From Kitasatospora kifunensis (GTDB lineage Bacteria > Actinomycetota > Actinomycetes > Streptomycetales > Streptomycetaceae), in assembly GCF_014203855.1 (NCBI RefSeq), contig NZ_JACHJV010000001.1:4278001-4342000 (forward strand): a stretch of 64,000 nt of DNA. Direction: 5' to 3'. The notes beneath the pieces were generated by a model. The model saw nothing but the letters and a program-made list of their open reading frames with translations. It did not search any database and was not told the origin of the DNA. Position 1 is the stretch's first letter, and the number at the start of each line of letters is the position of its first letter. Shown here piece by piece: positions 1 through 64,000 of this stretch. The position numbers and the translations under genes are program-made.

Positions 1-1
1 C

Positions 2-295
2 GCGGTGGGCCGCCGCACGGTCGCCGTGCTGGCCTCCCCGCGCGGCAACGCGGCCTTCATCGCCGCGCTCTGCCTGCTGGAGGCGGCGCTGCTGGTGGTG
101 CCCTCGCTGACCGGCCTGGCGCCGTGGTGGTTCGCGGCCCTGATGTCGCCGGTGATCGCCCTGCGGGCAAGCCAGTTCACGCTCGGCCTGGCGGCCGGTG
201 AGGTCCTGCGGGCCCGTCGGCTGGGCATCCACACCCACCGGGTCTGCTGCGCCCTGCTGGTGGCCGCCTGCCTGATCAACGGAGGTGCGGCATGA
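2..295 (+). CDS. Membrane protein, C-terminal part (probable UbiA-family prenyltransferase)
   Basis: Partial gene that enters from the left edge; the reading frame is open from base 2. The visible ~97 residues contain about three hydrophobic stretches, with an Arg-Arg-Thr-Val segment before the first, and end in a short tail. A basic RT motif followed by paired helices is what the C-terminus of UbiA-type polyprenyl/aromatic prenyltransferases looks like, but no catalytic Asp-rich motif lies inside the window, so the family call is an inference. The stop codon overlaps the start of the AMP-ligase gene as ATGA, so the two are translationally coupled and probably act in the same pathway. Confidence 0.45.
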   Translation, partial: AVGRRTVAVLASPRGNAAFIAALCLLEAALLVVPSLTGLAPWWFAALMSPVIALRASQFTLGLAAGEVLRARRLGIHTHRVCCALLVAACLINGGAA

Positions 296-1890
296 GGCTG
301 TTGGGCGGTCCGAGGCCGCTCGACCCCGGGCCGCTCTTCGAGACCCTGGCCGAGCGCGGCTCGCCCACCGTGGTCCGGCTCAGTCGGCCGCTGGACCTCG
401 CGCCGGAGGCCGGCTGCACCTGGACGATCCCGCAACTGGCCGAACTGGTACGGGAGATGTCGGCCGTGCTGACCGCCGCCAAGGTCCGCCCCGGTGACCG
501 GGTGGCCATCCACAAGCGCAACCACTGGGACTACGCGCTGCTGACCAGTGCCGCCGCCCGGATCGGCGCGGTGCCCGCGCTGCTCTCCCACCGGCTCGCC
601 CCCGAGGCGCTGGCCGTGCTGCTGGCGCGCCTCAACCCCGTCCTGCTGGTCTCCGACCGCTACACCCTCGCCCTCGGGGGCGCTGCCCACGGGGTGCGCA
701 CGCTCTGCCTGGACGGCCCCGCAACCGGAGCGATCGCGCTCGACGCGCTGCGCGGCGGGCCCGTCCCTGCCGTCCACCGCCGGCCGGACGACGAGCCGTT
801 GGTGATCAACCACACCTCCGGCACCACCGGGCTGCCCAAACTGGTGATCCACTCCACCACCAGCCTGGTGCGCCGACTCTCCGGTATCGAGGCGCACCGC
901 TGGCCGGTGGTCTCGGTCCGCCGCGAGGACACCGCGGCCAGCGCGATCGCCTTCGCCCACGGCCGGGCCGTCTCCTGGTCGATCTCCGCCCTGTGGGCCA
1001 GGCCGCGCACCGTCCTGCTGGTCGCCGACGCCGAACCATCCCTGGCCGCACCGCTGTTGCGCGCCCATCGGCCCACCGTGCTGGAGGCGCTGCCGGCCAC
1101 CTACATGCGCTGGCAGCCGCTCGCGGCCGAACCGGACACCCCCTTCGCCGACCTGCGGCTGTGCATCAGCACCTTCGACGCCGTGCACCCGCCCACCGTG
1201 CGGGACTTCCTGGCCGCCTCGCGGCGCCGGCGGCCGATCTGGGTGCAGGGCCTGGGGCAGACCGAGACCGGCCCGCTCACCTTCCGCGTGCTCACCCGGC
1301 GCTCGGTCGCCGAGCGCGAGCAGCGCCACCCCACCACCCGCGACCTGGGCCGTCCGGTGCCCGGCTGGGTCGGCCTGCGGGTGGTCGACCCCGAGACCAT
1401 GCGCCCGGTGCGGCGCGGCGAGCCGGGTGTTGTGCTGGCCCGGACCCCCGGGCTGTGCAGCGGGTACGAGGGCGAGCAGGAACGCTGGCAGGCCAAGCTG
1501 ACGGGGCGCTGGTTCAACACCGGTGACCTCGGGGTGCGCACCCGCACCGGCAGCCTGCGGCTACTGGACCGCGAGGTGGACATGATCCCCGGGCTGAGCT
1601 GCGTCGAGCTGGAGGACGTGCTGCACGACCGACTGCCCGAGCTGGCGGAGGCCGTGGTGCTGGCGGCCGGCGAGGGGCGCCCGCCGCTGCCGGTGCTGGT
1701 CACCCGGGGCGGCGAGCTGGACCTTCGGCGCTGGCGGCACGCGGTGCGCGACCTGCCGCCGCTGGCCGAGCCGCTGCTGCTCGGCTGGGACACCCTGCCC
1801 CGCACCGGCACTGGCAAGGTCTGCCGGCACCAACTGCGCAGCCGCTACCTGGCCGGGGTCGCCGCGCACGGTACGGGGAGGTGGACCTGA
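292..1890 (+). CDS. AMP-dependent synthetase/ligase (ANL superfamily)
   Basis: Adenylate-forming enzyme of 532 residues, the normal length for acyl/aryl-CoA ligases. The phosphate-binding loop reads HTSGTTGLPK (about residues 175-184), followed by GLGQTETGP (about 320), the NTGDLG motif (about 408) with DREVDMI, and a C-terminal GTGK lysine at about 508, expected to be the catalytic Lys of the mobile domain. It should activate a carboxylate with ATP, loading it on CoA or a carrier; the substrate cannot be read from the sequence. No carrier-protein domain is present. It overlaps the upstream membrane-protein gene by 4 bp and the downstream oxidoreductase gene by 1 bp, so the three form one operon, probably part of a specialised-metabolism locus to the left. 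Confidence 0.85.
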   Translation: MRLLGGPRPLDPGPLFETLAERGSPTVVRLSRPLDLAPEAGCTWTIPQLAELVREMSAVLTAAKVRPGDRVAIHKRNHWDYALLTSAAARIGAVPALLSHRLAPEALAVLLARLNPVLLVSDRYTLALGGAAHGVRTLCLDGPATGAIALDALRGGPVPAVHRRPDDEPLVINHTSGTTGLPKLVIHSTTSLVRRLSGIEAHRWPVVSVRREDTAASAIAFAHGRAVSWSISALWARPRTVLLVADAEPSLAAPLLRAHRPTVLEALPATYMRWQPLAAEPDTPFADLRLCISTFDAVHPPTVRDFLAASRRRRPIWVQGLGQTETGPLTFRVLTRRSVAEREQRHPTTRDLGRPVPGWVGLRVVDPETMRPVRRGEPGVVLARTPGLCSGYEGEQERWQAKLTGRWFNTGDLGVRTRTGSLRLLDREVDMIPGLSCVELEDVLHDRLPELAEAVVLAAGEGRPPLPVLVTRGGELDLRRWRHAVRDLPPLAEPLLLGWDTLPRTGTGKVCRHQLRSRYLAGVAAHGTGRWT

Positions 1891-3200
1891 TGGCCGCCGC
1901 GGAACTGGACGTCGCGGTGGTCGGCGCGGGCATCGCGGGCCTGGCCACCGCGCACCGGCTGGCCCGGGCCGGTCGCGAGGTGCGGGTCTTCGAGGCCACC
2001 GGGCGGGTCGGCGGACGGATGGCCTCCAGTCGGCACGAGGGCTACCTGATCGACGAGGGCGCCGAGACCATCGCGCTGCGCGGTTACGACGCCACCTGGG
2101 AGCTGATCCGCGCCTGCGCCCTGCCCTCGGCCGAGGTGCTGCCCATCGAGCACTCCTACGCGCTGTGGCGCGGTGGACGCGCGCACGCCCACTCCGGTCG
2201 CCTGCTCGGCCTGCTGACCGGTGCCGGAATGTCGCTGCGCGGGCGCCTGGACCTGCTGCGCTTCGGCGTCGCCGCGAGCCGCTCGGCCGCCGCGTTCGGC
2301 GAGTTGACGGTCAGTGAGCTCGCCGGGCGCTACCACCCCGACCTGTACGACGCGCTGCTCCAGCCGCTGGCCGGCGGCTTCTTCGGGTGGCACTGCGAGC
2401 GTTCGGCGATCGGCCCGATGGCCGCGATGCTGGCCGCCACCGGCGGGGTCGGCGCACGCTGGCTGACCTACCGGGACGGGATGGACACGCTGGCCCGCCG
2501 ACTCGCCGAACGGCTGCCGGTCACCACCGGCGCCACCCTGCTCCAGGTCACCGAGCGCCCCGACTCGGTGCGGCTGGAGTTCGCCGACGGGCGCACGGTC
2601 AGCGCCCGACAGGCGGTGCTGGCGATGCCCGCGCCGCAGGTGCTCGCGCTGCACCCGGGCCTGCCCGAGGAGGAGCGCCCGTACCTGACCGCCAGCAGCT
2701 ACACCCCGATGCTCAAGGTGGCCTGTCTGCTGGACCGCCCGCTGGCCTCGCCGACCCGCAGCCCCAGCTGTGGCCTGCTGATTCCCGCCACCGAGAGCCG
2801 GGTGGTGGGCGGCGTGATCCTGGACCACCTCAAGGCCGCCGGGCGGGTGCCGGCCGGGCGGGGCATGGTCAGCCTGCTGCTCACGCCCTGGGTGGTGCCC
2901 GACCTGCTGGGCGCCCCGGACGCCGAGGTGGTGGCGACCGCGGTGGCCGAGGCGGACCGCTTCCTGCCCGGACTGGCCGCCGCCCTGCGCACCGCCCGGG
3001 TGTTCCGCTACCGGCACGGCCTGCCGGAGGCCACCCCCGCCGCGCTGCGGCTGCGCCCCGCCTTCCTGGCCCGGCCGCGCCGCCGGGTGGACTACGCGGG
3101 GGACTGGCTGACGCTGCGTCCCAACAGCGAGGCGGCGGCGCACTCGGCGGCGCTGCCCGCGCAGCGGCTGGCGGGGGAGGTGAGGCCGGTGCGGTGCTGA
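1890..3200 (+). CDS. FAD-dependent oxidoreductase, protoporphyrinogen oxidase/amine oxidase type
   Basis: The N-terminus has the dinucleotide-binding motif VVGAGIAGLATAHRLARAG (about residues 8-26), an acidic residue ending the second strand (VFEATGRVGGRM), and the RVGGRM sequence typical of the amine-oxidase/protoporphyrinogen-oxidase/phytoene-desaturase superfamily. At 436 residues it is full length. A GTG at 1881 is in frame, but the GGGGAGG at 1874-1880 is spaced correctly for the ATG at 1890, which overlaps the preceding stop. It closes the three-gene operon. The role is probably dehydrogenation of a (prenylated or isoprenoid?) intermediate; haem biosynthesis is less likely because no hem genes are near. 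Confidence 0.75.
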   Translation: MAAAELDVAVVGAGIAGLATAHRLARAGREVRVFEATGRVGGRMASSRHEGYLIDEGAETIALRGYDATWELIRACALPSAEVLPIEHSYALWRGGRAHAHSGRLLGLLTGAGMSLRGRLDLLRFGVAASRSAAAFGELTVSELAGRYHPDLYDALLQPLAGGFFGWHCERSAIGPMAAMLAATGGVGARWLTYRDGMDTLARRLAERLPVTTGATLLQVTERPDSVRLEFADGRTVSARQAVLAMPAPQVLALHPGLPEEERPYLTASSYTPMLKVACLLDRPLASPTRSPSCGLLIPATESRVVGGVILDHLKAAGRVPAGRGMVSLLLTPWVVPDLLGAPDAEVVATAVAEADRFLPGLAAALRTARVFRYRHGLPEATPAALRLRPAFLARPRRRVDYAGDWLTLRPNSEAAAHSAALPAQRLAGEVRPVRC

Positions 3201-3210
3201 GGAGTCTCGG

Positions 3211-4179
3211 TCAGCGCTGAGCGGTCCACCAGTCGCGGTGCTCGGCGTACCAGCGCACGGTCCGCGCCAGCCCCTGCTCGAACGGCACCCGAGGCGCGTA
3301 GCCGAGCTGCTCGGAGATCTTCGTACTGTCCACCGAGTAGCGGCGGTCGTGTCCCTTGCGGTCGGCCACCGGTTCGATCAGCGACTCGTCGGCGCCGCAC
3401 AGCTCCAGCAGCCGCCCGGCCAGCTGCCGGTTGGTCAGCTCGGTTCCGCCGCCGATGTTGTAGACCTCGCCGGGCCGGCCCTGCTCCGCCACCAGGGCCA
3501 GCGCCCGGCAGTGGTCGGCCACGTGCAGCCAGTCGCGCACCTGCCCGCCGTCGCCGTACAGCGGCACCGTGCGCCCCTCCAGCAGGTTGCCGACGAAGAG
3601 CGGTATCAGCTTCTCCGGGTACTGGTTGGGCCCGTAGTTGTTGGAGCAGCGGGTCACGCAGACCGGCAGCCCGTGGGTGCGGTGGTAGGCCAGCGCGAGC
3701 AGATCGCCGGCCGCCTTGGAGGCCGAGTACGGCGAGCTGGGCCGCACCGGCTGCGCCTCGTCCCAGGAGCCCTGCTCGATCGACCCGTACACCTCGTCCG
3801 TGGAGACCTGGACGAACCGTGCCACCTCGGCCCGGGCCGCCGCCTCCAGCAGCGTCTGGGTGCCCAGCACATTGGTGCGCACGAACTCGGCGGCCCCCTC
3901 GATCGACCGGTCCACATGCGACTCGGCGGCCAGGTGCACCACCAGGTCGGCCCCGGTCAGCACCCGCCGCACCAGGTGGGGGTCGCAGACGTCACCGGCC
4001 ACCACGGTCAGCCGCGCACTGTCGGCCACCGCCGCCAGATTGGCCCGCAGCCCCGCATAGGTGAACTTGTCGAGCACCGTCACCTCGGCCCCCGCCAGCC
4101 CCGGGTACGCCCCGCCGATCACCTGCCGGACGAAGTGCGACCCGATGAACCCCGCGCCGCCGGTCACCACGATCCGCAC
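3211..4179 (-). CDS. rmlB: dTDP-glucose 4,6-dehydratase
   Basis: Extended short-chain dehydrogenase of 322 residues. The NAD-binding motif TGGAGFIGSHFVRQ is at residues 6-19, STDEVYG at about 122, the catalytic YSASK (Tyr-x3-Lys) at about 150, and CSNNYGPNQYPEKLIP follows; together these are diagnostic of RmlB/StrE-type enzymes. It converts dTDP-glucose to dTDP-4-keto-6-deoxyglucose, the branch point to rhamnose and other deoxysugars. The GTG start has a GGGAAGGG upstream. It faces the prenyltransferase/ligase/oxidoreductase operon end to end with only 10 bp between stops. No other deoxysugar genes are next to it, so it may serve a cluster to the left or general rhamnose supply. Confidence 0.9.
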   Translation of the reverse strand: MRIVVTGGAGFIGSHFVRQVIGGAYPGLAGAEVTVLDKFTYAGLRANLAAVADSARLTVVAGDVCDPHLVRRVLTGADLVVHLAAESHVDRSIEGAAEFVRTNVLGTQTLLEAAARAEVARFVQVSTDEVYGSIEQGSWDEAQPVRPSSPYSASKAAGDLLALAYHRTHGLPVCVTRCSNNYGPNQYPEKLIPLFVGNLLEGRTVPLYGDGGQVRDWLHVADHCRALALVAEQGRPGEVYNIGGGTELTNRQLAGRLLELCGADESLIEPVADRKGHDRRYSVDSTKISEQLGYAPRVPFEQGLARTVRWYAEHRDWWTAQR

Positions 4180-4232
4180 GAGCCGCCGCCCTTCCCGCTC
4201 CGTATGACGAGCACCACACCTGACGCACCAAT

Positions 4233-4272
4233 AGCGAAGGGCACCTACGAAATTTCGTAGGTGCCCTTCGCT
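4233..4272 (-). terminator. Perfect 20+20 bp palindrome downstream of tRNA-Ser
   Basis: The arms at 4233-4252 and 4253-4272 are exact reverse complements with no spacer (left arm AGCGAAGGGCACCTACGAAA). It starts 10 nt past the 3' end of the minus-strand tRNA-Ser and lies between that gene and the start of rmlB. It probably folds with a small AT-rich loop and terminates the tRNA transcript; no T-run follows, as is usual in this GC-rich group. Confidence 0.7.
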
Positions 4273-4282
4273 TTACTGCTCA

Positions 4283-4372
4283 TGGCGGTAGCGGTGGGAT
4301 TCGAACCCACGGTGGAGTTGCCCCCACACACGCTTTCGAGGCGTGCTCCTTTGGCCGCTCGGACACGCTACC
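4283..4372 (-). tRNA. tRNA-Ser (anticodon CGA)
   Basis: On the minus strand the acceptor 5' strand GGTAGCG pairs with CGCTACC (plus 4287-4293). The T arm carries GGTTCGAATCC, the anticodon loop is CTCGAAA giving CGA (reads UCG), and there is a long variable arm as expected for a class II serine tRNA. The 3' CCA is encoded (plus 4283-4285). It lies downstream of tadA on the same strand. Confidence 0.95.
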
Positions 4373-4471
4373 GAGAGAGACTCTACCGGACGCCTCGGGC
4401 CCGGACGAAATCCTTTGGGACGGCTGGGGTGCGCGGGGGTGCTCGGAACCGCTCGCCGGGGCTCGGCGGGG

Positions 4472-5038
4472 TCAGCGGTGGGTGTCGAAGAAGGCGCGCA
4501 GTTGGCTGCCGCAGTCCTCGGCGAGGACACCGGGGATCACCTCGGGGCGGTGGTTGAGGCGGCGGTCGCGCATCACGTCGAAGAGGGAGCCGGCGGCGCC
4601 GGCCTTCTCGTCCAGGGCGCCGTAGACCACGCGGTCGATCCGGGACAGCACGATGGCGCCCGCGCACATCGTGCAGGGCTCCAGCGTGACGACCAGGGTG
4701 CAGCCGCTCAGCCGCCACTCGCCGACGGCCTGCGCGGCCTGGCGGATGGCCTGGACCTCCGCGTGTGCCGTGGGGTCGCCGACGGCTTCGCGCTCGTTGT
4801 GGCCTCGGCCGAGGACGGTGCCGTCGGGGCCCAGGACCAGCGCGCCGACCGGGACGTCGCCGGTGCCGGTGGCGAGCGCGGCCTCGGCGATGGCCAGGCG
4901 CATCACGGCCGCCCAGCGGTCGCGGACCGGGTCGGGGCGCACCGGGGCCGGCAGGGGGGCGAGGCTGGGGGCGGCCGGGCGGTCCGCGAGGTCGGGGTGG
5001 GGCTGCATCCCACCAGTGTCCGACACCGGCAGCCTCAC
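4472..5038 (-). CDS. tadA: tRNA-specific adenosine deaminase TadA
   Basis: Cytidine/deoxycytidylate-deaminase-fold protein. HAE (in TAHAEVQAIR) gives the zinc-binding His and the catalytic Glu, and PCTMCAGA gives the two zinc-binding Cys residues. TadA converts the wobble adenosine of tRNA-Arg(ACG) to inosine and is essential in most bacteria. The 188-residue version starts at GTG 5038, preceded by GAGGTGAGG at good spacing; an internal ATG at 5008 would remove 10 unconserved residues. The first ~35 residues are Pro/Ala-rich and outside the catalytic fold. It lies 33 bp downstream of the gene for its usual actinobacterial companion protein and upstream of tRNA-Ser. Confidence 0.92.
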   Translation of the reverse strand: MRLPVSDTGGMQPHPDLADRPAAPSLAPLPAPVRPDPVRDRWAAVMRLAIAEAALATGTGDVPVGALVLGPDGTVLGRGHNEREAVGDPTAHAEVQAIRQAAQAVGEWRLSGCTLVVTLEPCTMCAGAIVLSRIDRVVYGALDEKAGAAGSLFDVMRDRRLNHRPEVIPGVLAEDCGSQLRAFFDTHR

Positions 5039-5070
5039 CCCGACCTCACCTCGGCCGCACCCCCGAGGCC

Positions 5071-5637
5071 CTAGCGGACCGCTTCCAGCACCTCGGCGCA
5101 GCCCAACGCGTCGGCGATCTCGGCGAGTGCGTCGCCGGGTTCGGCGCCCTCACCGCTGAGGTCCAGGAGGTCCTTGGCGGCGACACCGAACTCGCTGAGC
5201 AGCTCGGCGTCGCCGAGCGGGCCGACCGGCACGCCCCCGGGACCGGTGGCCGGGCTCTCCTCCTCGTCCTCCTCGTCGTCGGCCAACTCGGCGTCCTCGC
5301 TGTCCTCCAGCTCGGTCACCAGGTTGTCCAGGTCATCGAACTCGCTGTCGCCGGCCCGGCCGACCAGCTCCTCGGTCAGGACCACGTCCCCGTAGGAACT
5401 GCGTGCGGCCGCGGCGGCGTCGGAGACGAAGATCCGCGGATCCTCCTCGCCGTCCACCCGGACGACCGCGAACCACGCGTCCTCCTGTTCGATGAACACC
5501 AACACGGTGTCGTCATCCTGTGCCGCTTCGCGTGCCAGGTCGGCAAGATCGGCAAGGGTTTCGACACTCTCCAACTCGGTCTCGCTCACATCCCACCCGT
5601 CCTCGGTGCGAGCAAGCACTGCAGCGAAGTACGCCAC
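5071..5637 (-). CDS. tRNA adenosine deaminase-associated protein
   Basis: Acidic protein of about 188 residues starting with AYFAAVLARTEDGW, then a long Glu/Asp-rich region (VETLADLADLAREAA, VFIEQEDAWFAVVRVDGEE) and a very acidic stretch near residues 125-155. This pattern matches the actinobacterial family annotated as 'tRNA adenosine deaminase-associated protein', found next to tadA. The biochemical role is unknown. The frame is open further upstream to a GTG at 5736, but the GTG at 5637 has GGGAG eight bases before it and matches the usual N-terminus of the family, so it is preferred. It is in an operon with tadA (33 bp gap). Confidence 0.8.
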   Translation of the reverse strand: MAYFAAVLARTEDGWDVSETELESVETLADLADLAREAAQDDDTVLVFIEQEDAWFAVVRVDGEEDPRIFVSDAAAAARSSYGDVVLTEELVGRAGDSEFDDLDNLVTELEDSEDAELADDEEDEEESPATGPGGVPVGPLGDAELLSEFGVAAKDLLDLSGEGAEPGDALAEIADALGCAEVLEAVR

Positions 5638-5921
5638 CAGGGACACTCCCAAATGGTCTCGGCCGTAGGCGGTCTCGGGCGAACGCGGTCTGGCCGCCCC
5701 CGCACCAGAGGCGGTCCGCTGTTCGGACCGTCCCACCGGAATCGTGACAGAAAGCCTGCCCTCTCGGGGAGTGTTCGGCTGCGCGTCTTCGCAGGTCGTG
5801 TCGGAAACCCGGGATCGGCGCGCGAACGGCCGGCGAACGGATGGGGCACGCCCGGGTGTCGGGTGCCCGTGGGGGCGGGCGGGCTGCCTGGGCGAGCCCT
5901 CGGATCCGGCCCTATGGGCTG

Positions 5922-6179
5922 TCAGATCCGGAAGGTGCGCATGCGGAGCGCCTCGCGCATCCGACGCTCCTTGGTCTTGCGGGGCTGCACCCGGGCGCGC
6001 AGTTCGCGGGCCTCGGCCAGCTCGCGCAGGAAGACGGCCCGGCGGCGGCGGCGTTCGGCCGGTGTCTCCCGGGGGGTCGGTGGGGCGCTCGACTGGCCGG
6101 GAGTCTCCCGGGGCGCGGTGTTCGGCTGCGCTGCGGGCTCCTCGGGGGGTCCGTCGACCGGGCCCGGGTTCCTCTTCAT
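5922..6179 (-). CDS. Small basic hypothetical protein
   Basis: An 85-residue protein starting MKRNPGPVDGPPEE. The first half is Pro/Glu/Ala-rich and low-complexity; the second half is strongly basic and probably helical (AERRRRRAVFLRELAEAREL, then QPRKTKERRMREALRMR). I do not recognise a family. The frame is open 66 bp further upstream, but the ATG at 6179 is preceded by GGGAAAG at a good distance. It is divergent from upp. It could bind nucleic acid through the basic helix, but that is only a suggestion from charge. Confidence 0.6.
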   Translation of the reverse strand: MKRNPGPVDGPPEEPAAQPNTAPRETPGQSSAPPTPRETPAERRRRRAVFLRELAEARELRARVQPRKTKERRMREALRMRTFRI

Positions 6180-6286
6180 ACGGTCTGACTTTCCCAGAAG
6201 TCCGCTGTTGATACCACAGTGGTAACCCGAGCCCGCTCGCGCCACGGCTGTCGTCGCTGCTCCGCAGACGCCGTTAAGGTCGGGTT

Positions 6287-6922
6287 ATGCGGATCCACGT
6301 CGTCGACCACCCCCTGGTGGCCCACAAGCTCTCCACGCTGCGCGATGAGCGCACCGACTCCCCGACCTTCCGTCGCCTCACCGACGAGCTGGTCACCCTG
6401 CTCGCCTACGAGGCCACTCGGGACGTGCGGACCGACGAGGTCGAGATCACCACTCCGGTCGCGGTCACCACCGGCACCCGGCTGAGCTATCCGCGCCCGC
6501 TGGTGGTGCCGATCCTGCGGGCCGGGCTCGGCATGCTGGACGGGATGACCAGGCTGCTGCCGACCGCCGAGGTGGGCTTCCTCGGCATGGTCCGTAACGA
6601 GGAGACCCTGGAGGCCTCCACCTACGCCACCCGGATGCCCGACGATCTGTCAGGTCGCCAGGTCTACGTGCTGGACCCGATGCTCGCCACCGGCGGCACG
6701 CTGGTCGCCGCGATCCGCCTGCTGATCGAGCGCGGTGCCACCGATGTGACGGCCGTGGTGCTGCTGGCGGCGCCCGAGGGCGTCGAGGTGATGGAGAAGG
6801 AGCTGGCCGGCCTGCCGGTCACCGTGGTCACCGCCGCGCTGGACCAGCGCCTCAACGAGCACGGCTACATCGTCCCGGGCCTGGGCGACGCGGGGGACCG
6901 GCTGTACGGCACGGCGGGCTGA
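6287..6922 (+). CDS. upp: Uracil phosphoribosyltransferase
   Basis: Salvage enzyme making UMP from uracil and PRPP. At 211 residues it has the family length. Visible are the N-terminal [13 protein letters not shown] segment, RAGLGMLDG near residue 80, and the PRPP-binding loop [12 protein letters not shown] around 127-138, followed by the uracil-binding C-terminus ([18 protein letters not shown]). It is a single-gene unit facing the LytR_C-domain gene, with a long perfect palindrome between the two stops. Confidence 0.97.
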
Positions 6923-6948
6923 GTGCGGTAGCCCGTCGGGCGGACGGA

Positions 6949-7004
6949 CGGTAGACGATGAGAGCGGTGCTCCGGATCCGGAGCACCGCTCTCATCGTCT
7001 ACCG
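6949..7004. terminator. 56-bp perfect palindrome, bidirectional terminator between upp and the LytR_C gene
   Basis: The two 28-bp arms (6949-6976 and 6977-7004) are exactly complementary, centred on GGATCC at 6974-6979. It lies between two convergent genes, 26 bp after the upp stop and 20 bp before the other stop, and so serves both strands. Its perfection and length are unusual even for bidirectional terminators. Confidence 0.85.
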
Positions 7005-7024
7005 GTGATCAGCCGATCAGCCGC

Positions 7025-7816
7025 TCAGCAGCTCCCCGGTGCCGGTGACGGGCTCGGCGAGGGCTTCAGCGCCGCGGCCAGCGCCGTCGCCGCGGCGTCC
7101 GGGTCGAGCAGCGCGGTGTAACCGTCGCCGATCACGAAGTCGACGCTGCCGTCGGTGCGGGTGTCGGCCATCGTGGTCGCGCCCGTGACCTGGGCGCCGA
7201 GCAGGGTGGCCGCGCCGGCGCCGGCGGGCCCGGCCACCAGTTCGGCCGTGCCGGGCACCTTCTTCTCCAGCGCGGAAGGCGCGTTGCCGACCTTGCCCAC
7301 GGTGAAGCCGCGCTTCTTCAGGTCATCGGCGGTGCGTGCGGCGAGCCCGGCCTTGTCGGTGGCGTTCAGCACGTTGACGGTGACGGTCTGCGGCTGCGGC
7401 ACGGCGGTGCTGGCGGGCAGCGGCGAGCCCGTGGCGGGTGAGCCGGAGGCGCCAGGGGAGCCGGAGGCGGCCGGCGAGTCGGAGGCATCGGGTGACCCGG
7501 ACGAACCGGGCGAGCCCGAGGCCCCGGGCGAACCGGCGGCGCTCGGTGCGGGCGCCGCCAGCGGTTTGCCGGAGAGCGAGGCCGCCGCCGACGGCCGCCC
7601 GCTGGCGCAGGCCTGGGCGGTGGAGTGCTTGACCTTCCCGGTGAAGATGTCGACCAGCTGCACCCCGCCCAGCGCGATCAGTGCCATCGCGAGGACCGAG
7701 CCCACCACCATCAGCCAGCGGCGACCGCGCCGGGGCGGGGGGCCGAGCCGCGGATAGCTGGTCCCGGTGATCCGGAACTGTTTCCCCTTCAACCCCTGGG
7801 GGGTCAACATGCTCAC
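7025..7816 (-). CDS. Membrane-anchored LytR C-terminal-domain protein
   Basis: 263 residues: a short cytoplasmic N-terminus, one transmembrane helix (about residues 35-55, LMVVGSVLAMALIALGGVQL), a Gly/Ser/Pro/Ala linker of about 50 residues built from repeats of GSPGAS/GSPDAS type, and a C-terminal LytR_C domain (VTVNVLNATDKAGLAART through DFVIGDGYTALL). LytR_C domains occur as extracytoplasmic parts of cell-wall-associated proteins; the LCP phosphotransferase domain itself is absent. The start is GTG 7816, preceded by GGGGAGA, with a second in-frame ATG two codons later. The linker is encoded by a degenerate GC-rich repeat, so its length is probably variable between strains. Confidence 0.85.
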   Translation of the reverse strand: MSMLTPQGLKGKQFRITGTSYPRLGPPPRRGRRWLMVVGSVLAMALIALGGVQLVDIFTGKVKHSTAQACASGRPSAAASLSGKPLAAPAPSAAGSPGASGSPGSSGSPDASDSPAASGSPGASGSPATGSPLPASTAVPQPQTVTVNVLNATDKAGLAARTADDLKKRGFTVGKVGNAPSALEKKVPGTAELVAGPAGAGAATLLGAQVTGATTMADTRTDGSVDFVIGDGYTALLDPDAAATALAAALKPSPSPSPAPGSC

Positions 7817-8090
7817 AGTCTGTCTCCCCTGGGAGGAAGGGCAGCCTTGCCGACTGGCGACGGAGGTGGCCGGCGGGGCGGCGGGACGCGGAGTCCGCAG
7901 CGGGGTGCGGCCATATCCGGCAGCCTAGTCCGCTTCCCATGATGAAGGTAATAAATGATCATCATTTGGCGCACCCGAGCACTCGAAAGGGTGTACTGAC
8001 GATCATTCGGCCGCCTCATTCAGGGGGCCGACCGACGGCCCGGGGAGTCCCGGCCGACGGCTGAGCGGCCGTCAGTCGGGGTGGGCCGGC
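7817..8090. promoter_or_regulatory. Intergenic region upstream of the LytR_C gene with an AT-rich palindrome
   Basis: No gene is seen in these 274 bp. Around 7941-7990 the DNA is much richer in A+T than its surroundings and contains AAATGAT-C-ATCATTT (7953-7967), a perfect odd palindrome, with further GATCAT words at 7998-8005. This probably holds the promoter and perhaps an operator for the minus-strand LytR_C gene. Confidence 0.45.
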
Positions 8091-8387
8091 TCAGTCCATC
8101 TCGAGCACCCGCGCGTGCAGCACCTGACGCTGCTGCAGGGCGGCGCGAACCGCGCGGTGCAGCCCGTCCTCCAGGTAGAGGTCGCCGTGCCACTTGACCA
8201 CGTGGGCGAAGAGGTCGCCGTAGAAGGTTGAATCCTCGGCCAGCAGGGTTTCCAAGTCCAACTGGCCCTTGGTGGTTACCAACTGGTCGAGACGCACCGG
8301 ACGAGGGGCGACGTCCGCCCACTGACGGGTGCTGGTCCGGCCGTGATCCGGGTACGGCCGCCCGTTGCCGATGCGCTTGAAGATCAC
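8091..8387 (-). CDS. Conserved small protein, VapB-antitoxin-like by common annotation
   Basis: A 98-residue protein starting at GTG (IFKRIGNGRPYPDHG) with a conserved block QWADVAPRPVRLDQLVTTKG and a C-terminal WHGDLYLEDGLHRAVRAALQ. Very similar proteins are conserved in Streptomyces and are often labelled type II antitoxin VapB family, but I see no PIN-domain toxin gene nearby, so a toxin-antitoxin role is doubtful here. It stands alone between the LytR_C gene and the TIM-barrel-like gene on the same strand. Confidence 0.75.
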   Translation of the reverse strand: MIFKRIGNGRPYPDHGRTSTRQWADVAPRPVRLDQLVTTKGQLDLETLLAEDSTFYGDLFAHVVKWHGDLYLEDGLHRAVRAALQQRQVLHARVLEMD

Positions 8388-8529
8388 ACGGAAAGCCTAC
8401 CGTTAGGGCGGCGCATGGCGCAGCAAGCGCGCTGGCTCGCCGCGCGCTGCTGACGGTACGTCTACGGATGAGGCAGGCAATTCCCAGGTCGAACCGGCCC
8501 GAACTGGCGGGTAGCCGATTTGAAGACGT

Positions 8530-9696
8530 TCAACCGTGCAGCGCGGCGCCGATTCGGTCCATCGAGTGCAGCCGCATCAGCCCGTAGTTGTAGAACTCGA
8601 CCTCGGGCACCCCGAGCTCGCGCAGCGTCGTGATCTTCGCGGCGAGGTTGGCCGGGCCGTCGCAGTCCTGCGCCATGGGGCGCAGGATCACGGCCAGGTC
8701 GGCGGGTCGCACGCCGTGCAGCGCGAAGGCGGCGACCTTCTCGCGGACCGCCTCGGGCGTCCTGGCGTAGCCCAGCGTCTCGATGCCCACCCCGGCGGCG
8801 GTCAGCGCGGGCAGGTCGATGCCGGCCAGCCAACCGGCCCCGGGGCCGTCGCCGTCCATGAAGCTCAGCCGCATGCCCTGGCGCCCGGCCCGCTCGGCCA
8901 GTTCGGCGGCGAGCGAGGTGACGGTGGCCGCGGCGGCGTCGACGTAGGCCGCCAGCGCGCCGTCGGCCAGCCGGTCCAGCGCGGCCGGCTCGGCGGCGGC
9001 CCGGTCATCGGCCAGTCGGCGGCGGATCTCGGTGGACACCACCTGCTGGACCTCCTCGGCCGGCACCCCCTGGGCCCGGGCCGCAGACCGGCAGTGCGGG
9101 CAGAAGCAGAGGCCGAGCAGCGCCTCGGCCACCGCGCCCAGCTGCTCGAAGTAGCGCTCGTGGTGGTAGCCGTGCCGCAGGCCGTGGAAGTGCAGCGACT
9201 CGGCGCGGATCGCGTCCACGCCGTACCGGGCCAGCTCGTCGACCAGGGTGTGCGCGTAGGCGCGGACCTCGGGGTTGGCGGGGCACAGCTCGGTCAGGTG
9301 GCGGTCGCCGAAGGCGTTGGCCGGCGCGCAGTCGGGGTGCTGGAAGCCGAGCCGGTCGTTGTGGCAGAACACGGTCCAGGCGTGCAGCTTCAGTCCGCGC
9401 CGCCGGGTCTGCTCGGCCGCCTCGGCGAACGGGTCGCGCTCGCCGATCGCGCCGGCCGCGACCGGTGCGAGCCGCTGCCCGGCCCACCGCGCCGGGTCGG
9501 GGCGGAAGTACGCCGCGCCCGGCTCCAGGTAGCGCACCACCCGGGTCGGGTGGTGCGGGAAGACGTCGCGGGCCGCGTGGTAGACCGAGGCGAGGGTCAG
9601 GCCGCCGACCCCGGCCCGCTCGGTGAGGTTCCCGAAGAAGGTGTCCGCACCCTCGTCGATCAGGTCGGTGGCGAAGGCGAGGACGGACGACTGCAC
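8530..9696 (-). CDS. Hypothetical protein, probable TIM-barrel glycoside-hydrolase-like fold
   Basis: 388 residues with no signal peptide. The sequence alternates strand-helix units (LKLHAWTVFCHND, GVDAIRAESLHFHG, RLSFMDGDGPGAGWL, VEFYNYGLMRL) in a way that resembles a TIM barrel of the glycoside-hydrolase-like superfamily, with acidic residues at strand ends (AES; DGD) as possible catalytic groups. A CFCPHC motif at about residue 197 could bind a metal. The GTG start has GGAG upstream. No operon partners. The exact family and substrate are not recognisable; an isomerase of similar fold would be an alternative. Confidence 0.6.
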   Translation of the reverse strand: MQSSVLAFATDLIDEGADTFFGNLTERAGVGGLTLASVYHAARDVFPHHPTRVVRYLEPGAAYFRPDPARWAGQRLAPVAAGAIGERDPFAEAAEQTRRRGLKLHAWTVFCHNDRLGFQHPDCAPANAFGDRHLTELCPANPEVRAYAHTLVDELARYGVDAIRAESLHFHGLRHGYHHERYFEQLGAVAEALLGLCFCPHCRSAARAQGVPAEEVQQVVSTEIRRRLADDRAAAEPAALDRLADGALAAYVDAAAATVTSLAAELAERAGRQGMRLSFMDGDGPGAGWLAGIDLPALTAAGVGIETLGYARTPEAVREKVAAFALHGVRPADLAVILRPMAQDCDGPANLAAKITTLRELGVPEVEFYNYGLMRLHSMDRIGAALHG

Positions 9697-9788
9697 GGCG
9701 CGGCTCCGGGGCGGAGAGGGGAGGGGAGCCTCACGCTAGCCGCTCCGCCGAGTGATGGTCTAGACCTGCGAGGGGTGGGCGGTGCCGC

Positions 9789-10523
9789 TCAGAGGCCGAG
9801 GTCCTTCAGCTCCTTGAGCAGCTCGGCCCGGCTGCTGGAGCCGGCGGGCCCGCTGGACTCGCCGCGCGGGCCTGCCTGGCTCGCGCCCGCCGGCTCCCGG
9901 GCCGCCCTCTCCTGCGCTGCCCGCTCCTGCCCCGCGCGGTCGCGCAGCAGCCAGGCGCCCGCCACCCCGCCGACCAGCCCGCCCAGGTGGGCGAGCCAGC
10001 TCACTCCGCCCGGCGCCCCAGGCGTCGCGCCGACCAGCTCGTAGGCGAAGGAGGCCGCCATCACCACGCCGATCAGCGTGTCGATCAGATGCCGGTCGAA
10101 GAGCCCGCGCAGCACCACGTAGCCGAGGTAGCCGAAGATCAGCCCGCTGGCGCCGACCGAGACCGTGTTGCCGTCCTGGAAGATCCACACTGCCAGGCCG
10201 CTGGTCACGGTGATCAGCAGGGTCAGCAGCAGGAACTTCTTGACGCCCCGGTAGGCCGCCAGGAAGCCGAAGACGAACAGCGGCCCGGAGTTGCCCTCCA
10301 GGTGCTGCCAGCTGAAGTGCAGCAGCGGTGCGGTGAAGATCTCCGGCAGCCGGGTGATGTCGTGCGGCCGGATCCCGTACTGGAGCGCCAGCTCGTTCTG
10401 GTCCGACCAGTTGCCGAGCTGGATCGTCCAGACCAGGCAGAGGAAGCCGAAGATCACGAAGAAGGCCTTGCGCGCCTCCGCGATCATCCGGGCCTCCGCG
10501 CTGCGCAGATCGTGCTCCGCCAT
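9789..10523 (-). CDS. Rhomboid-family intramembrane serine protease
   Basis: 244 residues with six likely transmembrane helices and a soluble Ala/Glu/Arg/Gly-rich tail of about 60 residues. The rhomboid active-site signature is present: HLEGNSG (His-x3-Asn) at about residue 75, the nucleophile motif VGASGLIFG (GxSG) at about 123-131, and the partner His in SWLAHLGGLVGG near 175. The protein should cleave membrane substrates within the bilayer. The ATG start is preceded by GGGGAGA. It is divergent from the secreted mannosidase gene. Confidence 0.88.
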   Translation of the reverse strand: MAEHDLRSAEARMIAEARKAFFVIFGFLCLVWTIQLGNWSDQNELALQYGIRPHDITRLPEIFTAPLLHFSWQHLEGNSGPLFVFGFLAAYRGVKKFLLLTLLITVTSGLAVWIFQDGNTVSVGASGLIFGYLGYVVLRGLFDRHLIDTLIGVVMAASFAYELVGATPGAPGGVSWLAHLGGLVGGVAGAWLLRDRAGQERAAQERAAREPAGASQAGPRGESSGPAGSSSRAELLKELKDLGL

Positions 10524-10644
10524 GTCTGTCTCCCCAGGCCGACGCGCGTTTTCCCCGATAGTAGGCCGGTCGGTCTCAGCCGTTCGAGCGACACCCGGTC
10601 TGTCGCGACCGCTTCGAGCTGGTGGCGAGCCACACCATGACGAA

Positions 10645-13446
10645 ATGACTGTTCGTCAGATGATCACTGTGGTGCTGGCCGCTGTGCTGGCCGGCGCGAG
10701 TGGCACCCCGGCGGTGGCCGCGGCCAGCACGCCCACCGTAAAGCACCGGCCCACCGCCAAGCAGCGGCCCGCCCCCAAACACCGGACGCAGGTCGACGAC
10801 CCGGCCCAGTACGTCAACCCGTTCGTCGGCACGGAGCAGGGCGCCGTCGACTACGGCAACGGCGGTGGCGCGGGCAACACCTTCCCCGGCGCGAGCGCCC
10901 CGATGGGGATGGTCCAGTGGAGCCCGGACACCGTCACCTACCAGCACGGCGGCTACCTCTACAGCGACCAGCGGATCCGCGGCTTCAGCCTGACCCACAT
11001 CTCCGGCGCGGGCTGCGGCGACTACGGCAACATCCCGTTCCTGCCGATCCTCGGTGACACCCCGGTGGGCCACGAGACCTTCTCGCACGACCACGAGTCG
11101 GCGGCGCCGGGCAGCTACGCGGTCACCTTCGACAACGGGCTGCGCACCGAGCTGGCCACCACCCAGCGCTCGGGCATCGCCCGGTTCAGCTACCCGGCGG
11201 GCCAGACCGCCTCGCTCACCGTGGACGCCGGCCGGGCCTTCAACAAGGCCAGCGGCTCGGTGACCATCGGCACCGACAGCATCTCCGGTTACACCGACGG
11301 CGGCGGTTTCTGCGGGTCGAACAACCGCTACCGGATCTACTTCACCGCCGTCTTCGACCACCCGTTCATCCGGTCCGGCATCGTGCGCGGCGGCCGGCTG
11401 GACACCACCCGCCGCACCGCCAGCGGCGAGAGCGCGGGCATCGCCCCGCAGCCGCCGCGCACCGCCGCGGCCCAGGCCAAGGCGGCCGGCCACCGCGGCC
11501 CCGGTCAGGTGCTGCACCCCGACGCGCCGGACACCGGCTCCGGTGCGCAGGCGCTGGTCTCCTTCGACACCCGGGACAGCCGCACCGTCACCGCCCGGGT
11601 CGGCATCTCCTTCACCAGCGCCGAGGGCGCCCGCGCCAACCTGGACGCCGAGCAGTCGGGCCGCCCCGACCTCGATCAGGTCAAGGACGCCACCCGGGGC
11701 CGCTGGAACGAGCTGCTGGGCCGGATCGCGGTGGCCGGCGGGACCGGCAAGCAGACGCGCACCTTCTACACCGCGCTCTACCACTCGTTCCTGCACCCGA
11801 GCGTGCTCAGCGACGTGGACGGCCACTACCCCGGCTTCGACGGCAAGGTGCACCGCACCGACTCCGGGAAAGTCCAATATGCCGACTTCTCGGGCTGGGA
11901 CGTCTACCGCTCCGAGATGCAGCTGGTCGCCCTGCTGGCCCCCAAGGAGGCCTCCGACATCGCGCAGTCGCTGCTCAACCAGGGCACCCAGGCCGGCTAC
12001 TTCGACCGCTGGACGGTGGCCAACGGCGGCACCGGGGTGATGGTGGGCGATCCCGTGCCCATGATCGCCGCCACCATCCACGCCTTCGGCGCCACCGACT
12101 TCGACGCCGCGGGGCTGCTCCGGCAAGCGCTCGCCGGCCGTCAGGACGACCGCGAACGCCCGGGCCACGCGGTCTACGACAGCCAGGGCTACCTGTCGGT
12201 GGGCACCGCGGGCGAGTGGGGCACGGTCTCCAGCACCCTGGAATACACCAGCGCCGACTTCGCGCTCGCGCAGCTCGCGGGGAGCCTGGGCGACACCGCC
12301 GACCACGATGCGCTGCTGCGCCGCTCGGCCGGCTGGCGCAACCTGTTCAACATCAACAGCGACTACCTCCAGCCGCGCGACGCCGACCACGGCTGGCCGG
12401 ACTTCAAGCCCACCCAGCAGGACGAGTACGTCGAGGGCGACGCCGCCCAGTACACCTGGATGGTCCCGTTCAACCACCGCGGCCTGTTCGACGCGATGGG
12501 CGGCAACCAGGCGGTGGTCCCGCGGCTGGACAGCTTCCTCGAGCAGCTGAACGCCGGCCCGGGCGCGCCGCACGCCTACCTGGGCAACGAGCCCTCGCTC
12601 AACACCCCCTGGACCTACGACTACGCGGGCCGCCCCGACCGCACCGCCGACGTGGTGCGCCGCGTGGTGACCACGCTGTTCGGCGACACGCCCGACGGCG
12701 AGGTGGGCAACGACGACCTGGGCGAGATGTCCTCCTGGGCGGTCTGGGGCTCGATCGGGCTCTACCCGCAGGTCCCGGGCCGGGCCGAACTGGTGCTGGC
12801 CAGCCCGCTCTTCCCGCAGATCACCATCACCCGCGGCACCGGTGCCTCGATCGACATCAGCGCGCCCGGCGCCTCCGCCGAGGTCCGCTACGTGCACGGG
12901 CTGCGGGTCAACGGCGCGGCCTCCACCCGCCCGTGGGTCGGCCCCGCGCTGATCACGGACGGCGGCACCATGGAGTACGAGCTGGCCGCCACCCCCGACC
13001 CGAGCTGGGGCACCGACCCGGGCGACGCGCCGCCCTCCTTCGACGTCGGCCCGGCGCAGCCGGTGACCGGCGTGCTGACCGGCCTGGTCGGCAAGTGCCT
13101 GGACGTCGACGGCGGCAAGGCCGACGACGGCACGGCCATCCAGCTCTGGGGCTGCAACGGTGGGAACGGCCAGCGCTGGACGCTGGCGAGCGACGGCACG
13201 GTGCGCGCGCTCGGCCGCTGTCTGGACGCGAAGGACAGTGGAACCGCCGACGGCACGGCCATCCAGCTCTGGGACTGCAACGGCACCGGCGCGCAGCAGT
13301 GGTGGGCACGCCCGGACGGTTCGCTCTACAGCCCGCCGGCCGGCCGCTGCCTGGACGTCCCGCACAGCCGCACCGATGACGGCACCAGGCTGCAGCTCTG
13401 GGACTGCAACGGGACGGCCGCGCAGCACTGGACGATGTCGCACTGA
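10645..13446 (+). CDS. Secreted GH92 alpha-mannosidase with C-terminal ricin-type lectin domain
   Basis: 933 residues. The N-terminus (VRQMITVVLAAVLAG...AVAAAS) is a Sec signal peptide, followed by a Lys/Pro/His-rich spacer. YVNPFVGTEQG near residue 56, HGGYLYSDQRIRGFSLTHIS, and NEPSLNTPWTYDYAG plus VGNDDLGEMSSWAVWGS near the end of the catalytic part are hallmark stretches of glycoside hydrolase family 92, calcium-dependent exo-alpha-mannosidases. From about residue 808, three repeats with QLWGCNG/QLWDCNG and QRW/QQW/QHW motifs form a ricin B-lectin (CBM13) domain that should bind sugar polymers. The frame is open 354 bp further upstream, but the signal peptide fixes the start near 10645 (or ATG 10660). 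It probably degrades fungal or yeast mannans or N-glycans outside the cell. Confidence 0.92.
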   Translation: MTVRQMITVVLAAVLAGASGTPAVAAASTPTVKHRPTAKQRPAPKHRTQVDDPAQYVNPFVGTEQGAVDYGNGGGAGNTFPGASAPMGMVQWSPDTVTYQHGGYLYSDQRIRGFSLTHISGAGCGDYGNIPFLPILGDTPVGHETFSHDHESAAPGSYAVTFDNGLRTELATTQRSGIARFSYPAGQTASLTVDAGRAFNKASGSVTIGTDSISGYTDGGGFCGSNNRYRIYFTAVFDHPFIRSGIVRGGRLDTTRRTASGESAGIAPQPPRTAAAQAKAAGHRGPGQVLHPDAPDTGSGAQALVSFDTRDSRTVTARVGISFTSAEGARANLDAEQSGRPDLDQVKDATRGRWNELLGRIAVAGGTGKQTRTFYTALYHSFLHPSVLSDVDGHYPGFDGKVHRTDSGKVQYADFSGWDVYRSEMQLVALLAPKEASDIAQSLLNQGTQAGYFDRWTVANGGTGVMVGDPVPMIAATIHAFGATDFDAAGLLRQALAGRQDDRERPGHAVYDSQGYLSVGTAGEWGTVSSTLEYTSADFALAQLAGSLGDTADHDALLRRSAGWRNLFNINSDYLQPRDADHGWPDFKPTQQDEYVEGDAAQYTWMVPFNHRGLFDAMGGNQAVVPRLDSFLEQLNAGPGAPHAYLGNEPSLNTPWTYDYAGRPDRTADVVRRVVTTLFGDTPDGEVGNDDLGEMSSWAVWGSIGLYPQVPGRAELVLASPLFPQITITRGTGASIDISAPGASAEVRYVHGLRVNGAASTRPWVGPALITDGGTMEYELAATPDPSWGTDPGDAPPSFDVGPAQPVTGVLTGLVGKCLDVDGGKADDGTAIQLWGCNGGNGQRWTLASDGTVRALGRCLDAKDSGTADGTAIQLWDCNGTGAQQWWARPDGSLYSPPAGRCLDVPHSRTDDGTRLQLWDCNGTAAQHWTMSH

Positions 13447-13495
13447 GCCAGGCCCCGGGGCGCGCTCCGCAAGGACAGGCCGCCAGGCCGGCGGG

Positions 13496-14113
13496 TCACT
13501 TCGCCGGCTTGGCGGCCTTCCTGGTCTTCTCGGTCTTCTCGGCCTTGGCCGCCTGCTTCAGCTGCTGCTTGTAGGCGCGGACCTGGCTGAGCGAGTCGGG
13601 GTCGGTGATGTCCGCCACCGAGCGGTAGCAACCGTCCTCCCCGTAGGGGCCGGCCGCCTCGCGCCAGCCCGTGGGGCGCACGCCGAACTGCTTGCCCAGC
13701 AGGGCCAGGAAGATCTGCGACTTCTGGGTCCCGAAGCCCGGCAGCGCGCTCAGCCGTGCCAACAGGTCGGACCCGTCGGCCGCGTCCTGCCAGAGGGCGG
13801 CGGCCTCGCCGTCGTAGTGCTCCACCAGGTACTGGCAGAGCTGCTGCACCCGCTTGGCCATCGAGCCGGGGTAGCGGTGCACGGCGGGCTTGGCGGAGAG
13901 CAGCGCGGCGAAGGCGTCCGGGTCGTAGCCGGCGATCTGGTGGGCGTCCAGCTCCTCGGTGCCCAGGCGCTGACTGATCGTCAGTGGACCGGTGAACGCC
14001 CATTCGAGGGGAACTTGTTGATCCAGCAACATGCCGATCAGGGCAGCCAGCGGGCTGCGGCTGAGCAGCGCGTCGGCGTCTTGCTGTTGGGCGAGGTGGA
14101 GGGAGACGGCCAT
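13496..14113 (-). CDS. HhH-GPD superfamily base-excision DNA repair protein
   Basis: 205 residues. DPLAALIGMLLDQQVP-type text (SPLAALIGMLLDQQVPLEWAF, about residues 20-40) and the helix-hairpin-helix LSALPGFGTQKSQIFLALLG (about 120-140) are the two hallmarks of the HhH-GPD DNA glycosylase fold. No 4Fe-4S Cys cluster is seen, unlike EndoIII/MutY. The C-terminus is a Lys/Ala-rich tail (KAEKTEKTRKAAKPAK) likely to contact DNA. The ATG at 14113 is preferred over 14122. The gene faces the GH92 gene; the lesion specificity is unknown. Confidence 0.8.
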   Translation of the reverse strand: MAVSLHLAQQQDADALLSRSPLAALIGMLLDQQVPLEWAFTGPLTISQRLGTEELDAHQIAGYDPDAFAALLSAKPAVHRYPGSMAKRVQQLCQYLVEHYDGEAAALWQDAADGSDLLARLSALPGFGTQKSQIFLALLGKQFGVRPTGWREAAGPYGEDGCYRSVADITDPDSLSQVRAYKQQLKQAAKAEKTEKTRKAAKPAK

Positions 14114-14426
14114 GGCTCCCATGGTGGTCGAGGCCGCCGCTCGGTCGGCCGCGCAACACGCCGCCGGGCCGAGCTGCCGGTGACGGAGGGCGAGACCTGT
14201 GGCGTGGGCGGTGAAGAGGAGGCGAGAGAATCCGGGATTCCCCTTTAATGATGACTCATCAGTAGGTTGTTCCGCATTGTTGCCAGCCTCCGAAGAATCC
14301 TCAAGTAATCCTCAAATTAATGCATCGATCTGGCCTCGAAGGGTTACCAGAATTTCCGGTCCGGGTTACGTTGCCAGGCAACGCGCGGAGCATCCCCCGC
14401 CGCGCAGGAGAGGTAGCGAAACACTT
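14114..14426 (+). promoter_or_regulatory. Upstream region of the amino-acid permease, with palindrome CGTTGCCAGGCAACG
   Basis: The 313 bp between the divergent repair gene and the permease hold no convincing gene. Bases 14225-14365 are clearly A+T-richer than the surroundings, consistent with promoter DNA. A perfect 7+1+7 palindrome, CGTTGCC-A-GGCAACG, lies at 14369-14383, 43 bp before the permease ATG, in a position suited to a repressor. Confidence 0.45.
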
Positions 14427-15908
14427 ATGAGCACGGACATCCCCAAGCGCTCGAAGTCCGGATCGCCCGTCCCCGACCCCAGGGCGGCCGACGCCGCCAC
14501 GCCGGTCGACCTCGGCGGACACGGCGGCGGTGGGCACCTGCAGGCCGGCCTGAAGAACCGGCACCTGTCGATGATCGCGATCGGCGGTGTGATCGGCGCG
14601 GGCCTGTTCGTCGGCTCCGGCGCCGGCATCGCGGCGACCGGCCCGGGCATCCTGCTCTCCTACCTGCTGGCCGGTGTGCTGGTGGTGATGGTGATGCGGA
14701 TGCTCGGCGAGATGGCCGCCGCCGACCCGCAGAGCGGTTCGTTCTCCGCCTACGCGGACCGGGCGCTCGGCCGTTGGGCGGGCTTCACGATCGGGTGGCT
14801 GTACTGGTTCTTCTGGGTGGTGGTGCTGGGCGTCGAGGCCACCGCCGGTGCGAAGATCCTCAACGGCTGGCTGCCGAGCGTGCCGCAGTGGGCGTTCGCG
14901 CTTCTGGTGATGGCCGTGCTGACCTCGACCAACCTCTTCTCGGTCGCCTCCTACGGCGAGTTCGAATTCTGGTTCGCCGGGATCAAGGTGGTCGCGATCG
15001 CCGCGTTCATCGTGATCGGCCTGCTCGCGGTGTTCGGCGTGCTGCCGGGTACCCACGCGGTGGGCACCACCAATCTGTTCGGGCACGGCGGATTTCTGCC
15101 GCACGGTGTCGGGGCGGTCTTCAGCGGCATGCTGACCGTGGTCTTCGCCTTCATGGGCAGCGAGATCGTCACCCTGGCGGCGGGCGAGTCGAGCGACCCG
15201 GAGCGGGCGGTCAGCAAGGCGACCAACAGCGTGATCTGGCGGATCGGGATCTTCTACCTCGGCTCGATCGCGATCGTGGTGACCCTGCTGCCGTGGAACT
15301 CGGCCTCGGTCAAGGGCAGCCCGTACGTGGCGGTGCTGGAGCACGTCGGGATCCCCGGGGCGGGCCAGGTGATGAACGTCATCGTGCTGACCGCCGTGCT
15401 GTCCTGCCTCAACTCCGGGCTCTACACGGCCTCCCGGATGGCCTTCTCGCTCGGCCAGCGCGGTGACGCGCCGGCTTCCTTCGCCAAGGTGACCAGCCGG
15501 GGCGTGCCGCGCACCGCGATCCTGGCCTCGGTGGTCTTCGGCTTCGTCGCGGTCTTCTTCAACTACACCTCGCCGAACACCGTCTTCCAGTTCCTGCTGA
15601 ACTCCTCCGGTGCGGTGGCGCTCTTCGTCTGGCTGGTGATCTGCGTCTCGCAGCTGCGGATGCGCCGGATCATCGAGCGTGAGTCGCCCGAGCGGCTGAC
15701 CGTGCGGATGTGGCTCTTCCCGTACCTGACCTGGGCCACCATCGGGTTGATCGCCTTCGTGGTGATCTACATGTTCACCGACCACGACGGGCGCAACCAG
15801 ATGATCCTCTCGCTGGTGGCCGCCGCGATCGTGCTGGTGGCCGCCAAGGTGGTGGACGCCCGCCGCAAGGCGGCAGCGGCAGCGGCAGCAGCCGCCGCCG
15901 TGAGCTGA
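14427..15908 (+). CDS. Amino-acid permease (APC superfamily, GabP/AnsP-like)
   Basis: 493 residues with 12 predicted transmembrane helices. The N-terminal LKNRHLSMIAIGGVIGAGLF with GSGAGIAATGPG is the substrate/sodium-site loop of the amino-acid transporter family (residues about 43-78), and SGSFSAYADRALGRWAGF matches GABA/asparagine/aromatic permeases. The polar N-terminus (about 40 residues) and an Ala-run tail are cytoplasmic. The ATG at 14427 has GGAGAGG upstream. The substrate is most likely an amino acid such as GABA, asparagine or proline; it cannot be fixed by sequence reading. It faces the MFS gene with only 3 bp between stops. Confidence 0.9.
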   Translation: MSTDIPKRSKSGSPVPDPRAADAATPVDLGGHGGGGHLQAGLKNRHLSMIAIGGVIGAGLFVGSGAGIAATGPGILLSYLLAGVLVVMVMRMLGEMAAADPQSGSFSAYADRALGRWAGFTIGWLYWFFWVVVLGVEATAGAKILNGWLPSVPQWAFALLVMAVLTSTNLFSVASYGEFEFWFAGIKVVAIAAFIVIGLLAVFGVLPGTHAVGTTNLFGHGGFLPHGVGAVFSGMLTVVFAFMGSEIVTLAAGESSDPERAVSKATNSVIWRIGIFYLGSIAIVVTLLPWNSASVKGSPYVAVLEHVGIPGAGQVMNVIVLTAVLSCLNSGLYTASRMAFSLGQRGDAPASFAKVTSRGVPRTAILASVVFGFVAVFFNYTSPNTVFQFLLNSSGAVALFVWLVICVSQLRMRRIIERESPERLTVRMWLFPYLTWATIGLIAFVVIYMFTDHDGRNQMILSLVAAAIVLVAAKVVDARRKAAAAAAAAAAVS

Positions 15909-15911
15909 GCC

Positions 15912-17465
15912 TCAGTTGCCGCTCGGCGCCTCCCGGACCAGCCAGCTCACCGCGAAGGTGAGCAGCGCCAGGACGGTGGCGCCGAGCAGCATGCCGTGCA
16001 GGCCCGTGCCGGCGGCGACGCGGAAGGCGTCCCTGGCGGCGGGCGGCAGCTCGCGCAGCTGGGCGGGCGCCAGGGTGTGCGAGCCGCTCGCCAGGCGGTG
16101 CGCGGCGGCGGTACCCAGCTGCCGGGCCAGGCTCGCCTGCAGCCGGTCGGCGTAGGCGGTGCCCAGGAGCGCGATGCCCAGCGAGCCGCCCAGGGTGCGA
16201 GCCAGCGTGACCGTCCCGCTGGCCGCCCCGAGGTCGCGCGGCGGGGCGCTGAGGGTGGTGATCAGCAGGCAGCTCTGCGAGAGCAGGCCGATGCCGATCC
16301 CGGTGACGGTGGCCAGCAGCGCGGTGGCCAGGGGCGGGGTGCCCGGGCCGACCAAGCGCAGCACCAGCAGGCCGGTGGTCAGCAGCGCGCCGCCGGCGAT
16401 CGGGTAGCGGCGGTAGCGCCCGGTGCGGCCGATCCCGCGGCCGGCGCCGAGCTGGGCGCCGAGCATGCCCAGCAGCAGCGGGAGCAGCAGCAGACCGGCG
16501 GCCGTGGGCGAGCTGCCGCGGCCGGACTGCAGGTACTGCGGCAGGCAGGTGGTCACGGCGAGCATCACCGCGCCGACGAGCAGGCTGAGCAGTTGGGCGA
16601 CGGTGAAGTTGGCGTTGCCGAACAGCCGCGGCGGGATGATCGGCTCCTCGGCCCGCCGCTCGGCGAACCAGAAGCCGACCAGGGCGAGCACGCCGAGCGC
16701 GGCCAGGCCCAGCGAGCGCGGGTCGCTCCAGGCGTACCGGGTGCCGCCGACGCTGGCCAGCAGGGTCAGGCTGAGGATGCCGGCGGTCAGCAGCCCGGTG
16801 CCGAGCAGGTCGAGCCTGGCCCTGATCCGCTCGGTCCGCAGCCGGACCAGGGTGGCGACCAGCAGCAGCGCGAGGCCGCCGAGCGGCAGGTTCACGTAGA
16901 AGGTCCAGCGCCAGCTGAGCCGGTCGGTGAGGAAGCCGCCGATCAGTGGTCCGCCGATGAACGCGATCGGCATCATCACGCCGATCATCGACTGGAGCCG
17001 GGTGCGCAGTCGGCCTGCGCCCAGCACGGTGAGGATCGACAGCGCCCCGACCATCAACCCGCCGGCGCCCAGGCCCTGCAGGGTCCGGAAGGCGATCAAC
17101 TGGGTCATGTCGGTGGACAGTCCGGCCAGCGCCGAGCCCAGCAGGAAGAGCCCGATCGAGGCCATGAAGGTGCCCTTGCGGCCGTACAGGTCGCCGAGCT
17201 TGCCCCAGATCGGCGTGCTCGCGGCGCTGCTGAGCAGGTACGCCGTCACCACCCAGGAGAGCTGCTGCAGGCCGCCCAGCTGGCCGACGATGGTGGGCAG
17301 CGCGGTGCCGACGATCAGTCCGTCGAGCATCGCCAGGAACATTCCGAGCAGCAGCCCGAAGGCTCCGAGGTAGAGCCGGCGGCGGGCGGCGGGGGAGTCG
17401 TCGTCGCGGTCTGCGAGGGCGGCGGGCTTCGGTGGGCGCTCGGTCTGCCGGGTCTGCTCGGTCAT
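15912..17465 (-). CDS. MFS drug exporter, DHA2 (14-TMS) type
   Basis: 517 residues with 14 predicted membrane helices, the EmrB/QacA-type layout. After a charged N-terminus come GLLLGMFLAMLDGLIVGTALPTI (TM1, with the conserved acidic residue), the loop LGDLYGRKGTF of motif A, and LGAGGLMVGALSI. Such proteins expel drugs or endogenous antibiotics using the proton gradient. The ATG start has GGAGGGG. It is divergent from a TetR gene across a 113-bp promoter region carrying two long direct repeats, so it is almost certainly repressed by that TetR. Confidence 0.9.
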   Translation of the reverse strand: MTEQTRQTERPPKPAALADRDDDSPAARRRLYLGAFGLLLGMFLAMLDGLIVGTALPTIVGQLGGLQQLSWVVTAYLLSSAASTPIWGKLGDLYGRKGTFMASIGLFLLGSALAGLSTDMTQLIAFRTLQGLGAGGLMVGALSILTVLGAGRLRTRLQSMIGVMMPIAFIGGPLIGGFLTDRLSWRWTFYVNLPLGGLALLLVATLVRLRTERIRARLDLLGTGLLTAGILSLTLLASVGGTRYAWSDPRSLGLAALGVLALVGFWFAERRAEEPIIPPRLFGNANFTVAQLLSLLVGAVMLAVTTCLPQYLQSGRGSSPTAAGLLLLPLLLGMLGAQLGAGRGIGRTGRYRRYPIAGGALLTTGLLVLRLVGPGTPPLATALLATVTGIGIGLLSQSCLLITTLSAPPRDLGAASGTVTLARTLGGSLGIALLGTAYADRLQASLARQLGTAAAHRLASGSHTLAPAQLRELPPAARDAFRVAAGTGLHGMLLGATVLALLTFAVSWLVREAPSGN

Positions 17466-17483
17466 GGTGGGACCCCTCCGTGT

Positions 17484-17553
17484 GTACGCCGTCTACTGCG
17501 GATACAACGTACACATTGCCGCGTACGCCGTCTACTGGGAATACGATGTACGC
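17484..17553. promoter_or_regulatory. Tandem TetR operator candidates between the MFS and TetR genes
   Basis: Two near-identical ~30-bp units, 17484-17513 and 17523-17553, share GTACGCCGTCTACTG and then GATAC/AATAC and GTAC. Their start-to-start distance is 39 bp. Each unit has GTAC at both ends, giving a loose dyad. They fill the divergent promoter region, so one regulator dimer pair could control both genes. Confidence 0.7.
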
Positions 17554-17578
17554 ACGCCCAGTAGTGAAGGAGGTCCTG

Positions 17579-18340
17579 GTGGCCGCTCGCAAGGAAGCCC
17601 CGCCCGGCAGCGCCGACGATGCCAAGGGGGCGCCCGCCTCCCTCTGGGAGCGCCTGGACCGCCCCGCGCCCGCGCCGCGCGCCACGCTGACCGCGCAGCG
17701 GATCGCCACCGTGGGCGTGGCCATCGCCGACGCGGAGGGGTTGGAGGCGATCACCATGCGGCGGCTGGCCACCGAGCTGGGCGTCGCTCCGATGGCGGCC
17801 TACCGCTACGTCTCCGGCAAGGACGACCTGCTGGAACTGATGGTCGACCTGGTCCACGGCGAGCTGGAGCTGCCCGACCCCGCGGTCGGCTGGCGCGAGA
17901 CCCTGCGCACCATCGCGCTGCGCACCCGGGCCCTGCTGTTCGCGCACCCGTGGCTGGCCCGGCTCAACTCGCCGCAGGCGATGCTCGCGCTCACCCCGAA
18001 CCGGCTGGCCGTCTCCGAGTGCGCGCTGGCCGCGATGGCCGGGCTCGGGCTGGACGTCGACACCACGCAGGCCCTGGCCCGCAGCGTCGACCTCTACACA
18101 CGCGGCGCCACCCACTCCGAGATCGTGATCCAGCAGCTGATGGCCAGTCAGGGATGGAACGACGGCGATGAGTTGCGGGTCGGTCTCGGTTCACAGATGA
18201 GCTGGCTGATGGGCACCGGGCGGTACCCGGTGCTGGAGCGGCACCTGGTGGCGGCGGTCCGCAAGGACGATCCGGACTGGCAGTTCGAGGTCGGCCTCGA
18301 CTGCGTGCTCGACGGCATCGCCGCCCGGCTGCCCGGCTGA
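17579..18340 (+). CDS. TetR-family transcriptional regulator
   Basis: 253 residues. The HTH is at about 40-85 (IATVGVAIADAEGLEAITMRR, LATELGVAPMAAYRYVSGKDDLLELM), followed by a TetR_C_1-type ligand domain (HPWLARLNSP...). The GTG at 17579 sits 5 bp after AAGGAGG; ORF extensions to 17546 or earlier are less likely. Divergent from the DHA2 exporter and presumably its ligand-controlled repressor. The helix-turn-helix and the LLELMVDLVHGE segment resemble TetR regulators of macrolide or tetracycline-type exporters. Confidence 0.88.
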   Translation: MAARKEAPPGSADDAKGAPASLWERLDRPAPAPRATLTAQRIATVGVAIADAEGLEAITMRRLATELGVAPMAAYRYVSGKDDLLELMVDLVHGELELPDPAVGWRETLRTIALRTRALLFAHPWLARLNSPQAMLALTPNRLAVSECALAAMAGLGLDVDTTQALARSVDLYTRGATHSEIVIQQLMASQGWNDGDELRVGLGSQMSWLMGTGRYPVLERHLVAAVRKDDPDWQFEVGLDCVLDGIAARLPG

Positions 18341-18354
18341 GCCCGCCCGGCTGA

Positions 18355-18388
18355 GCCCGTCGGGCGGCCCGGTAGCCGCCCGACGGGC
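18355..18388. terminator. GC-rich hairpin between the TetR gene and the helicase-C-like gene
   Basis: The arms GCCCGTCGGGCGGC (18355-18368) and GCCGCCCGACGGGC (18375-18388) are perfect complements with a 6-nt loop. It lies between two convergent genes and can terminate both. Confidence 0.8.
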
Positions 18389-18394
18389 CGGCGG

Positions 18395-20908
18395 TCAGCC
18401 CCGGGCCGGGAGCACGTCCTGGATCCGGGAGAGCGCGAACTCCTGCTGGCCATCGCTCAGATGGCACCAGGCGTAGAGGAAGGGCGGGTCGAACTCCAGC
18501 TCGCTGAGGGTGCGCATGGTGCGGTCGCCCGAGGGGCTCTGGTAGGCGATGGTGACCGTCTGGTCGAAGCGGATCGCGCTGGCCAGCCGCCGGATCGCCG
18601 AGGGTGTCAACTGCTGGGCGCGCACGGCCAGGGCCTTGGCGGTCTGCGCGGTCCGCTCGTCCACCTCGCCCTGCGACGGCTCCCGGGTGTCCGGCGCGTT
18701 CTGCAGGCGGCGGGCGAGCGCGCGCAACTCGCCGGTGGAGGGGGCAGGTCGCGCCGCCCTGGTCGGTGCCAGGCGCTGGGCGGGCAGGGCGGCGGGGCGC
18801 TCGGCGGGGGCGCGTTCGACCTGGACCGTGCCGTCATGGCCCTCCGCCACCGGCGCGTAGCCCTCGGCGCGCAGCGCGGTCAAGGTCGTCTCCGGGTCGG
18901 CGGCGCTGAGCAGTACGGTCGGCGCCAGCAACCGCAGCCGCAACGCGGTGAGCTTGCGGTGCGCGGCGAGCTCGGCGAGCAGGCCTGGATCGGAGCCGTG
19001 CAGCACGCTGCCTGGTTCCAACACCCGGATCCGGCCGTGCCGGCGCGCCGTGTCGGTGATCAAGTAGGCCAGGGGCTGCGGAAGTTGCTCGATACCGCCG
19101 CCTGCGGCGCTGACCTCGGCCAGCTCCTGCGCCAGCGCCTGCGGGGTGCGCCCCAAGTCCAGTGCACGGCGGACGCTGGTGGGGGTGAAACGCCAGACCG
19201 AGGCCGTGCCGCGGGCCTCCCGCTCGGCGGCCGCGTCCAGCAGGGCGGCCAGCGCGGCGGTCGGTGGACCGGCCACCACGGCGGTCAAGTCGGTGCCGAG
19301 CCGGGCCCGTTCGGCGGCTGCCGGGAGCAGGCCGCGGGCGCAGTCGAGCAGCGCGTCCGGCTGTTCGGGCGACTGTGCGGTCAGCGCGGCGCCGAGCGGT
19401 GAGAGGGTGCCGCGAGCCACCTGGCCGAGCAGCTCGGCCTCGTGGATGACCAGCGCGAACGGTGTGCTGTCCTGCGGGAGTCGATCGACCAGCGGGCGAT
19501 GCCAGGCGGCCAGGCGGCCCAGGCCCGCCGAACGGGCCGCGCCGTGCTCGGCCGGGAGCCGGCCGGCGGCGGTGAGCACGCCGCGCCTGGCGTGGCGGCA
19601 ACTCGGGCTCGCCGGACGGCTGATCAGCGCCGGCCAGGACTTGCCGTCGCGGTCCTGGGAGGCGGTCGGGGTGAACGGCAACGTCCACCAGGCGAGCGTC
19701 AGTTCGGCGAGTTGCCCGGCCGGGTCCCGCGCGGCCCAGGCGTCGTAGGCCTCGGTGACGGTGAGCAGCCCGCCGCCCGACTCCGGATCGGGCGCGCGCT
19801 TGCTCGGGGCGACCGTCCGGCGCGGTCCGCCCTTCACGGCTGCCCTGGTCGGTGCCGAATCGCCCGCGCCGACCAGCAGGCCGGCCGCGAAGGCGCACTC
19901 CAGCACCAGCCGTACCACCGCCTCCGAGCACTGGGTCTGCTTGCCGAGCCGGCTCAGCTCGCGCGGCCCGACCCCGCCGGTCTTGAGCAGCACCGGCGGC
20001 CGGGCCGCGCACTCGGCCAGCACCGAGGCCGCCTGGGCGCCGAAGGTGGTGGCGGCCGAGACCGTCTCACGCTCCACCTCGGCCGCGCTGACCTCGACCA
20101 GCTCGGGCTCGGGCGGCCGCGGGTCGAACGGGGCGTGCCAACTCGGGCCGCGCAGCGCCAGAGTGACCTCGGCGGGCATCCGGGCCGGCCCGTACCCGTG
20201 GTGGGCGCGGACCAGCAGCCCGCGCTCGCGCGCCCAGCGCGCGGCCCGGCCCGTCTCGCCGGAGGCCGAGACGGCCAGCGCCTTGAGCGCCACCCCGGAG
20301 TGCGAGCTCTCCTCCAGCAGCGGCCCGACCCCAGGTGGTGCCCCGGCCACCACCGAGGCCACCCAGGCCCGGTCGGCGAAGTGCTCGGTCAGCGTCTCCA
20401 GGCGCTGCTGCTTGGCCACCGGCACCCGCAGCCGCAGCAGGGCCAGCATGGCCCGCAGCTCCTCCGAGGTGGCCTCGGCCAGCAGCTCGGCCAGCGGGGG
20501 CTCCAGACCCAGCGCGCTGGGCCAGATCTGAGCCAGCACCGGGACGCAGTGCAGCCGGCCCTCGTCGTCCGCCCAGGCCAGCGCCTGGCCGGCCAACGCC
20601 TGCAGGGCGGTGTCCAGGCCGACCGCGCGCTCACCCTCGCGGGCATCCAGCAGCTGGGCCAACTCGGCTCGGGTGGTCGGGGGCCCGAGGGCGACCAGGG
20701 CCTCCGCCGTCTGCAGGCAGGGCAGCGGCAGGCGGCGCAGCACCGCGCTGACCGAGGCGGGGCGGGCCAGCCGCTCGGCCAGCTCGGCCGGACTTCGGGG
20801 CACGGGCTCGGCCGCGGCGTCGGGGCGGGCCCGCAGCAGGCGGAAGAGCCGCTCCTCGTCGAGGCCGCGCAGCCAGGCGGTCAGCTCGGGGTGGGGTGAC
20901 TCGGTGAT
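18395..20908 (-). CDS. Helicase-C-like (XPB/Ssl2-type) protein with WYL domain, paralogue A
   Basis: About 837 residues if read from the ATC at 20908 (see findings). The conserved N-terminus ELTAWLRGLDEERLFRLL aligns with paralogue B, which lies ~18 kb away. The middle contains a Helicase_C_3-type region (HEAELLGQVARGTLSPLGAAL through ALRAEGYAPVAEG). The C-terminus is WYL-like (FDQTVTIAYQSPSGDR, LSELEFDPPFLYAWCH, FALSRIQDVLPARG). No Walker A or DEAH box is present, so it is not an ATPase on its own. The first ordinary start is GTG 20803, which would lose ~35 conserved residues. The family's role is unknown; it may work with an XPB-like helicase encoded elsewhere or act as a WYL-type regulator. 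Confidence 0.75.
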   Translation of the reverse strand: MTESPHPELTAWLRGLDEERLFRLLRARPDAAAEPVPRSPAELAERLARPASVSAVLRRLPLPCLQTAEALVALGPPTTRAELAQLLDAREGERAVGLDTALQALAGQALAWADDEGRLHCVPVLAQIWPSALGLEPPLAELLAEATSEELRAMLALLRLRVPVAKQQRLETLTEHFADRAWVASVVAGAPPGVGPLLEESSHSGVALKALAVSASGETGRAARWARERGLLVRAHHGYGPARMPAEVTLALRGPSWHAPFDPRPPEPELVEVSAAEVERETVSAATTFGAQAASVLAECAARPPVLLKTGGVGPRELSRLGKQTQCSEAVVRLVLECAFAAGLLVGAGDSAPTRAAVKGGPRRTVAPSKRAPDPESGGGLLTVTEAYDAWAARDPAGQLAELTLAWWTLPFTPTASQDRDGKSWPALISRPASPSCRHARRGVLTAAGRLPAEHGAARSAGLGRLAAWHRPLVDRLPQDSTPFALVIHEAELLGQVARGTLSPLGAALTAQSPEQPDALLDCARGLLPAAAERARLGTDLTAVVAGPPTAALAALLDAAAEREARGTASVWRFTPTSVRRALDLGRTPQALAQELAEVSAAGGGIEQLPQPLAYLITDTARRHGRIRVLEPGSVLHGSDPGLLAELAAHRKLTALRLRLLAPTVLLSAADPETTLTALRAEGYAPVAEGHDGTVQVERAPAERPAALPAQRLAPTRAARPAPSTGELRALARRLQNAPDTREPSQGEVDERTAQTAKALAVRAQQLTPSAIRRLASAIRFDQTVTIAYQSPSGDRTMRTLSELEFDPPFLYAWCHLSDGQQEFALSRIQDVLPARG

Positions 20909-21119
20909 GACGGCTCACCTCGCTCGATGCAGGTGGTCGGCGGCCCGCCGTCGGCCCTCCCGTCCGTGCTGACCTGGGGCGCAATCGCGGGCTGCGATTA
21001 ATCTGTAACGGAGCGTCAGTCTAATGCGCCAGGCGGTTGCCGGGGTCGGTTCGCCAAGATCCGCCGGGCCCGGGGGCGCGTGCGGTGGGAGCCGCGCAGC
21101 GTGCGGCGGTTCGTGCGCC

Positions 21120-21890
21120 TCAGTGAAGCTTGCGGGCCTCGATCAGGAAGCGTGAGGTGTGCGCCACGAACGGGCCCCGGCTGCGGATCAGGGCGTCCAA
21201 CTCGTGTAGCCGGTCCCGGTACTGATCGACGGTGAAGCCCGGCACCATCCAGATCACCTTGCGCAGGAAGTAGATCACCGCGCCCACGTCGTGGAATTCG
21301 GTGCGCAGCGACTCGGCCCGAAGGTCGACCACCGTCAGCCCGGCCGCCTCGGCGGCCCGCCGGGCCTGCTCGGGGTGGCGGCCAGCCCGCACCTGCTCCG
21401 GCTGCGGGCCGAGGAAGTACTCGACGAGCTCGAACACGCTGGCCGGTCCGACCTGTTGGGAGAAGTAGCTGCCGCCGGGCCGCAGTACCCGGGCGATCTC
21501 CTCCCACCACACCGTCACCGGGTGTCGGCTGACCACCAGGTCGAAGGCCGCGTCCCCGAACGGCAACGGCGGCTCGTCCTGGTCCGCCACGACGGCGACG
21601 CCCAGCGGGTGCAGCAGCCGGGTGGCCTTGGCGATGTTGGGCGGCCAGCCCTCGGTGGCCACCGTCAGCGGCGCCCGGTGCGAGGCTCCGGCCAGCACCT
21701 CGCCGCCACCGGTCTGGATGTCGAGGGCGGCCCGGGCGTGCGTCATGCGCTCGCCGAGCAGCCGCTGGTAGCCCCAGGAGGGCCGCTGTTCGGTGGCCCG
21801 GCCGTCGAGCCAGGAGAAGTCCCAGCCTGCCACCGAGACGTTCTCGGCCTCGGCCACCAGTTCGTCGAACGTGCGCATGCCCTCGTTCAT
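21120..21890 (-). CDS. SAM-dependent methyltransferase
   Basis: 256 residues of class I methyltransferase layout. Motif I appears as LDIQTGGGEVL (about 52-62), motif II/post-I at VAVVADQDEPPLPFGD, then FDLVVSRHPVTVWWEEIARVLRPGGSYFSQQ (motifs IV-V), which is typical of small-molecule or rRNA/antibiotic-resistance methyltransferases. No signal peptide. The substrate is not recognisable. It precedes a divergent MFS exporter, whose promoter region with TetR-type sites adjoins its own, so the two may be co-regulated. Confidence 0.78.
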   Translation of the reverse strand: MNEGMRTFDELVAEAENVSVAGWDFSWLDGRATEQRPSWGYQRLLGERMTHARAALDIQTGGGEVLAGASHRAPLTVATEGWPPNIAKATRLLHPLGVAVVADQDEPPLPFGDAAFDLVVSRHPVTVWWEEIARVLRPGGSYFSQQVGPASVFELVEYFLGPQPEQVRAGRHPEQARRAAEAAGLTVVDLRAESLRTEFHDVGAVIYFLRKVIWMVPGFTVDQYRDRLHELDALIRSRGPFVAHTSRFLIEARKLH

Positions 21891-21934
21891 GGGACAGATC
21901 GTCTCAGGTCACCGCAGAGCGGACCACGGATTTT

Positions 21935-21989
21935 CCGTACGGACGGCGTACGCCGTTGCGAACAGTGTGCGCTGTCCGTACAGTGTTCG
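21935..21989 (+). promoter_or_regulatory. TetR-type operator region before the MFS exporter
   Basis: Contains CCGTACGGACGGCGTACG (21935-21952), CGAACAGTGTGCGCTGTCCG, and CCGTACAGTGTTCG at 21976-21989. The last word appears as its exact reverse complement at 24491-24504, in the promoter of the TetR gene 23674-24423, which points to a common regulator. Confidence 0.65.
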
Positions 21990-22030
21990 GTGTAGCGCAC
22001 ATCGTGCGACGGGACCTCCCGAAAGGCTTG

Positions 22031-23575
22031 ATGATGGAACGTCACCCGCGGCGTTGGCTGATCCTGATCGTGCTCTGCCTCAGTGGCCTGGTGCTGGTCA
22101 TCGACAACATGGTGCTGACCGTCTCGGTCCCGCCGATGGCGAAGGCGCTGGGTGCCAGTGCTCAGTCCATCCAGTGGATCATCGACTCCTACATCCTGGT
22201 CTTCGCCGGTCTGCTGCTCACCGCGGGCAGCCTGGCGGACCGCTTCGGTCGGCGGCGGACGCTGATCATCGGGCTTGCGCTCTTCGGCGGCGCCTCGCTG
22301 TTGGCGGCCTTCGCCCGGAACCCGGAGCAACTGATCGCGGGCCGGGTGCTGATGGGCGTCGGTGGCGCGCTGGTGATGCCGAGCACCCTGTCGATCCTGA
22401 TCACCGTCTTCGACGAGGACGAGCGGCCCAAGGCGTACGCGGTCTGGGGTGCGGCGGCCATGGTGGGCCTGGTCGGCGGCCCGGTCCTCGGCGGGGTCCT
22501 GATCGCCCACTTCTGGTGGGGCGCGGTCTTCCTGATGAACGTTCCGATCGCCGTCCTCGCGATCACCGCCGCGGTGCTGCTGATGCCGGAGTCCAGGGGG
22601 CCGTGGCAGCAGGCCGATCCGCTGGGCATGCTGCTCTCCATGGTCGGCATGACCGCGCTGGTGTGGACGATCATCGCCTCGGCTCGCGGCGGCCTCGGTC
22701 ACAGCGGCACCCGGGTCTCGCTGGTGGTGGCGGTGGTGAGCCTGCTGGGGTTCGGCCTCTGGGAGAGGCGCACCGCCGCGCCGATGGTCCCGCTGAACCT
22801 GTTCCGCAACCGCGTCTTCAGCGGTGCGAGCTTCTCCCTGGTGCTGCTGACCTTCGCCAACGGCGGGCTGATGCTGGTGCTGACCCAGTACCTCCAGTTC
22901 GTCCTCGGCTACACGCCCACCCGCACCGGACTGGCCTTCGCTCCGCTGGCGCTGGCCACCTTGGTCTTCAACAGCCTTGGTGCCGCCTGGGGAGCGAAGA
23001 TCGGCAACCGGGCCATGACGGCCGGCGGGCTCGCGGTGATCGCGGCCGGTTTCGGTGCGCTGGCCTGCCTGACGACCCACGCCGGGTTCGGTGAACTGGC
23101 CGTGGCCATGGTCCTGATCGGCATCGGCAGCGGGCTGGCGATGCCCGCGGCGACCACCGCGCTGATGGGCGCGGTGCCCGCCGAGCAGGCCGGCGTCGGC
23201 TCGGCGCTCAACGACACCGTCCAGCAGGCCGGCGCCGCGCTCGGGGTGGCCGTGCTGGGTGCCGTCCTGGCCGGCGGCTACACCCGCGCCATGCCGCACT
23301 CGGCCCCCGGCGCCAGCCTGCACTCGATCTCCGAGGCCCTCGCGGTGGCCGCGAGCACCGGGGACGCCAAGCTGGCCGAGGCCGCCCGGGCCGCGTTCTG
23401 CACCGGGATGTCCGCGAGCTTCGTGGCCGCGGCCGGTGGGGTGGCGGTGGCGGCGGTGCTGGCCCTGCTGCTGATCCGGGACCCGAGGACGGGGCCCGCG
23501 AGTGAGGACGCGGCGGGGCCGCAGTCGCGGGAGCAGGAGTGCCCGGCGCGGCCGGCGGTCGACACGGCGGCTTAG
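22031..23575 (+). CDS. MFS drug exporter, DHA2 (14-TMS) type
   Basis: 514 residues with 14 predicted membrane helices. After MMERHPRRW the first helix reads LILIVLCLSGLVLVIDNMVL, with an acidic residue typical of DHA2 transporters; motif A is SLADRFGRRRTL, followed by RVLMGVGGALVMPSTLSIL. The C-terminus after the last helix is polar (about 30 residues, low complexity). The start is ATG 22031, or the next codon, with GAAAGG upstream. It probably exports a drug. It is divergent from the methyltransferase and convergent with the TetR gene, with which it shares an operator word. Confidence 0.9.
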   Translation: MMERHPRRWLILIVLCLSGLVLVIDNMVLTVSVPPMAKALGASAQSIQWIIDSYILVFAGLLLTAGSLADRFGRRRTLIIGLALFGGASLLAAFARNPEQLIAGRVLMGVGGALVMPSTLSILITVFDEDERPKAYAVWGAAAMVGLVGGPVLGGVLIAHFWWGAVFLMNVPIAVLAITAAVLLMPESRGPWQQADPLGMLLSMVGMTALVWTIIASARGGLGHSGTRVSLVVAVVSLLGFGLWERRTAAPMVPLNLFRNRVFSGASFSLVLLTFANGGLMLVLTQYLQFVLGYTPTRTGLAFAPLALATLVFNSLGAAWGAKIGNRAMTAGGLAVIAAGFGALACLTTHAGFGELAVAMVLIGIGSGLAMPAATTALMGAVPAEQAGVGSALNDTVQQAGAALGVAVLGAVLAGGYTRAMPHSAPGASLHSISEALAVAASTGDAKLAEAARAAFCTGMSASFVAAAGGVAVAAVLALLLIRDPRTGPASEDAAGPQSREQECPARPAVDTAA

Positions 23576-23595
23576 TCGGTCCGCCGGCGGACCGA

Positions 23596-23633
23596 CCGAA
23601 GGCCCTGATCAGCGTGCTGGTCAGGGCCTTCGG
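23596..23633. terminator. Bidirectional hairpin between the MFS and TetR genes
   Basis: The arms CCGAAGGCCCTGATCAGC (23596-23613) and GCTGGTCAGGGCCTTCGG (23616-23633) pair with one G-T wobble and a 2-nt spacer, between two convergent stops. Confidence 0.8.
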
Positions 23634-23673
23634 TGTGCCGGTGCGGCGGTGGCGAGGCTGGAGCCGTGGTGGG

Positions 23674-24423
23674 TCAGGGCTTGCTGATCCTGGTCTCCAG
23701 GCCGTCGAGGACGCGCTGGAGCCCGTAGTCGAACTTCTCGTCGCGCACCTCGCGCGGGTCCTTGTCGCGGACCGCGGCGTACTGAGCGCGCAGCTGGGGA
23801 TGGTCGCGGAGCGCCTCCTCGGCGGCCGGCAGCAGGCCCGCCACCCAGTCCTGCTCGCTCTGGCCGCTGCGGGCCAGGGTGGTCAGCCAGGCGGCCTCGC
23901 TGGTGGTCATGCCGAGGACGTACCCGGCGAAGGTGGAGACGGCGAAGTCGGCCTCGCCCGCGGGCAGGCCGGCGGTCTCGAACAGGGCGAGCATGCCCTC
24001 GGAGAGCCGGGCCATGTTCGGTCCGAGCTGGGTCACCCCCAACTCGCCGACCACGGAGGCCATCCAGGGGTGCTTGAGGAACGTCGACCGAAGGCTCTGC
24101 GCGCTGCTGACGGCGGCCGCCCGCCACTGGTCCCGGCCCGCGGGCGTGGGCGGCTCGATCTCGCCGTAGACCGCGTCCACCGCGAGTTCGAGCAGTTCGT
24201 CCTTGTTGGCCACGTGGGTGTAGAGCGAGGTGGCCCCGGCGTTCAGCCGGGTGCCGAGCTTGCGCATGCTCAGGGCTTCGAGGCCTTCGGCGTCGAGCAG
24301 TTCGAGCGCGACGGCGACGATGTGCTCCCGGCTCAGCGAGGGCTGCTCGCGCTTTCGGCGCTGCGGGCGGGTCCAGACCGAACGGATCGGCTGCTGCGGG
24401 GGGAGCTCTGCGTCGACCGGCAT
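23674..24423 (-). CDS. TetR/AcrR-family transcriptional regulator
   Basis: 249 residues. The HTH is at about residues 30-75 (LSREHIVAVALELLDAEGL, MRKLGTRLNAGATSLYTHVA), after a basic Pro/Arg-rich leader. A TetR_C-type ligand domain follows (HPWMASVVGELGVTQLGPN). The ATG has GGAAGGAAG upstream. Its own promoter has the motif CGAACACTGTACGG shared with the MFS promoter at 21976-21989, so it likely represses both itself and that exporter. It could also influence the ABC exporter that follows on the same strand. Confidence 0.87.
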   Translation of the reverse strand: MPVDAELPPQQPIRSVWTRPQRRKREQPSLSREHIVAVALELLDAEGLEALSMRKLGTRLNAGATSLYTHVANKDELLELAVDAVYGEIEPPTPAGRDQWRAAAVSSAQSLRSTFLKHPWMASVVGELGVTQLGPNMARLSEGMLALFETAGLPAGEADFAVSTFAGYVLGMTTSEAAWLTTLARSGQSEQDWVAGLLPAAEEALRDHPQLRAQYAAVRDKDPREVRDEKFDYGLQRVLDGLETRISKP

Positions 24424-24467
24424 GCGGCTTCCTTCCTGTCGCGTCTCTCGCGGCCAGGATAGCGCCT

Positions 24468-24507
24468 GGTCCGTACGATGTGCGCCATGGCGAACACTGT
24501 ACGGTCC
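24468..24507 (-). promoter_or_regulatory. Autoregulatory TetR operator candidate
   Basis: GGTCCGTAC (24468-24476) and GTACGGTCC (24499-24507) form inverted arms with one mismatch. The right half includes CGAACACTGTACGG (24491-24504), the exact reverse complement of the word before the MFS gene at 21976-21989. It sits about 45 bp upstream of the TetR start. Confidence 0.65.
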
Positions 24508-24540
24508 CGGCTGCCCTCGACTATTGGCTCGTGGCGTGGG

Positions 24541-25329
24541 TCAGCGTGCGCGGTTGAACCCGGCGCGCGCCCAGAGGTAGCCGCCGGTGGCGATGACGAC
24601 GCACCAGGCGATCGCGATGACCGGGTTGTGGCCGGTCGGGGTGCCGGTCAGCAGGCCCCGGATCGTCTCGATGGCGGGGGTGAAGGGCTGGTACTCGGCG
24701 AACTGGCGGACCACCGGCGGCATCGAGCCGGCCGGGGCGAAGGCGCTGCCGATGAAGGGCAGGAAGACGATCAGCATCGGGCTGTTGCTGGCCGCCTCGG
24801 GCGTCTCGGAGACCAGTCCGATCGCCACCGCGAGCCAGGTCAGGGCGAAGGTCAGCAGCAGGAGCAGCCCGGCGGCAGCGGCCCAGTCGGCGAGCCCGGC
24901 ACTTGGTCGGAAGCCCAGCGCCATGGCGACGGCGATGACCGACGCGGTGCTGACCACCGTGGTGATCATGCTGTTGATCACGTGTGCGGCCAGAATGGAG
25001 ACCCGGGCGATCGGCATGGTGCGGAACCGGTCGACGATGCCCTCGGTCATGTCCACGCACACCGCCACCGCCGTGGCCATGCTGCCCGAGGCCACCGCCG
25101 TGATGATGATCCCGGGGGCGATGTAGCCGATGTACCCGCCGGTGTGGTGGCCGCCCGTCGCGGCGAGGCCGGCGCCCAGCGTCTTGCCCAGGATGCCGAC
25201 GAACAGCAGCAACATGATCACCGGGCCGAAGACGGACCCGACCGTCATGGCGGGATAGCGCAGGGTGTGGCGCAGGTTGCGCCGCAGCATGGTGGCCGTG
25301 TCGGTCAGGGTGTGGGTCCGGGTGCTCAT
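24541..25329 (-). CDS. ABC-2 type exporter permease (DrrB-like)
   Basis: 262 residues with six predicted membrane helices. RNLRHTLRYPAMTVGSVFGP at about 16-35 and the GYIAPGIIITAVASG segment around 90 are typical of ABC-2 transporter permeases for drugs such as daunorubicin. It starts at the ATG overlapping the ATPase stop by 4 bp, so the two are translationally coupled. It works with the ATPase encoded upstream in the same transcript. It ends 118 bp before the TetR gene start on the same strand. Confidence 0.9.
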   Translation of the reverse strand: MSTRTHTLTDTATMLRRNLRHTLRYPAMTVGSVFGPVIMLLLFVGILGKTLGAGLAATGGHHTGGYIGYIAPGIIITAVASGSMATAVAVCVDMTEGIVDRFRTMPIARVSILAAHVINSMITTVVSTASVIAVAMALGFRPSAGLADWAAAAGLLLLLTFALTWLAVAIGLVSETPEAASNSPMLIVFLPFIGSAFAPAGSMPPVVRQFAEYQPFTPAIETIRGLLTGTPTGHNPVIAIAWCVVIATGGYLWARAGFNRAR

Positions 25330-26381
25330 GCGCTGAACTCCTTGCCGGTCGTGTGGTTGCCGCTGTGGCTGTGGCTGTGGCTGTGGCTGTGGCTGCTGTG
25401 GCTGCTGGGGTCGCTGTGGTTGCCGGTCAGGGCGAGGAAGACGTCGTCGAGGTCCGGGGTGTGCACCGAGAGTTCCTCGACGCTGATGGCTTCGGCCCTG
25501 AGCCGGTCGAGCAGGGACTGCAGGGACAGGACGCCGCCGTCACTCGGGGTCTGCAGGGTCAGCGCGTCGTCGTCGCGGGAGGTCACCTCGAGGATCCGGG
25601 CCGCCGCCGCCAGGTGGCGCGGATCGACGAACCGCAGCCGGATGTGCCCACCGGGGATCAGGCGCTTGAGCTCGGCCGCGCTGCCCTCGGCCACCAGCCT
25701 GCCCTGATCGAGCACCGCGATCCGGTCCGCGAGTTGGTCGGCCTCCTCCAGGTACTGCGTGGTCAGGAAGATCGTCACCCCGTCCGCGACCAGAGTGCGG
25801 ATGATCTCCCACAGGTCCCGGCGGCTGCGTGGGTCCAGGCCGGTGGTCGGCTCGTCGAGGAAGATCAGTCGAGGGTCGGCGATCAGGGTCATCGCCAGAT
25901 CGAGCCGGCGCCGCATGCCGCCGGAGTACGTCGAGATGGGCTTCTTCGCGGCCTCGACCAGGCCGAAGCGCTCCAACAGCGCGTCGGCGCGGCGCCGGCC
26001 CTCGGCCCGTCCCAGGTGGTGCAGGTCGGCCATCAGGATCAGGTTCTCCCGGCCGGTCAGCAGGCCGTCCACGGCCGAGAACTGCCCGGTGACCCCGATC
26101 GAGGCCCGCACCTCGTGCGGCTCCTGGGCCAGGTCGTGGCCGACCACCTGCGCCTGGCCCCCGTCGGCCTCGATCAGCGTCGACAGGATCCGCACCGTGG
26201 TGGTCTTGCCGGCCCCGTTCGGGCCGAGCAGGGCGAAGACCGTGCCCGCGGGGACGGTCAGGTCGATGCCGTCCAGGACGAGTTGGCTGCCGTAGGACTT
26301 GCGCAGGCCGGTCGCGGTGATCGCGGTGGGTCGGGCGAAGGCGGCTTCGGTAGCCTGCCGGTACGTTGTCGTCGTGTTCAC
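25326..26381 (-). CDS. ABC exporter ATP-binding protein (DrrA-like)
   Basis: 351 residues. Walker A is GPNGAGKTT (about 54-62), the signature YSGGMRRRLDLA at about 155, Walker B LIFLDEPTTGLDPRS around 175, and the H-loop region lies near TTQYLEEADQLADRI. It should power the permease encoded directly downstream. A region after residue ~215 matches DrrA-type C-terminal extensions. The C-terminus carries an unusual Ser-His tract (SSHSSHSHSHSHSHSGNH), encoded by hexanucleotide repeats. A MerR gene is divergent, with a clear inverted repeat in the promoter. Confidence 0.92.
   Translation of the reverse strand: MNTTTTYRQATEAAFARPTAITATGLRKSYGSQLVLDGIDLTVPAGTVFALLGPNGAGKTTTVRILSTLIEADGGQAQVVGHDLAQEPHEVRASIGVTGQFSAVDGLLTGRENLILMADLHHLGRAEGRRRADALLERFGLVEAAKKPISTYSGGMRRRLDLAMTLIADPRLIFLDEPTTGLDPRSRRDLWEIIRTLVADGVTIFLTTQYLEEADQLADRIAVLDQGRLVAEGSAAELKRLIPGGHIRLRFVDPRHLAAAARILEVTSRDDDALTLQTPSDGGVLSLQSLLDRLRAEAISVEELSVHTPDLDDVFLALTGNHSDPSSHSSHSHSHSHSHSGNHTTGKEFSA
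25362..25407 (-). repeat. Hexanucleotide microsatellite encoding a Ser-His tract
   Basis: Five exact copies of GCTGTG (plus strand) at 25362-25391, continuing imperfectly to 25407, all inside the ABC ATPase gene and in frame as alternating His and Ser codons. Each unit adds two residues without shifting the frame, so slippage would change only the tail length. Confidence 0.85.
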
Positions 26382-26394
26382 GAGTAGATCGTCA

Positions 26395-26411
26395 GACCCT
26401 GACGCAGGGTC
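26395..26411. promoter_or_regulatory. MerR-type operator between ABC ATPase and MerR genes
   Basis: GACCCT-GACGC-AGGGTC (26395-26411) is a perfect 6-bp inverted repeat with a 5-bp spacer in the 71-bp divergent promoter region, and a further AGGTC follows at 26413-26417. A MerR regulator would be expected to bind such a site between the -35 and -10 elements. Confidence 0.65.
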
Positions 26412-26452
26412 AAGGTCAAGCGGTCGGCTCGTGGGTTTCCCGGGGGATCACC

Positions 26453-27187
26453 ATGTTGACGATCGGCCAGGTCGCGGCCTATCTGGGCGTGACGGTGCGG
26501 GCCGTGCGCCACTACCACCAGCGGGGCCTGCTGCCCGAGCCGGCGCGCGATGTCTCGGGTTACCGGCGCTACGGAGCCGACGCGATCGTCACCCTGGTGC
26601 GGATCAGGACCCTGGCGGACGCCGGCGTCCCGCTGGCCCGGATCGAGGAGCTGATGGGAGCCTCGCCGGAGGAGTTCACCGCCTTGGTCGCCGCGATCGA
26701 CGACGATCTGAAGGACCAGATCAAGGACTTGAAGCGGCGCCGGAGCCGGGTCGCGGAGCTGTCCGCCGGCGACCGCCTCTTCCTGCCGGAGGAGGTCGTG
26801 GTCCTGCTGGACCGGGTCCAGGAGATCGGCCTCAGTCCGCAGGCGGTGCGCACCGAGCGCGACAGCTGGATCCTGCTGGTGGCGCAGTACCCCGAGCAGG
26901 TGCCGCAGTGGGCGCTGCAGAAGCAGGCACTCTTCGAGGACCCCGCCTTCCAGCGGCTCTACCTGACCTGCGACCAGGCCGCCGCCTGGGACCGGGAGGA
27001 CCCGCGGCTGGAGGAACTGGCGGACGAGGTCAACGGGTTCGGCGGACTCCAGGCGCCGGAGTCGGACGGAGCCGAGCCGATCCTGGCCCTCGACGCCCTG
27101 GTCGCCGTCACGCTCATGGCCGCCCAGACCGGCAGACCGGTGCCCGCCTGGGAGCGGCTGATCGAACTGTGCCGGAGCAGGGCGTAG
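26453..27187 (+). CDS. MerR-family transcriptional regulator
   Basis: 244 residues. The winged HTH occupies the first 70 residues (MLTIGQVAAYLGVTVRAVRH, YHQRGLLPEPARDVSGYRRY), followed by a helical connector (LKDQIKDLKRRRSRVAEL) and a ~150-residue C-terminal domain of unknown ligand specificity. No Cys-based metal site is seen, so a drug or stress ligand is more likely than a metal. Start at ATG 26453. It is divergent from the DrrAB-like exporter and probably switches it on or off through the operator at 26395-26411. Confidence 0.88.
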   Translation: MLTIGQVAAYLGVTVRAVRHYHQRGLLPEPARDVSGYRRYGADAIVTLVRIRTLADAGVPLARIEELMGASPEEFTALVAAIDDDLKDQIKDLKRRRSRVAELSAGDRLFLPEEVVVLLDRVQEIGLSPQAVRTERDSWILLVAQYPEQVPQWALQKQALFEDPAFQRLYLTCDQAAAWDREDPRLEELADEVNGFGGLQAPESDGAEPILALDALVAVTLMAAQTGRPVPAWERLIELCRSRA

Positions 27188-27193
27188 GGACAG

Positions 27194-27838
27194 TCAGCGG
27201 TTGAGGTAGGCGAGCACCGCGAGCACCCGGCGGTTGTCGTCGTCCGAGGGTTGCAGGCCCAGCCGCAGGAAGATCGACGCGGTGTGCTTGGCCACCGCCC
27301 GCTCGGTGATCACCAACTGCTGGGCCACGGCGGCGTTGGAGCGGCCCTCCGCCATCAGGCCGAGCACCTCGCGCTCCCGTGGACTGAGCGAAGCAACCGC
27401 GCCGTTGCCGGAGTTGTGGGTGAGCAGCCGGGCGATCACCTCCGGGTCCATCGCGGTGCCGCCGGCCGCCACCCGGCGCACGGCGTCGACGAACTGGGTG
27501 CTGTCCATCACCCGGTCCTTCAGCAGGTACCCGATCCCGCCGGTGCCGTCGGCCAGCAACTCCCTGGCGTACAGCGGCTCCACGTACTGCGACAGCACCA
27601 GGACCGGCAGGCCTGGGGCGCCGCGCCGGGCTTCCAGTGCCGCCCGCAGGCCCTCGTCCGTGAAGGTCGGCGGCAGTCGGACGTCGACGACCAGCACGTC
27701 CGGCGCTCCGGCGGCCACGGCGGCGAGCAACTCCGGTCCGGTCTCGACGGCCTGAACCACTGTCATGCCGTGCGCCTGGAGCATTCGGGTCAGGCCGTCC
27801 CTCAGCAGGAAGAGGTCTTCGGCGATGACAACGCGCAC
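27194..27838 (-). CDS. Two-component response regulator, NarL/LuxR type
   Basis: 214 residues. The receiver domain starts VVIAEDLFLLRDGL with the acidic pocket residues; VLVVDVRLPP carries the phospho-acceptor Asp at about 52, and LLKDRV the conserved Lys near 107. A LuxR HTH follows (LSPREREVLGLMAEGRSNAA, VAKHTASIFLRLGL). The gene overlaps the sensor kinase gene by 37 bp and is transcribed with it. Its likely targets include the divergent ABC transporter operon, where a perfect palindrome lies in the promoter. Confidence 0.92.
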   Translation of the reverse strand: MRVVIAEDLFLLRDGLTRMLQAHGMTVVQAVETGPELLAAVAAGAPDVLVVDVRLPPTFTDEGLRAALEARRGAPGLPVLVLSQYVEPLYARELLADGTGGIGYLLKDRVMDSTQFVDAVRRVAAGGTAMDPEVIARLLTHNSGNGAVASLSPREREVLGLMAEGRSNAAVAQQLVITERAVAKHTASIFLRLGLQPSDDDNRRVLAVLAYLNR

Positions 27839-29250
27839 GGGATCTCCAGCGAGGCTATGGTCGGGCCGCCGGGCGGGCTGCTGACGGCGAGCACGCCGTC
27901 GAACGCGGCGAGTCGCCGTTCCAGGCCGCGCAGTCCGGTGCCACGGGAAGGGTCGGCACCGCCGCGGCCGTCGTCGGTGACGCCGATCCTGAGCGCCTCG
28001 CCATTATGGGTGATCTCGATCCAGACCCGGCAGGCGCCCGCGTGCTTGGAGACGTTGGCCAGCAGCTCGTTGACGGCGAAGTAGGCCGCCGACTCCACCG
28101 GCGCCGGCGGGCGGGCCGGCAGCGTGCCCGCCACCTGGGCGGGCAGCGGCAGGTCCAGGGCCAGCGCCCGCACCGCGTCGAGCAGTCCCCGGTCGGCCAG
28201 CACCGGCGGGTGGATGCCGCGGACCAGGTCGCGCAGTTCGGCCAGCGCCTTGGCCGAGGAGGCCTTGGCCTCGGTCACCAGTGCCCGTGCGGCCTGCGGG
28301 TTGGACTCGAAGAGTTGCTCGGCCGTGTTCAGCGTCATGCCCATCGCCACCAGCCGGGCCTGTGCACCGTCGTGCAGGTCCCGTTCGATCCGGCGCATCT
28401 CGGCCGCGCCGCTGTCGATGGTGTCGGATCGGGTCGCCGCCAAGTGGTCGACCCGCTGCGCCAGTCGGGCCTCCCGGTTGGGCCCGAGCAGCTGCTCGGC
28501 CAGTCGCCCGTAGACCGTCAGCAGGCGCGGCGCGGCCCACAGCGCGGCGGCGGTCAGCAGCAGGCAGAGCAGCAGGGCCAGGCTGAAGACCGCCACGCCC
28601 GCGTGCAGCAGGCTGTGCACCGGTCCGGCCAGCGGACGGCCGGAGCCGGTCGGCAGCGACGGGGCCGCCGGGGTCGGGGGAGTTGGCGGTGTCGGCAGCG
28701 GAGCGGACGGTACCGACGCGTCCGGGTGGCCGATCCGGCCGCCGATCAGCAGATAGCTGAGGCCGTACACCGCCAACGCCCCCACGGGGAGCAGCAGGAG
28801 CAGGAATCCGCCGACCACGTTGAGCCCGGTCCACAGCAGGTCGCGCCAGGTCGCCGGATCGTTCAGCAGCCAGCTGATCCGCTGCCACCGGCCGACCTGA
28901 TCACCCGTCGGCGCGGGCCGGTACGGCTCGGCGATCGCCACCCCGCACCACCTGCCGACCAGCCGCCTGCTGTGCCGCACCGCCCACCGCAGGCGCACCG
29001 CCGACAGGCTCAGCAGCGCCAGGCCCAGCAACACCCAGGTGTGGTAGGGCCCGTGCGTGGTGATGTTCCTGGTGCCGTCGCTCAGCAGCATGCGCAGCAC
29101 GCAGGCCATCGCCAGCACCGGGACGGCGCCGGCCGACGCCACCGCGCACAGGGCCGACCCGCGGCCGAGCGCGGACGCCCCCGCACCGATCCAGCCGAAC
29201 GGCCGGGGCCGTCGGGCCCGCAGCTCTGGTGCCGTCCTCGTGATGCTCAC
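27802..29250 (-). CDS. Sensor histidine kinase (HisKA_3/NarL-partner type)
   Basis: 482 residues from GTG 29250, which has GGGGGAAGAGG upstream. The N-terminal half holds four or five membrane helices with a Pro/Thr-rich extracytoplasmic loop (PLPTPPTPPTPAAPSLP). The dimerisation/phospho-acceptor motif ERDLHDGAQARLVAMGM has His at about residue 290, and the HATPase C-domain shows NVSKHAGACRVWI and VTDDGRGG, GTGLRGLERRL. It pairs with the overlapping response-regulator gene. The stimulus is probably a membrane-active agent, given the neighbouring MacB/FtsX-type transporter, but this is inference. Confidence 0.9.
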   Translation of the reverse strand: MSITRTAPELRARRPRPFGWIGAGASALGRGSALCAVASAGAVPVLAMACVLRMLLSDGTRNITTHGPYHTWVLLGLALLSLSAVRLRWAVRHSRRLVGRWCGVAIAEPYRPAPTGDQVGRWQRISWLLNDPATWRDLLWTGLNVVGGFLLLLLPVGALAVYGLSYLLIGGRIGHPDASVPSAPLPTPPTPPTPAAPSLPTGSGRPLAGPVHSLLHAGVAVFSLALLLCLLLTAAALWAAPRLLTVYGRLAEQLLGPNREARLAQRVDHLAATRSDTIDSGAAEMRRIERDLHDGAQARLVAMGMTLNTAEQLFESNPQAARALVTEAKASSAKALAELRDLVRGIHPPVLADRGLLDAVRALALDLPLPAQVAGTLPARPPAPVESAAYFAVNELLANVSKHAGACRVWIEITHNGEALRIGVTDDGRGGADPSRGTGLRGLERRLAAFDGVLAVSSPPGGPTIASLEIPCALSSPKTSSC

Positions 29251-29353
29251 CGCTGGTCCTCTTCCCCCTGGGTTGACTGTCGGCTGGATTGACTGCCGGC
29301 GCCAGTCTCCCGGACCGCCCGCCGGGCCCACAGGGGTATTGGGCCCCGAAACC

Positions 29354-29375
29354 GGGGTGTACGTAGGTACACCCC
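29354..29375. promoter_or_regulatory. Perfect palindrome in the two-component/ABC divergent promoter
   Basis: GGGGTGTAC-GTAG-GTACACCCC, with 9-bp arms and a 4-bp spacer, lies in the 216-bp region between the divergent histidine kinase and ABC ATPase genes, 92 bp before the ABC start. The GTAC-containing dyad is a good candidate for the NarL-type regulator. Confidence 0.7.
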
Positions 29376-29466
29376 CAGGAGACGGCTCAGCCGTATATCC
29401 CCACTGGTTGCCCGCTACCTAGCGTGATCGCCGTTCGGCAGACCGATCCGATCCGTGGAGGACACC

Positions 29467-30159
29467 GTGAGCGCACCGATCATCGAGATCCGCGCTGTGA
29501 GCAAGACGTATGACGCAGGGCGCCCGGCCCTGGCCCAGCTGGACCTCGAGGTGCGGGCGGGCGAGGCCTTGGCGGTGCTCGGCCGCTCGGGCAGTGGCAA
29601 GTCCACCCTGCTCAACCTGATCGCGGGGCTGGACCGGCCGACCGAGGGCACGGTCACGGTGGACGGCCTGCGGATCGACCAGCTGACCGAGGCCGGTTCG
29701 GCCAGGTACCGGCGGGAACGGATCGGCATGGTCTTCCAGTTCTTCAACCTGCTGGACGACCTGACGGTCCAGGACAACGTGCTGCTGCCGGCCCAGCTCG
29801 CCGGGACGTCGGCGGGTCGGGCCCGCAGCCGCGCGGCCGAACTGCTGGAGCAACTCGGGATCGCCCACCACAGCCGAGCCTTCCCCGGTCGGCTCTCCGG
29901 CGGCGAACGCCAACGTGTGGCGGTGGCTCGGGCCTTGATGAACCGTCCGCCCCTGCTGCTGGCCGACGAGCCGACCGGCGCCCTGGACAGCGCCTCGGCG
30001 GCGGAGGTGCGCGAGCTGCTCGTCGAACTCAACGCCGCCGGGCAGACCATCCTGCTGGTCACCCACGACACCTCGCTCGCCGATGCCTGCGCCAGCCGCA
30101 TCATCGAGCTCTCCGACGGCCGGATCGCCCGCGACGTCACCGTGGCGGTGGCCCGATGA
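29467..30159 (+). CDS. ABC transporter ATP-binding protein, LolD/MacB type
   Basis: 230 residues. Walker A GRSGSGKSTLL (about 38-48), Q-loop IGMVFQFFNLL, signature LSGGERQRVAVARAL, Walker B LLLADEPTGALD, and H-loop TILLVTHD. FQFFNL and DEPTGALD are typical of the MacB/LolD/FtsE group, which partner FtsX-type permeases. The start is GTG 29467, five bases after GGAGG; a GTG at 29455 is less likely. Its stop overlaps the permease start as ATGA. With the adjacent two-component genes it resembles the antimicrobial-peptide or lipid-stress resistance modules of Gram-positive bacteria. Confidence 0.93.
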   Translation: MSAPIIEIRAVSKTYDAGRPALAQLDLEVRAGEALAVLGRSGSGKSTLLNLIAGLDRPTEGTVTVDGLRIDQLTEAGSARYRRERIGMVFQFFNLLDDLTVQDNVLLPAQLAGTSAGRARSRAAELLEQLGIAHHSRAFPGRLSGGERQRVAVARALMNRPPLLLADEPTGALDSASAAEVRELLVELNAAGQTILLVTHDTSLADACASRIIELSDGRIARDVTVAVAR

Positions 30160-32531
30160 GCCAGCTGGCCAAGGTGGTTCGGGCCGGAGTCGGCCGTCGC
30201 CGGGTGCAGAGCCTGGTCATGATGCTCACCACCATGATGGCGGTCACCGCCGCACTGCTGGGTGGCGGCCTGCTGGTCTCCGCCCACGCCTCCTTCGACG
30301 AGGGCTTCGCCAGACAGCGCGGCGCCCAGCTGACCGCCCGCTTCGACCCGACCCGGGTCAGCACGGCGCAACTGGCCGGTACCGCCCACGTCCCGGGCGT
30401 CACGGCATCGGCCGGCCCGTACCCGATCGCCTCACTCGGCTCCGAGGTCGACGCGAACAACTCCGGGCTGCCGGTGGGCCTGGCGAATCCGCCGCTGGAC
30501 TTCGTCGGCCGTACCGACCCCGGTGGACCGGTGGACGACCTCACCATCACCGCTGGGCACTGGTCCACCGGGCCGGGGCAGGTCGTGCTGAGCGACTTCA
30601 ACTCCCCGCTGGGCGTGGGCGACAAGCTCCGCTTCCCGGCGCTGCCGGGCCGGCCGGTGCTCACCGTGGTCGGCCTGGCGCGGTCCGCGGGGCAGAGCGC
30701 CGATGCCTGGGTCTCCCCCCAGCAGCTGGCCGCGCTGACCCCACCGGGCACCGCGACCGGCTACCAGGTGCTCTACCGCTTCGCTCGGGCCGCCGACGAC
30801 GCCCAACTGAACGCGGACCGCAGCGCGCTGGCCGCCGCTGTCCCGCCCGGGTCGATGACCGGCGCTGCCTCCTACCTGAAGATCAAGGTGGCCGCAGACA
30901 AGAGCACCGCCACCTTCGTGCCGTTCGTGGTCGCCTTCGCGGTCATCGGCCTGGTCATGTCGGTGCTGATCATCGGCATCGTGGTCAGCGGTTCGGTCGG
31001 CGCCGCGACCAGGCGGATCGGCATCCTCAAGGCGGTCGGGTTCACCCCCGCGCAGGTGGTGCGGGCCTACGTCGGTCAGGCGCTGATCCCGGCCGGTCTC
31101 GGCACTGTGCTCGGCGTGCTGCTCGGCAACCTGGCCGCGATCCCGGTGCTGGCCAAGGCGGGAGAGGCCTTTCACAGTGGCTCCGGCCAACTGGTCGCGC
31201 CCTGGCTCGACTTGGCTATCGCGCTCGGCGCACTCGGCACGGTGGCCGGCACCGCGCTGGTGCCGGCGCTGCGGGCCGGACGGCTGCGCACCGTAGAGGC
31301 GCTCGCGGTCGGCCGGACCCCGAGTGCCGGGCGCGGGCGGACGGTGCGTCAGCTGCTCGGCAGGCTCCCGCTGCCCCGCCCGGTCAGCCTGGGGCTGGGC
31401 AACCCGTTCGCCAAGCCCGGGCGGTCGGCCACGATGGTCGCCGCCGTGGTACTCGGCACCGTCGGGGTGACCTTCGGTGTGGGCCTGGCCGTCTCGTTGA
31501 ACACGATCACCGACGGCATGCTCCGCGAACACGCCGGCGCGGTGGAGGTCATGCCGCTGCCGCCGTTCGGCCCCGCTGCCACCGACCACCAACCGCAGGT
31601 CGCCGAACTGCCCGCGATCGCGGCGAAGATCGCCGCGGACCCGGGCACCAAGCGGTACTTCCGCACCGACCGGGCCACCCTCAGCGTGGTCGGGCTGGCC
31701 GGCCCGACCACCGTGGTCCGCTACGACGGCGACCCGGCCTGGGGCGCCTACCAGATGGTCGCCGGCACCTGGTTCCAGCACCCGGGCGAGGCCGTGGTCC
31801 CCTCGGCCTTCCTCCAGGCCACCGGCACCAAGATCGGTGACACCATCACCTTGACCAACGGCGGCGGCCGAACCGCCCCGGTCCGCATCGTCGGCGAGGC
31901 CTTCGACATGGAGGAGTCCGGCATGGTGATCCGCACCGAGAGCGCCTCGCTGGCCGCACTGGACACCCCGGTCGACCCGCAGAGCGTGGACTACGAGCTC
32001 GACCTGAAGCCCGGCAACAGTGTGCAGGACACCATGGACCGGCTGGATCCCGTGCTCAAGCCCTACGGCTTCGGCCCCGACGACGATCACCCGCTCTTCA
32101 ACCCGACCATCGTGGCGATGGACGCGCTGGCCGCGATGCTCACCCTCATGTTGGTCGCCGTGGCCGGCCTCGGCATCCTCAACACGGTCCTGCTGGACAC
32201 CCGCGAACGCGTCCACGACCTGGGTGTCTTCAAGGCCCTCGGGATGTCCCCGAAACAGACCCTCGCCATGGTCCTCACCTCGGTCAGCGGCATCGGCCTG
32301 CTCGCCGGCCTGATCGGCACCCCGCTGGGCGTCGCCCTGCACCACACCGTCCTGCCCGCCATGGGCCGCGCCGCCGGCACCCGGCTGCCCGCCGCCGACC
32401 TCGCCGCCTACCATCCCGCGACCCTGCTCCCGCTGGTCCTCGGCGGCCTGGTCATCGCCACCCTGGGCGCCCTCCTGCCGGCCGGCTGGGCAGCTCGCAC
32501 CAGCACCGCGAGTGCCCTGCGCACCGAGTAG
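30156..32531 (+). CDS. FtsX-family ABC transporter permease
   Basis: 791 residues in two repeats. One membrane helix is near the N-terminus, followed by a large extracytoplasmic domain and three helices (about 260-370: FVVAFAVIGLVMSVLIIGIV, ending ALVPALRAGRLR). A second helix (VSLGLGNPFAKPGRSATMV region) and second extracellular domain lead to three C-terminal helices (about 650-780), with GYxx-type loops GILKAVGFTP and DLGVFKALGMSP, characteristic FtsX signatures. Translationally coupled to the ATPase. The likely role is export or removal of a membrane-associated compound. Confidence 0.92.
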   Translation: MSQLAKVVRAGVGRRRVQSLVMMLTTMMAVTAALLGGGLLVSAHASFDEGFARQRGAQLTARFDPTRVSTAQLAGTAHVPGVTASAGPYPIASLGSEVDANNSGLPVGLANPPLDFVGRTDPGGPVDDLTITAGHWSTGPGQVVLSDFNSPLGVGDKLRFPALPGRPVLTVVGLARSAGQSADAWVSPQQLAALTPPGTATGYQVLYRFARAADDAQLNADRSALAAAVPPGSMTGAASYLKIKVAADKSTATFVPFVVAFAVIGLVMSVLIIGIVVSGSVGAATRRIGILKAVGFTPAQVVRAYVGQALIPAGLGTVLGVLLGNLAAIPVLAKAGEAFHSGSGQLVAPWLDLAIALGALGTVAGTALVPALRAGRLRTVEALAVGRTPSAGRGRTVRQLLGRLPLPRPVSLGLGNPFAKPGRSATMVAAVVLGTVGVTFGVGLAVSLNTITDGMLREHAGAVEVMPLPPFGPAATDHQPQVAELPAIAAKIAADPGTKRYFRTDRATLSVVGLAGPTTVVRYDGDPAWGAYQMVAGTWFQHPGEAVVPSAFLQATGTKIGDTITLTNGGGRTAPVRIVGEAFDMEESGMVIRTESASLAALDTPVDPQSVDYELDLKPGNSVQDTMDRLDPVLKPYGFGPDDDHPLFNPTIVAMDALAAMLTLMLVAVAGLGILNTVLLDTRERVHDLGVFKALGMSPKQTLAMVLTSVSGIGLLAGLIGTPLGVALHHTVLPAMGRAAGTRLPAADLAAYHPATLLPLVLGGLVIATLGALLPAGWAARTSTASALRTE

Positions 32532-32560
32532 GGCCCGCCTGCGGAGTTGGCCGGAGTGGG

Positions 32561-33349
32561 TCACGCGGCGGCTATGAACTCGCCCACCAGCTTGACGAAC
32601 TCCTCGGGCTGCTCGAAGAAGACCACGTGCCCGGCGTCGATCTCGGCGTAGTGGCTGTCCGCGATCGCCGAGTGCAGTGCCCTGCTGTTCTCGACGGGGA
32701 TGGTGGCGTCCTGGGTGCAGCCGATGACCAGGGTCCTCGCTTGAATCCGCGGCAGCAGTCCACGGATGTCGACGCGGGTGTCGAAGTCGACGTGGCGCAG
32801 CGTGCCCGGGGTGGGCGGCATGTTGGGGATGAGCTGCTCCACCTGCTCACGGCCGATGAGGTTGAGGAAGCCGCGGCTGAACCCGGTGATGGTCACGATC
32901 CGTCCGAACTCCTGCGGGTCGACCTGGCCCAGGCGCTGCCACAGGATCAGCAGGTTGCGCAGGTACTCGTCGCCCTCCGTGTGGGCCCACCCGGCCACCA
33001 GGATGAGCCTGCGCACCAGGTCGGGGCGCAGGGCGGCCACCGCCGCGACGACCGGAGAGCCCATGGAGAAGCCCAGCAGGTCCACCGGGCCGGTGCCCGC
33101 GTCCTCGATGACGGCGATCACCTGGGCTGCCAGGCCCTCGACGGTCAGCGGCGCGCCGTCGTCGGTGGTGCGGTCGGTGCCGGACAGGTCGGGGGTGATG
33201 ACGGTGCGGTTCTCGGTGAACCGCGGGGCGACCTGCCCCCAGGTGAGCTCGGCGCCGGCGGATCCGGTGCCGTGGACGAGAACGAGGGCGGGGCCGGAAC
33301 CGGTGCGCTCGTAGTGGACCTGGGCGCCGGCGACGGAAACGGTGGCCAT
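32561..33349 (-). CDS. Alpha/beta-hydrolase fold protein
   Basis: 262 residues. The oxyanion-hole motif VHGTGSAG (about 28-35), nucleophile elbow GFSMGS (Ser at about 98), the acid residue in GCTQDATIP near 208, and His in IDAGHVVFFE (about 238) complete a plausible catalytic triad. The start is ATG 33349 with GAAGGAGTT upstream; the frame is open a further 315 bp with no sign of coding. It is divergent from an XRE-type regulator. The substrate is not identified; epoxide hydrolases, esterases and lactonases share this fold. Confidence 0.85.
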   Translation of the reverse strand: MATVSVAGAQVHYERTGSGPALVLVHGTGSAGAELTWGQVAPRFTENRTVITPDLSGTDRTTDDGAPLTVEGLAAQVIAVIEDAGTGPVDLLGFSMGSPVVAAVAALRPDLVRRLILVAGWAHTEGDEYLRNLLILWQRLGQVDPQEFGRIVTITGFSRGFLNLIGREQVEQLIPNMPPTPGTLRHVDFDTRVDIRGLLPRIQARTLVIGCTQDATIPVENSRALHSAIADSHYAEIDAGHVVFFEQPEEFVKLVGEFIAAA

Positions 33350-33401
33350 GACGGAACTCCTTCGGTTGGCCCAACTCGGCGGTTGGGCACAGGCGTTGTC
33401 G

Positions 33402-33438
33402 GTTGCTGGAGCTGGGCGTCTGCTCCGGCTCCAGCAAC
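33402..33438. promoter_or_regulatory. Inverted repeat between hydrolase and XRE regulator genes
   Basis: GTTGCTGGAGC (33402-33412) and GCTCCAGCAAC (33428-33438) are exact complements with a 15-nt spacer. The position in a 183-bp divergent region suggests an operator for the neighbouring HTH protein; an attenuator-like hairpin is the alternative. Confidence 0.55.
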
Positions 33439-33532
33439 ATTGCCGCCTCCCGCAACGGGGTGGGAGAGCCCCACCGAGCCTGGGACTGACGATCCCTGGT
33501 TCGGTCGCAGCCCGTCGGGCAGGATGGCGGCC

Positions 33533-34381
33533 ATGACGATCAACCGCCGTGAGCTCGCCGATTTCCTGCGCTGCTCCCGAGACCGGCTCCGCCCGCAGGA
33601 CGTGGGCCTGCCGGCCGGTCCCAGGCGCCGGGCCCCGGGGCTGCGGCGCGAGGAGGTCGCCCAACTCGCCGGGATGTCGGCCGACTACTACATTCGGCTG
33701 GAGCAGGCCCGCGGGCCGCAGCCCTCACCGCAGATGCTCTCCGCCCTGGCCCGCGCGGTGCGCTTGAGCACGGACGAACGCGATCACCTCTACCTGCTGG
33801 CGGGTCACCGGCCGCCGGCCGGGCGGACCGCCGGCGATCACGTCAGCCCCGGCCTGCTGCACCTGCTCGACCAACTCCCCACCACGCCCGCCCAGGTGCT
33901 CAGCGACCTCGGCGACGTGCTCGCCCAGAACTCGCTGGCCCGCGCGCTGCTCGGCGGGGTGTGCACGGTGTCCGAACACGGCCGCAACGTGGTGTGGCGC
34001 TGGTTCACCGACCCGACGGTCCGCAGTGCGTACCCCTTGGCGGAACACGAGCACTACAGCCGGGTCCACGTGGCCGACCTGCGCGCCGCCACCGGCCGCC
34101 GTGCGGGTGACCCCGCCGCCGTCCGTCTGGTGGAGCGACTGCGGGAGGCCAGCGCGGAGTTCGGCGCGCTCTGGGACCTGCACGAGGTCGCCGTCCGCCG
34201 CCACAGCCGGATGCGCGTGCTCCACGCGGTGATCGGCTCGGTCGAGCTCGACTGCCAAGTCCTGCTCGCACCCGAGGGGGACCAGCGCCTGGTCCTCTTC
34301 ACCCCGCCTCCCGGCACCGACTCCGCCAGTCGGCTCGCGCTGCTGGACGTGGTCGGCACCGAGCAGTTCACCTCGGCGTGA
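33533..34381 (+). CDS. XRE-family HTH regulator with MmyB-like ligand domain
   Basis: 282 residues. An N-terminal helix-turn-helix spans about residues 10-75 (LPAGPRRRAPGLRREEVAQL, AGMSADYYIRLEQARGPQPS), the usual start of the MmyB/XRE group in actinobacteria. The rest (ADLGDVLAQNSLARALLGG-like, WRWFTDPTVRSAYPLAE, ATGRRAGDP) matches the MmyB-like fatty-acid-binding/PAS-like domain. Start at ATG 33533, with GGCAGG upstream; ATG 33524 is possible. The divergent alpha/beta hydrolase is a likely target, as is usual for this family. Confidence 0.88.
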   Translation: MTINRRELADFLRCSRDRLRPQDVGLPAGPRRRAPGLRREEVAQLAGMSADYYIRLEQARGPQPSPQMLSALARAVRLSTDERDHLYLLAGHRPPAGRTAGDHVSPGLLHLLDQLPTTPAQVLSDLGDVLAQNSLARALLGGVCTVSEHGRNVVWRWFTDPTVRSAYPLAEHEHYSRVHVADLRAATGRRAGDPAAVRLVERLREASAEFGALWDLHEVAVRRHSRMRVLHAVIGSVELDCQVLLAPEGDQRLVLFTPPPGTDSASRLALLDVVGTEQFTSA

Positions 34382-34395
34382 GCCACCGCTTCACA

Positions 34396-35484
34396 TCAGA
34401 GCTGAAGAGCATGCGGGCTGGTGATCGCCGGGCGGACCTTGGTGAGCATCAGGTCGAGGAACTGGTCGGGGTGGCGGAAGGACGCGAAGTGGCTGGCGCC
34501 CCGGATGAGCGCGAAGTCCTTGACCGGGGCGGTCACGTCGTCGAAGAGGCGCTTGGCCGGCTCGGGCGGAGTGAGGACGTCGCTGTCGCCCTGGAAGACG
34601 AAGAACGGGAGGTGGAACGTGGTGCCTTCGGCCCACTCGTCGATGGCCCCGACTTGGAGTATGAGCGGCTCCGAGAAGGTCATGGCCTTCAGGTAGGCAC
34701 GCAGGCCGCGCAGGGTGTGCAGCGGCGAGAACCACAGTGAGCGGATCACCACGGTCTTCATGGTGTCGTAGGAGAGCGGGTCGGTGGTGAGGACGAGCTT
34801 GTTGTACTGCGACAGCTGCTCGACGCTCCACGACGTGTCGGCGCCCAGGGCGGTGACGGCGGCCAGTTCCTTCTTCTTGCCCGCGGCGCGCAGCCGGGCC
34901 ACCAGCGCGTCGTAGGCCGAACGCTCGCGCCCGCCGGCGATGACGTTCTGGTCGGTGCCGACGTAGGCGGAGTACAGCTCGGGGTGGTTGCGGGCCAGGC
35001 GCAGGCCGAGCACGGTACCGAAGGAGTTGGCGACCAGCAGGACCTTCGCGACGCCGAGCCGGTCGCGGACGTGCTGGGTGACCTCCAGCGCGTCGCGGTA
35101 GAGCTGCTCCAGGCTCAGCTCGCCCTGCCCGGCCGCACCGGTGGCGGCGAAGGTGTGGCCGGCCCCGCGCATGTCCCACCGCACGATCGTGAAGTGCCGC
35201 TCCCACGGCCGGGTGCGGGGGAGGAAGACGAGGTTGGAGGCGCCCGGGCCGCCCTGGATCTCCAGGATCACCGGGTTGCGACGGTCCTCGCCGCGGATCG
35301 AGACCCACTGGTCGATGCCGCCGATCCGCACGAATCCGGACTCGTCGATGCGGTTCGGGGTGGTGATGCGCAGCCGCTTGGCGTTCGCGGCGCGCTTGAG
35401 CTGCCGGTAGCCCAGCAGGCCGGCGACGGGCGCGGCGAGGACGGCGGCGGAGGCGGCAGTGGCGATGGCGATGGTGGCGAGCAT
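34396..35484 (-). CDS. Alpha/beta hydrolase (proline iminopeptidase-like), membrane-anchored
   Basis: 362 residues with an N-terminal hydrophobic helix (IAIATAASAAVLAAPVAGLL) that acts as signal or anchor. The oxyanion motif EIQGGPGASN (about 75-84), WDMRGAG, nucleophile VANSFGTVLG (Ser at about 152), acid FQGDSDVLTPP (about 298) and His in IRGASHFAS (about 332) make a complete triad. GGPG and DxRGxG are typical of the proline-iminopeptidase family. The ATG has GGGGGAA upstream. It is divergent from a TetR gene with a shared AT-rich operator region. Confidence 0.85.
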   Translation of the reverse strand: MLATIAIATAASAAVLAAPVAGLLGYRQLKRAANAKRLRITTPNRIDESGFVRIGGIDQWVSIRGEDRRNPVILEIQGGPGASNLVFLPRTRPWERHFTIVRWDMRGAGHTFAATGAAGQGELSLEQLYRDALEVTQHVRDRLGVAKVLLVANSFGTVLGLRLARNHPELYSAYVGTDQNVIAGGRERSAYDALVARLRAAGKKKELAAVTALGADTSWSVEQLSQYNKLVLTTDPLSYDTMKTVVIRSLWFSPLHTLRGLRAYLKAMTFSEPLILQVGAIDEWAEGTTFHLPFFVFQGDSDVLTPPEPAKRLFDDVTAPVKDFALIRGASHFASFRHPDQFLDLMLTKVRPAITSPHALQL

Positions 35485-35498
35485 GAGCGTTCCCCCTA

Positions 35499-35542
35499 AA
35501 CTGTTTATCTCGTCAGCAGTTGCGTTTAAGGTATATACAGTT
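35499..35542. promoter_or_regulatory. AT-rich promoter/operator between hydrolase and TetR genes
   Basis: AACTGTTTAT (35499-35508) and ATATACAGTT (35533-35542) form a 9/10 inverted repeat in a region markedly richer in A+T than the surrounding genes. The dyad sits between the divergent starts and is a candidate site for the TetR regulator; it also overlaps likely -10 regions on both strands. Confidence 0.6.
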
Positions 35543-35592
35543 CTGACACGGTGTCAACCGATGCCGCCATCGCCAGTGAGACGGAGGGCCGC

Positions 35593-36312
35593 ATGGCCAA
35601 GGAGAAGGCCCGTGACCTACGCGCGGGAATCGCACTGCTGTGGGGTGAGCAGGACCAGCCGACCCGCGGCCCCAAGCCGAGCCTCACGCCCCACCGCATC
35701 GCCGAGGCCGCCGTGGCCATCGCCGATGCCGAGGGCCTGGACGCCGTCTCCATGGGCAAGGTCGCCGCCGAGTTCGGCGTCTCGGCGATGGCGCTGTACC
35801 GCTACGTGCCCGGCAAGGCCGAACTGGTCGAGCTGATGGTCGAGTCCGTCCTCGCCCCGGCTCCCGACCTGTCGGCGGCGGGAGCCGGCTGGCGGCCGCA
35901 GATCACCGAGTGGGCCGTCCAGTCCGTCAGGATCCACCGGGCCCACCCCTGGCTGCTGGCCGCCACCGCGATGCGCCGCCAGCTGATGGGACCCAACCAG
36001 CTCGCCTGGCTGGACGCGGCCCTCGCAGCCCTGGAGCCGACCGGCCTGACGGCGGCTCAGCAGCACCAGGTCTTCGTCCTCGTCGCCGGTCTCGTGCGCT
36101 CCCTCGTCCAGCAGCAGCTCGACTTCGACGAGGAGCACAGCCAGGAGTGGAACCGCCTCACCGGCGAACTCCTCGACCGCCACGCCGACCGCTTCCCCGC
36201 CCTGACCCGCGCGATCGCCGCCGGCGCCTTCGCCCCCGACCCCGTCGACCCGCTGGAGTTCGGCCTCGCCCGCATCCTCGACGGCGTTCAGGCCCTCATC
36301 GACCAGGGGTAG
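35593..36312 (+). CDS. TetR-family transcriptional regulator
   Basis: 239 residues from ATG 35593, which follows GGAGG at good spacing; a start at 35551 would add 14 unconserved residues. The HTH spans about residues 30-80 (LTPHRIAEAAVAIADAEGLD, VAAEFGVSAMALYRYVPGKA), and the C-terminal TetR_C-like domain has HPWLLAATAMRRQLMGPNQL. It resembles the TetR at 17579-18340, so these may be paralogues. It probably controls the divergent membrane-anchored hydrolase. Confidence 0.87.
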   Translation: MAKEKARDLRAGIALLWGEQDQPTRGPKPSLTPHRIAEAAVAIADAEGLDAVSMGKVAAEFGVSAMALYRYVPGKAELVELMVESVLAPAPDLSAAGAGWRPQITEWAVQSVRIHRAHPWLLAATAMRRQLMGPNQLAWLDAALAALEPTGLTAAQQHQVFVLVAGLVRSLVQQQLDFDEEHSQEWNRLTGELLDRHADRFPALTRAIAAGAFAPDPVDPLEFGLARILDGVQALIDQG

Positions 36313-36381
36313 GGTCGCGGACCTGGGATTCGAGCTCGCGCGGGGTTGCCCCCGGCGAGCCCGAGCCCGAGCGGCGGCCGG

Positions 36382-36798
36382 TCAGTGGATCGGCGTGTTC
36401 CGGCACTCCAGCGTGCGCTTGATGACGTGAATCCCCTGGTCGATCATTTCGGCCATGGGGCCTGCGAGGCTGTCCGGTGTCACATCGGTGATCCAGACGA
36501 ATCGACTGGGCTCCGCCGGGTGGCCGAAGACCTGCATGGACGCGTGGTGGTGCGTCGGCTCCAGTGATCCGCCGACCACGGCGTAGGCGATGCGCCGGGC
36601 CTCGTCGTCGATGTCGACGATGAGTTCACGCACCACGGTGCCGTTCACGAAGGTCACGATCCTGATGTCGCCCTCGACGCGGGCGTCGGTGACGAAACCC
36701 GGCGCGAGGCGGTTGTGGACCTCGCCGAAGTCGCGGAGCACCGCCCAGATGTTCTCGGGAGTCTCGTCGACCAGGACTTCTCGGTGGATGGATGCCAT
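36382..36798 (-). CDS. SRPBCC-family (START-like) protein
   Basis: 138 residues. HREVLVDETPENIWAVLRDF at the N-terminus and the alternating strands ending ITDVTPDSLAGPMAEMIDQG fit the SRPBCC/polyketide-cyclase-like fold that binds hydrophobic ligands. The ATG start has GGAGGAG upstream. It is 26 bp downstream of the VOC gene on the same strand, so the two probably form an operon controlled by the divergent AraC-type regulator. Ligand unknown. Confidence 0.82.
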   Translation of the reverse strand: MASIHREVLVDETPENIWAVLRDFGEVHNRLAPGFVTDARVEGDIRIVTFVNGTVVRELIVDIDDEARRIAYAVVGGSLEPTHHHASMQVFGHPAEPSRFVWITDVTPDSLAGPMAEMIDQGIHVIKRTLECRNTPIH

Positions 36799-36824
36799 GG
36801 GATGGATCTCCTCCTTGCGGGTGC

Positions 36825-37187
36825 TCAGGCGGCCGTGGTGAGACAGAACGGGTGACCCTCGGGATCGGTGAGGACGATCCACTTGCCTTCGCCCGGCTGG
36901 AAGTTGGGCCGGGACGCTCCGATGGCGAGCAGTTCCTCGGCCGCGTCGTCCAGGTCGGTGACGGTGAAGTCGAGGTGCGCGTGCTTTGCGGTGTCGGGCC
37001 AGTGCGGCGGCTGGTAGCCGTCAACGCGTACGAAAGCGAGCTGTACCGATGTGCCATCGCCCAGGGATGCGAACTCGTGGTCGCTGTACGTCACTTCCCA
37101 TCCCGTGGCCTGCTGGTAGAACGTGGCGAGCGCGGCCGGATCGACGCAGTCGACGACGACCGTGCTGAGTTGTGCGAGAGGCGGCAT
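36825..37187 (-). CDS. VOC-family (glyoxalase/bleomycin-resistance-like) protein
   Basis: 120 residues in one VOC module: LSTVVVDCVDPAALATFYQQ at the start, DHEFASLGDGTSVQLAF, KHAHLDFTVTDLDDAAEEL with a metal-binding His candidate, and the final VLTDPEGHPFCL. Such proteins act as glyoxalases, dioxygenases or drug-binding proteins; the single-module form is often a Glyoxalase_6 member. AGGAG precedes the ATG. First gene of a likely two-gene operon with the SRPBCC protein. Confidence 0.87.
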   Translation of the reverse strand: MPPLAQLSTVVVDCVDPAALATFYQQATGWEVTYSDHEFASLGDGTSVQLAFVRVDGYQPPHWPDTAKHAHLDFTVTDLDDAAEELLAIGASRPNFQPGEGKWIVLTDPEGHPFCLTTAA

Positions 37188-37358
37188 GCCGATGGCTCCT
37201 GAGTGTCTGTGTTGACTTGGGTGCGAGATGGGGTGCTGAGGGATGCGGCGTGGGCCGCGAGCGCAGCCCGTCGTGCCCTGTCAGCTTGCTGGTGGCGGCA
37301 GGCCCTCGTCTTGAAGATCCTTGCGCGGTTGTCAGACCCGCCGCGTAGCGTTCGAAGG

Positions 37359-38219
37359 GTGCTAAGAGCCGCTTCGGTCGCCAGCCGCCCCGATTTCAGC
37401 ATCAGCGCTGTGACCTGCGCCGCTGACCACACCCGGTGGTCGGCGGCGGAAGTACGGGGTGACTACCGGGTGGTGCTCGTACGCCGCGGGCGGTTTCGCA
37501 GGCGGGCCGCCGGCGTCCCCGCCGACATCGATGAGACCTTGGCCTATGTGGGCCTGCCGGGCGAGGAGGAGCAGTTCGCCCACCCCGCCGGCGGTGACCT
37601 CTGTACGGCGATCAGCGTCACGGCACAGCTGTGGCGATCCATGGCCGGAGACAGGGCGGTGCCGGCCTCGCAGGTGCTCTACGTCGAGCCGCGTCTCGAC
37701 CTGGCGCACCGCGGCATCCTGGCGGCCGCACAGGCGGGAGACGTTGACTACGCGCTCTCCGAGGAGCTTCTGATGCTGCTGTCAGCCACTGTCGGTCAGG
37801 CAGTGAACGGACCAACGCCATTGGGCGGCAGGTCTGTTGGGCGTGACCGGAGCCTGGTTGCGGCCGCCCGCGAGGCGATCGCAGCGGGACACCCGGCTGC
37901 GGACGCGCTCTTCTCGTTGGCCGACCTGCTCGGCGTCTCTCCCTATCGCCTGAGCCGGGCGTTCCCGCGCGAGCTCGGCGTGTCCGTGACCCGATACCGC
38001 CACCGTGTCCGGATCGGCCGTGCCCTGGACCGGCTGGAGGCCGGCGAGCGCAGTCTCAGTACGCTCGCCGCCGACCTCGGCTACGCCGACCAGGCCCACC
38101 TGTCCCGGACCATCCGCCAGCACCTGGGTGAGACGCCGACGACAGTCCGACGCCGGCTGGCCGCTATGGCACCGGATGCGGCTGGACCGGCATCACTCCG
38201 TAGATCCGGGAGAGGGTGA
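37359..38219 (+). CDS. AraC-family transcriptional regulator
   Basis: About 286 residues. The N-terminal part looks like an AraC-binding/cupin-type sensor region (SISAVTCAADHTRWSAAEV). The C-terminal half has two HTHs of the AraC type: ALFSLADLLGVSPYRLSRAF and LSTLAADLGYADQAHLSRTI, with RQHLGETPTTVRRRL. The GTG at 37359 is the most plausible start, though its Shine-Dalgarno is too close; later GTGs are possible. It overlaps the 3' end of the helicase-C-like gene on the other strand by 56 bp. The VOC/SRPBCC pair diverges from it and may be its target. Confidence 0.85.
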   Translation: MLRAASVASRPDFSISAVTCAADHTRWSAAEVRGDYRVVLVRRGRFRRRAAGVPADIDETLAYVGLPGEEEQFAHPAGGDLCTAISVTAQLWRSMAGDRAVPASQVLYVEPRLDLAHRGILAAAQAGDVDYALSEELLMLLSATVGQAVNGPTPLGGRSVGRDRSLVAAAREAIAAGHPAADALFSLADLLGVSPYRLSRAFPRELGVSVTRYRHRVRIGRALDRLEAGERSLSTLAADLGYADQAHLSRTIRQHLGETPTTVRRRLAAMAPDAAGPASLRRSGRG

Positions 38220-40620
38220 ACACGCGTTCGTCGTTCCGCAGGTGGCACCAGGCGTGGAGGAAGGGCGCATCCAGCTCGAGCCGGCTGATGGTGCGCACGG
38301 TCTCGCTGCCCGAGGCGGCCACGTAGTCGATCATGATCGCCCGGCCTTCGTGGACGGCGTGGGCCAGCTGGCGGACGTCGGTGAAGGAGAGGTTGCGCGC
38401 GTAGCCGGCGATGATCTCCTCGGTGTCGGTGTCGTAGGGGCGACCGTTGTCCGGGTCGGGCTCCGGGATGTCCTGCGGGGCGGCCCGCAGCCGGGCGGCG
38501 AGGGCGCTCAGGTCGACGGCCGTGCGAGTGCTTGTCGTTCGGGCATCCATCTGCGGTGGGCGGGAACGGCCGCCGGGCCGGCGCGGGGCCGGGACGGGGC
38601 TCGCCGCACGGCGAGGCTGGACCCGCTCGATGCGGACGGTCCCGTCGGACTTCTCGGCGACGGGGGCGTAGCCCGCAGCCCGCAGCGCCGCGAGCGTCTT
38701 GTCCGGCGAGGTCCGGCTGACCAGCACCGTTGGTGTCAGCTGCCGCAGGCGGAGCTGGGCGAGCTTGCGGTGGGCGGCCAGTTCGGCGATGAGGGCGGGT
38801 TCCTCGCCGTGGATCACACAGGCCGCCGAGACGACCCGTACCCGACCGTGGCCCCGCGCGGTGTCCTGAACCAGGTACGACAGCGGTTGGGGAAGCGGCT
38901 CGACGGCGACAGCGGCCAGGTCCGCCGTCAAGGCGGTGGGGGTGTGGCCCGCGTCGAGGGCGCGGCGGACGCTTCTCGGACTGAACCGCCACACGGACGC
39001 GGCGCCGACGGTCTCCCGGTCGGCGACGGAGTCCAGCAACCTGCTGAGCGAAGCCGACGGCGTGCCGGAGACGACGGCCGTCAGGTCGCTGCCGAAACGA
39101 GCGGTCCCGGTGGCGGCGGGCAGCAGCTGCCGACAGGCGGCTGTCACCGCTTCGGGGTCATCGCTGAGCAGGGCGGCGCCGATCGGGGACAGCGCACCGT
39201 GGGCGAGTACGCCGAGCAGTTCCGCCTCGCGGGTCACGGTGGCGAACGGTAGGGCGTCCTGCGGGAGCTCGTGGACGAACGGATTGCGCCACACGATCAG
39301 CGCTCCCAGCTCCGCCGGGTCCTTCGCGCCCTCGCCCGCCGGGAGTTGCGCCGTGGCCGTGAGCAGCCCGTGGCGGGTCCGTACGCAGCCGGCGCGCGGC
39401 GGTGTTCCGGCGAGGGCCGGCAGAGCCTTTCCATCCTCGTCGCGGCTCTCGCCAGGGGTCAGCGGCAGCGTCCACCACGCGCGGAGCAGCGCGGCGAGTC
39501 GGTCGGCCGGTTCTTGCTCGGCCCAGCCGTCATAGGCCTCGGTCGCCGCGACCTGGTCGCCGTCCGGGGCCAGCAACCCGGCCGGGTACGCCGTCTCCAG
39601 CGCGAGGCGCACCGCGATCTCCTCGCACTGTGCCGCCTTGCCGAGCCGGGACAGCTCGCGTACGCCGATCCCGCCCGCCTTGAGCCGAGTTGGGGGAGAG
39701 ACGGCGCATTCCCCGAGGACGGAGGAGGCGTGGGCGGCGAAGGCCATCGCGGCGGCCGCGGCCTCTCGGTCGATCTCCGAAGCGGTGACGGGCACCGACC
39801 GTACGACGGGCTGGACGGCGTCGAACGGAGCGCGCCAGCCGGGGCCACGCAGCGCGAGCGCCACCTCTGCGGGCATGCGGGCCGGCCCGTACCGGTGCTG
39901 CTCCGGGATCAGCAGTCCTCGCTCCAGCGCCCAGCGGGCACCCGGCTCGGAGTCGGACTGCGGAGTTGCGAACATGAGGAGGGTCGGCCGCTCCGGAGCC
40001 CGAGTCGCCCGCTGCTCAAGGAGTTTGCGGGTGGTCGTGGGCGCCTTGGCCACCAGTGCGGCGACCCGGTCCGGGTCGCTGAGCGCGCCGACCAGCGCTG
40101 CCAGCCGCTGCTGCTTGCCACTGCCGGCAGACCTGATGCCGAGTGCCGCCAGGATGCGGCCCAGCTTCTCGGAGGTCGTGTCGGCGAGCAGTCGCGCCAG
40201 TGGCGCGTCCAACTCCAGGGGCGAGTCCCAGGCCTGCCGCAGCGTTGACGCCATGTGCAGCAGCCCATTGCCGTCCGGCCACACCAGGGCGCGATCGGTC
40301 AGTGCCTCCAGCACCGCGTCCAGTGCGCGGGCGCGTTCCCCGTCCGTCGCGTCCAGCAGGTTCGCCAGGACCTCCCGGGGCACCGGCGTCAGGGCGGCGA
40401 GGGCCTCTGCCACCTGCACCTCCGGCAGCGCGAGCCGGGGCAGTGCCAGTGCCACCGATGCCGGGCGCTGAAGTCTGTCCGCCAGTTCGCCGACCGATCG
40501 CGGCTCCGGAGCTGACGTGGCGTCCGGGCGTGCCGCCAGGACCCGCGTCAACTTCGGTGCGTCGATACCGCGCAGCCACGAGGCCAGGTTCGATCCGCTC
40601 GCCTTGCCGATGGGGAACAC
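38164..40620 (-). CDS. Helicase-C-like (XPB/Ssl2-type) protein with WYL domain, paralogue B
   Basis: About 818 residues. It matches paralogue A end to end: N-terminal NLASWLRGIDAPKLTRVL, central REAELLGVLAHGALSPIGAA, HAGHTPTALTADL-type repeats, LRAAGYAPVAEK, and a C-terminal WYL-like part with MIDYVAASGSETVRTISRLE, FLHAWCHLRNDERVFTLSRI. No Walker motif is present. The in-frame starts are GTG 40641 (no Shine-Dalgarno), GTG 40620 (inside the GAGGTG itself), and an ATC at 40611 with GAGG eight bases upstream. The 3' end overlaps the AraC gene. The role is unknown; the WYL domain suggests sensing of a nucleic acid or nucleotide ligand. Confidence 0.8.
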   Translation of the reverse strand: MFPIGKASGSNLASWLRGIDAPKLTRVLAARPDATSAPEPRSVGELADRLQRPASVALALPRLALPEVQVAEALAALTPVPREVLANLLDATDGERARALDAVLEALTDRALVWPDGNGLLHMASTLRQAWDSPLELDAPLARLLADTTSEKLGRILAALGIRSAGSGKQQRLAALVGALSDPDRVAALVAKAPTTTRKLLEQRATRAPERPTLLMFATPQSDSEPGARWALERGLLIPEQHRYGPARMPAEVALALRGPGWRAPFDAVQPVVRSVPVTASEIDREAAAAAMAFAAHASSVLGECAVSPPTRLKAGGIGVRELSRLGKAAQCEEIAVRLALETAYPAGLLAPDGDQVAATEAYDGWAEQEPADRLAALLRAWWTLPLTPGESRDEDGKALPALAGTPPRAGCVRTRHGLLTATAQLPAGEGAKDPAELGALIVWRNPFVHELPQDALPFATVTREAELLGVLAHGALSPIGAALLSDDPEAVTAACRQLLPAATGTARFGSDLTAVVSGTPSASLSRLLDSVADRETVGAASVWRFSPRSVRRALDAGHTPTALTADLAAVAVEPLPQPLSYLVQDTARGHGRVRVVSAACVIHGEEPALIAELAAHRKLAQLRLRQLTPTVLVSRTSPDKTLAALRAAGYAPVAEKSDGTVRIERVQPRRAASPVPAPRRPGGRSRPPQMDARTTSTRTAVDLSALAARLRAAPQDIPEPDPDNGRPYDTDTEEIIAGYARNLSFTDVRQLAHAVHEGRAIMIDYVAASGSETVRTISRLELDAPFLHAWCHLRNDERVFTLSRIYGVMPVQPHPVP

Positions 40621-40801
40621 CTCACCACGTCGGAGAAACACCGTTCCGGGCCGGGACCGGCCGGGAGTTCAAGGATGGCGTATCGCAGGGGTCGCGCGCG
40701 TCACACGGAGGAAGGACAGGACACAGCGCCCGAGTTGTGCTCAGCGCCCGGTGCGTTGAGCGGCCGCGGTGCGCAGCACGCTCTGGTGGGTAGGCCCGGA
40801 G

Positions 40802-41476
40802 TCAGCCCAGCAGGCCGCTCAGGACGCGTCCGAGCACGGCTGCGAGCTGGTCGCGGTGGTCGTCGCGGGGTGGAACGGCGGCGGCGAGCAGTGCGGCGAG
40901 CCGGGGGTGGCTGCCCGCGGCGGCCACGTGGTGCAGGTAGGCGGCCTCGCGGCCCGAGTCGGGGCCGGCGCCGGCGAGTTCGTTCTGGGTGAACAGTGCG
41001 GTCAGCGCCATCAGCAGCGCGAACGCCTCGAGTTTGGCAGCGGCGGCGGCCGGGTGGTCGGCGAGTACGTCGAGCACGTGCTCGAGCAGATCGATCCCGG
41101 CGGGGCCGAGGGCCGGCCGGGTGATGACCAGGGCAGGCAGCCAGGGGTGTCGCCGCATGATCTGCTGGGCCTGCCGCGCGACCGTGAGCAGGTCTGCCGG
41201 CCAGTCGCCGCTCGGAGCCGGCAGGTCGTACTCGCCGGCCGTGCTGTCGATCATCAGGTCGAGCAGGTCGTCGCGGGTGGAGACGTAGCGGTAGAGCGTG
41301 GCGGCGCCCGTACCGAGGCTCGTGGCGACCCGGCGCATGGAGACGGCCTCCAGACCCTCCGCGTCGGCCAGCGCCACCGCGGCCGCGGTGATCTCGGCCC
41401 GGCTGCGCTCGGCCGGGCGTCCGACCGCCGCCTGCTGCGGCCGCATCCAGATCACCGGTTCCTGCTGTCCTGCCAC
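40802..41476 (-). CDS. TetR/AcrR-family transcriptional regulator
   Basis: 224 residues. HTH at about 23-70 (RAEITAAAVALADAEGLEAV, VATSLGTGAATLYRYVSTRD), then a TetR_C ligand domain (HPWLPALVITRPALGPAGID). The GTG start has AAGGAGG six bases upstream. It is divergent from an alpha/beta hydrolase gene across a region with two palindromes. A typical one-regulator, one-enzyme unit; the inducing ligand is unknown. Confidence 0.88.
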   Translation of the reverse strand: MAGQQEPVIWMRPQQAAVGRPAERSRAEITAAAVALADAEGLEAVSMRRVATSLGTGAATLYRYVSTRDDLLDLMIDSTAGEYDLPAPSGDWPADLLTVARQAQQIMRRHPWLPALVITRPALGPAGIDLLEHVLDVLADHPAAAAAKLEAFALLMALTALFTQNELAGAGPDSGREAAYLHHVAAAGSHPRLAALLAAAVPPRDDHRDQLAAVLGRVLSGLLG

Positions 41477-41502
41477 TGACGCCTCCTTGTTGCACGCAGT
41501 CT

Positions 41503-41529
41503 ACCGTTTCGAATACGGTGTTCGCGAAC
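41503..41529. promoter_or_regulatory. Operator candidates between TetR and hydrolase genes
   Basis: ACCGT-TTCGAAT-ACGGT (41503-41519) is a 5-bp inverted repeat around a TTCGAA core, directly followed by GTTCGCGAAC (41520-41529), a perfect 10-bp palindrome. Both lie in the 85-bp gap between the divergent starts. Confidence 0.6.
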
Positions 41530-41561
41530 GGCGTTTGCAAACCAATGTGGAAGGGGCCACG

Positions 41562-42476
41562 GTGACGCGCTTCGCGCACAACGGTGAGATCCGGATCGCC
41601 TTCGAGGACTTGGGGGGTCAGGGCGGCGACCCGCTGCTCCTGGTGATGGGGCTGGGCACGTCCCGCTTCTGGTGGCCGGACGGGCTGGTCGGCGAACTGG
41701 TGCGTCGTGGCTTCCACGTCGTGGCCTACGACCAGCGCGACGCGGGCGAGTCCACCCACCTGCCCGATCGACCGGTCGGTCCGCCGATCAAGGCCCTGCT
41801 CCGGGCCAAGCCGCCGGCCTACAGCGCCGAGGATCTGGCCGACGACGCGGTCGCGGTGATGGCGGAGGTCGGCTGGGACTCGGCCCACCTCTTCGGCCAC
41901 TCGATGGGAGGTCTGGTGGCCCAGCGCATCGCGATCCGCCACCCGCACCGAATCCGGAGCCTGACCACAAGCTCGGCCGTGCCCAGCGACGCCCGAGGCC
42001 TGAGGGTCCTGCGCCACCTGCACCTCGCGCCCCTGGCGCGCTTCGCCCGGCTGCACTTCCCCCAGACCCCGCAGGGCGAGCTGGCCCTGGCCACGGCCAT
42101 AGCGCGAATCCTTGCCGCGCCCGGCCAGTGTCTGGGCGAGGACGACGTGCGTGAGTTCGTGGCCAAGGAGGCCGAGCACGGCGTTTCCAGCTTCCGCGAC
42201 GACCGGGCACAGAGCCGCCAGATCGGAGCCAAGTGGCACGGCGGGCCGCTGGCTTCAATCGCCGCGCCGACCCTGGTGATGCATGGCGGGCAGGACCCGA
42301 TGATCCGCCTCTCGGCCGCCCGTGCCCTCTCGGCCGCCATCCCCGGCGCCCGTCTGGTCACCCTGCCCGGCTCCGGCCACTTCCTGGCCCGCGACGTCTG
42401 GGCGACGTGCGCCACCGAGATCCGATCCCTCGCCGACCAGGCCGACCAGAGCCCGCCGGCCGTCACGGCCCTGTGA
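41562..42476 (+). CDS. Alpha/beta-hydrolase fold protein
   Basis: 304 residues from GTG 41562, five bases after GGAAGGGG. VMGLGTSRFWW (about 31-41) forms the oxyanion region, YDQRDAGES follows, GHSMGGLVAQ (about 110-119) carries the nucleophile Ser, and the acid is in VMHGGQDPMIRLS (about 245) with the His in LPGSGHFLARD (about 273). DQRDAGES is typical of the aclacinomycin-methylesterase/RdmC-type group of hydrolases. It is controlled, probably, by the divergent TetR. It converges on the multicopper oxidase gene. Confidence 0.87.
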   Translation: MTRFAHNGEIRIAFEDLGGQGGDPLLLVMGLGTSRFWWPDGLVGELVRRGFHVVAYDQRDAGESTHLPDRPVGPPIKALLRAKPPAYSAEDLADDAVAVMAEVGWDSAHLFGHSMGGLVAQRIAIRHPHRIRSLTTSSAVPSDARGLRVLRHLHLAPLARFARLHFPQTPQGELALATAIARILAAPGQCLGEDDVREFVAKEAEHGVSSFRDDRAQSRQIGAKWHGGPLASIAAPTLVMHGGQDPMIRLSAARALSAAIPGARLVTLPGSGHFLARDVWATCATEIRSLADQADQSPPAVTAL

Positions 42477-42494
42477 AGGTGATGGGCTGAGGAG

Positions 42495-42539
42495 CCGACG
42501 CCGCCGCCCGGCCGCCCGCCTGGCCGGGCGCGGCGTCGG
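42495..42539. terminator. GC-rich hairpin between hydrolase and multicopper oxidase genes
   Basis: CCGACGCCGCCGCCCGGCC (42495-42513) pairs with GGCCGGGCGCGGCGTCGG (42522-42539) with a single bulged base and an 8-nt loop, between two convergent genes. Confidence 0.75.
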
Positions 42540-42543
42540 GGCG

Positions 42544-44799
42544 TCAGGGCGTCGGCGCGTAGGGGCGCATCATCTCGTTGTCTTCGTGATCGATGATGTG
42601 GCAGTGCCAGACGTAACCCGGTCCTTCGGTGGGGTCGAAGGGGTAGCGGTTCTCGCCCGGCACGACGGCGGCCACCTCGGTCGTGCTGGGCGCCCAGCGG
42701 GCGATCACCCTGGTCACCTGTCCCGGATTGGTGTTGACCGTGTCCTTCCAGCCCGCCTCGCTCGGGTCCGGCGGCAGGACCGGCCCGGTCAGGAAGCGGC
42801 TGAAGGCGGGGTTGCCGCCGAGGGCGCCGTCGGCGTTCGGGGTGAGGTAGTCGCGGGGCGGCCCGTAGCCGGGGATGACCGTACCGGGCTGGTAGACGAC
42901 CTCGCCCAGGGTGCCGTCGCAGAGCTGTCCTTCGTAGGTGCCCCCCGGGAACTCCGCGGCCCAGGCGTCGAGATAGTCGTTGACCTTGATGCCCTGCCGG
43001 TTGAGGACCTGGAAACTGACCAGGTGGAGGTGGATCGGGTGGGCGAAGTCCGAGGTGTTGAGGATCTCCCAGATCTCGGTGGCCCCGACGCGCGGCTGTT
43101 CGGTCAGCCACAGGCCCTGGCCGTACCGGTCGCGCCGGGAGCCTTCGATCGGTGTGGTGGTACCGGCGCGCAGGCCGGTCCACAGGCTGTTGTTGACCAG
43201 CGCGATGAGTGTTCCGCAGTTGCCGTCGGGCGGTACCGCACACGGGGCCGTGTCCTGCTCGTTGAGCACGAGTTGGCGGTTGGCGTGCACGCGCACGTCG
43301 GGAGCGACCTGGCCGCTGCCGGGGTCGGCGAGCCGGACGATCGGCGCCGGCCGCCCTGGGCCGCCGCGCAGCGGTGCACCGGTCGCCGGGTCGTAGGTGG
43401 TGTCCCGGCCGGAGAGCGGGAGGGTCACGTCGATGCGCATGAGCTGACCGTCCAGGGACGGGTTCGGCGGCGGGCCGACGGGGAACGAGTGGGCCGCCGT
43501 GTTGGTCAGGATCAGTGAGGTGCCCGCGAGTCCGGAGAAGTCGATGATCACGTCGGCGCGTTCCGCCGGCGCGAGGTTGAGCGGGAGCGCGTTCGCCTGG
43601 CCGGGCGTGTTGAGCTCCGCAGGGGCGTCGAGCAGTCCGCTGTCGGTGCCGATCTGCCAGAACGGCACCGCCGACGGTGCGTTGGGCCAGTCCGCGTTCG
43701 GCGCGTCGGTGAGACTCATCGACAGGTACCGCGCGTTGCACCCGTTGAGGAAGCGGAAGCGGTAGCGGCGCGGTTCGACGGTGAGCACGGGCCAGGTGCG
43801 GCCGTTGACCACCATCGCGTCACCGAGGTACGTGGAGATCCAGAACGGGTGCGCGTGCGGGTTCTGTGGCGGGATGACCAGGTCGGCGGCCGGATTCGAG
43901 CCGTCGGGGAACAGCAGTTGCCCGTTGGTGTCGAACTGCCGGTCCTGAATCGCGAGTTCGATCTCGTACGGGTCGGCCGGGAGCCGCAGAGGGTTGTCCG
44001 ACCGGCCGGTGTCGTACCGGTCGCGCACCAGGTAGAAGGCGGCGAGTCCGCCGAACACGTTGAGCCGGGTGACGCCGAGGGCGTGGTCGTGGAACCACAG
44101 CGTGGCCGCCGGTTGGGCGTTCGGATACCGGTAGACGGCCTCGTTCGGCGCCGCCGGGTCGCTCGTGGCGTAGCCGGAGCCGCGCTGGCCGGCCGAGGTG
44201 AACCAGGCCTGCGGTCCACCATCGACGGTGGAGGGCACCTCGCCGCCGTGCAGGTGCGCGACGGCCGGGATCGGGCCGCGATAGGGCTCGAAGGAGCCCA
44301 TCTGGTTCAGCGGGTCGGCCCAGTGGAGGGTCTGGTCGACCGTCAGCAGCGGCGCCACCCGTGACCCGGCATCGACCCCCGGCAGCTTGTTGACGTAGCG
44401 GACGGTGGTGGGGCGACCCTCCCGGGCCTCGACGGTGCAGCCGGGCCAACTCGCGGGCCGGTCCGCGACCTGGTACCCCCACACCCAGGTGCCGTCGGAA
44501 TACGCATCCGGATACATCGAGGGGGGCAGCACGTGTTGGGCGAACTCGACGAAAGAGGTCGTCATCGAGGAGGCGTCGACCCGATTTCCGCCGAACGTCG
44601 GCAGCGCCGTGACGTACTTGGGAATCTTCGCGCCCGGCAGCGGAGTCTGCGGTTGCAGGACCGATGCCGCGGCCCGCTGGGGGGAGATCAGTCCATTGAG
44701 GGCGGTGATGGACGCGGCGCCGAGGCATCCCGCGAGAAGTAGCCGTCGACGGCTCAGCTGTTCCGAGCCGAACGGGTCACCGCTTGCTTTCTCCGACAT
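42544..44799 (-). CDS. Tat-exported multicopper oxidase (phenoxazinone-synthase/bilirubin-oxidase-like)
   Basis: 751 residues. A twin-arginine signal (LSRRRLLLAGCLGAASI) at about residues 15-31 marks Tat export. Copper ligands appear in the canonical order: AHLHGGEV, LWFHDHALG (about 231-239), AHPIHLHL (about 600), and the C-terminal YVWHCHIIDHEDNEMM (type 1/3 sites; the final M is the axial ligand). It oxidises phenols, aminophenols or metal ions with reduction of oxygen to water. The long form with extra N-terminal region is close in layout to phenoxazinone synthase-type enzymes. The ATG has AGGAAGG upstream. Confidence 0.92.
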   Translation of the reverse strand: MSEKASGDPFGSEQLSRRRLLLAGCLGAASITALNGLISPQRAAASVLQPQTPLPGAKIPKYVTALPTFGGNRVDASSMTTSFVEFAQHVLPPSMYPDAYSDGTWVWGYQVADRPASWPGCTVEAREGRPTTVRYVNKLPGVDAGSRVAPLLTVDQTLHWADPLNQMGSFEPYRGPIPAVAHLHGGEVPSTVDGGPQAWFTSAGQRGSGYATSDPAAPNEAVYRYPNAQPAATLWFHDHALGVTRLNVFGGLAAFYLVRDRYDTGRSDNPLRLPADPYEIELAIQDRQFDTNGQLLFPDGSNPAADLVIPPQNPHAHPFWISTYLGDAMVVNGRTWPVLTVEPRRYRFRFLNGCNARYLSMSLTDAPNADWPNAPSAVPFWQIGTDSGLLDAPAELNTPGQANALPLNLAPAERADVIIDFSGLAGTSLILTNTAAHSFPVGPPPNPSLDGQLMRIDVTLPLSGRDTTYDPATGAPLRGGPGRPAPIVRLADPGSGQVAPDVRVHANRQLVLNEQDTAPCAVPPDGNCGTLIALVNNSLWTGLRAGTTTPIEGSRRDRYGQGLWLTEQPRVGATEIWEILNTSDFAHPIHLHLVSFQVLNRQGIKVNDYLDAWAAEFPGGTYEGQLCDGTLGEVVYQPGTVIPGYGPPRDYLTPNADGALGGNPAFSRFLTGPVLPPDPSEAGWKDTVNTNPGQVTRVIARWAPSTTEVAAVVPGENRYPFDPTEGPGYVWHCHIIDHEDNEMMRPYAPTP

Positions 44800-45532
44800 G
44801 GCAGGCCTTCCTGAAGGCTGTCCCGTAAACTCATCCGAAGCTGGTCAGGCGCATGATTCGTCGATGATCGGTATCGTTTTATCTGAGTTTCCAGGCGCTA
44901 CTCGACTGCGCCGGACCAGGAAATGCAACACTCGATCCAAGGGCATGCCGAGCCACGGAACTGCCTTGATTTGATGGGGAGTTGCGACGCCACCGGCCTG
45001 GCCGTTCCGCAGCAGGCTCCCGCTGCCGACAGCCCTCCGGCATGTGTATTTTGACAACGCAGAGCATACATATCGCGGCTCTTCACTCAAGGAACCGCCA
45101 CGCTGCACGCCAACCGTTCGGTCTGCCTCAGTAGTACATGCAGCACGGGGTCACGGAAGGCCCGGCAAAGAGTGTCCGAAGGGCCGGTCGGTCGAAGTCG
45201 GCCTTGTTCTCAAGGTTTGGTTCGGCGATTATCGGGCCCCATTTTCAGTGGGCATCGGGTATGCGTTACGCCAAGCACTCGGTGTGGCCGAATGCTGCTC
45301 GGGCCTGCCAGACGATCTCGGCGGGCACGGCGATTTCCGGACCCCCGCCCTCGGCGGAGCCGTCGTGAGGGGAGCGACTCGGTCGGGGCGACGTGTCCCC
45401 GCGCGGGTGGTGGCACGGATCAAGGGGGTGGCCGTCCGCCGCGCCGACCTCCCGGTGCCAGCGCGTCACGGTCGGCATCCGCGGGAACGCCGAAGGCCCG
45501 CACCGTGGAAACGGTGCGGGCCTTCTGACCTG
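44800..45532. other. Gene-poor, lower-GC stretch between multicopper oxidase and tRNA-Ser
   Basis: About 730 bp in which no reading frame is convincing: several short overlapping frames (up to about 170 codons) exist on both strands with no recognisable family and no good ribosome site. The left half (44830-45120) is close to half A+T, much lower in GC than the rest of the window. A TTGACA word lies near 45050 on the plus strand. The tRNA terminator occupies 45492-45525. It may be the worn remains of inserted DNA at the tRNA 3' end. Confidence 0.5.
45492..45525 (-). terminator. Terminator hairpin downstream of tRNA-Ser(GGA)
   Basis: GAAGGCCCGCACCGT (45492-45506) and ACGGTGCGGGCCTTC (45511-45525) are perfect 15-bp complements with a GGAA loop, placed 8 nt after the 3' end of the minus-strand tRNA. 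Confidence 0.85.
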
Positions 45533-45617
45533 CGGAGGATACGAGATTCGAACTCGTGAGGGGTTGCCCCCAACACGCTTTCCAAGCGTGCGCCCTAGGC
45601 CTCTAGGCGAATCCTCC
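45533..45617 (-). tRNA. tRNA-Ser (anticodon GGA)
   Basis: On the minus strand GGAGGAT (from 45617) pairs with ATCCTCC (plus 45534-45540). The anticodon loop CTTGGAAA gives GGA, reading UCC/UCU. The variable arm GTTGGGGGCAACCCC is long, as in all serine tRNAs, and the T arm has GAGTTCGAATCTC. The CCA end is not encoded (CAG follows the discriminator). A terminator lies just downstream. Confidence 0.95.
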
Positions 45618-45749
45618 GTGGGAGAGCTTAGCCCATGTTCAGGGGTGCTCGCGAACCGCTATCTCGCAGGTGGAGGTGGAAGGTGGCCTGCGGATCGGAG
45701 AGTGGGGTGGGGGGTCGGGATGGCGGCCGGGATCCGGTACTCTTGTGCC

Positions 45750-45837
45750 AGCCCCTCGTGTGGCGTTATCTCTCTGAACCCCCCCAGGGCCGGAAGGCAG
45801 CAAGGGTAGGAGGGCTCTGGCGGGTGCACGAGGGGTC
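45750..45837 (+). ncRNA. ffs: Signal recognition particle RNA, small bacterial (4.5S) type
   Basis: CCCCTCGTG (45752-45760) pairs with CACGAGGGG (45827-45835) to close the hairpin, and the conserved SRP apical region GGCCGGAAGGCAGCAAGG (45789-45806) lies at its tip. It pairs with Ffh to target nascent membrane and secreted proteins. It lies immediately upstream of dnaX, a common actinobacterial arrangement. Ends are approximate to a few bases. Confidence 0.9.
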
Positions 45838-45913
45838 CTTGCGTTCCTGGAGACGGACTGCGGGGGACCGAGGGACCACGCGTTTGTCAGTCTGTCCCGA
45901 TATCGTCGGGGGC

Positions 45914-48190
45914 GTGTCCCTAGCCCTGTACCGCCGCTATCGCCCCGAGACTTTCGCCGAGGTCATCGGGCAGGAGCACGTGACCGCTCCGCTCCAGCAG
46001 GCCCTGCGCAACAACAGGGTCAACCACGCCTATCTGTTCAGCGGCCCGCGCGGCTGCGGCAAGACGACCAGTGCGCGCATCCTGGCCCGCTGCCTCAACT
46101 GTGAGCAGGGGCCGACGCCGACGCCGTGCGGTGAGTGCCAGTCCTGCCGGGATCTGGCGACGGGCGGGCCGGGGTCGATCGACGTGATCGAGATCGACGC
46201 CGCTTCGCACGGTGGCGTGGACGACGCGCGTGAGCTGCGGGAGCGGGCGTTCTTCGCGCCGGTGCACAGCCGGTACAAGATCTTCATCCTGGACGAGGCA
46301 CACATGGTGACCTCGGCCGGGTTCAACGCGCTGCTCAAGGTGGTGGAGGAGCCGCCGGAGCACCTCAAGTTCATCTTCGCGACCACCGAGCCGGAGAAGG
46401 TGATCGGGACGATCCGCTCCCGGACGCACCACTATCCGTTCCGGTTGGTCCCGCCGGGGACGCTGCGGGACTACCTGGCCGAGGTCTGTGGGCGGGAGGG
46501 CATCCAGGTCGAGGACTCGGTGTTCCCGCTGGTGGTGCGGGCCGGTGCGGGGTCGGTGCGTGACTCGATGTCGGTGATGGACCAGCTGCTGGCCGGCGCC
46601 GCCGAGGGCGGGGTGACGTACAGGATGGCCACCGCGCTGCTCGGGTACACCGACTCGGCGCTGTTGGACGAGGTGGTCGACGCGTTCGCGGCGCAGGACG
46701 GCGCGACGGTCTTCCAGGTGATCGACCGGGTGGTCGAGGGCGGGCACGATCCGCGGCGGTTCGTGACGGACCTGCTGGAGCGGCTGCGCGATCTGGTGAT
46801 CCTGGCCACCGTGCCGGAGGCCGGGGAGAAGGGGCTGATCGACGCTCCGGCGGACCGGATCGCGATCATGCAGGCGCAGGCCGACCGGTTCGGGTCGGGG
46901 GAGTTGAGCCGGGCCGCCGACATCGTCAACACCGGGCTGACCGAGATGCGTGGGAACGCCGCGCCCCGGCTGCAGCTGGAGTTGATCTGCGCCCGGGTGA
47001 TGCTGCCCGGGGCTTACACCGACGAGCTGTCGCTGATGGCCCGGGTGGACAAGCTGGAGCGGCGCTCCGCGATGGCCCCGGTGATGGGGATGGGCGAGGC
47101 GGTGGCCCCGGCCCCGGTCCAGTTCGCTCCTGCTCCCGTCGCCCCAGCACCGGTGGCGCAGGCCCCCGTTGCGGCACCTCCGGAGTCGGCCCCGATGCCC
47201 GCGCCGCAGCAGGCGGCCCAGTCGCCGCAGCAAGCAGTGCAGCAGCAGGCAGCGCAGCAACCGCCCGCGTCGGCGGCGCCGGCGCCCGGGGCCTGGCCGA
47301 TCCCGCGCAGCTTCCCCGCGCCGGGGGCGGCGCCCGCCCCTGCGGCGCAGCAGCCCCCGCAGCAGGCGGCCCCCCCGGTCCCGGCGGCGCCCGTCGCTCC
47401 GGTGGCCGCTGCGCCGCAGGTTGCCCCCGGGCAGTCGGCGCCGTCCGCGCAGCAGCAGCAAGACGCTGCCCAGGTGCGGCAGTTGTGGCCGCAGGTGCTG
47501 GAGGCGGTGAAGAACCGGCGCCGGTTCACCTGGATCCTGCTCAGCCAGAACGGCCAGGTGGCCGGCTTCGACGGCAGCACGCTGCAGGTCTCGTTCATCA
47601 ACGCCGGTGCCCGCGACAGCTTCGTCAGCAGCAACAGCGACGACGTGCTCCGTCAGGCGCTGGCCGATGCGCTCGGTGTGGACTGGCGAGTCGAGTGCAT
47701 CGTGGACCCGTCCGGCGGCACTCAGTCGCCGCAGGCCGCCGGCGGTGGCGGCACCGGCGGTGGTGGCGGTGGCTGGGGAGCCGCGCCGCAGGCGCCGCGT
47801 GCGACGTCACCGGCCGCGACGGCCACCGCGGTGGGCGGGTTCGGCGTCGCCAGTGGTGCGCCGGGCAGTGCGGCGGGCGGTATGACCGGCAGTACGACCG
47901 GTGGCATGGCAGGCAATCCGGCAGCTGGGGCGCCAACCGGCAGCGCCGGCGCGGCGGGTCACGCGGCCCCGGGCGCGATGCCCTCCGCGGCCGGCCCTGG
48001 CGCCGCGCCGCAGCCTCCGGCAGCCGCGGCCGCAGCGCAGGCGGCGGCGCTGGAGCCGCTGGCTCCCGAGGACGAGGACATCTCGGTGGACGACGTCCCG
48101 GACGTCCGCCAGGAGACGGCCTCGGGCCAGGAGCTGATCATGCGTGAGCTCGGCGCGACCGTTCTGGAGGAGATCCAGCACGGCAACTGA
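45914..48190 (+). CDS. dnaX: DNA polymerase III subunits gamma and tau
   Basis: 758 residues. The AAA+ clamp-loader domain begins LALYRRYRPETFAEVIGQEH, with Walker A GPRGCGKTT (about 43-51), zinc-binding Cys cluster (CLNCEQG, CGECQSC, about 58-77), Walker B ILDEAHM (about 126), and sensor-1 FIFATTEPEK. From about residue 390 there is a long Ala/Pro/Gln-rich linker, then a conserved tau-like module (LEAVKNRRRFTWILLSQNGQ), a second Gly/Ala-rich stretch and an acidic end. The frame is open to 45635, but GTG 45914 starts the conserved sequence. It loads the sliding clamp; no gamma-producing slippery A-run is visible. Confidence 0.95.
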   Translation: MSLALYRRYRPETFAEVIGQEHVTAPLQQALRNNRVNHAYLFSGPRGCGKTTSARILARCLNCEQGPTPTPCGECQSCRDLATGGPGSIDVIEIDAASHGGVDDARELRERAFFAPVHSRYKIFILDEAHMVTSAGFNALLKVVEEPPEHLKFIFATTEPEKVIGTIRSRTHHYPFRLVPPGTLRDYLAEVCGREGIQVEDSVFPLVVRAGAGSVRDSMSVMDQLLAGAAEGGVTYRMATALLGYTDSALLDEVVDAFAAQDGATVFQVIDRVVEGGHDPRRFVTDLLERLRDLVILATVPEAGEKGLIDAPADRIAIMQAQADRFGSGELSRAADIVNTGLTEMRGNAAPRLQLELICARVMLPGAYTDELSLMARVDKLERRSAMAPVMGMGEAVAPAPVQFAPAPVAPAPVAQAPVAAPPESAPMPAPQQAAQSPQQAVQQQAAQQPPASAAPAPGAWPIPRSFPAPGAAPAPAAQQPPQQAAPPVPAAPVAPVAAAPQVAPGQSAPSAQQQQDAAQVRQLWPQVLEAVKNRRRFTWILLSQNGQVAGFDGSTLQVSFINAGARDSFVSSNSDDVLRQALADALGVDWRVECIVDPSGGTQSPQAAGGGGTGGGGGGWGAAPQAPRATSPAATATAVGGFGVASGAPGSAAGGMTGSTTGGMAGNPAAGAPTGSAGAAGHAAPGAMPSAAGPGAAPQPPAAAAAAQAAALEPLAPEDEDISVDDVPDVRQETASGQELIMRELGATVLEEIQHGN

Positions 48191-48222
48191 GGCCCGGGCG
48201 GTCCAAGACCGACCGGCCTCAG

Positions 48223-48248
48223 TGCCCCGCTCCGCGCAGCGCGGGGCA
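48223..48248 (+). terminator. Hairpin after dnaX
   Basis: TGCCCCGC (48223-48230) and GCGGGGCA (48241-48248) form perfect 8-bp arms with a 10-nt loop, 33 bp after the dnaX stop. Confidence 0.6.
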
Positions 48249-48326
48249 GGACGTAGGCTCGACCCGACGTGGTCCGACGGATGACGCAGCAGTGCGACGG
48301 GGCCCCGCAGCCGGACCCGGGCCCGT

Positions 48327-48380
48327 GTGACAGAGCTCATGTGACAGAGCTCATGTCACCGGGTCCACGTGACAGAGCCC
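48327..48380 (+). repeat. Tandem 14-bp repeats upstream of ybaB
   Basis: GTGACAGAGCTCAT occurs at 48327-48340 and again directly at 48341-48354, and a third partial copy GTGACAGAGC starts at 48369. The second copy extends to GTGACA-GAGCTCA-TGTCAC, a 6-bp inverted repeat. The block ends 24 bp before the ybaB start codon, in its probable promoter or leader. Confidence 0.7.
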
Positions 48381-48403
48381 AGTACCTCAGGCAGGAGTGA
48401 ACC

Positions 48404-48748
48404 GTGTTCCCTGGTGGCCAGCCCAACATGCAGCAGCTGCTCAAGCAGGCGCAGAAGATGCAGCAGGACCTCGCCAAGGCCCAGGAGGAGCTGGCCCAGA
48501 CGCGGGTCAGTGGTACGGCGGGTGGCGGCCTGGTCGAGGCGACGGTGACCGGCAGCGGTGAGCTGGTGGCGCTGACCATCGCCCCGGCGGCCGTGGACCC
48601 GCAGGACACGGAGACGCTGGCCGACCTCGTGCTGGCCGCGGTCCGCGATGCCAACGCCGCCGCGCAGAAGCTCCAGGCGGACCGGATGGGCCCGCTGACC
48701 CAGGGGCTGGGCGGCATGGGCGGCGGTATCCCCGGCCTGCCGTTCTGA
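48404..48748 (+). CDS. ybaB: YbaB/EbfC-family nucleoid-associated protein
   Basis: 114 residues. [20 protein letters not shown] forms the first helix, followed by the beta strands [20 protein letters not shown] and [20 protein letters not shown], the complete YbaB fold. A Gly-rich start (FPGGQP) and tail ([12 protein letters not shown]) are common in actinobacterial members. It binds DNA as a tweezer-shaped dimer. The GTG start has GCAGGAG upstream. Sits between dnaX and recR in the conserved order. Confidence 0.95.
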
Positions 48749-48791
48749 CATTTCGGGGTCGCGGAGCGAAACAGTTCGATCAGAGTCGACT

Positions 48792-48825
48792 TTCGGGCGT
48801 CGGGCCGGTGTGTCCGGCGCCCGAA
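48792..48825 (+). terminator. Hairpin after ybaB
   Basis: TTCGGGCG (48792-48799) and CGCCCGAA (48818-48825), with CCGG/CCGG pairing inside, form a stem 44 bp downstream of the ybaB stop. It may reduce transcription into recR. Confidence 0.55.
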
Positions 48826-48980
48826 TCGTTGGATGATGGCACCGTCGCACCGGACGGTCGCACCAGAGCGCCCGCGCCAGGCAGGCGTGCCCACCGGCGC
48901 GCCGACCAGGGCACCAACCAGCAGGCCGCCGGGCCTGCCGGACCGAAGAAGCACGACAGAGGCAGTGGAAGGGCAGCGCG

Positions 48981-49580
48981 GTGTACGAGGGCGTAGTTCA
49001 GGACCTGATCGACGAACTGGGCAGGCTGCCCGGCGTCGGGCCCAAGAGCGCCCAGCGGATCGCCTTCCACATCCTGCAGTCCGATCCGGTGGACGTGCGG
49101 CGGTTGGCGCACGCGCTGCTGGAGGTCAAGGAGAAGGTGCGGTTCTGCTCGGTCTGCGGCAACGTCGCGGAGGCCGAGCAGTGCCGGGTCTGCCTGGACC
49201 CGCGCCGCGACCTCACGGTGATCTGCGTGGTCGAGGAGCCCAAGGACGTGGTCGCGATCGAGCGGACGCGCGAGTTCCGTGGCCGCTACCACGTGCTCGG
49301 CGGCGCGATCAGTCCGATCGAAGGGGTCGGGCCGGATGACCTGCGGATCCGCGAGCTGCTGGCGCGGCTGGCCGACGGGACGGTCGGCGAGCTGATCCTC
49401 GCCACAGACCCCAATCTGGAGGGGGAGGCAACCGCCACCTACCTGGCCCGGCTCTGCAAGCCGATGGGCCTGAAGGTGACTCGGCTGGCGAGCGGGCTGC
49501 CCGTCGGCGGGGACTTGGAGTACGCCGACGAGGTCACCCTCGGCCGGGCCTTCGAAGGGAGACGACTGCTCGATGTCTGA
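48981..49580 (+). CDS. recR: Recombination mediator RecR
   Basis: 199 residues, the standard RecR length. HhH motif [20 protein letters not shown] (about 11-30), the C4 zinc finger [16 protein letters not shown] (about 56-71), the Toprim start [16 protein letters not shown], and the Walker-like [15 protein letters not shown] late in the chain. It loads RecA with RecO/RecF at gaps. The start codon is GTG 48981. It overlaps the following DUF5063 gene by 8 bp, indicating an operon. Confidence 0.97.
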
Positions 49581-50229
49581 CAACAGCGCACACCAGGCGG
49601 TGCACACGGTTCACACCTTTGAACCGGATGACTTCGCGGTGCAGATCGCGGATTCCATCAAGAGCTTCGTGCTCGCGGTGACCGAGATCGCCAAGGGCGA
49701 CGAACCGGGCAGCGCGGTGTCGCTGCTGCTCCTCGAGGTCTCCCAGCTGCTGCTGGCCGGCGGTCGGCTCGGCGCGATCGAGGACGTGGTGCCCGAGGAC
49801 CGCTTCGAGCCGGACGCCGGCCCGGAGCCGGACGGCGTGGAGCTGCGCGAGCACCTCGCCGAGCTGCTCGCGCCGATCGACGTCTACCACGAGGTCTTCG
49901 ACCCGTACGGTCCGCCGGACAAGCCGAACGCCTTCCGGATCTCGGACGACCTGGCGGGTGTGGTCAGCGACCTGCGGCACGGGCTGACCCACTACGACGA
50001 GGGCCGGGTCAGTGAGGCGCTCTGGTGGTGGCAGTTCTCCTACCTCTCCACCTGGGGCTCGAGTTGCACGGCGGTGCTGCGCGCGCTGCAGTCGCTGATC
50101 GCGCACGTGCGGTTGGACAGCCCGATCGGCGCGGTGCCGGACGGGGCCGACACCGACGACGACGGGTTGACGGACGAGCAGTTGGAGCAGCAGGCGGGCG
50201 ACCTGATGGCGGCCGAGCTCGGGGCCTGA
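49573..50229 (+). CDS. DUF5063-domain protein
   Basis: 218 residues, acidic and mostly helical. Visible segments include [57 protein letters not shown] and [15 protein letters not shown]. Proteins of this type (DUF5063) follow recR in many Streptomyces genomes, so a link to recombination or nucleoid maintenance is possible but unproven. It overlaps recR by 8 bp. No known catalytic motif. Confidence 0.85.
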
Positions 50230-50292
50230 CGCCGCAACGCGTGCTGCCTCGGCTCCCGACGCCGCAGCGCGCGAAGCCCTCGGGCAGAGCGC

Positions 50293-50808
50293 TCAGATAT
50301 CGATCAGCAGCAGACGCAGCAGCTCATTGAGCTGCTGCGTCTGTTCGCCGTTGAGGGGGGTCAGCGCCCGCTGCTGCTCGGTCAGGCCGGCGGTGGCCGC
50401 CTGGTCGACCACCGCCCGGCCCGCGTTGGTGAGCGTGATCCGCAGGCCGCGCCGGTCCGCGGGGTCGGGGGAGCGCACCACCAGGCCGCCGCGCTCCAGC
50501 TTGTCGAGCCGGCCGGTCATGCCACCGGTGGTCAGCATCAGGGTGGCGGTCAGCTGGCGCGGCGAGAGCGTGTGCGGGGCGGGGGCCCGACGCAGCGTGG
50601 CGAGCACGTCGAACTCGCCGCGGCTGATGCCGTACTCCTGGTAGATCTTCTCGATCCGGTCGCCCATGATCCGAGCCAGCCGGTAGATCCGGCCGAACAC
50701 CGCCATCGCGTCCGTCTGCAGGTCCGGCCTGGCCACCCGCCACTGCTCGATGATCGCGTCCACCGCGTCAACGCCGGCTGCCGCCGGCTGCTGCTCTGAC
50801 TGATCCAT
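50293..50808 (-). CDS. MarR-family transcriptional regulator
   Basis: 171 residues. The winged HTH spans about residues 50-130: ISRGEFDVLATLRRAPAPHT, LSPRQLTATLMLTTGGMTGR, LDKLERGGLVVRSPDPADRR (recognition helix and wing), then the dimerisation helices. The ATG at 50808 is preferred to one at 50838, which lies inside an operator-like palindrome. It is divergent from an MFS gene with two palindromes in the gap, which is the classic MarR-exporter arrangement. Confidence 0.88.
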   Translation of the reverse strand: MDQSEQQPAAAGVDAVDAIIEQWRVARPDLQTDAMAVFGRIYRLARIMGDRIEKIYQEYGISRGEFDVLATLRRAPAPHTLSPRQLTATLMLTTGGMTGRLDKLERGGLVVRSPDPADRRGLRITLTNAGRAVVDQAATAGLTEQQRALTPLNGEQTQQLNELLRLLLIDI

Positions 50809-50826
50809 GGGACCAGTCTGCCATAA

Positions 50827-50873
50827 AGATGCTTGCATCTAAGTAGCTTGCTGCTAAGTTACTTACAACTTAG
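50827..50873. promoter_or_regulatory. Two MarR operator candidates
   Basis: AGATGC-TT-GCATCT (50827-50840) and CTAAGTT-ACTTAC-AACTTAG (50854-50873) are both perfect inverted repeats lying in an AT-rich stretch between the MarR and MFS starts, suited to binding two dimers. Confidence 0.7.
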
Positions 50874-50922
50874 CGAATGGCGGGCGATGTGCCGCCAGGC
50901 GTCACCAGCACTGGAGGCATCC

Positions 50923-52440
50923 GTGTTCCCGCACCGTCGAGGTAGCCGCGAAGACAGCCGACGGGCCGACCGCGTGCCGGGCGAGCGCGCCCTGCTGACC
51001 GGCATGGCGATCGACTCCGTGGGCTCGGGCATGTACGTGCCGTTCAGCCTGGTCTTCTTCCGGCACATCACCGGCCTGCCGCTCACCGTGATCGGCGCGG
51101 TGCTCACGGTGGCCGGCTTCGCGGCGATGGCGGTGCTGCCGCTGGTCGGCACGGCGGTCGACCGGTTCGGCGCCAGGCGGCTGCAGCTCGCGCTCTACGT
51201 GTTGCGCGGGCTGGGCTTCGCCGCCTACCCGTTCGCGAGCTCGCTGCCCGCCTTCGCGGTGGTGGCGCTGCTGACCTCGATCGGGGACCGCGGCTTCCCG
51301 GTGGCCCAGCAGGCCCGGATCGGCGAGCTGGCGCGGGGCGCTCAGGTCGAGCGACTGCAGGCGATCGCGCGCAGCCTGGCCAACGCGGGCCTGGGCGCCG
51401 GGACGCTGCTCGCCTCGCTGATCATCGGGCTGCTGGGTGATCGCGGCTTCACGGCGGCGGCGGGCCTGAACGCGGCCAGCTTCTTCGCCGCCGCGCTGCT
51501 GGCCCGCCGGGTGCCCGCGGCGGGCCATGCCGTGGCCGCGGGGGCCAGGAGGACCAGGGAGGCCAAGGGGCCGCGGGCGGCCGAGCGGGTCGGCTACCGG
51601 ACGGTGCTCGCCGACCGGCCCTACCTCGGCCTGACCGGGGCGAACTTCCTGATCGCGCTCGGCTACTCCGCCCTCTCGGTGCTGCTGCCGGTCTTCGCGG
51701 TGAGTTGCCTGGGTGCTCCGCAGTCGCTCACCGGGGTGGCCTTCGTGGTGAACACGGTGCTCTGTGCGGTGGCGGGGGTGCCGGTGGCGCGGCTGGCCCG
51801 TCGGGTCGGCAGCCGAACCAGGGCAGCGGCGCTCGGCGCCGGTTTCTTCGCGCTGGCCGGGCTCGGACAGGTGGTGTTGGGCACGCTGCGGCCGCACGCG
51901 CTGCCGGTGGTGATGGGCGGGCTGCTGCTCCTGGTGGTGGTGGCCACGGTGGGGGAGCTGGTGCACAACCCGTCCGCCGCGGCACTGGCCACTGCCGCGG
52001 CCCCGGTGGCACTGCGCGGGCGGTACCTGGCGACCTACCAGCTCTCCTGGTCGCTGGCGAAGACGCTCGCCCCCTCGCTCTTCACCCTGCTGCTGGCGGC
52101 CGACGCCCGGCTGCCCTGGCTGCTGGTCGCGGTGGCGGCGCTGGCGGGCGGTGCGCTGCTGCTGCGGCTGGGCCGGCTGCTGCCGGTGGCGGTGCTCAGC
52201 CCCGCACCGGCCACCGTGGGCACCCCCGGCAGTGCGAGCGCCAGCGTGAGCGGCGCCGACGCAGCCGCCTCTGTCGGCCCCTGCCGATTCGTTCCCGGTC
52301 CGCTTCCCGAGAATTCCCAAAAAATTTCTCCCGGCAAATTCCGAGCCAACCACGCCCTCGCTCCGCGAATTCTTTCGGACCCCTGCCCCGAGGCCCGCAG
52401 ACTCGCCCGTCGGCCCGCCCGCCCCGCGTTCACCAGGTGA
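50923..52440 (+). CDS. MFS transporter (12-TMS type)
   Basis: 505 residues. Membrane helices start near residue 17 (ALLTGMAIDSVGSGMYVPFS) and end near 430; the motif-A-like VGTAVDRFGARRLQLALYVL is at about 70. The GTG at 50923 sits five bases after GGAGG; ATG 50887 is the alternative. The last ~75 residues are low-complexity and lie beyond the last helix, partly encoded by an A+T-rich stretch (52315-52350) foreign to coding DNA here, so the original stop may have been lost. Probably an exporter under MarR control. Confidence 0.85.
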   Translation: MFPHRRGSREDSRRADRVPGERALLTGMAIDSVGSGMYVPFSLVFFRHITGLPLTVIGAVLTVAGFAAMAVLPLVGTAVDRFGARRLQLALYVLRGLGFAAYPFASSLPAFAVVALLTSIGDRGFPVAQQARIGELARGAQVERLQAIARSLANAGLGAGTLLASLIIGLLGDRGFTAAAGLNAASFFAAALLARRVPAAGHAVAAGARRTREAKGPRAAERVGYRTVLADRPYLGLTGANFLIALGYSALSVLLPVFAVSCLGAPQSLTGVAFVVNTVLCAVAGVPVARLARRVGSRTRAAALGAGFFALAGLGQVVLGTLRPHALPVVMGGLLLLVVVATVGELVHNPSAAALATAAAPVALRGRYLATYQLSWSLAKTLAPSLFTLLLAADARLPWLLVAVAALAGGALLLRLGRLLPVAVLSPAPATVGTPGSASASVSGADAAASVGPCRFVPGPLPENSQKISPGKFRANHALAPRILSDPCPEARRLARRPARPAFTR

Positions 52441-52600
52441 AACGTGTGTCTCATGATATGGATTGCGGCTGACGCGCGCCCCCTGCTCGGTAGACTGACG
52501 GGCGACCGCAGTACCCCCTCCCCGGGGGTCTGGGGGGACCGGACGGCGCCACCCCGCGCCGGGCACCACCCCCCGAAGACGACTTAGTCGAGGAGCGCAC

Positions 52601-53881
52601 GTGGGCCTTGTCGTGCAGAAGTACGGCGGCTCATCCGTTGCGGATGCCGAGGGCATCAAGCGCGTAGCCCGTCGAATTGTCGACACCAAGAAGGCCGGCC
52701 ATGAGGTCGTCGTCGTGGTGTCCGCGATGGGCGACACGACGGACGAGCTGATCGAACTCGCCGAGCAGGTATCCCCTATTCCCGCCGGTCGCGAGTTCGA
52801 CATGCTGCTGACCGCAGGAGAGCGAATCTCCATGGCCCTGCTGGCGATGGCGATCAAAGCCCTCGGGCACGAGGCGCAGTCCTTCACCGGCAGCCAGGCC
52901 GGGGTGATCACCGACCAGGTTCACAACAAGGCGCGCATCATCGATGTCACGCCGGGTCGGATCCGCAGCGCCCTGGATCAGGGCAACATCGCGATCGTGG
53001 CCGGCTTCCAGGGCGTGTCCCAGGTGAGCAAGGACATCACTACCCTGGGCCGTGGCGGCTCCGACACCACCGCGGTCGCGTTGGCCGCCGCGCTCAAGGC
53101 CGAGGTCTGTGAGATCTACACCGACGTGGACGGTGTCTTCACCGCCGACCCGCGAGTGGTGAAGAAGGCTCGCAAGATCGACTGGATCGCCTACGAGGAC
53201 ATGCTCGAACTGGCGTCCTCGGGCTCCAAGGTGCTGCTGGACCGCTGTGTGGAGTACGCGCGGCGCTACAACATCCCGATCCACGTACGATCGTCCTTCT
53301 CCGGTTTGCCGGGGACCATCGTCAGCAACAGCAACCCGAACAAGCCCGAAGGGGGCGAGATGGAGCAGGCCATCATCTCCGGAGTCGCCCACGACACGTC
53401 CGAGGCGAAGGTCACGGTCGTCGGAGTGCCGGACAAGCCGGGCGAGGCGGCCCGGATCTTCCGCGCCATCGCCGACGCCGAGGTCAACATCGACATGGTG
53501 GTGCAGAACGTCTCCGCCGCGTCGACCGGACTGACCGACATCTCCTTCACCCTGCCGAAGACCGAGGGCCAGAAGGCCATCGACGCGCTCGGCCGGGTCA
53601 AGGAGGGCATCGGCTACGAGTCGCTGCGCTACGACGACGCGATCGGCAAGATCTCCCTGGTCGGGGCCGGTATGCGGTCCAACCCCGGGGTCACCGCGAC
53701 GTTCTTCGAGGCGCTCTCGGAGGCCGGCGTCAACATCGAGCTGATCTCCACCTCGGAGATCCGGATCTCGGTGGTCACCCGGGCGGATGACGTCAACGAG
53801 GCGGTGCGCGCCGTGCACAGCGCCTTCGGCCTGGACAGCGAGAGCGACGAGGCCGTCGTCTACGGCGGGACCGGGCGATGA
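52601..53881 (+). CDS. lysC: Aspartate kinase
   Basis: 426 residues. The kinase part begins [20 protein letters not shown], with [11 protein letters not shown] and [19 protein letters not shown] further on; the ACT domains follow after residue ~260 ([34 protein letters not shown]-type strands in the second repeat). It makes aspartyl phosphate, first step to lysine, threonine, methionine and diaminopimelate. GTG 52601 has AGGAGCG upstream. Coupled to asd. A second internal start at 53360 could give a beta subunit. Confidence 0.97.
53360..53881 (+). other. Possible internal start producing the aspartate kinase beta subunit
   Basis: ATG 53360 in the lysC frame follows GAAGGGGG by five bases and begins [20 protein letters not shown]. 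In Corynebacterium the beta subunit starts at the equivalent Met of an almost identical sequence and forms an alpha2-beta2 enzyme. Here the same layout suggests a 173-residue regulatory subunit; it is not proven. Confidence 0.6.
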
Positions 53882-54963
53882 CCGGTGGCGGAGCGGATCG
53901 CAGCCACCGGCCCAACCTCGCGGTGGTCGGTGCCACCGGCGCGGTGGGCACGGTGCTGCTGGGCATCCTCTCCGCCCGTCAGGACGTCTGGGGCGAGATC
54001 CGGCTGGTCGCCTCGGCCCGCTCGGCCGGGCGCCGGCTGACCGTGCGCGGTGAGCAGGTCGAGGTCGTCGCACTGAGCGAGGAGGCCTTCGAGGGCATAG
54101 ACGTCGCGATGTTCGACGTCCCCGACGAGGTCTCCGCGCAGTGGGCGCCGATCGCGGCGGCCAAGGGCACGGTCGTGGTCGACAACTCCGGCGCCTTCCG
54201 GATGGACGAGGACGTGCCGCTGGTGGTCCCCGAGGTCAACGCGGCCGCGGCCCGGATCCGCCCGCGCGGGATCATCGCCAACCCCAACTGCACCACGATG
54301 TCGATGATCGTGGCGCTCGGTGCGCTGCACTCCGAGTTCGGACTGCGTGAGCTGGTGGTCGCCTCCTACCAGGCGGCCTCCGGAGCCGGGCAGGCCGGGA
54401 TCGAGGTGCTGCGCGAGCAGACCGCGAAGGTGGCCGGCACCGGCGTGGGCGAGCAGGCCGGCGATCTGCGGGCGCTGATCAGCGACACCGGTCCGTTCGC
54501 GGCGCCGCTGGCGCTGAACGCGGTGCCGTGGGCGGGCTCGCTGCAGGAGGACGGCTGGTCCTCCGAGGAACTGAAGGTCCGCAACGAGAGCCGCAAGATC
54601 CTCGGTCTTGCCAACCTGCGCGTCGCGGTGACCTGCGTGCGCATTCCGGTGATCACCACTCACTCGCTGGCCGTGCACGCGGTCTTCGAGCGCGAGGTGA
54701 CGCAGGAGCGGGCGCAGGAGATCCTGGCCCAGGCACCCGGCGTGGTGCTGTACGACAACCCGGGGGCCGGGGAGTTCCCGACCCCGAACGACGTGGTCGG
54801 CACCGATCCCACCTGGGTCGGCCGGGTGCGCCGCTCGATCGACGACCCGACGGCGCTGGACCTGTTCGTCTGCGGCGACAACCTGCGCAAGGGCGCGGCC
54901 CTGAACACCGCGCAGATCGCCGAGCTGGTGGCCGGCGAGCTGATCGGCCGAGCCACCCCCTGA
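53878..54963 (+). CDS. asd: Aspartate-semialdehyde dehydrogenase
   Basis: 361 residues. The NADP-binding motif [16 protein letters not shown] (about 16-31), [11 protein letters not shown], the catalytic Cys in [16 protein letters not shown] (about 136), and the C-terminal [15 protein letters not shown] with the active-site His. It reduces aspartyl phosphate to the semialdehyde. It starts at the ATGA overlapping the lysC stop and is translationally coupled to it, giving the ask-asd operon conserved in actinobacteria. A terminator follows directly. Confidence 0.96.
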
Positions 54964-54996
54964 CCCGCCTCTGACCCACTTGGGTCCACTGCTTCG

Positions 54997-55032
54997 GACC
55001 GGGGTTCCTCTTTCTGTGGAGGGGCCCCGGTC
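54997..55032 (+). terminator. Terminator of the lysC-asd operon
   Basis: GACCGGGG (54997-55004) pairs with CCCCGGTC (55025-55032), with CCTC/GAGG extending the stem inward, and TTT follows at 55033-55035. It lies 34 bp after the asd stop. Confidence 0.75.
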
Positions 55033-55238
55033 TTTGCGGAAGAATGTCCGCCGGACGGGGCAACCCTGAGGGGGGATCGAGTGTCCAACGGTCGTGACAG
55101 ACCTGGCAGTGGTGACAGCGGTGCCGAAGGGACGGGTGCGGCAGGTACCGGGGGTGCCGTTTCGAGCGCCCGAGGTGCCTCGGGCCCGGTCGGCCCCGGC
55201 GCCGCTGGGTGCCGTGCGGCAGCCGGTTGAGCCGGAGA

Positions 55239-55759
55239 TGACCACGGCCGCCACCGACACGGCCGGCGCCAGCGTCGACCTGCTCACGACCACGTACCAG
55301 GAGCACTACCGCGCGCTGCTGCGGCTGGCCGCGCTGCTCCTGGACGACCGGTCGAGTTGCGAGGACGTGGTCCAGGAGGCCTTCATCCGGGTGCACGCCG
55401 CCCGTCGCCGGGTCCGTGAGCCGGAGAAGATCCTCGCCTACCTGCGGCAGACCGTGGTCAACCTCTCACGCAGCACGCTGCGGCGGCGGCTGCTGGGCCT
55501 GCGGCTGCTGCCCAAGCCCATGCCTGACATGGCCAGTGCAGAAGAGGGCGCCTACGATGCTCTGGAACGCGATCAGCTGAAGGCGGCGCTGCAAGGCCTG
55601 CAGAGGCGCCAGCGCGAGGTCCTGGTGCTGCGTTACTACGCCGACATGACGGAGGCTCAGGTTGCCGAGCTGCTGGGGGTCTCGGTGGGCGCGGTCAAGG
55701 CGTACGGCTCACGCGGGCTGGCGGCGCTGCGGGTGCTGATGGAGAGCAGTCATGACTGA
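55239..55759 (+). CDS. ECF-type RNA polymerase sigma factor (SigE-like family)
   Basis: 173 residues from ATG 55239. Region 2 (YQEHYRALLRLAALLLDDRS, SCEDVVQEAFIRVHAARRRV) and region 4 (LQRRQREVLVLRYYADMTEA, VAELLGVSVGAVKAYGSRGL) are clear. The frame is open to GTG 55094 with normal third-base composition, but no ribosome site; a strong GAGGGGGG instead precedes GTG 55081, in another frame that stops at 55230. The stop overlaps the start of the next gene by 8 bp, so the downstream membrane protein is likely its regulator or target. Confidence 0.87.
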
Positions 55760-57098
55760 GGATCAGTTCGACCGCCGCCCCGGGCCCGGCGCCGAGGGGC
55801 GGGCCGCACGGGCAGGCGCGCCGCCGGGCCAGCGGCCGCCGGCCTGGGGCGAGGAGCAGGTGCGGGCGCTACTGCACCGCGCGGTGGACGACCTGCAGCC
55901 CGACGTCGAGGCGCTGCCGCGGATCCGGCGCGCCGTCCCGGCCCGCAGGGCCCGCCACCGGCAGGCGTGGACCGGCGCGCTGCTGATCGCGGTGGTCTCG
56001 GCCGCCGCGGTGCCCACGCTGGGCCACCTGGGCGGCCTTCAGCTGTCCGACGGTTCGGGCAGCGCCCCCAGCAGCGCCCCGGGCAGCACCGAGACGAGCA
56101 CCCCCACCGCCGCCCGGCCCCCCGGTGGCGGCGCCCGCCCGGTGGTCCCGCTGCCCGTGCCGGACGCCACCAGCGCCGACCCGAGCGGCACCCCGAGCCT
56201 GGTCGGCAGCGCGGCTCCCAGCAGCGCGGGCAGCAGCGTGCCCGCCTCGGCCACCGGCGCCCCGATCGCCGCCTCGGCCGGCCAGGCGGCCGGAACGGCC
56301 ACCGGTGCGCCCGCCTGTGTCCGGGCCGACCTGGGCGGCGGCCAGGCGACGGTGGGCACGGCCGACAAGGCCGGCTGGGTGTACGGGGCGTTCACCGTGG
56401 CCAACGTCTCCGGCCATCCCTGCCTGCTGACCGACCCGGGCACGCTCACGGCGACGCTCGGCGGGGGGAGCCCGGGCGCCTCCGTGCAGGTCCTGGTGCA
56501 CGCGGCCGGTGACCCGGCCACCGGGCTGCCGGCCCCGGCGAGCGGGCCGGGCCAACTGCTCCTGGGCGCCGGGGCCGGTTACCGGCTGCCCTTCGCCTTC
56601 GCACCGGACACGCTCTGCCCGGTCGCCGACGGCAGCACGGGCACGGGGGGCGGCACCGGCGCGGGCCCCACGCCGACGCCGAGCGCGAGCGCCGTCGCTC
56701 CGGCGTCGAGCACGGCGGCCAGCCCCACGGGCGGCGCGAGCGCGGCGGCGGGCGCCCAGGCGGGTGCGGCGGCGGGCACCGGGTCGGACGGGCCGGCGAA
56801 CCCGCCGACCACGTCGGCCGGCGCGGCGCTGCCCGCCGGCAGCGGTGCGGCGCAGGGCGCGGGTGCGGCCGCGCCCGCCGGTGCGGCCGCCGACGGCCCG
56901 GCCACCGGGACGACGCCGGTGCCGCCCCCCGGGCCCCCGTCGCCGTCCGCGACGCCCACGTCCAGCGCCACGGCCGGGCCGGGCACCGTCACGGTCACCC
57001 ACCGCCCGCTGAGCGCCGCCCCGGACGCGGCCACCGCCACGATCCCGGGCGTCTGCGGAGGAGGCACCCTCTACCGCGCCGCCCCGCAGCCCAGCTAG
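55752..57098 (+). CDS. Membrane protein with low-complexity exterior, possible sigma-factor partner
   Basis: 448 residues. A basic cytoplasmic N-terminal part of ~75 residues contains VRALLHRAVDDLQPDVEALP, then one membrane helix (about 76-96, WTGALLIAVVSAAAVPTLGH). Outside are an Ala/Ser/Thr/Pro/Gly-rich linker, a compact domain (CVRADLGGGQATVGTADKAG through YRLPFAFAPDTLCPV) resembling DUF4232 domains, and a second very long Ala/Gly/Ser-rich stretch. No zinc-binding anti-sigma motif (HxxxCxxC) is present, so an anti-sigma role is not proven. Overlap with the sigma gene makes co-function likely. Confidence 0.75.
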   Translation: MTEDQFDRRPGPGAEGRAARAGAPPGQRPPAWGEEQVRALLHRAVDDLQPDVEALPRIRRAVPARRARHRQAWTGALLIAVVSAAAVPTLGHLGGLQLSDGSGSAPSSAPGSTETSTPTAARPPGGGARPVVPLPVPDATSADPSGTPSLVGSAAPSSAGSSVPASATGAPIAASAGQAAGTATGAPACVRADLGGGQATVGTADKAGWVYGAFTVANVSGHPCLLTDPGTLTATLGGGSPGASVQVLVHAAGDPATGLPAPASGPGQLLLGAGAGYRLPFAFAPDTLCPVADGSTGTGGGTGAGPTPTPSASAVAPASSTAASPTGGASAAAGAQAGAAAGTGSDGPANPPTTSAGAALPAGSGAAQGAGAAAPAGAAADGPATGTTPVPPPGPPSPSATPTSSATAGPGTVTVTHRPLSAAPDAATATIPGVCGGGTLYRAAPQPS

Positions 57099-57166
57099 GC
57101 CCTCGCCGAGGCGCTCGGCGGGGGGCCGTGCTCGGGGCTGTGGAATCGGTAGCTACCTTGGGGGAT

Positions 57167-57955
57167 GTGTACCGATTTCTCGTGACTCCGCGCTGGCTCG
57201 GCAGCACCGTGCTCGCCATCGCCGCCATCGTGGTCTGTCTCTGGCTGGGCTCCTGGCAGCTGAGCCGGTTCGAGGGCCGGGTCTCCAGTCAGCACGCCGC
57301 CTCCGCCACCGCCGCTCCGGCCGCCCCGCAGGCGGCGGCCAGCCCGTTGGACTCGGTGCTCGCCGGTGCGGACGCCCAGGTCACCACCGGGACGGTCGGC
57401 CACCCGGTGACCGTCTCGGGGCAGTACGACAGCGCCCACCAGCTGCTGGTGCCCAACCGCACGGTGGACGGCCGCCAGGGCTACTACGTGCTCACCCCGC
57501 TGCGCACCGCCGGTGGCCGGGCGGTCGCGGTGGTGCGTGGTTGGCTGCCCGGTTCGCCCGGCGGTTCGGTACCCGCGGCGCCCACCGGTGAGGTCACCGT
57601 CGCAGGCCGGTTGCAGGCCTCCGAGAACGCCGACACCAGCGGTGCGGCGAACGGCGGGCTGCCGAGCGGGCAGCTGGGCATGATCAACCCGGCCAGCCTG
57701 GTCAACCTGCTGCCGTACCCGTTCTACGACGGCTGGGTGGCCGCCGACGGCACGGCGGCCGGCCTGACCGCCGTGCCGACCGCGCAGCCCTCCGGCGGTG
57801 GCGGCCTGGACGCGCGGGCCTTCCAGAACCTCGGCTACACCCTGCAGTGGTTCGTCTTCGCGGGCTTCGTCGGTTTCATGTGGTTCCGGTTGGCCCGCCG
57901 CGAGGCGGAGGCGGTCCAGGACCGGGCGCTGGGCCTCGAACCGGTCCTGGACTGA
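57167..57955 (+). CDS. SURF1-family protein
   Basis: 262 residues with a membrane helix at each end (about 9-32, WLGSTVLAIAAIVVCLWLGS; and about 225-248, LQWFVFAGFVGFMWFRLARR). The SURF1 features GSWQLSRFE, VTVSGQYDSAHQLLVPNRTV, GYYVLTPLRTAGGRAVAVVR and RGWLPG are in the normal order. SURF1 proteins help assemble the cytochrome c oxidase haem centre. The GTG at 57167 has GGGG upstream. The extracellular part carries an Ala/Pro-rich insert. Confidence 0.93.
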   Translation: MYRFLVTPRWLGSTVLAIAAIVVCLWLGSWQLSRFEGRVSSQHAASATAAPAAPQAAASPLDSVLAGADAQVTTGTVGHPVTVSGQYDSAHQLLVPNRTVDGRQGYYVLTPLRTAGGRAVAVVRGWLPGSPGGSVPAAPTGEVTVAGRLQASENADTSGAANGGLPSGQLGMINPASLVNLLPYPFYDGWVAADGTAAGLTAVPTAQPSGGGGLDARAFQNLGYTLQWFVFAGFVGFMWFRLARREAEAVQDRALGLEPVLD

Positions 57956-57981
57956 GACCGACCGGCACATGGACCGACCGG

Positions 57982-59793
57982 CTACACCTTCAGGTACCGC
58001 CGGGCGAAGTCGATCTCCAGCCGCAGCTGCTTGATCCGCTCGTCCACCACCAGCGAGCCGTGCCCGGCCTCGTACCGGTACACCTCGTGCGGGACGCCGA
58101 GCTGTTCGAGCCGGGCCACGTAGTTCTCGATCTGCCGGATCGGGCAGCGCGGGTCGTTGAGGCCCGCGCTGAGGTAGACCGGCGCCCGCACCTGCTCGAC
58201 GTAGGTCAACGGCGAGGAGGCCCGCCAGCGCTCGGGGACCTCCTCGGGCGTGCCGCCGAAGAGCGTGCGGTCCAGCGACTTGAGCGCCTCCATCTCGTCC
58301 GCGTACGCGGTCAGGTAGTCCGCGACCGGGACGGCGGCCAGGCCCAGCGACCAGTCCCCGGGCTGGGTACCGAGGCCCAGCAGGGTGAGGTAGCCGCCCC
58401 AGGAGCCGCCGGAGAGCACCAGGCGCTCGGGGTCGGCCAGGCCGCTGGCCACCGCCCAGGCGCGCACCGCACCGATGTCCTCCAGTTCGATCAGGCCGAC
58501 CCGCTCGCGCAGCGCGTCCGTCCAGGCCTGGCCGTAGCCGGTGGAGCCGCGGTAGTTGACCCGCACCACCGCGAAGCCGTGGTCCAGCCAGGCGGCCGGA
58601 CCGGCGGCGAAGGAGTCGCTGTCGTGGTGGGTCGGGCCGCCGTGGATCTCGAAGACGGTCGGGTACGGGCCGGGGCCCTCGGGCCGCTGGACCAGCGCGT
58701 GCACCCGCCCGCCCGGTCCCTCCACCCAGACGTCCTCCACCGGCACCGACCGCGGCGGCACCGAGCCGGGGGCCCGCAGCACCACGGTCCCCGCCGTGGA
58801 GCGGACCGCCGAGGGCTCGGCCGCGCAGGACCAGAGGAACTCGACCGTGCCGTCGGGGCGGGCGGTGGCGCCGGCCACCGTGCCGCGCGGGGTGGGAAGG
58901 CGGGTCAGCGTGCCGGTGGCGAGCGTGTAGCCGAACAGCTCGCTCCTGGCCTCGAACTCGTGCTCGACCAGCAGGGCGGTCGCGTCCGGGAACCACTGGG
59001 CGGAGACGTCGCCGGGCAGCTCGCGGCCGTCCTCGGTGCGCAGCAGCAGCTCGGTCTCGACCCCGGTCAGCGGGTCCCAGAGCATCGGCTCCCAGCGGCC
59101 GCGGCGCTGGTGGGCGACGAGCAGCCGGCTGTCGCCGTCGACCGGGGCGAAGCCCAGGCAGGCCAGTCCGCTCGGCGCCTGGCGGCCCGTCACGTCGTCC
59201 AGCTCGGCGACCGGCTCACCGTCGGCGCAGCGCAGCACCCGGATCGCGCTGTGCATCGCGTCGCCGTGCTCGGTGTGGTCGACGGCCAGCAGCGCCGAGT
59301 CGTGGGACAGGTCGCCGACCCCGCCGTACTCGGCGTGCCGGTAGATCTCCACCGGTTCGCTCGCCCCGGGGCGCAGCAGGTGCAGGGTGGTGCCGTCCTC
59401 GTCGGTGGAGCGGCCGACCACCACGGTGCCGTCGCGGCCCAGCGCCAGCCCCGCCTCGTAGGAGGGTGCCAGGCCGGGCACCGCCGGCTGGTCCGGGCCG
59501 CCGGCGAAGGGCTGGCGGCGCCAGACGCCGTACTCGTCGCCGGCGGTGTCGTCGAACCACCAGACCCACTCGCCGTCGGGGGTCAGGGACGCGTCGGTGG
59601 TGCCGCTCGGCCGGTCGGTGACCTGCCGGTGGGTGCCGGCGGTCCGGTCCCAGGCGTAGACCTCGAAGGTGCCTGAGGCGTTGGAGACGTACAGCGAACG
59701 CTCCGGGGCGTCGTCCGCCCACTCAGGAAGGGACACCCGTGCCGCCCGGAAGCGCTGTTCCCAGGCGGGCACGTCGTTCTTCTCGCTACTCAT
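57982..59793 (-). CDS. Prolyl-oligopeptidase-family (S9) serine peptidase
   Basis: 603 residues: an N-terminal beta-propeller region of about 350 residues with repeated strands (VRVLRCADGEPVAELDDVTG), then the alpha/beta-hydrolase domain. The nucleophile lies in LSGGSWGGYLTLLGLG (Ser at about 463), the acid in SAGLNDPRCPIRQ (Asp at about 546), and the base in YEAGHGSLVVDERIK (His at about 577). FEIHGGPTHHDSD gives the oxyanion region. No signal peptide, so it acts in the cytoplasm on small peptides. The ATG at 59793 is preferred to 59817. Confidence 0.92.
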   Translation of the reverse strand: MSSEKNDVPAWEQRFRAARVSLPEWADDAPERSLYVSNASGTFEVYAWDRTAGTHRQVTDRPSGTTDASLTPDGEWVWWFDDTAGDEYGVWRRQPFAGGPDQPAVPGLAPSYEAGLALGRDGTVVVGRSTDEDGTTLHLLRPGASEPVEIYRHAEYGGVGDLSHDSALLAVDHTEHGDAMHSAIRVLRCADGEPVAELDDVTGRQAPSGLACLGFAPVDGDSRLLVAHQRRGRWEPMLWDPLTGVETELLLRTEDGRELPGDVSAQWFPDATALLVEHEFEARSELFGYTLATGTLTRLPTPRGTVAGATARPDGTVEFLWSCAAEPSAVRSTAGTVVLRAPGSVPPRSVPVEDVWVEGPGGRVHALVQRPEGPGPYPTVFEIHGGPTHHDSDSFAAGPAAWLDHGFAVVRVNYRGSTGYGQAWTDALRERVGLIELEDIGAVRAWAVASGLADPERLVLSGGSWGGYLTLLGLGTQPGDWSLGLAAVPVADYLTAYADEMEALKSLDRTLFGGTPEEVPERWRASSPLTYVEQVRAPVYLSAGLNDPRCPIRQIENYVARLEQLGVPHEVYRYEAGHGSLVVDERIKQLRLEIDFARRYLKV

Positions 59794-59883
59794 TCGACTC
59801 ACTCTGGCACGGATCACCGCAATCCCGATACGAGGGGTTCCCCAGAGTCCGGCCCGGAGTTTGTCCCGGGGCCTGTCCGGCCC

Positions 59884-61302
59884 TCAGCCCCGCGGCAGCC
59901 GCTGGGCGAGCCCGGCCACCGCGACCTCCAGGGCGGCCAGGACCAGCAGGCACAGGACGAAGGCGTGCGAGAAGCCGCCGCCGAGCGAGCCGTAGAACAG
60001 GTTGCCGAGCAGCGCGATCCCCAGGGCGTTGCCGACCTGCTGCACGGTTGCCAGCACCCCCGAGGCCGAGCCGACCAGCTGCGGGCGCACGGCGGTCAGC
60101 ACGGTGCCGGTCAGCGGCGCGATCACCAGGCCCATGCCGAGCCCGTCCACGAAGAGCCCGGGCGCCAGCGACCAGGCGCTGCCGGCGGTGCCGACCTGCC
60201 GCGCGGTGACGGCGAGCAGCACCAGGCCCAGGGCGATGCCCAGGGTGCCGAGCGCGATGGTCTGGCGGCCGAGCCGGGCCGCGATCCGGTGCACCCGGGT
60301 GGAGGTGATCAGGTAGCCGCCGCCGATCGCGGTGAAGAGCAGGCCGGAGCCGAGCGCGCTCAGGCCGTGGCCCTGCTGCAGGTAGACCGCCAGCACCAGG
60401 AAGAACGAGCCCTGGCCCAGGTTGAAGCCGAGCTGGGTGAGGATGCCGGCGGTGAAGGCCCGCTCGCGCAGCAGCCGCGGGTCCACCACCGGGTCGGTGG
60501 CCAGTCGGCTCTGGTGCAGTGCGAAGAGGGCGAACAGCACGGCGGAGCCGCCCAGGCAGCACCAGGTCCACAGCGGCCAGCCCGCCGACTGGCCCTGGAT
60601 CAGCGGCAGCACCAGCGCGGTCAGCGCGGCGGTCACCAGCGCGGTGCCGGGCAGGTCCAGGCCGGTGGTGCCCGGTGCGCGGGACTCCGGGACGCAGCGG
60701 CGCACCAGGGCCAGGGTGACCAGGCCGACCGGCAGGTTGATCAGGAAGCAGGCCCGCCAGCCGAGGCCGAGGAGATCGGCCCGGATCAGCAGCCCGCCGA
60801 TCAGCTGGCCGAGCACCGCGCCGATGCCCATGGTCAGCCCGTACATCCCAAAGGCCCTGGCCTGGGCGGCGCCGGTGTAGCCGCTGCGCAGGATGGCCAG
60901 CACCTGAGGTCCCATCAGGGCGGCCGACAGCCCCTGCACCACGCGGGCGGCAACCAGCGTGCCGGTGCTGGGCGCCAGGCCGCAGGCGGCCGAGGAGAGG
61001 GTGAAGAGCAGCAGGCCGAGGGCGAAGATCCGGCGGCGGCCGAAGCGGTCGCCGAGCCGGCCCGCGGTGATCAGCCCAGCCGCCAGCGCCAGGCCGAAGC
61101 CGGCCACCACCCACTGGACGCCCGAGGGGCCGGCGTGCAGGTCGCTCTGCAGCGAGGGGATGGCGACGTTGACGATGAAGAAGTCGAGGGTGGTCACGAA
61201 GGTGGCGGTGAGCACCACGGGGAGCAGGCCCCGGGCGGCTCGTCCGTCGCGGGCGGCCTCGGGGGCCGGGGTCGGGGTCGGTGCCAGGGTGGTGCTGGTC
61301 AT
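59884..61302 (-). CDS. MFS drug exporter, DHA2-type
   Basis: 472 residues and about 14 membrane helices. TM1 reads LTATFVTTLDFFIVNVAIPS with the acidic residue, motif A GRLGDRFGRRRIFALG (about 85-100), and motif C region GIGAVLGQLIGGLLIRADLL. A Pro/Thr-rich N-terminal tail is cytoplasmic. The ATG has GAGGAG nine bases upstream. It is 72 bp downstream of the SnoaL-like gene on the same strand, so the two may be one operon, divergent from the LuxR-type ATPase regulator. Confidence 0.9.
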   Translation of the reverse strand: MTSTTLAPTPTPAPEAARDGRAARGLLPVVLTATFVTTLDFFIVNVAIPSLQSDLHAGPSGVQWVVAGFGLALAAGLITAGRLGDRFGRRRIFALGLLLFTLSSAACGLAPSTGTLVAARVVQGLSAALMGPQVLAILRSGYTGAAQARAFGMYGLTMGIGAVLGQLIGGLLIRADLLGLGWRACFLINLPVGLVTLALVRRCVPESRAPGTTGLDLPGTALVTAALTALVLPLIQGQSAGWPLWTWCCLGGSAVLFALFALHQSRLATDPVVDPRLLRERAFTAGILTQLGFNLGQGSFFLVLAVYLQQGHGLSALGSGLLFTAIGGGYLITSTRVHRIAARLGRQTIALGTLGIALGLVLLAVTARQVGTAGSAWSLAPGLFVDGLGMGLVIAPLTGTVLTAVRPQLVGSASGVLATVQQVGNALGIALLGNLFYGSLGGGFSHAFVLCLLVLAALEVAVAGLAQRLPRG

Positions 61303-61374
61303 CTGCGGGCGCTCCTCAGGCAGCGGCGGGAGGGCGCCGGCGGCCGGGCCGCCGGCGCCCGCAGGGGGCGGCTC

Positions 61375-61743
61375 TCAGGCCGCCGGGACCTTGTCCAGAA
61401 ATCCGTGCACGGCGCCGATCAGGCCGTCCTCGGTCGCCACCAGGACGTCGAAGCCGATCACCAGGGTCTCGCCGTCGGCCGCGCCGAGGTCCCAGGTGAA
61501 CCGGGCGAGCTGGTGGTGGGCGTCCACGCCGCCGGCGCCCAGGGTGAAGACCAGGCCGGGGAACTGGCCCTGGACGGCGCCGATGGTGGCATCGATCGCG
61601 TCCCGTCCGGCGGCCTCGACCAGCGGGTCGGTGTAGCGGGCGTCGGCGGCCCAGTAGGTGTCGATCAGCTTGCGGCGGGCGGGCGCGTCGGTCTCGTTCC
61701 AGGTGGCGAGGTACTGCTCGGCCAGCTGCTGAAGGTTCGTCAT
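61375..61743 (-). CDS. SnoaL-like/NTF2-fold protein
   Basis: 122 residues starting LQQLAEQYLATWNETDAPAR, then TYWAADARYTDPLVEAAGRD, a typical SnoaL-like pattern, and GVDAHHQLARFTWDLGAADG near the end. The fold forms a cone-shaped cavity for small hydrophobic ligands; members include cyclases and detoxification proteins. The start is ATG 61743, preceded by GGGAGACGG. It lies immediately upstream of the MFS exporter gene, which might export or tolerate the same compound. Confidence 0.82.
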   Translation of the reverse strand: MTNLQQLAEQYLATWNETDAPARRKLIDTYWAADARYTDPLVEAAGRDAIDATIGAVQGQFPGLVFTLGAGGVDAHHQLARFTWDLGAADGETLVIGFDVLVATEDGLIGAVHGFLDKVPAA

Positions 61744-61843
61744 GTTCCGTCTCCCGTTTCGGTTCTGCGGTGATCCCCGCAGGTCAAAAAGGTAGGCGGG
61801 ATACGGAGGAGCCGAATCGGTCACGCGTAGGTAGGGTCGACCC

Positions 61844-64000
61844 ATGCTGTACGGAAGGGCAGGGGAGCAGGCCGCCGTCGAGGAGTTGCTGACGGGGGCG
61901 CGGGAGGGCCGTAGCGGGGTCCTGGTGCTGCGCGGGGAGCCGGGGATCGGCAAGAGCGCGCTGCTCGAGTACGCCGCCGAGCGGGCGGGCGCCGGCTTCG
62001 AGGTGCTGCGGGCCACCGGCATCGAGTACGAGGCCGACCTGCCGTTCGCGGGCCTGCACCTGCTGCTGGGGCTCGCGTTGGCGCTGCTGCCCGGGCTGCC
62101 GGCGCCGCAACGCCGGGCGCTGGAGGCCGCGTTCGGGCTGGCCGAGGAGGCGGGCCCGGCCGACCGGCTGCTCAGCGGCCTGGCCACGCTCGGGCTGCTG
62201 GCCGAACTCGCCCAGGCGCGGCCGCTGCTCTGCCTGGTCGACGACGCGCAGTGGCTGGACCACTCCTCCGCCGACGCGCTGCTGCTGGCGGCCCGGCGGC
62301 TGGGCAGCGAGGGCGTGGTGCTGCTCTTCGCGGCCCGGGACGGGGAGGGCACCTTCGCCGCGCCGGGGCTGCCCGAGCGGCGGTTGGCGCCCCTGGACCC
62401 CTCGGCCGCCGCCGAGTTGCTCGCGGCCGGCTCCAACGAGGCGGCCGGCGCGGGCCTGCGCTACCGGGTGCTGGCCGAGGCGCAGGGCAACCCGCTGGCG
62501 CTGACCGAGCTGCCCGCCGCGCTCGCGGCCGGACCCTCGCCCGGCGTCGGCGAGTTGGCGCTCACCAGCCGGCTCCGGCAGGCCTTCCACGGCCAGGTGG
62601 CCCGGCTGCCCGCGCCGAGCAGGACGCTGTTGCTGGTGGCCGCCGCCGAGGAGAGCGGGGAGTTGGCGACCGTGCTGCGGGCCGCCGAGGCGCTCGGGGC
62701 GGGGCCCGAGGACCTGCTGCCCGCCGAGCGGGCCGGCCTGCTGCGTCGCACCCAGGACGGCAGGTACGCGCTGCGCCATCCGCTGCTGCGCGCCGCGATC
62801 CTGGACGGCGCGCCGCTGGACCAGAAGCTGGACGGCCACCGGGCGCTGGGCGCGGTGCTCCGGGCCGACGGCGAGCTGGACCGGGGCAGTTGGCACCTCG
62901 CGTTGGCCGCCACAGGGCCGGACGCCGAGCTGGCCCAGGCGCTGGAGGGCGCCGCCCGCCGGGCGGTGGCCCGTGGCGGACACGCCGGCGCGGCCGCCGC
63001 CTACGAGCGGGCCGCCCAGCTCGCGCCCGACCGCGCGACGGTCACCCGCTGCCTGCTGCTGGCCGCCGAATCGGCACTGGACGCGGCCGAGGCCGAGCGA
63101 GCCCGCTCACTCGCGCTGCGCGGTGCCGAACTCGCCGAGGACGCCCTGACCTTGGCGGTGCTGGACTGGGTCCGGGCCACCACGGAGTTCTGGCGCGGCG
63201 GCTACCCGGAGGCACACCGGCTGCTGCTGAGCGCCGCCGACCGGGAGATCCCCGCGCAGATCGCCGCCCGGGCACTGCTGCAGGCCTTCCACACCGCCTG
63301 GTACCTGGGCGAGCGGCAGGTGGGCGAGGTGCTGGACAAGATGGCTGCGCTCGCCCTGCCGGCCGAGGACGCCACCGCCCCGCTGCTCGGCTACCTGCGA
63401 TCGGCCATCGGCCCGGTCTTCGACCGCCAGGCGCCCCCGAGCCTGGCGCTGACCGAGGTGGCCGCGCTGGCCAGGGCGGCCGGCGCGGACAGCCCGCGCG
63501 ATCTGGTGCAGCTCTGCGGGGCCGCACTGGTGCCCGGGCGGGACGCGGAGACCTTCGAGCTGGCCGGGGAGTTGATCGCCGAGGCGCGCGCGGCCGGGGC
63601 GGTGGGCCTGCTGCCCACGCTGCTCTTCTTCCGGGCCGAGGCCGAGCTCTTCCACGGTCGGCACCGGGATGCCGAACTCGCCGTGGCCGAGGGCCTGGCG
63701 CTGGCCCGGGACACCGCTCAGCCCCAGTGGGTCAGCCAGCTCTGCGCGCTGGACGCCTATCTGGCGGCGCTGCGCGGGGAGCGGGAGCTGGTCGGGCAGC
63801 GGGTCGGCGAGGCGCTGGCCGACCAGGCGAGCAGCTGGGGCGCACCTGCGGCCGGCACCTCCTGGAGCCAGTGGGCGCTGGCCGTCCACGACTTGGGCCT
63901 GGGGCGGGCCGCCGAGGTGGTGGAGCGCCTGGAGCCGCACACCGCCGGGACCTACCGGCACCACGTTTCGGCGATCCGGACCGTGCCCGACCTGGTGGAG
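61844..64000 (+). CDS. Large LuxR-type ATPase regulator (LAL family), incomplete at the right edge
   Basis: The reading frame from ATG 61844 stays open through the last base (719 codons, no stop). The N-terminal AAA-like ATPase has MLYGRAGEQAAVEELL, Walker A GEPGIGKSALL (about 32-42) and Walker B LLCLVDDAQWLD (about 127-138). The following several hundred residues are Leu/Ala-rich helical repeats. In this family a LuxR HTH would end the protein at ~900 residues, outside the window. It diverges from the SnoaL/MFS genes and probably activates them. LAL proteins also often regulate antibiotic clusters. Confidence 0.85.
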   Translation, partial: MLYGRAGEQAAVEELLTGAREGRSGVLVLRGEPGIGKSALLEYAAERAGAGFEVLRATGIEYEADLPFAGLHLLLGLALALLPGLPAPQRRALEAAFGLAEEAGPADRLLSGLATLGLLAELAQARPLLCLVDDAQWLDHSSADALLLAARRLGSEGVVLLFAARDGEGTFAAPGLPERRLAPLDPSAAAELLAAGSNEAAGAGLRYRVLAEAQGNPLALTELPAALAAGPSPGVGELALTSRLRQAFHGQVARLPAPSRTLLLVAAAEESGELATVLRAAEALGAGPEDLLPAERAGLLRRTQDGRYALRHPLLRAAILDGAPLDQKLDGHRALGAVLRADGELDRGSWHLALAATGPDAELAQALEGAARRAVARGGHAGAAAAYERAAQLAPDRATVTRCLLLAAESALDAAEAERARSLALRGAELAEDALTLAVLDWVRATTEFWRGGYPEAHRLLLSAADREIPAQIAARALLQAFHTAWYLGERQVGEVLDKMAALALPAEDATAPLLGYLRSAIGPVFDRQAPPSLALTEVAALARAAGADSPRDLVQLCGAALVPGRDAETFELAGELIAEARAAGAVGLLPTLLFFRAEAELFHGRHRDAELAVAEGLALARDTAQPQWVSQLCALDAYLAALRGERELVGQRVGEALADQASSWGAPAAGTSWSQWALAVHDLGLGRAAEVVERLEPHTAGTYRHHVSAIRTVPDLVE

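What the first reader, a model, noticed from the sequence alone, without database searches (positions are those of the whole stretch)
2..4179. Edge of a biosynthetic cluster: membrane prenyltransferase-like, AMP ligase, FAD oxidase and deoxysugar gene
The three plus-strand genes overlap at their ends and form one operon. AMP ligase plus an amine-oxidase-like flavoprotein plus a probable prenyltransferase is not a known primary-metabolism set, and a dTDP-sugar dehydratase faces them. Most of the cluster lies outside the window.
Basis: inference. Interest (0 to 1): 0.5.

Follow-up and report, generated by a model that had tools for sequence, protein, structure and literature searches.

The report
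Uncharacterised prenylated-metabolite biosynthesis gene cluster
The left edge of the window holds the last genes of a complete, portable gene cluster that Kitasatospora-like soil bacteria and some relatives probably use to build an isoprenoid-tailed, nitrogen-containing small molecule whose structure is not known.

Summary
The first protein is UbiA (Pfam, above cut-off). The window shows the last three of 13 genes spanning 14.2 kb, 11 kb of it left of the window. The others are two DegT aminotransferases, two Gfo/Idh dehydrogenases, a xylose-isomerase-like TIM barrel, an Ldh2-type dehydrogenase, an M20 peptidase, DUF6917, a methyltransferase and a small, probably secreted protein. Of nine genomes seen with cluster genes at this site, seven have all 13 and two hold remnants. 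In 19 of 20 cluster-less relatives the site is 0.8-2.1 kb. Related sets occur in Nocardiopsis, Actinomadura, Nonomuraea and Glycomyces. The dTDP-glucose dehydratase is genuine but strain-specific (0 of 5 relatives have it there). Three divergent versions carry isoprenoid-precursor genes, and 12 of 15 chosen loci carry a nucleotide-sugar dehydrogenase, though none of the 21 named loci does. Most likely the cluster builds a sugar-derived, amino-acid-like head group, prenylates it with UbiA and tailors it. Product, prenyl length and acceptor are not shown. No title or abstract listed in ten paper searches describes the set. It is a new variant of a known kind, of moderate interest.

The parts
1..295 (+). 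3' part of the UbiA-family membrane prenyltransferase gene (whole gene: L010:19333 to window 295; 320 aa)
   Evidence: Pfam PF01040 60.6 bits, cut-off 34.2; both Asp-rich motifs in 19 of 19 aligned homologues
292..1890 (+). AMP-forming acyl/aryl ligase, 532 aa, ATGA overlap with UbiA
   Evidence: PF00501 170.7 bits; overlap seen; found near UbiA in 21 of 21 named loci
1881..3200 (+). FAD-dependent oxidoreductase, amine-oxidase/phytoene-desaturase-like, 439 aa
   Evidence: PF01593 138.3 bits; best NCBIfam HpnE 77.5 bits, far below its cut-off 283
3211..4179 (-). dTDP-glucose 4,6-dehydratase (RmlB): genuine gene but, on the evidence, a neighbour and not part of the cluster
   Evidence: TIGR01181 428 bits, cut-off 365; only copy over cut-off in the genome; absent at the same site in 5 of 5 relatives
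4283..4372 (-). tRNA-Ser(CGA) at the right border of the variable site
   Evidence: ARAGORN; the same tRNA in L053, L054, L055, L056, L058, L059
4472..5038 (-). tadA-type deaminase gene, conserved right flank of the site
   Evidence: ORF, named from sequence by recall; its homologue lies 0.8-2.1 kb from the left-flank Dabb gene in 19 of 20 cluster-less relatives

Best explanation
The three plus-strand genes are the end of a 13-gene biosynthetic cluster inserted between a Dabb-domain gene and tRNA-Ser/tadA. It makes a specialised metabolite with an isoprenoid tail. Inferred working: (1) module A (two Gfo/Idh dehydrogenases, two DegT aminotransferases, TIM-barrel epimerase/isomerase, Ldh2-type dehydrogenase, M20 hydrolase, DUF6917) oxidises, transaminates, isomerises and deacylates a sugar, most likely a nucleotide-linked hexuronate, into an amino-acid-like head group; (2) UbiA joins a prenyl diphosphate to that head group or a derivative; (3) the methyltransferase methylates, the AMP ligase activates a carboxylate for amide or thioester formation, and the flavoprotein oxidises or desaturates. 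Shown here: gene families, conservation, co-occurrence, presence/absence at one site, and conserved motifs of UbiA, M20 and the TIM barrel. Inferred: every reaction, the substrate and the product.
For: Families. Co-inheritance: 38 of 40 genomes with a ligase at least 52% identical also have DUF6917, against 7 of the 257 others; 35 of the 38 have both on one contig, 3.7-22.6 kb apart. All 13 genes in 7 of 9 genomes seen with cluster genes at this site. Isoprenoid role: a distant version (G118) has DXS and IspE over their NCBIfam cut-offs, an IspH-like gene 68% identical to the G278 protein, which passes TIGR00216, and a prenyl-diphosphate-synthase-like gene. G278 and G269 also have the prenyl synthase, and G278 DXS and IspH. 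Sugar role: nucleotide-sugar dehydrogenase in 12 of 15 chosen family loci; the best solved relatives of DegT1 and DegT2 include a protein named scyllo-inositol transaminase, 2oga and WbpE; Gfo2 is nearest to L-arabinose 1-dehydrogenases. M20 is weakly nearest to N-acetyl-ornithine and LysW-lysine hydrolases, with its putative metal ligands invariant in 9 sequences. Cluster UbiAs separate from five other UbiA-family proteins of this genome with support 0.999.
Against: No product is known and no enzyme was assayed. No nucleotide-sugar dehydrogenase was found in any of the 7 full clusters at this site or in any of the 21 named loci (stretches of at most 21 kb); the nearest one in this genome is 0.9 Mb away. 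The window's own cluster has no prenyl-synthase or MEP gene among its 13. The modules can separate: L063 and L128 have UbiA and ligase without module A in about 20 kb, and G171/G181 have module A genes without UbiA in the fetched 30-40 kb, beside tryptophan- and anthranilate-like genes. Ligase and flavoprotein are missing from the fetched stretches of G278 and G269. Matches to characterised enzymes are distant: none of the rows shown for the ten cluster proteins reaches its cut-off. The genomes are related, so the counts are not independent events.
Confidence: 0.5

Rival explanations
1. The prenyl acceptor is an aromatic or quinone-like ring, and the cluster makes a menaquinone- or ubiquinone-like lipid or inhibitor; module A supplies a separate amino group or sugar.
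For: The nearest NCBIfam models are quinone enzymes: UbiA to MenA (34.2 bits), methyltransferase to UbiE (29.7 bits), ligase weakly to MenE and benzoate-CoA ligase. One version (G118) has a QcrB cytochrome b gene within the cluster region. L063 and L128 have UbiA and ligase without module A nearby.
Against: All those scores are far below the curated cut-offs. No aromatic-ring pathway was seen among the 13 genes. More than one QcrB copy also occurs in cluster-less genomes, and 11 cluster genomes have a single match, so there is no association.
Confidence: 0.22
2. Module A builds an aminocyclitol from inositol (IolG-like oxidation, StsC-like transamination, IolE-like TIM barrel) and UbiA prenylates the cyclitol, working like the proposed ebo product.
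For: TIM barrel and Gfo2 show weak hits to IolE and IolG. DegT1's best solved hit is named glutamine--scyllo-inositol transaminase. The ebo operon pairs a UbiA with a xylose-isomerase-like TIM barrel and was proposed to make an isoprenoid-cyclitol (PMC5133447, passages). No nucleotide-sugar dehydrogenase in the 21 named loci or at this site.
Against: Scores to IolE/IolG are far below cut-offs. No sugar-phosphate cyclase near: the genome's three DHQ-synthase matches are at 6.7 and 6.9 Mb and on another contig. A nucleotide-sugar dehydrogenase accompanies 12 of 15 chosen family loci, which fits a nucleotide sugar better.
Confidence: 0.19
3. The product is a polyprenyl-linked envelope lipid with a structural role, not a specialised metabolite.
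For: The UbiA superfamily includes decaprenyl-phosphate phosphoribosyltransferase, and this genome has one. L064, G118 and L128 carry MmpL-like transporters (named from sequence by recall).
Against: Patchy presence, empty sites and remnants within one genus argue for a dispensable trait. The cluster UbiAs are distinct from that phosphoribosyltransferase.
Confidence: 0.09

Closest known systems
ebo operon (EboA-F) of cyanobacteria, Bacteroidetes and eustigmatophyte plastids (PMC5133447, passages read; PMC9235831, passages read)
   Same: UbiA-superfamily prenyltransferase together with a xylose-isomerase-like TIM barrel in a conserved operon of unknown product; proposed isoprenoid-cyclitol product
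   Different: No sugar phosphate cyclase (EboD), TatD-like EboB or EboF-type phosphodiesterase was recognised among the 13 genes here; the passages read name no DegT, Gfo/Idh, Ldh2, M20 or DUF6917 gene in ebo
Actinomycete meroterpenoid clusters with a membrane UbiA-type prenyltransferase, e.g. the 1,6-dihydroxyphenazine prenyltransferase cluster (PMC4044012, title and start of abstract in the listing)
   Same: Membrane-bound prenyltransferase inside a secondary-metabolite cluster of an actinomycete, with isoprenoid genes in some versions here
   Different: The acceptor there is an aromatic phenazine with its own genes; here the companion genes point to a sugar- or amino-acid-like acceptor
WbpA/WbpB/WbpE-type UDP-diaminouronic acid pathway (recalled; WbpE chains hit)
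   Same: Nucleotide-sugar dehydrogenase (in some versions), Gfo/Idh dehydrogenase and DegT aminotransferase logic
   Different: Two DegT and two Gfo/Idh genes, plus Ldh2, M20, TIM barrel and a prenyltransferase; no such dehydrogenase in the window's own cluster

Membership tests
UbiA superfamily | Match to PF01040 above the curated cut-off | tested here: met
   60.6 bits, cut-off 34.2
UbiA superfamily | Two Asp-rich motifs | tested here: met
   DDxxGxRDGSD and YSNxxDxxGD in 19 of 19. The first departs from the NDxxDxxxD spacing that I recall for UbiA/MenA.
UbiA superfamily | Prenyl transfer activity | not testable with these tools
   needs an assay
ebo operon | EboD-type sugar phosphate cyclase in the cluster | tested here: not met
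   three DHQ_synthase matches in the genome, none near the cluster
ebo operon | xylose-isomerase-like TIM barrel and UbiA-superfamily gene together | tested here: met
   PF01261 98.9 bits and PF01040 60.6 bits; orthology to EboE/EboC was not tested
Menaquinone/ubiquinone biosynthesis (MenA, UbiE, MenE) | NCBIfam equivalog cut-offs | tested here: not met
   MenA 34.2 of 264 bits, UbiE 29.7 of 378, MenE 59.6 of 330.15; the genome's MqnP lies elsewhere
Hydroxysqualene dehydroxylase HpnE | TIGR03467 cut-off | tested here: not met
   77.5 of 283.05 bits
UDP-diaminouronate (WbpA/B/E-like) pathway | NDP-sugar 6-dehydrogenase with the DegT/Gfo genes | tested here: inconclusive
   12 of 15 chosen family loci, but 0 of 7 full clusters at this site and 0 of 21 named loci; an enzyme 60% identical to the L064 one lies elsewhere in this genome
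dTDP-deoxysugar cluster | RmlB conserved with the cluster | tested here: not met
   genuine RmlB but beside the cluster only in this genome

The most novel reading that the evidence does not exclude
A new class of prenylated natural product: UbiA attaches an isoprenoid to a non-aromatic, nucleotide-sugar-derived diamino (hexuronic or aldonic) acid or an iminosugar formed from it. DUF6917 would be a dedicated new enzyme or partner of the pathway, fused to DXS in one lineage.
Probability: 0.28. Interest if true: 0.75.

Novelty: new variant of a known kind. Interest (0 to 1): 0.5.

Why it matters
A conserved, portable cluster family in several actinobacterial genera, with no described product in the listings of the paper searches made here, is a concrete target for natural-product discovery. 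It pairs a membrane prenyltransferase with an amino-sugar-type module and the uncharacterised family DUF6917. A single open frame joining DUF6917 to DXS in one relative gives a testable handle on that family.

Tried and rejected
RmlB as a cluster member: rejected. QcrB as a cluster self-resistance gene: suggested by G118, rejected because extra copies are not tied to the cluster. A known cluster by name: ten answered paper searches listed no title or abstract start that describes this gene set. Only listings were seen, apart from passages of two papers; two searches listed 20 of 22 and 20 of 34 papers. DUF6917 has no hit in that library. The library lacks most subscription journals, and no cluster database (such as MIBiG) was available.

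DUF6917 fold: model with mean pLDDT 91.6. Foldseek against PDB gave no match at E <= 0.001. The VIA-align second look had best Z 4.5 (rmsd 3.1, 73 aligned), to translation-factor beta-barrel domains, and no clear relative. This shows neither a new fold nor a known one.

Limits: ligase identity >= 52% in the co-occurrence count was chosen after seeing the list; G118 (46%) falls outside it although it has the cluster. For G263 the distance uses its second ligase copy (C35); the better-matching copy (C72, L063) has no module A gene in 20 kb. The seven full clusters at this site were fetched because their ligase matched best. The 15 'other' loci were chosen by me; L054, L060, L061, L063, L070-L072, L107, L128, L129 and G027 were left out of that tally. 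Many stretches are cut at about 20 kb, so the counts are lower bounds. ORF choices rest on codon-position GC, not on a gene finder.
Full report
Location. The window is positions 4,278,001-4,342,000 of contig C1 of a 9.57-Mb genome. The four ORFs of the finding are real. UbiA and ligase overlap as ATGA.

The cluster. The left flank was fetched (L010 position = window + 20,000). From left to right: Dabb gene 8025-8318(-) (name recalled), DUF6917 9000-9425(-), Gfo/Idh-2 9422-10390(-), Ldh2-type dehydrogenase from about 10387(-), M20 peptidase from about 11568(-), TIM barrel 12938-13912(-), Gfo/Idh-1 13902-14939(-). Then, divergently, DegT1 15190-16437(+), DegT2 16434-17570(+), a small, probably secreted protein 17875-18381(+) with no Pfam match, methyltransferase 18462-19277(+), UbiA, ligase and flavoprotein. 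Ldh2 and M20 were named from sequence and from solved relatives. That is 13 genes in about 14.2 kb (L010:9000 to window 3200), of which the window shows the last three.

Conservation. A scan with the UbiA protein gave 21 named loci in Kitasatospora/Streptomyces, Nocardiopsis, Glycomyces, Sphaerimonospora, Allonocardiopsis, Nonomuraea and Actinomadura. Of the 21, all hold ligase and flavoprotein, 19 DegT2, 18 DegT1, 16 methyltransferase, 16 Ldh2, 15 DUF6917, 15 Gfo2, and 14 each M20, TIM barrel and Gfo1; several stretches are cut short. These versions also carry an EF-hand protein (15), a CoA-transferase III (19) and a second ligase (16). In the family sample of 297 genomes, a ligase at least 52% identical occurs in 40. 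DUF6917 occurs in 38 of those 40 and in 7 of the other 257. The exceptions among the 40 are G193, which keeps the ligase and broken flavoprotein pieces, and G284, where UbiA and ligase stand without module A. Across the phylum sample DUF6917 was found in 1 of 396 genomes, this one.

A portable cluster at a tRNA-Ser site. Nine genomes were seen with cluster genes next to Dabb or tRNA-Ser/tadA. Seven have all 13 (this one, G177, G155, G207, G151, G147, G197); in G151 the right border lies outside the stretch. G193 and G027 hold remnants from opposite ends, with Dabb and tadA 8,472 and 17,669 bp apart. In 20 genus members without a ligase match and without DUF6917, Dabb and tadA matches are 782-2124 bp apart in 19 and on different contigs in one, G053. 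In this genome the distance is 16,154 bp. G045 has its cluster at 7.53 Mb and the site at 4.43 Mb of the same contig, and G049 has them on different contigs; their gaps here are 849 and 878 bp. G145 has 2,102 and G014 7,256 bp. The cluster is therefore dispensable and sits at more than one place.

RmlB. The facing gene is a genuine dTDP-glucose 4,6-dehydratase and the only one over cut-off in the genome. It lies between the flavoprotein and the tRNA only here: 0 of 5 relatives in which that interval was seen have it (L053, L055, L056, L058, L059). It is best read as a neighbour.

Function. UbiA: both Asp-rich motifs are kept in 19 of 19 homologues, and the group is separated with support 0.999 from five other UbiA-family proteins of this genome. 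Three of those five pass NCBIfam cut-offs: heme O synthase, MqnP and decaprenyl-phosphate phosphoribosyltransferase. So this UbiA is an extra prenyltransferase. Direct support for an isoprenoid product comes from divergent versions. G118 carries DXS and IspE over NCBIfam cut-offs, an IspH-like gene 68% identical to the G278 protein that passes TIGR00216, and a prenyl diphosphate synthase nearest to short-chain enzymes but below their cut-offs. G278 and G269 also carry the prenyl synthase, and G278 also DXS and IspH. In G118 DUF6917 and DXS lie in one 787-aa reading frame. No such genes were found in the 21 named loci or in the seven full clusters at this site.

Head group. The best solved relatives of DegT1 and DegT2 include a protein named glutamine--scyllo-inositol transaminase, transaminase 2oga and WbpE. 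Gfo2 is nearest to L-arabinose 1-dehydrogenase. Ldh2 is nearest to malate/lactate-type dehydrogenases, with delta1-piperideine-2-carboxylate reductase last of 13. M20 is weakly nearest to N-acetyl-ornithine and LysW-lysine hydrolases, with putative metal ligands invariant in 9 sequences (ligand assignment recalled). The TIM barrel keeps invariant E170, D200, H224 and E268 in 19 sequences, the kind of metal site I recall for sugar epimerases and isomerases. A nucleotide-sugar dehydrogenase accompanies 12 of 15 chosen family loci, but 0 of 7 full clusters at this site and 0 of 21 named loci. This genome has one elsewhere that is 60% identical to that of L064. The inferred order is nucleotide hexuronate, 3-oxidation, transamination, release, C1 oxidation, deacylation, further oxidation or amination, then prenylation. 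Against it: the missing dehydrogenase, the loci with UbiA and ligase but no module A (L063, L128), and G171/G181, whose fetched stretches carry module A genes without UbiA beside genes that look like tryptophan and anthranilate synthesis (those names by recall). The inositol and quinone alternatives remain open at lower weight.

Comparison. ebo (passages of PMC5133447, and PMC9235831) works most alike in principle but fails membership: no sugar phosphate cyclase near. The quinone equivalogs and HpnE fail their cut-offs. Ten answered paper searches (listed under Tried and rejected) listed no title or abstract start on this set; the library is partial. The family is thus a new variant of a known kind: a UbiA-type meroterpenoid-like cluster with an unusual sugar/amino-acid module.

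Noticed in passing
L104:1887-4250(-) (genome G118): DUF6917 and 1-deoxy-D-xylulose-5-phosphate synthase lie in one 787-aa open frame with no stop; in G278 the two genes are adjacent.
   Followed up: partly
L098:1284-9988 (genome G027, same Dabb-tadA site): After a remnant of the cluster, the site holds what look like restriction/modification genes (ATPase, helicase-like, cytosine methyltransferase-like, named from sequence by recall), so the tRNA-Ser site may be a hotspot for accessory genes.
   Followed up: no
L099-L100, L101 (genomes G171, G181): Module A genes without UbiA in the fetched stretch, next to tryptophan-synthase-, anthranilate-synthase- and ligase-like genes (named by recall): perhaps a second product family using the same head group.
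   Followed up: partly
L069:18946 into L103 (genome G118): An actinobacterial-type QcrB cytochrome b gene within the cluster region; extra QcrB copies are widespread and not tied to the cluster.
   Followed up: yes
L042:6825-7463 and L048:384-776: Small companions of unknown role: EF-hand protein(s) in 15 of 21 named loci, and a small protein without a Pfam match whose family was seen in 13 of the 44 loci clustered.
   Followed up: no
L063 and L128 (genomes G263, G284): UbiA and ligase (with flavoprotein in L063) stand without module A in about 20 kb; perhaps a related but simpler prenylation cluster.
   Followed up: no
L009/L010, about 15.4-24.6 kb left of the window: A separate locus with sugar-nucleotide, glycosyltransferase-like and large exported-protein genes, also present left of the site in G027; looks like a polysaccharide locus, not part of the cluster.
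   Followed up: no
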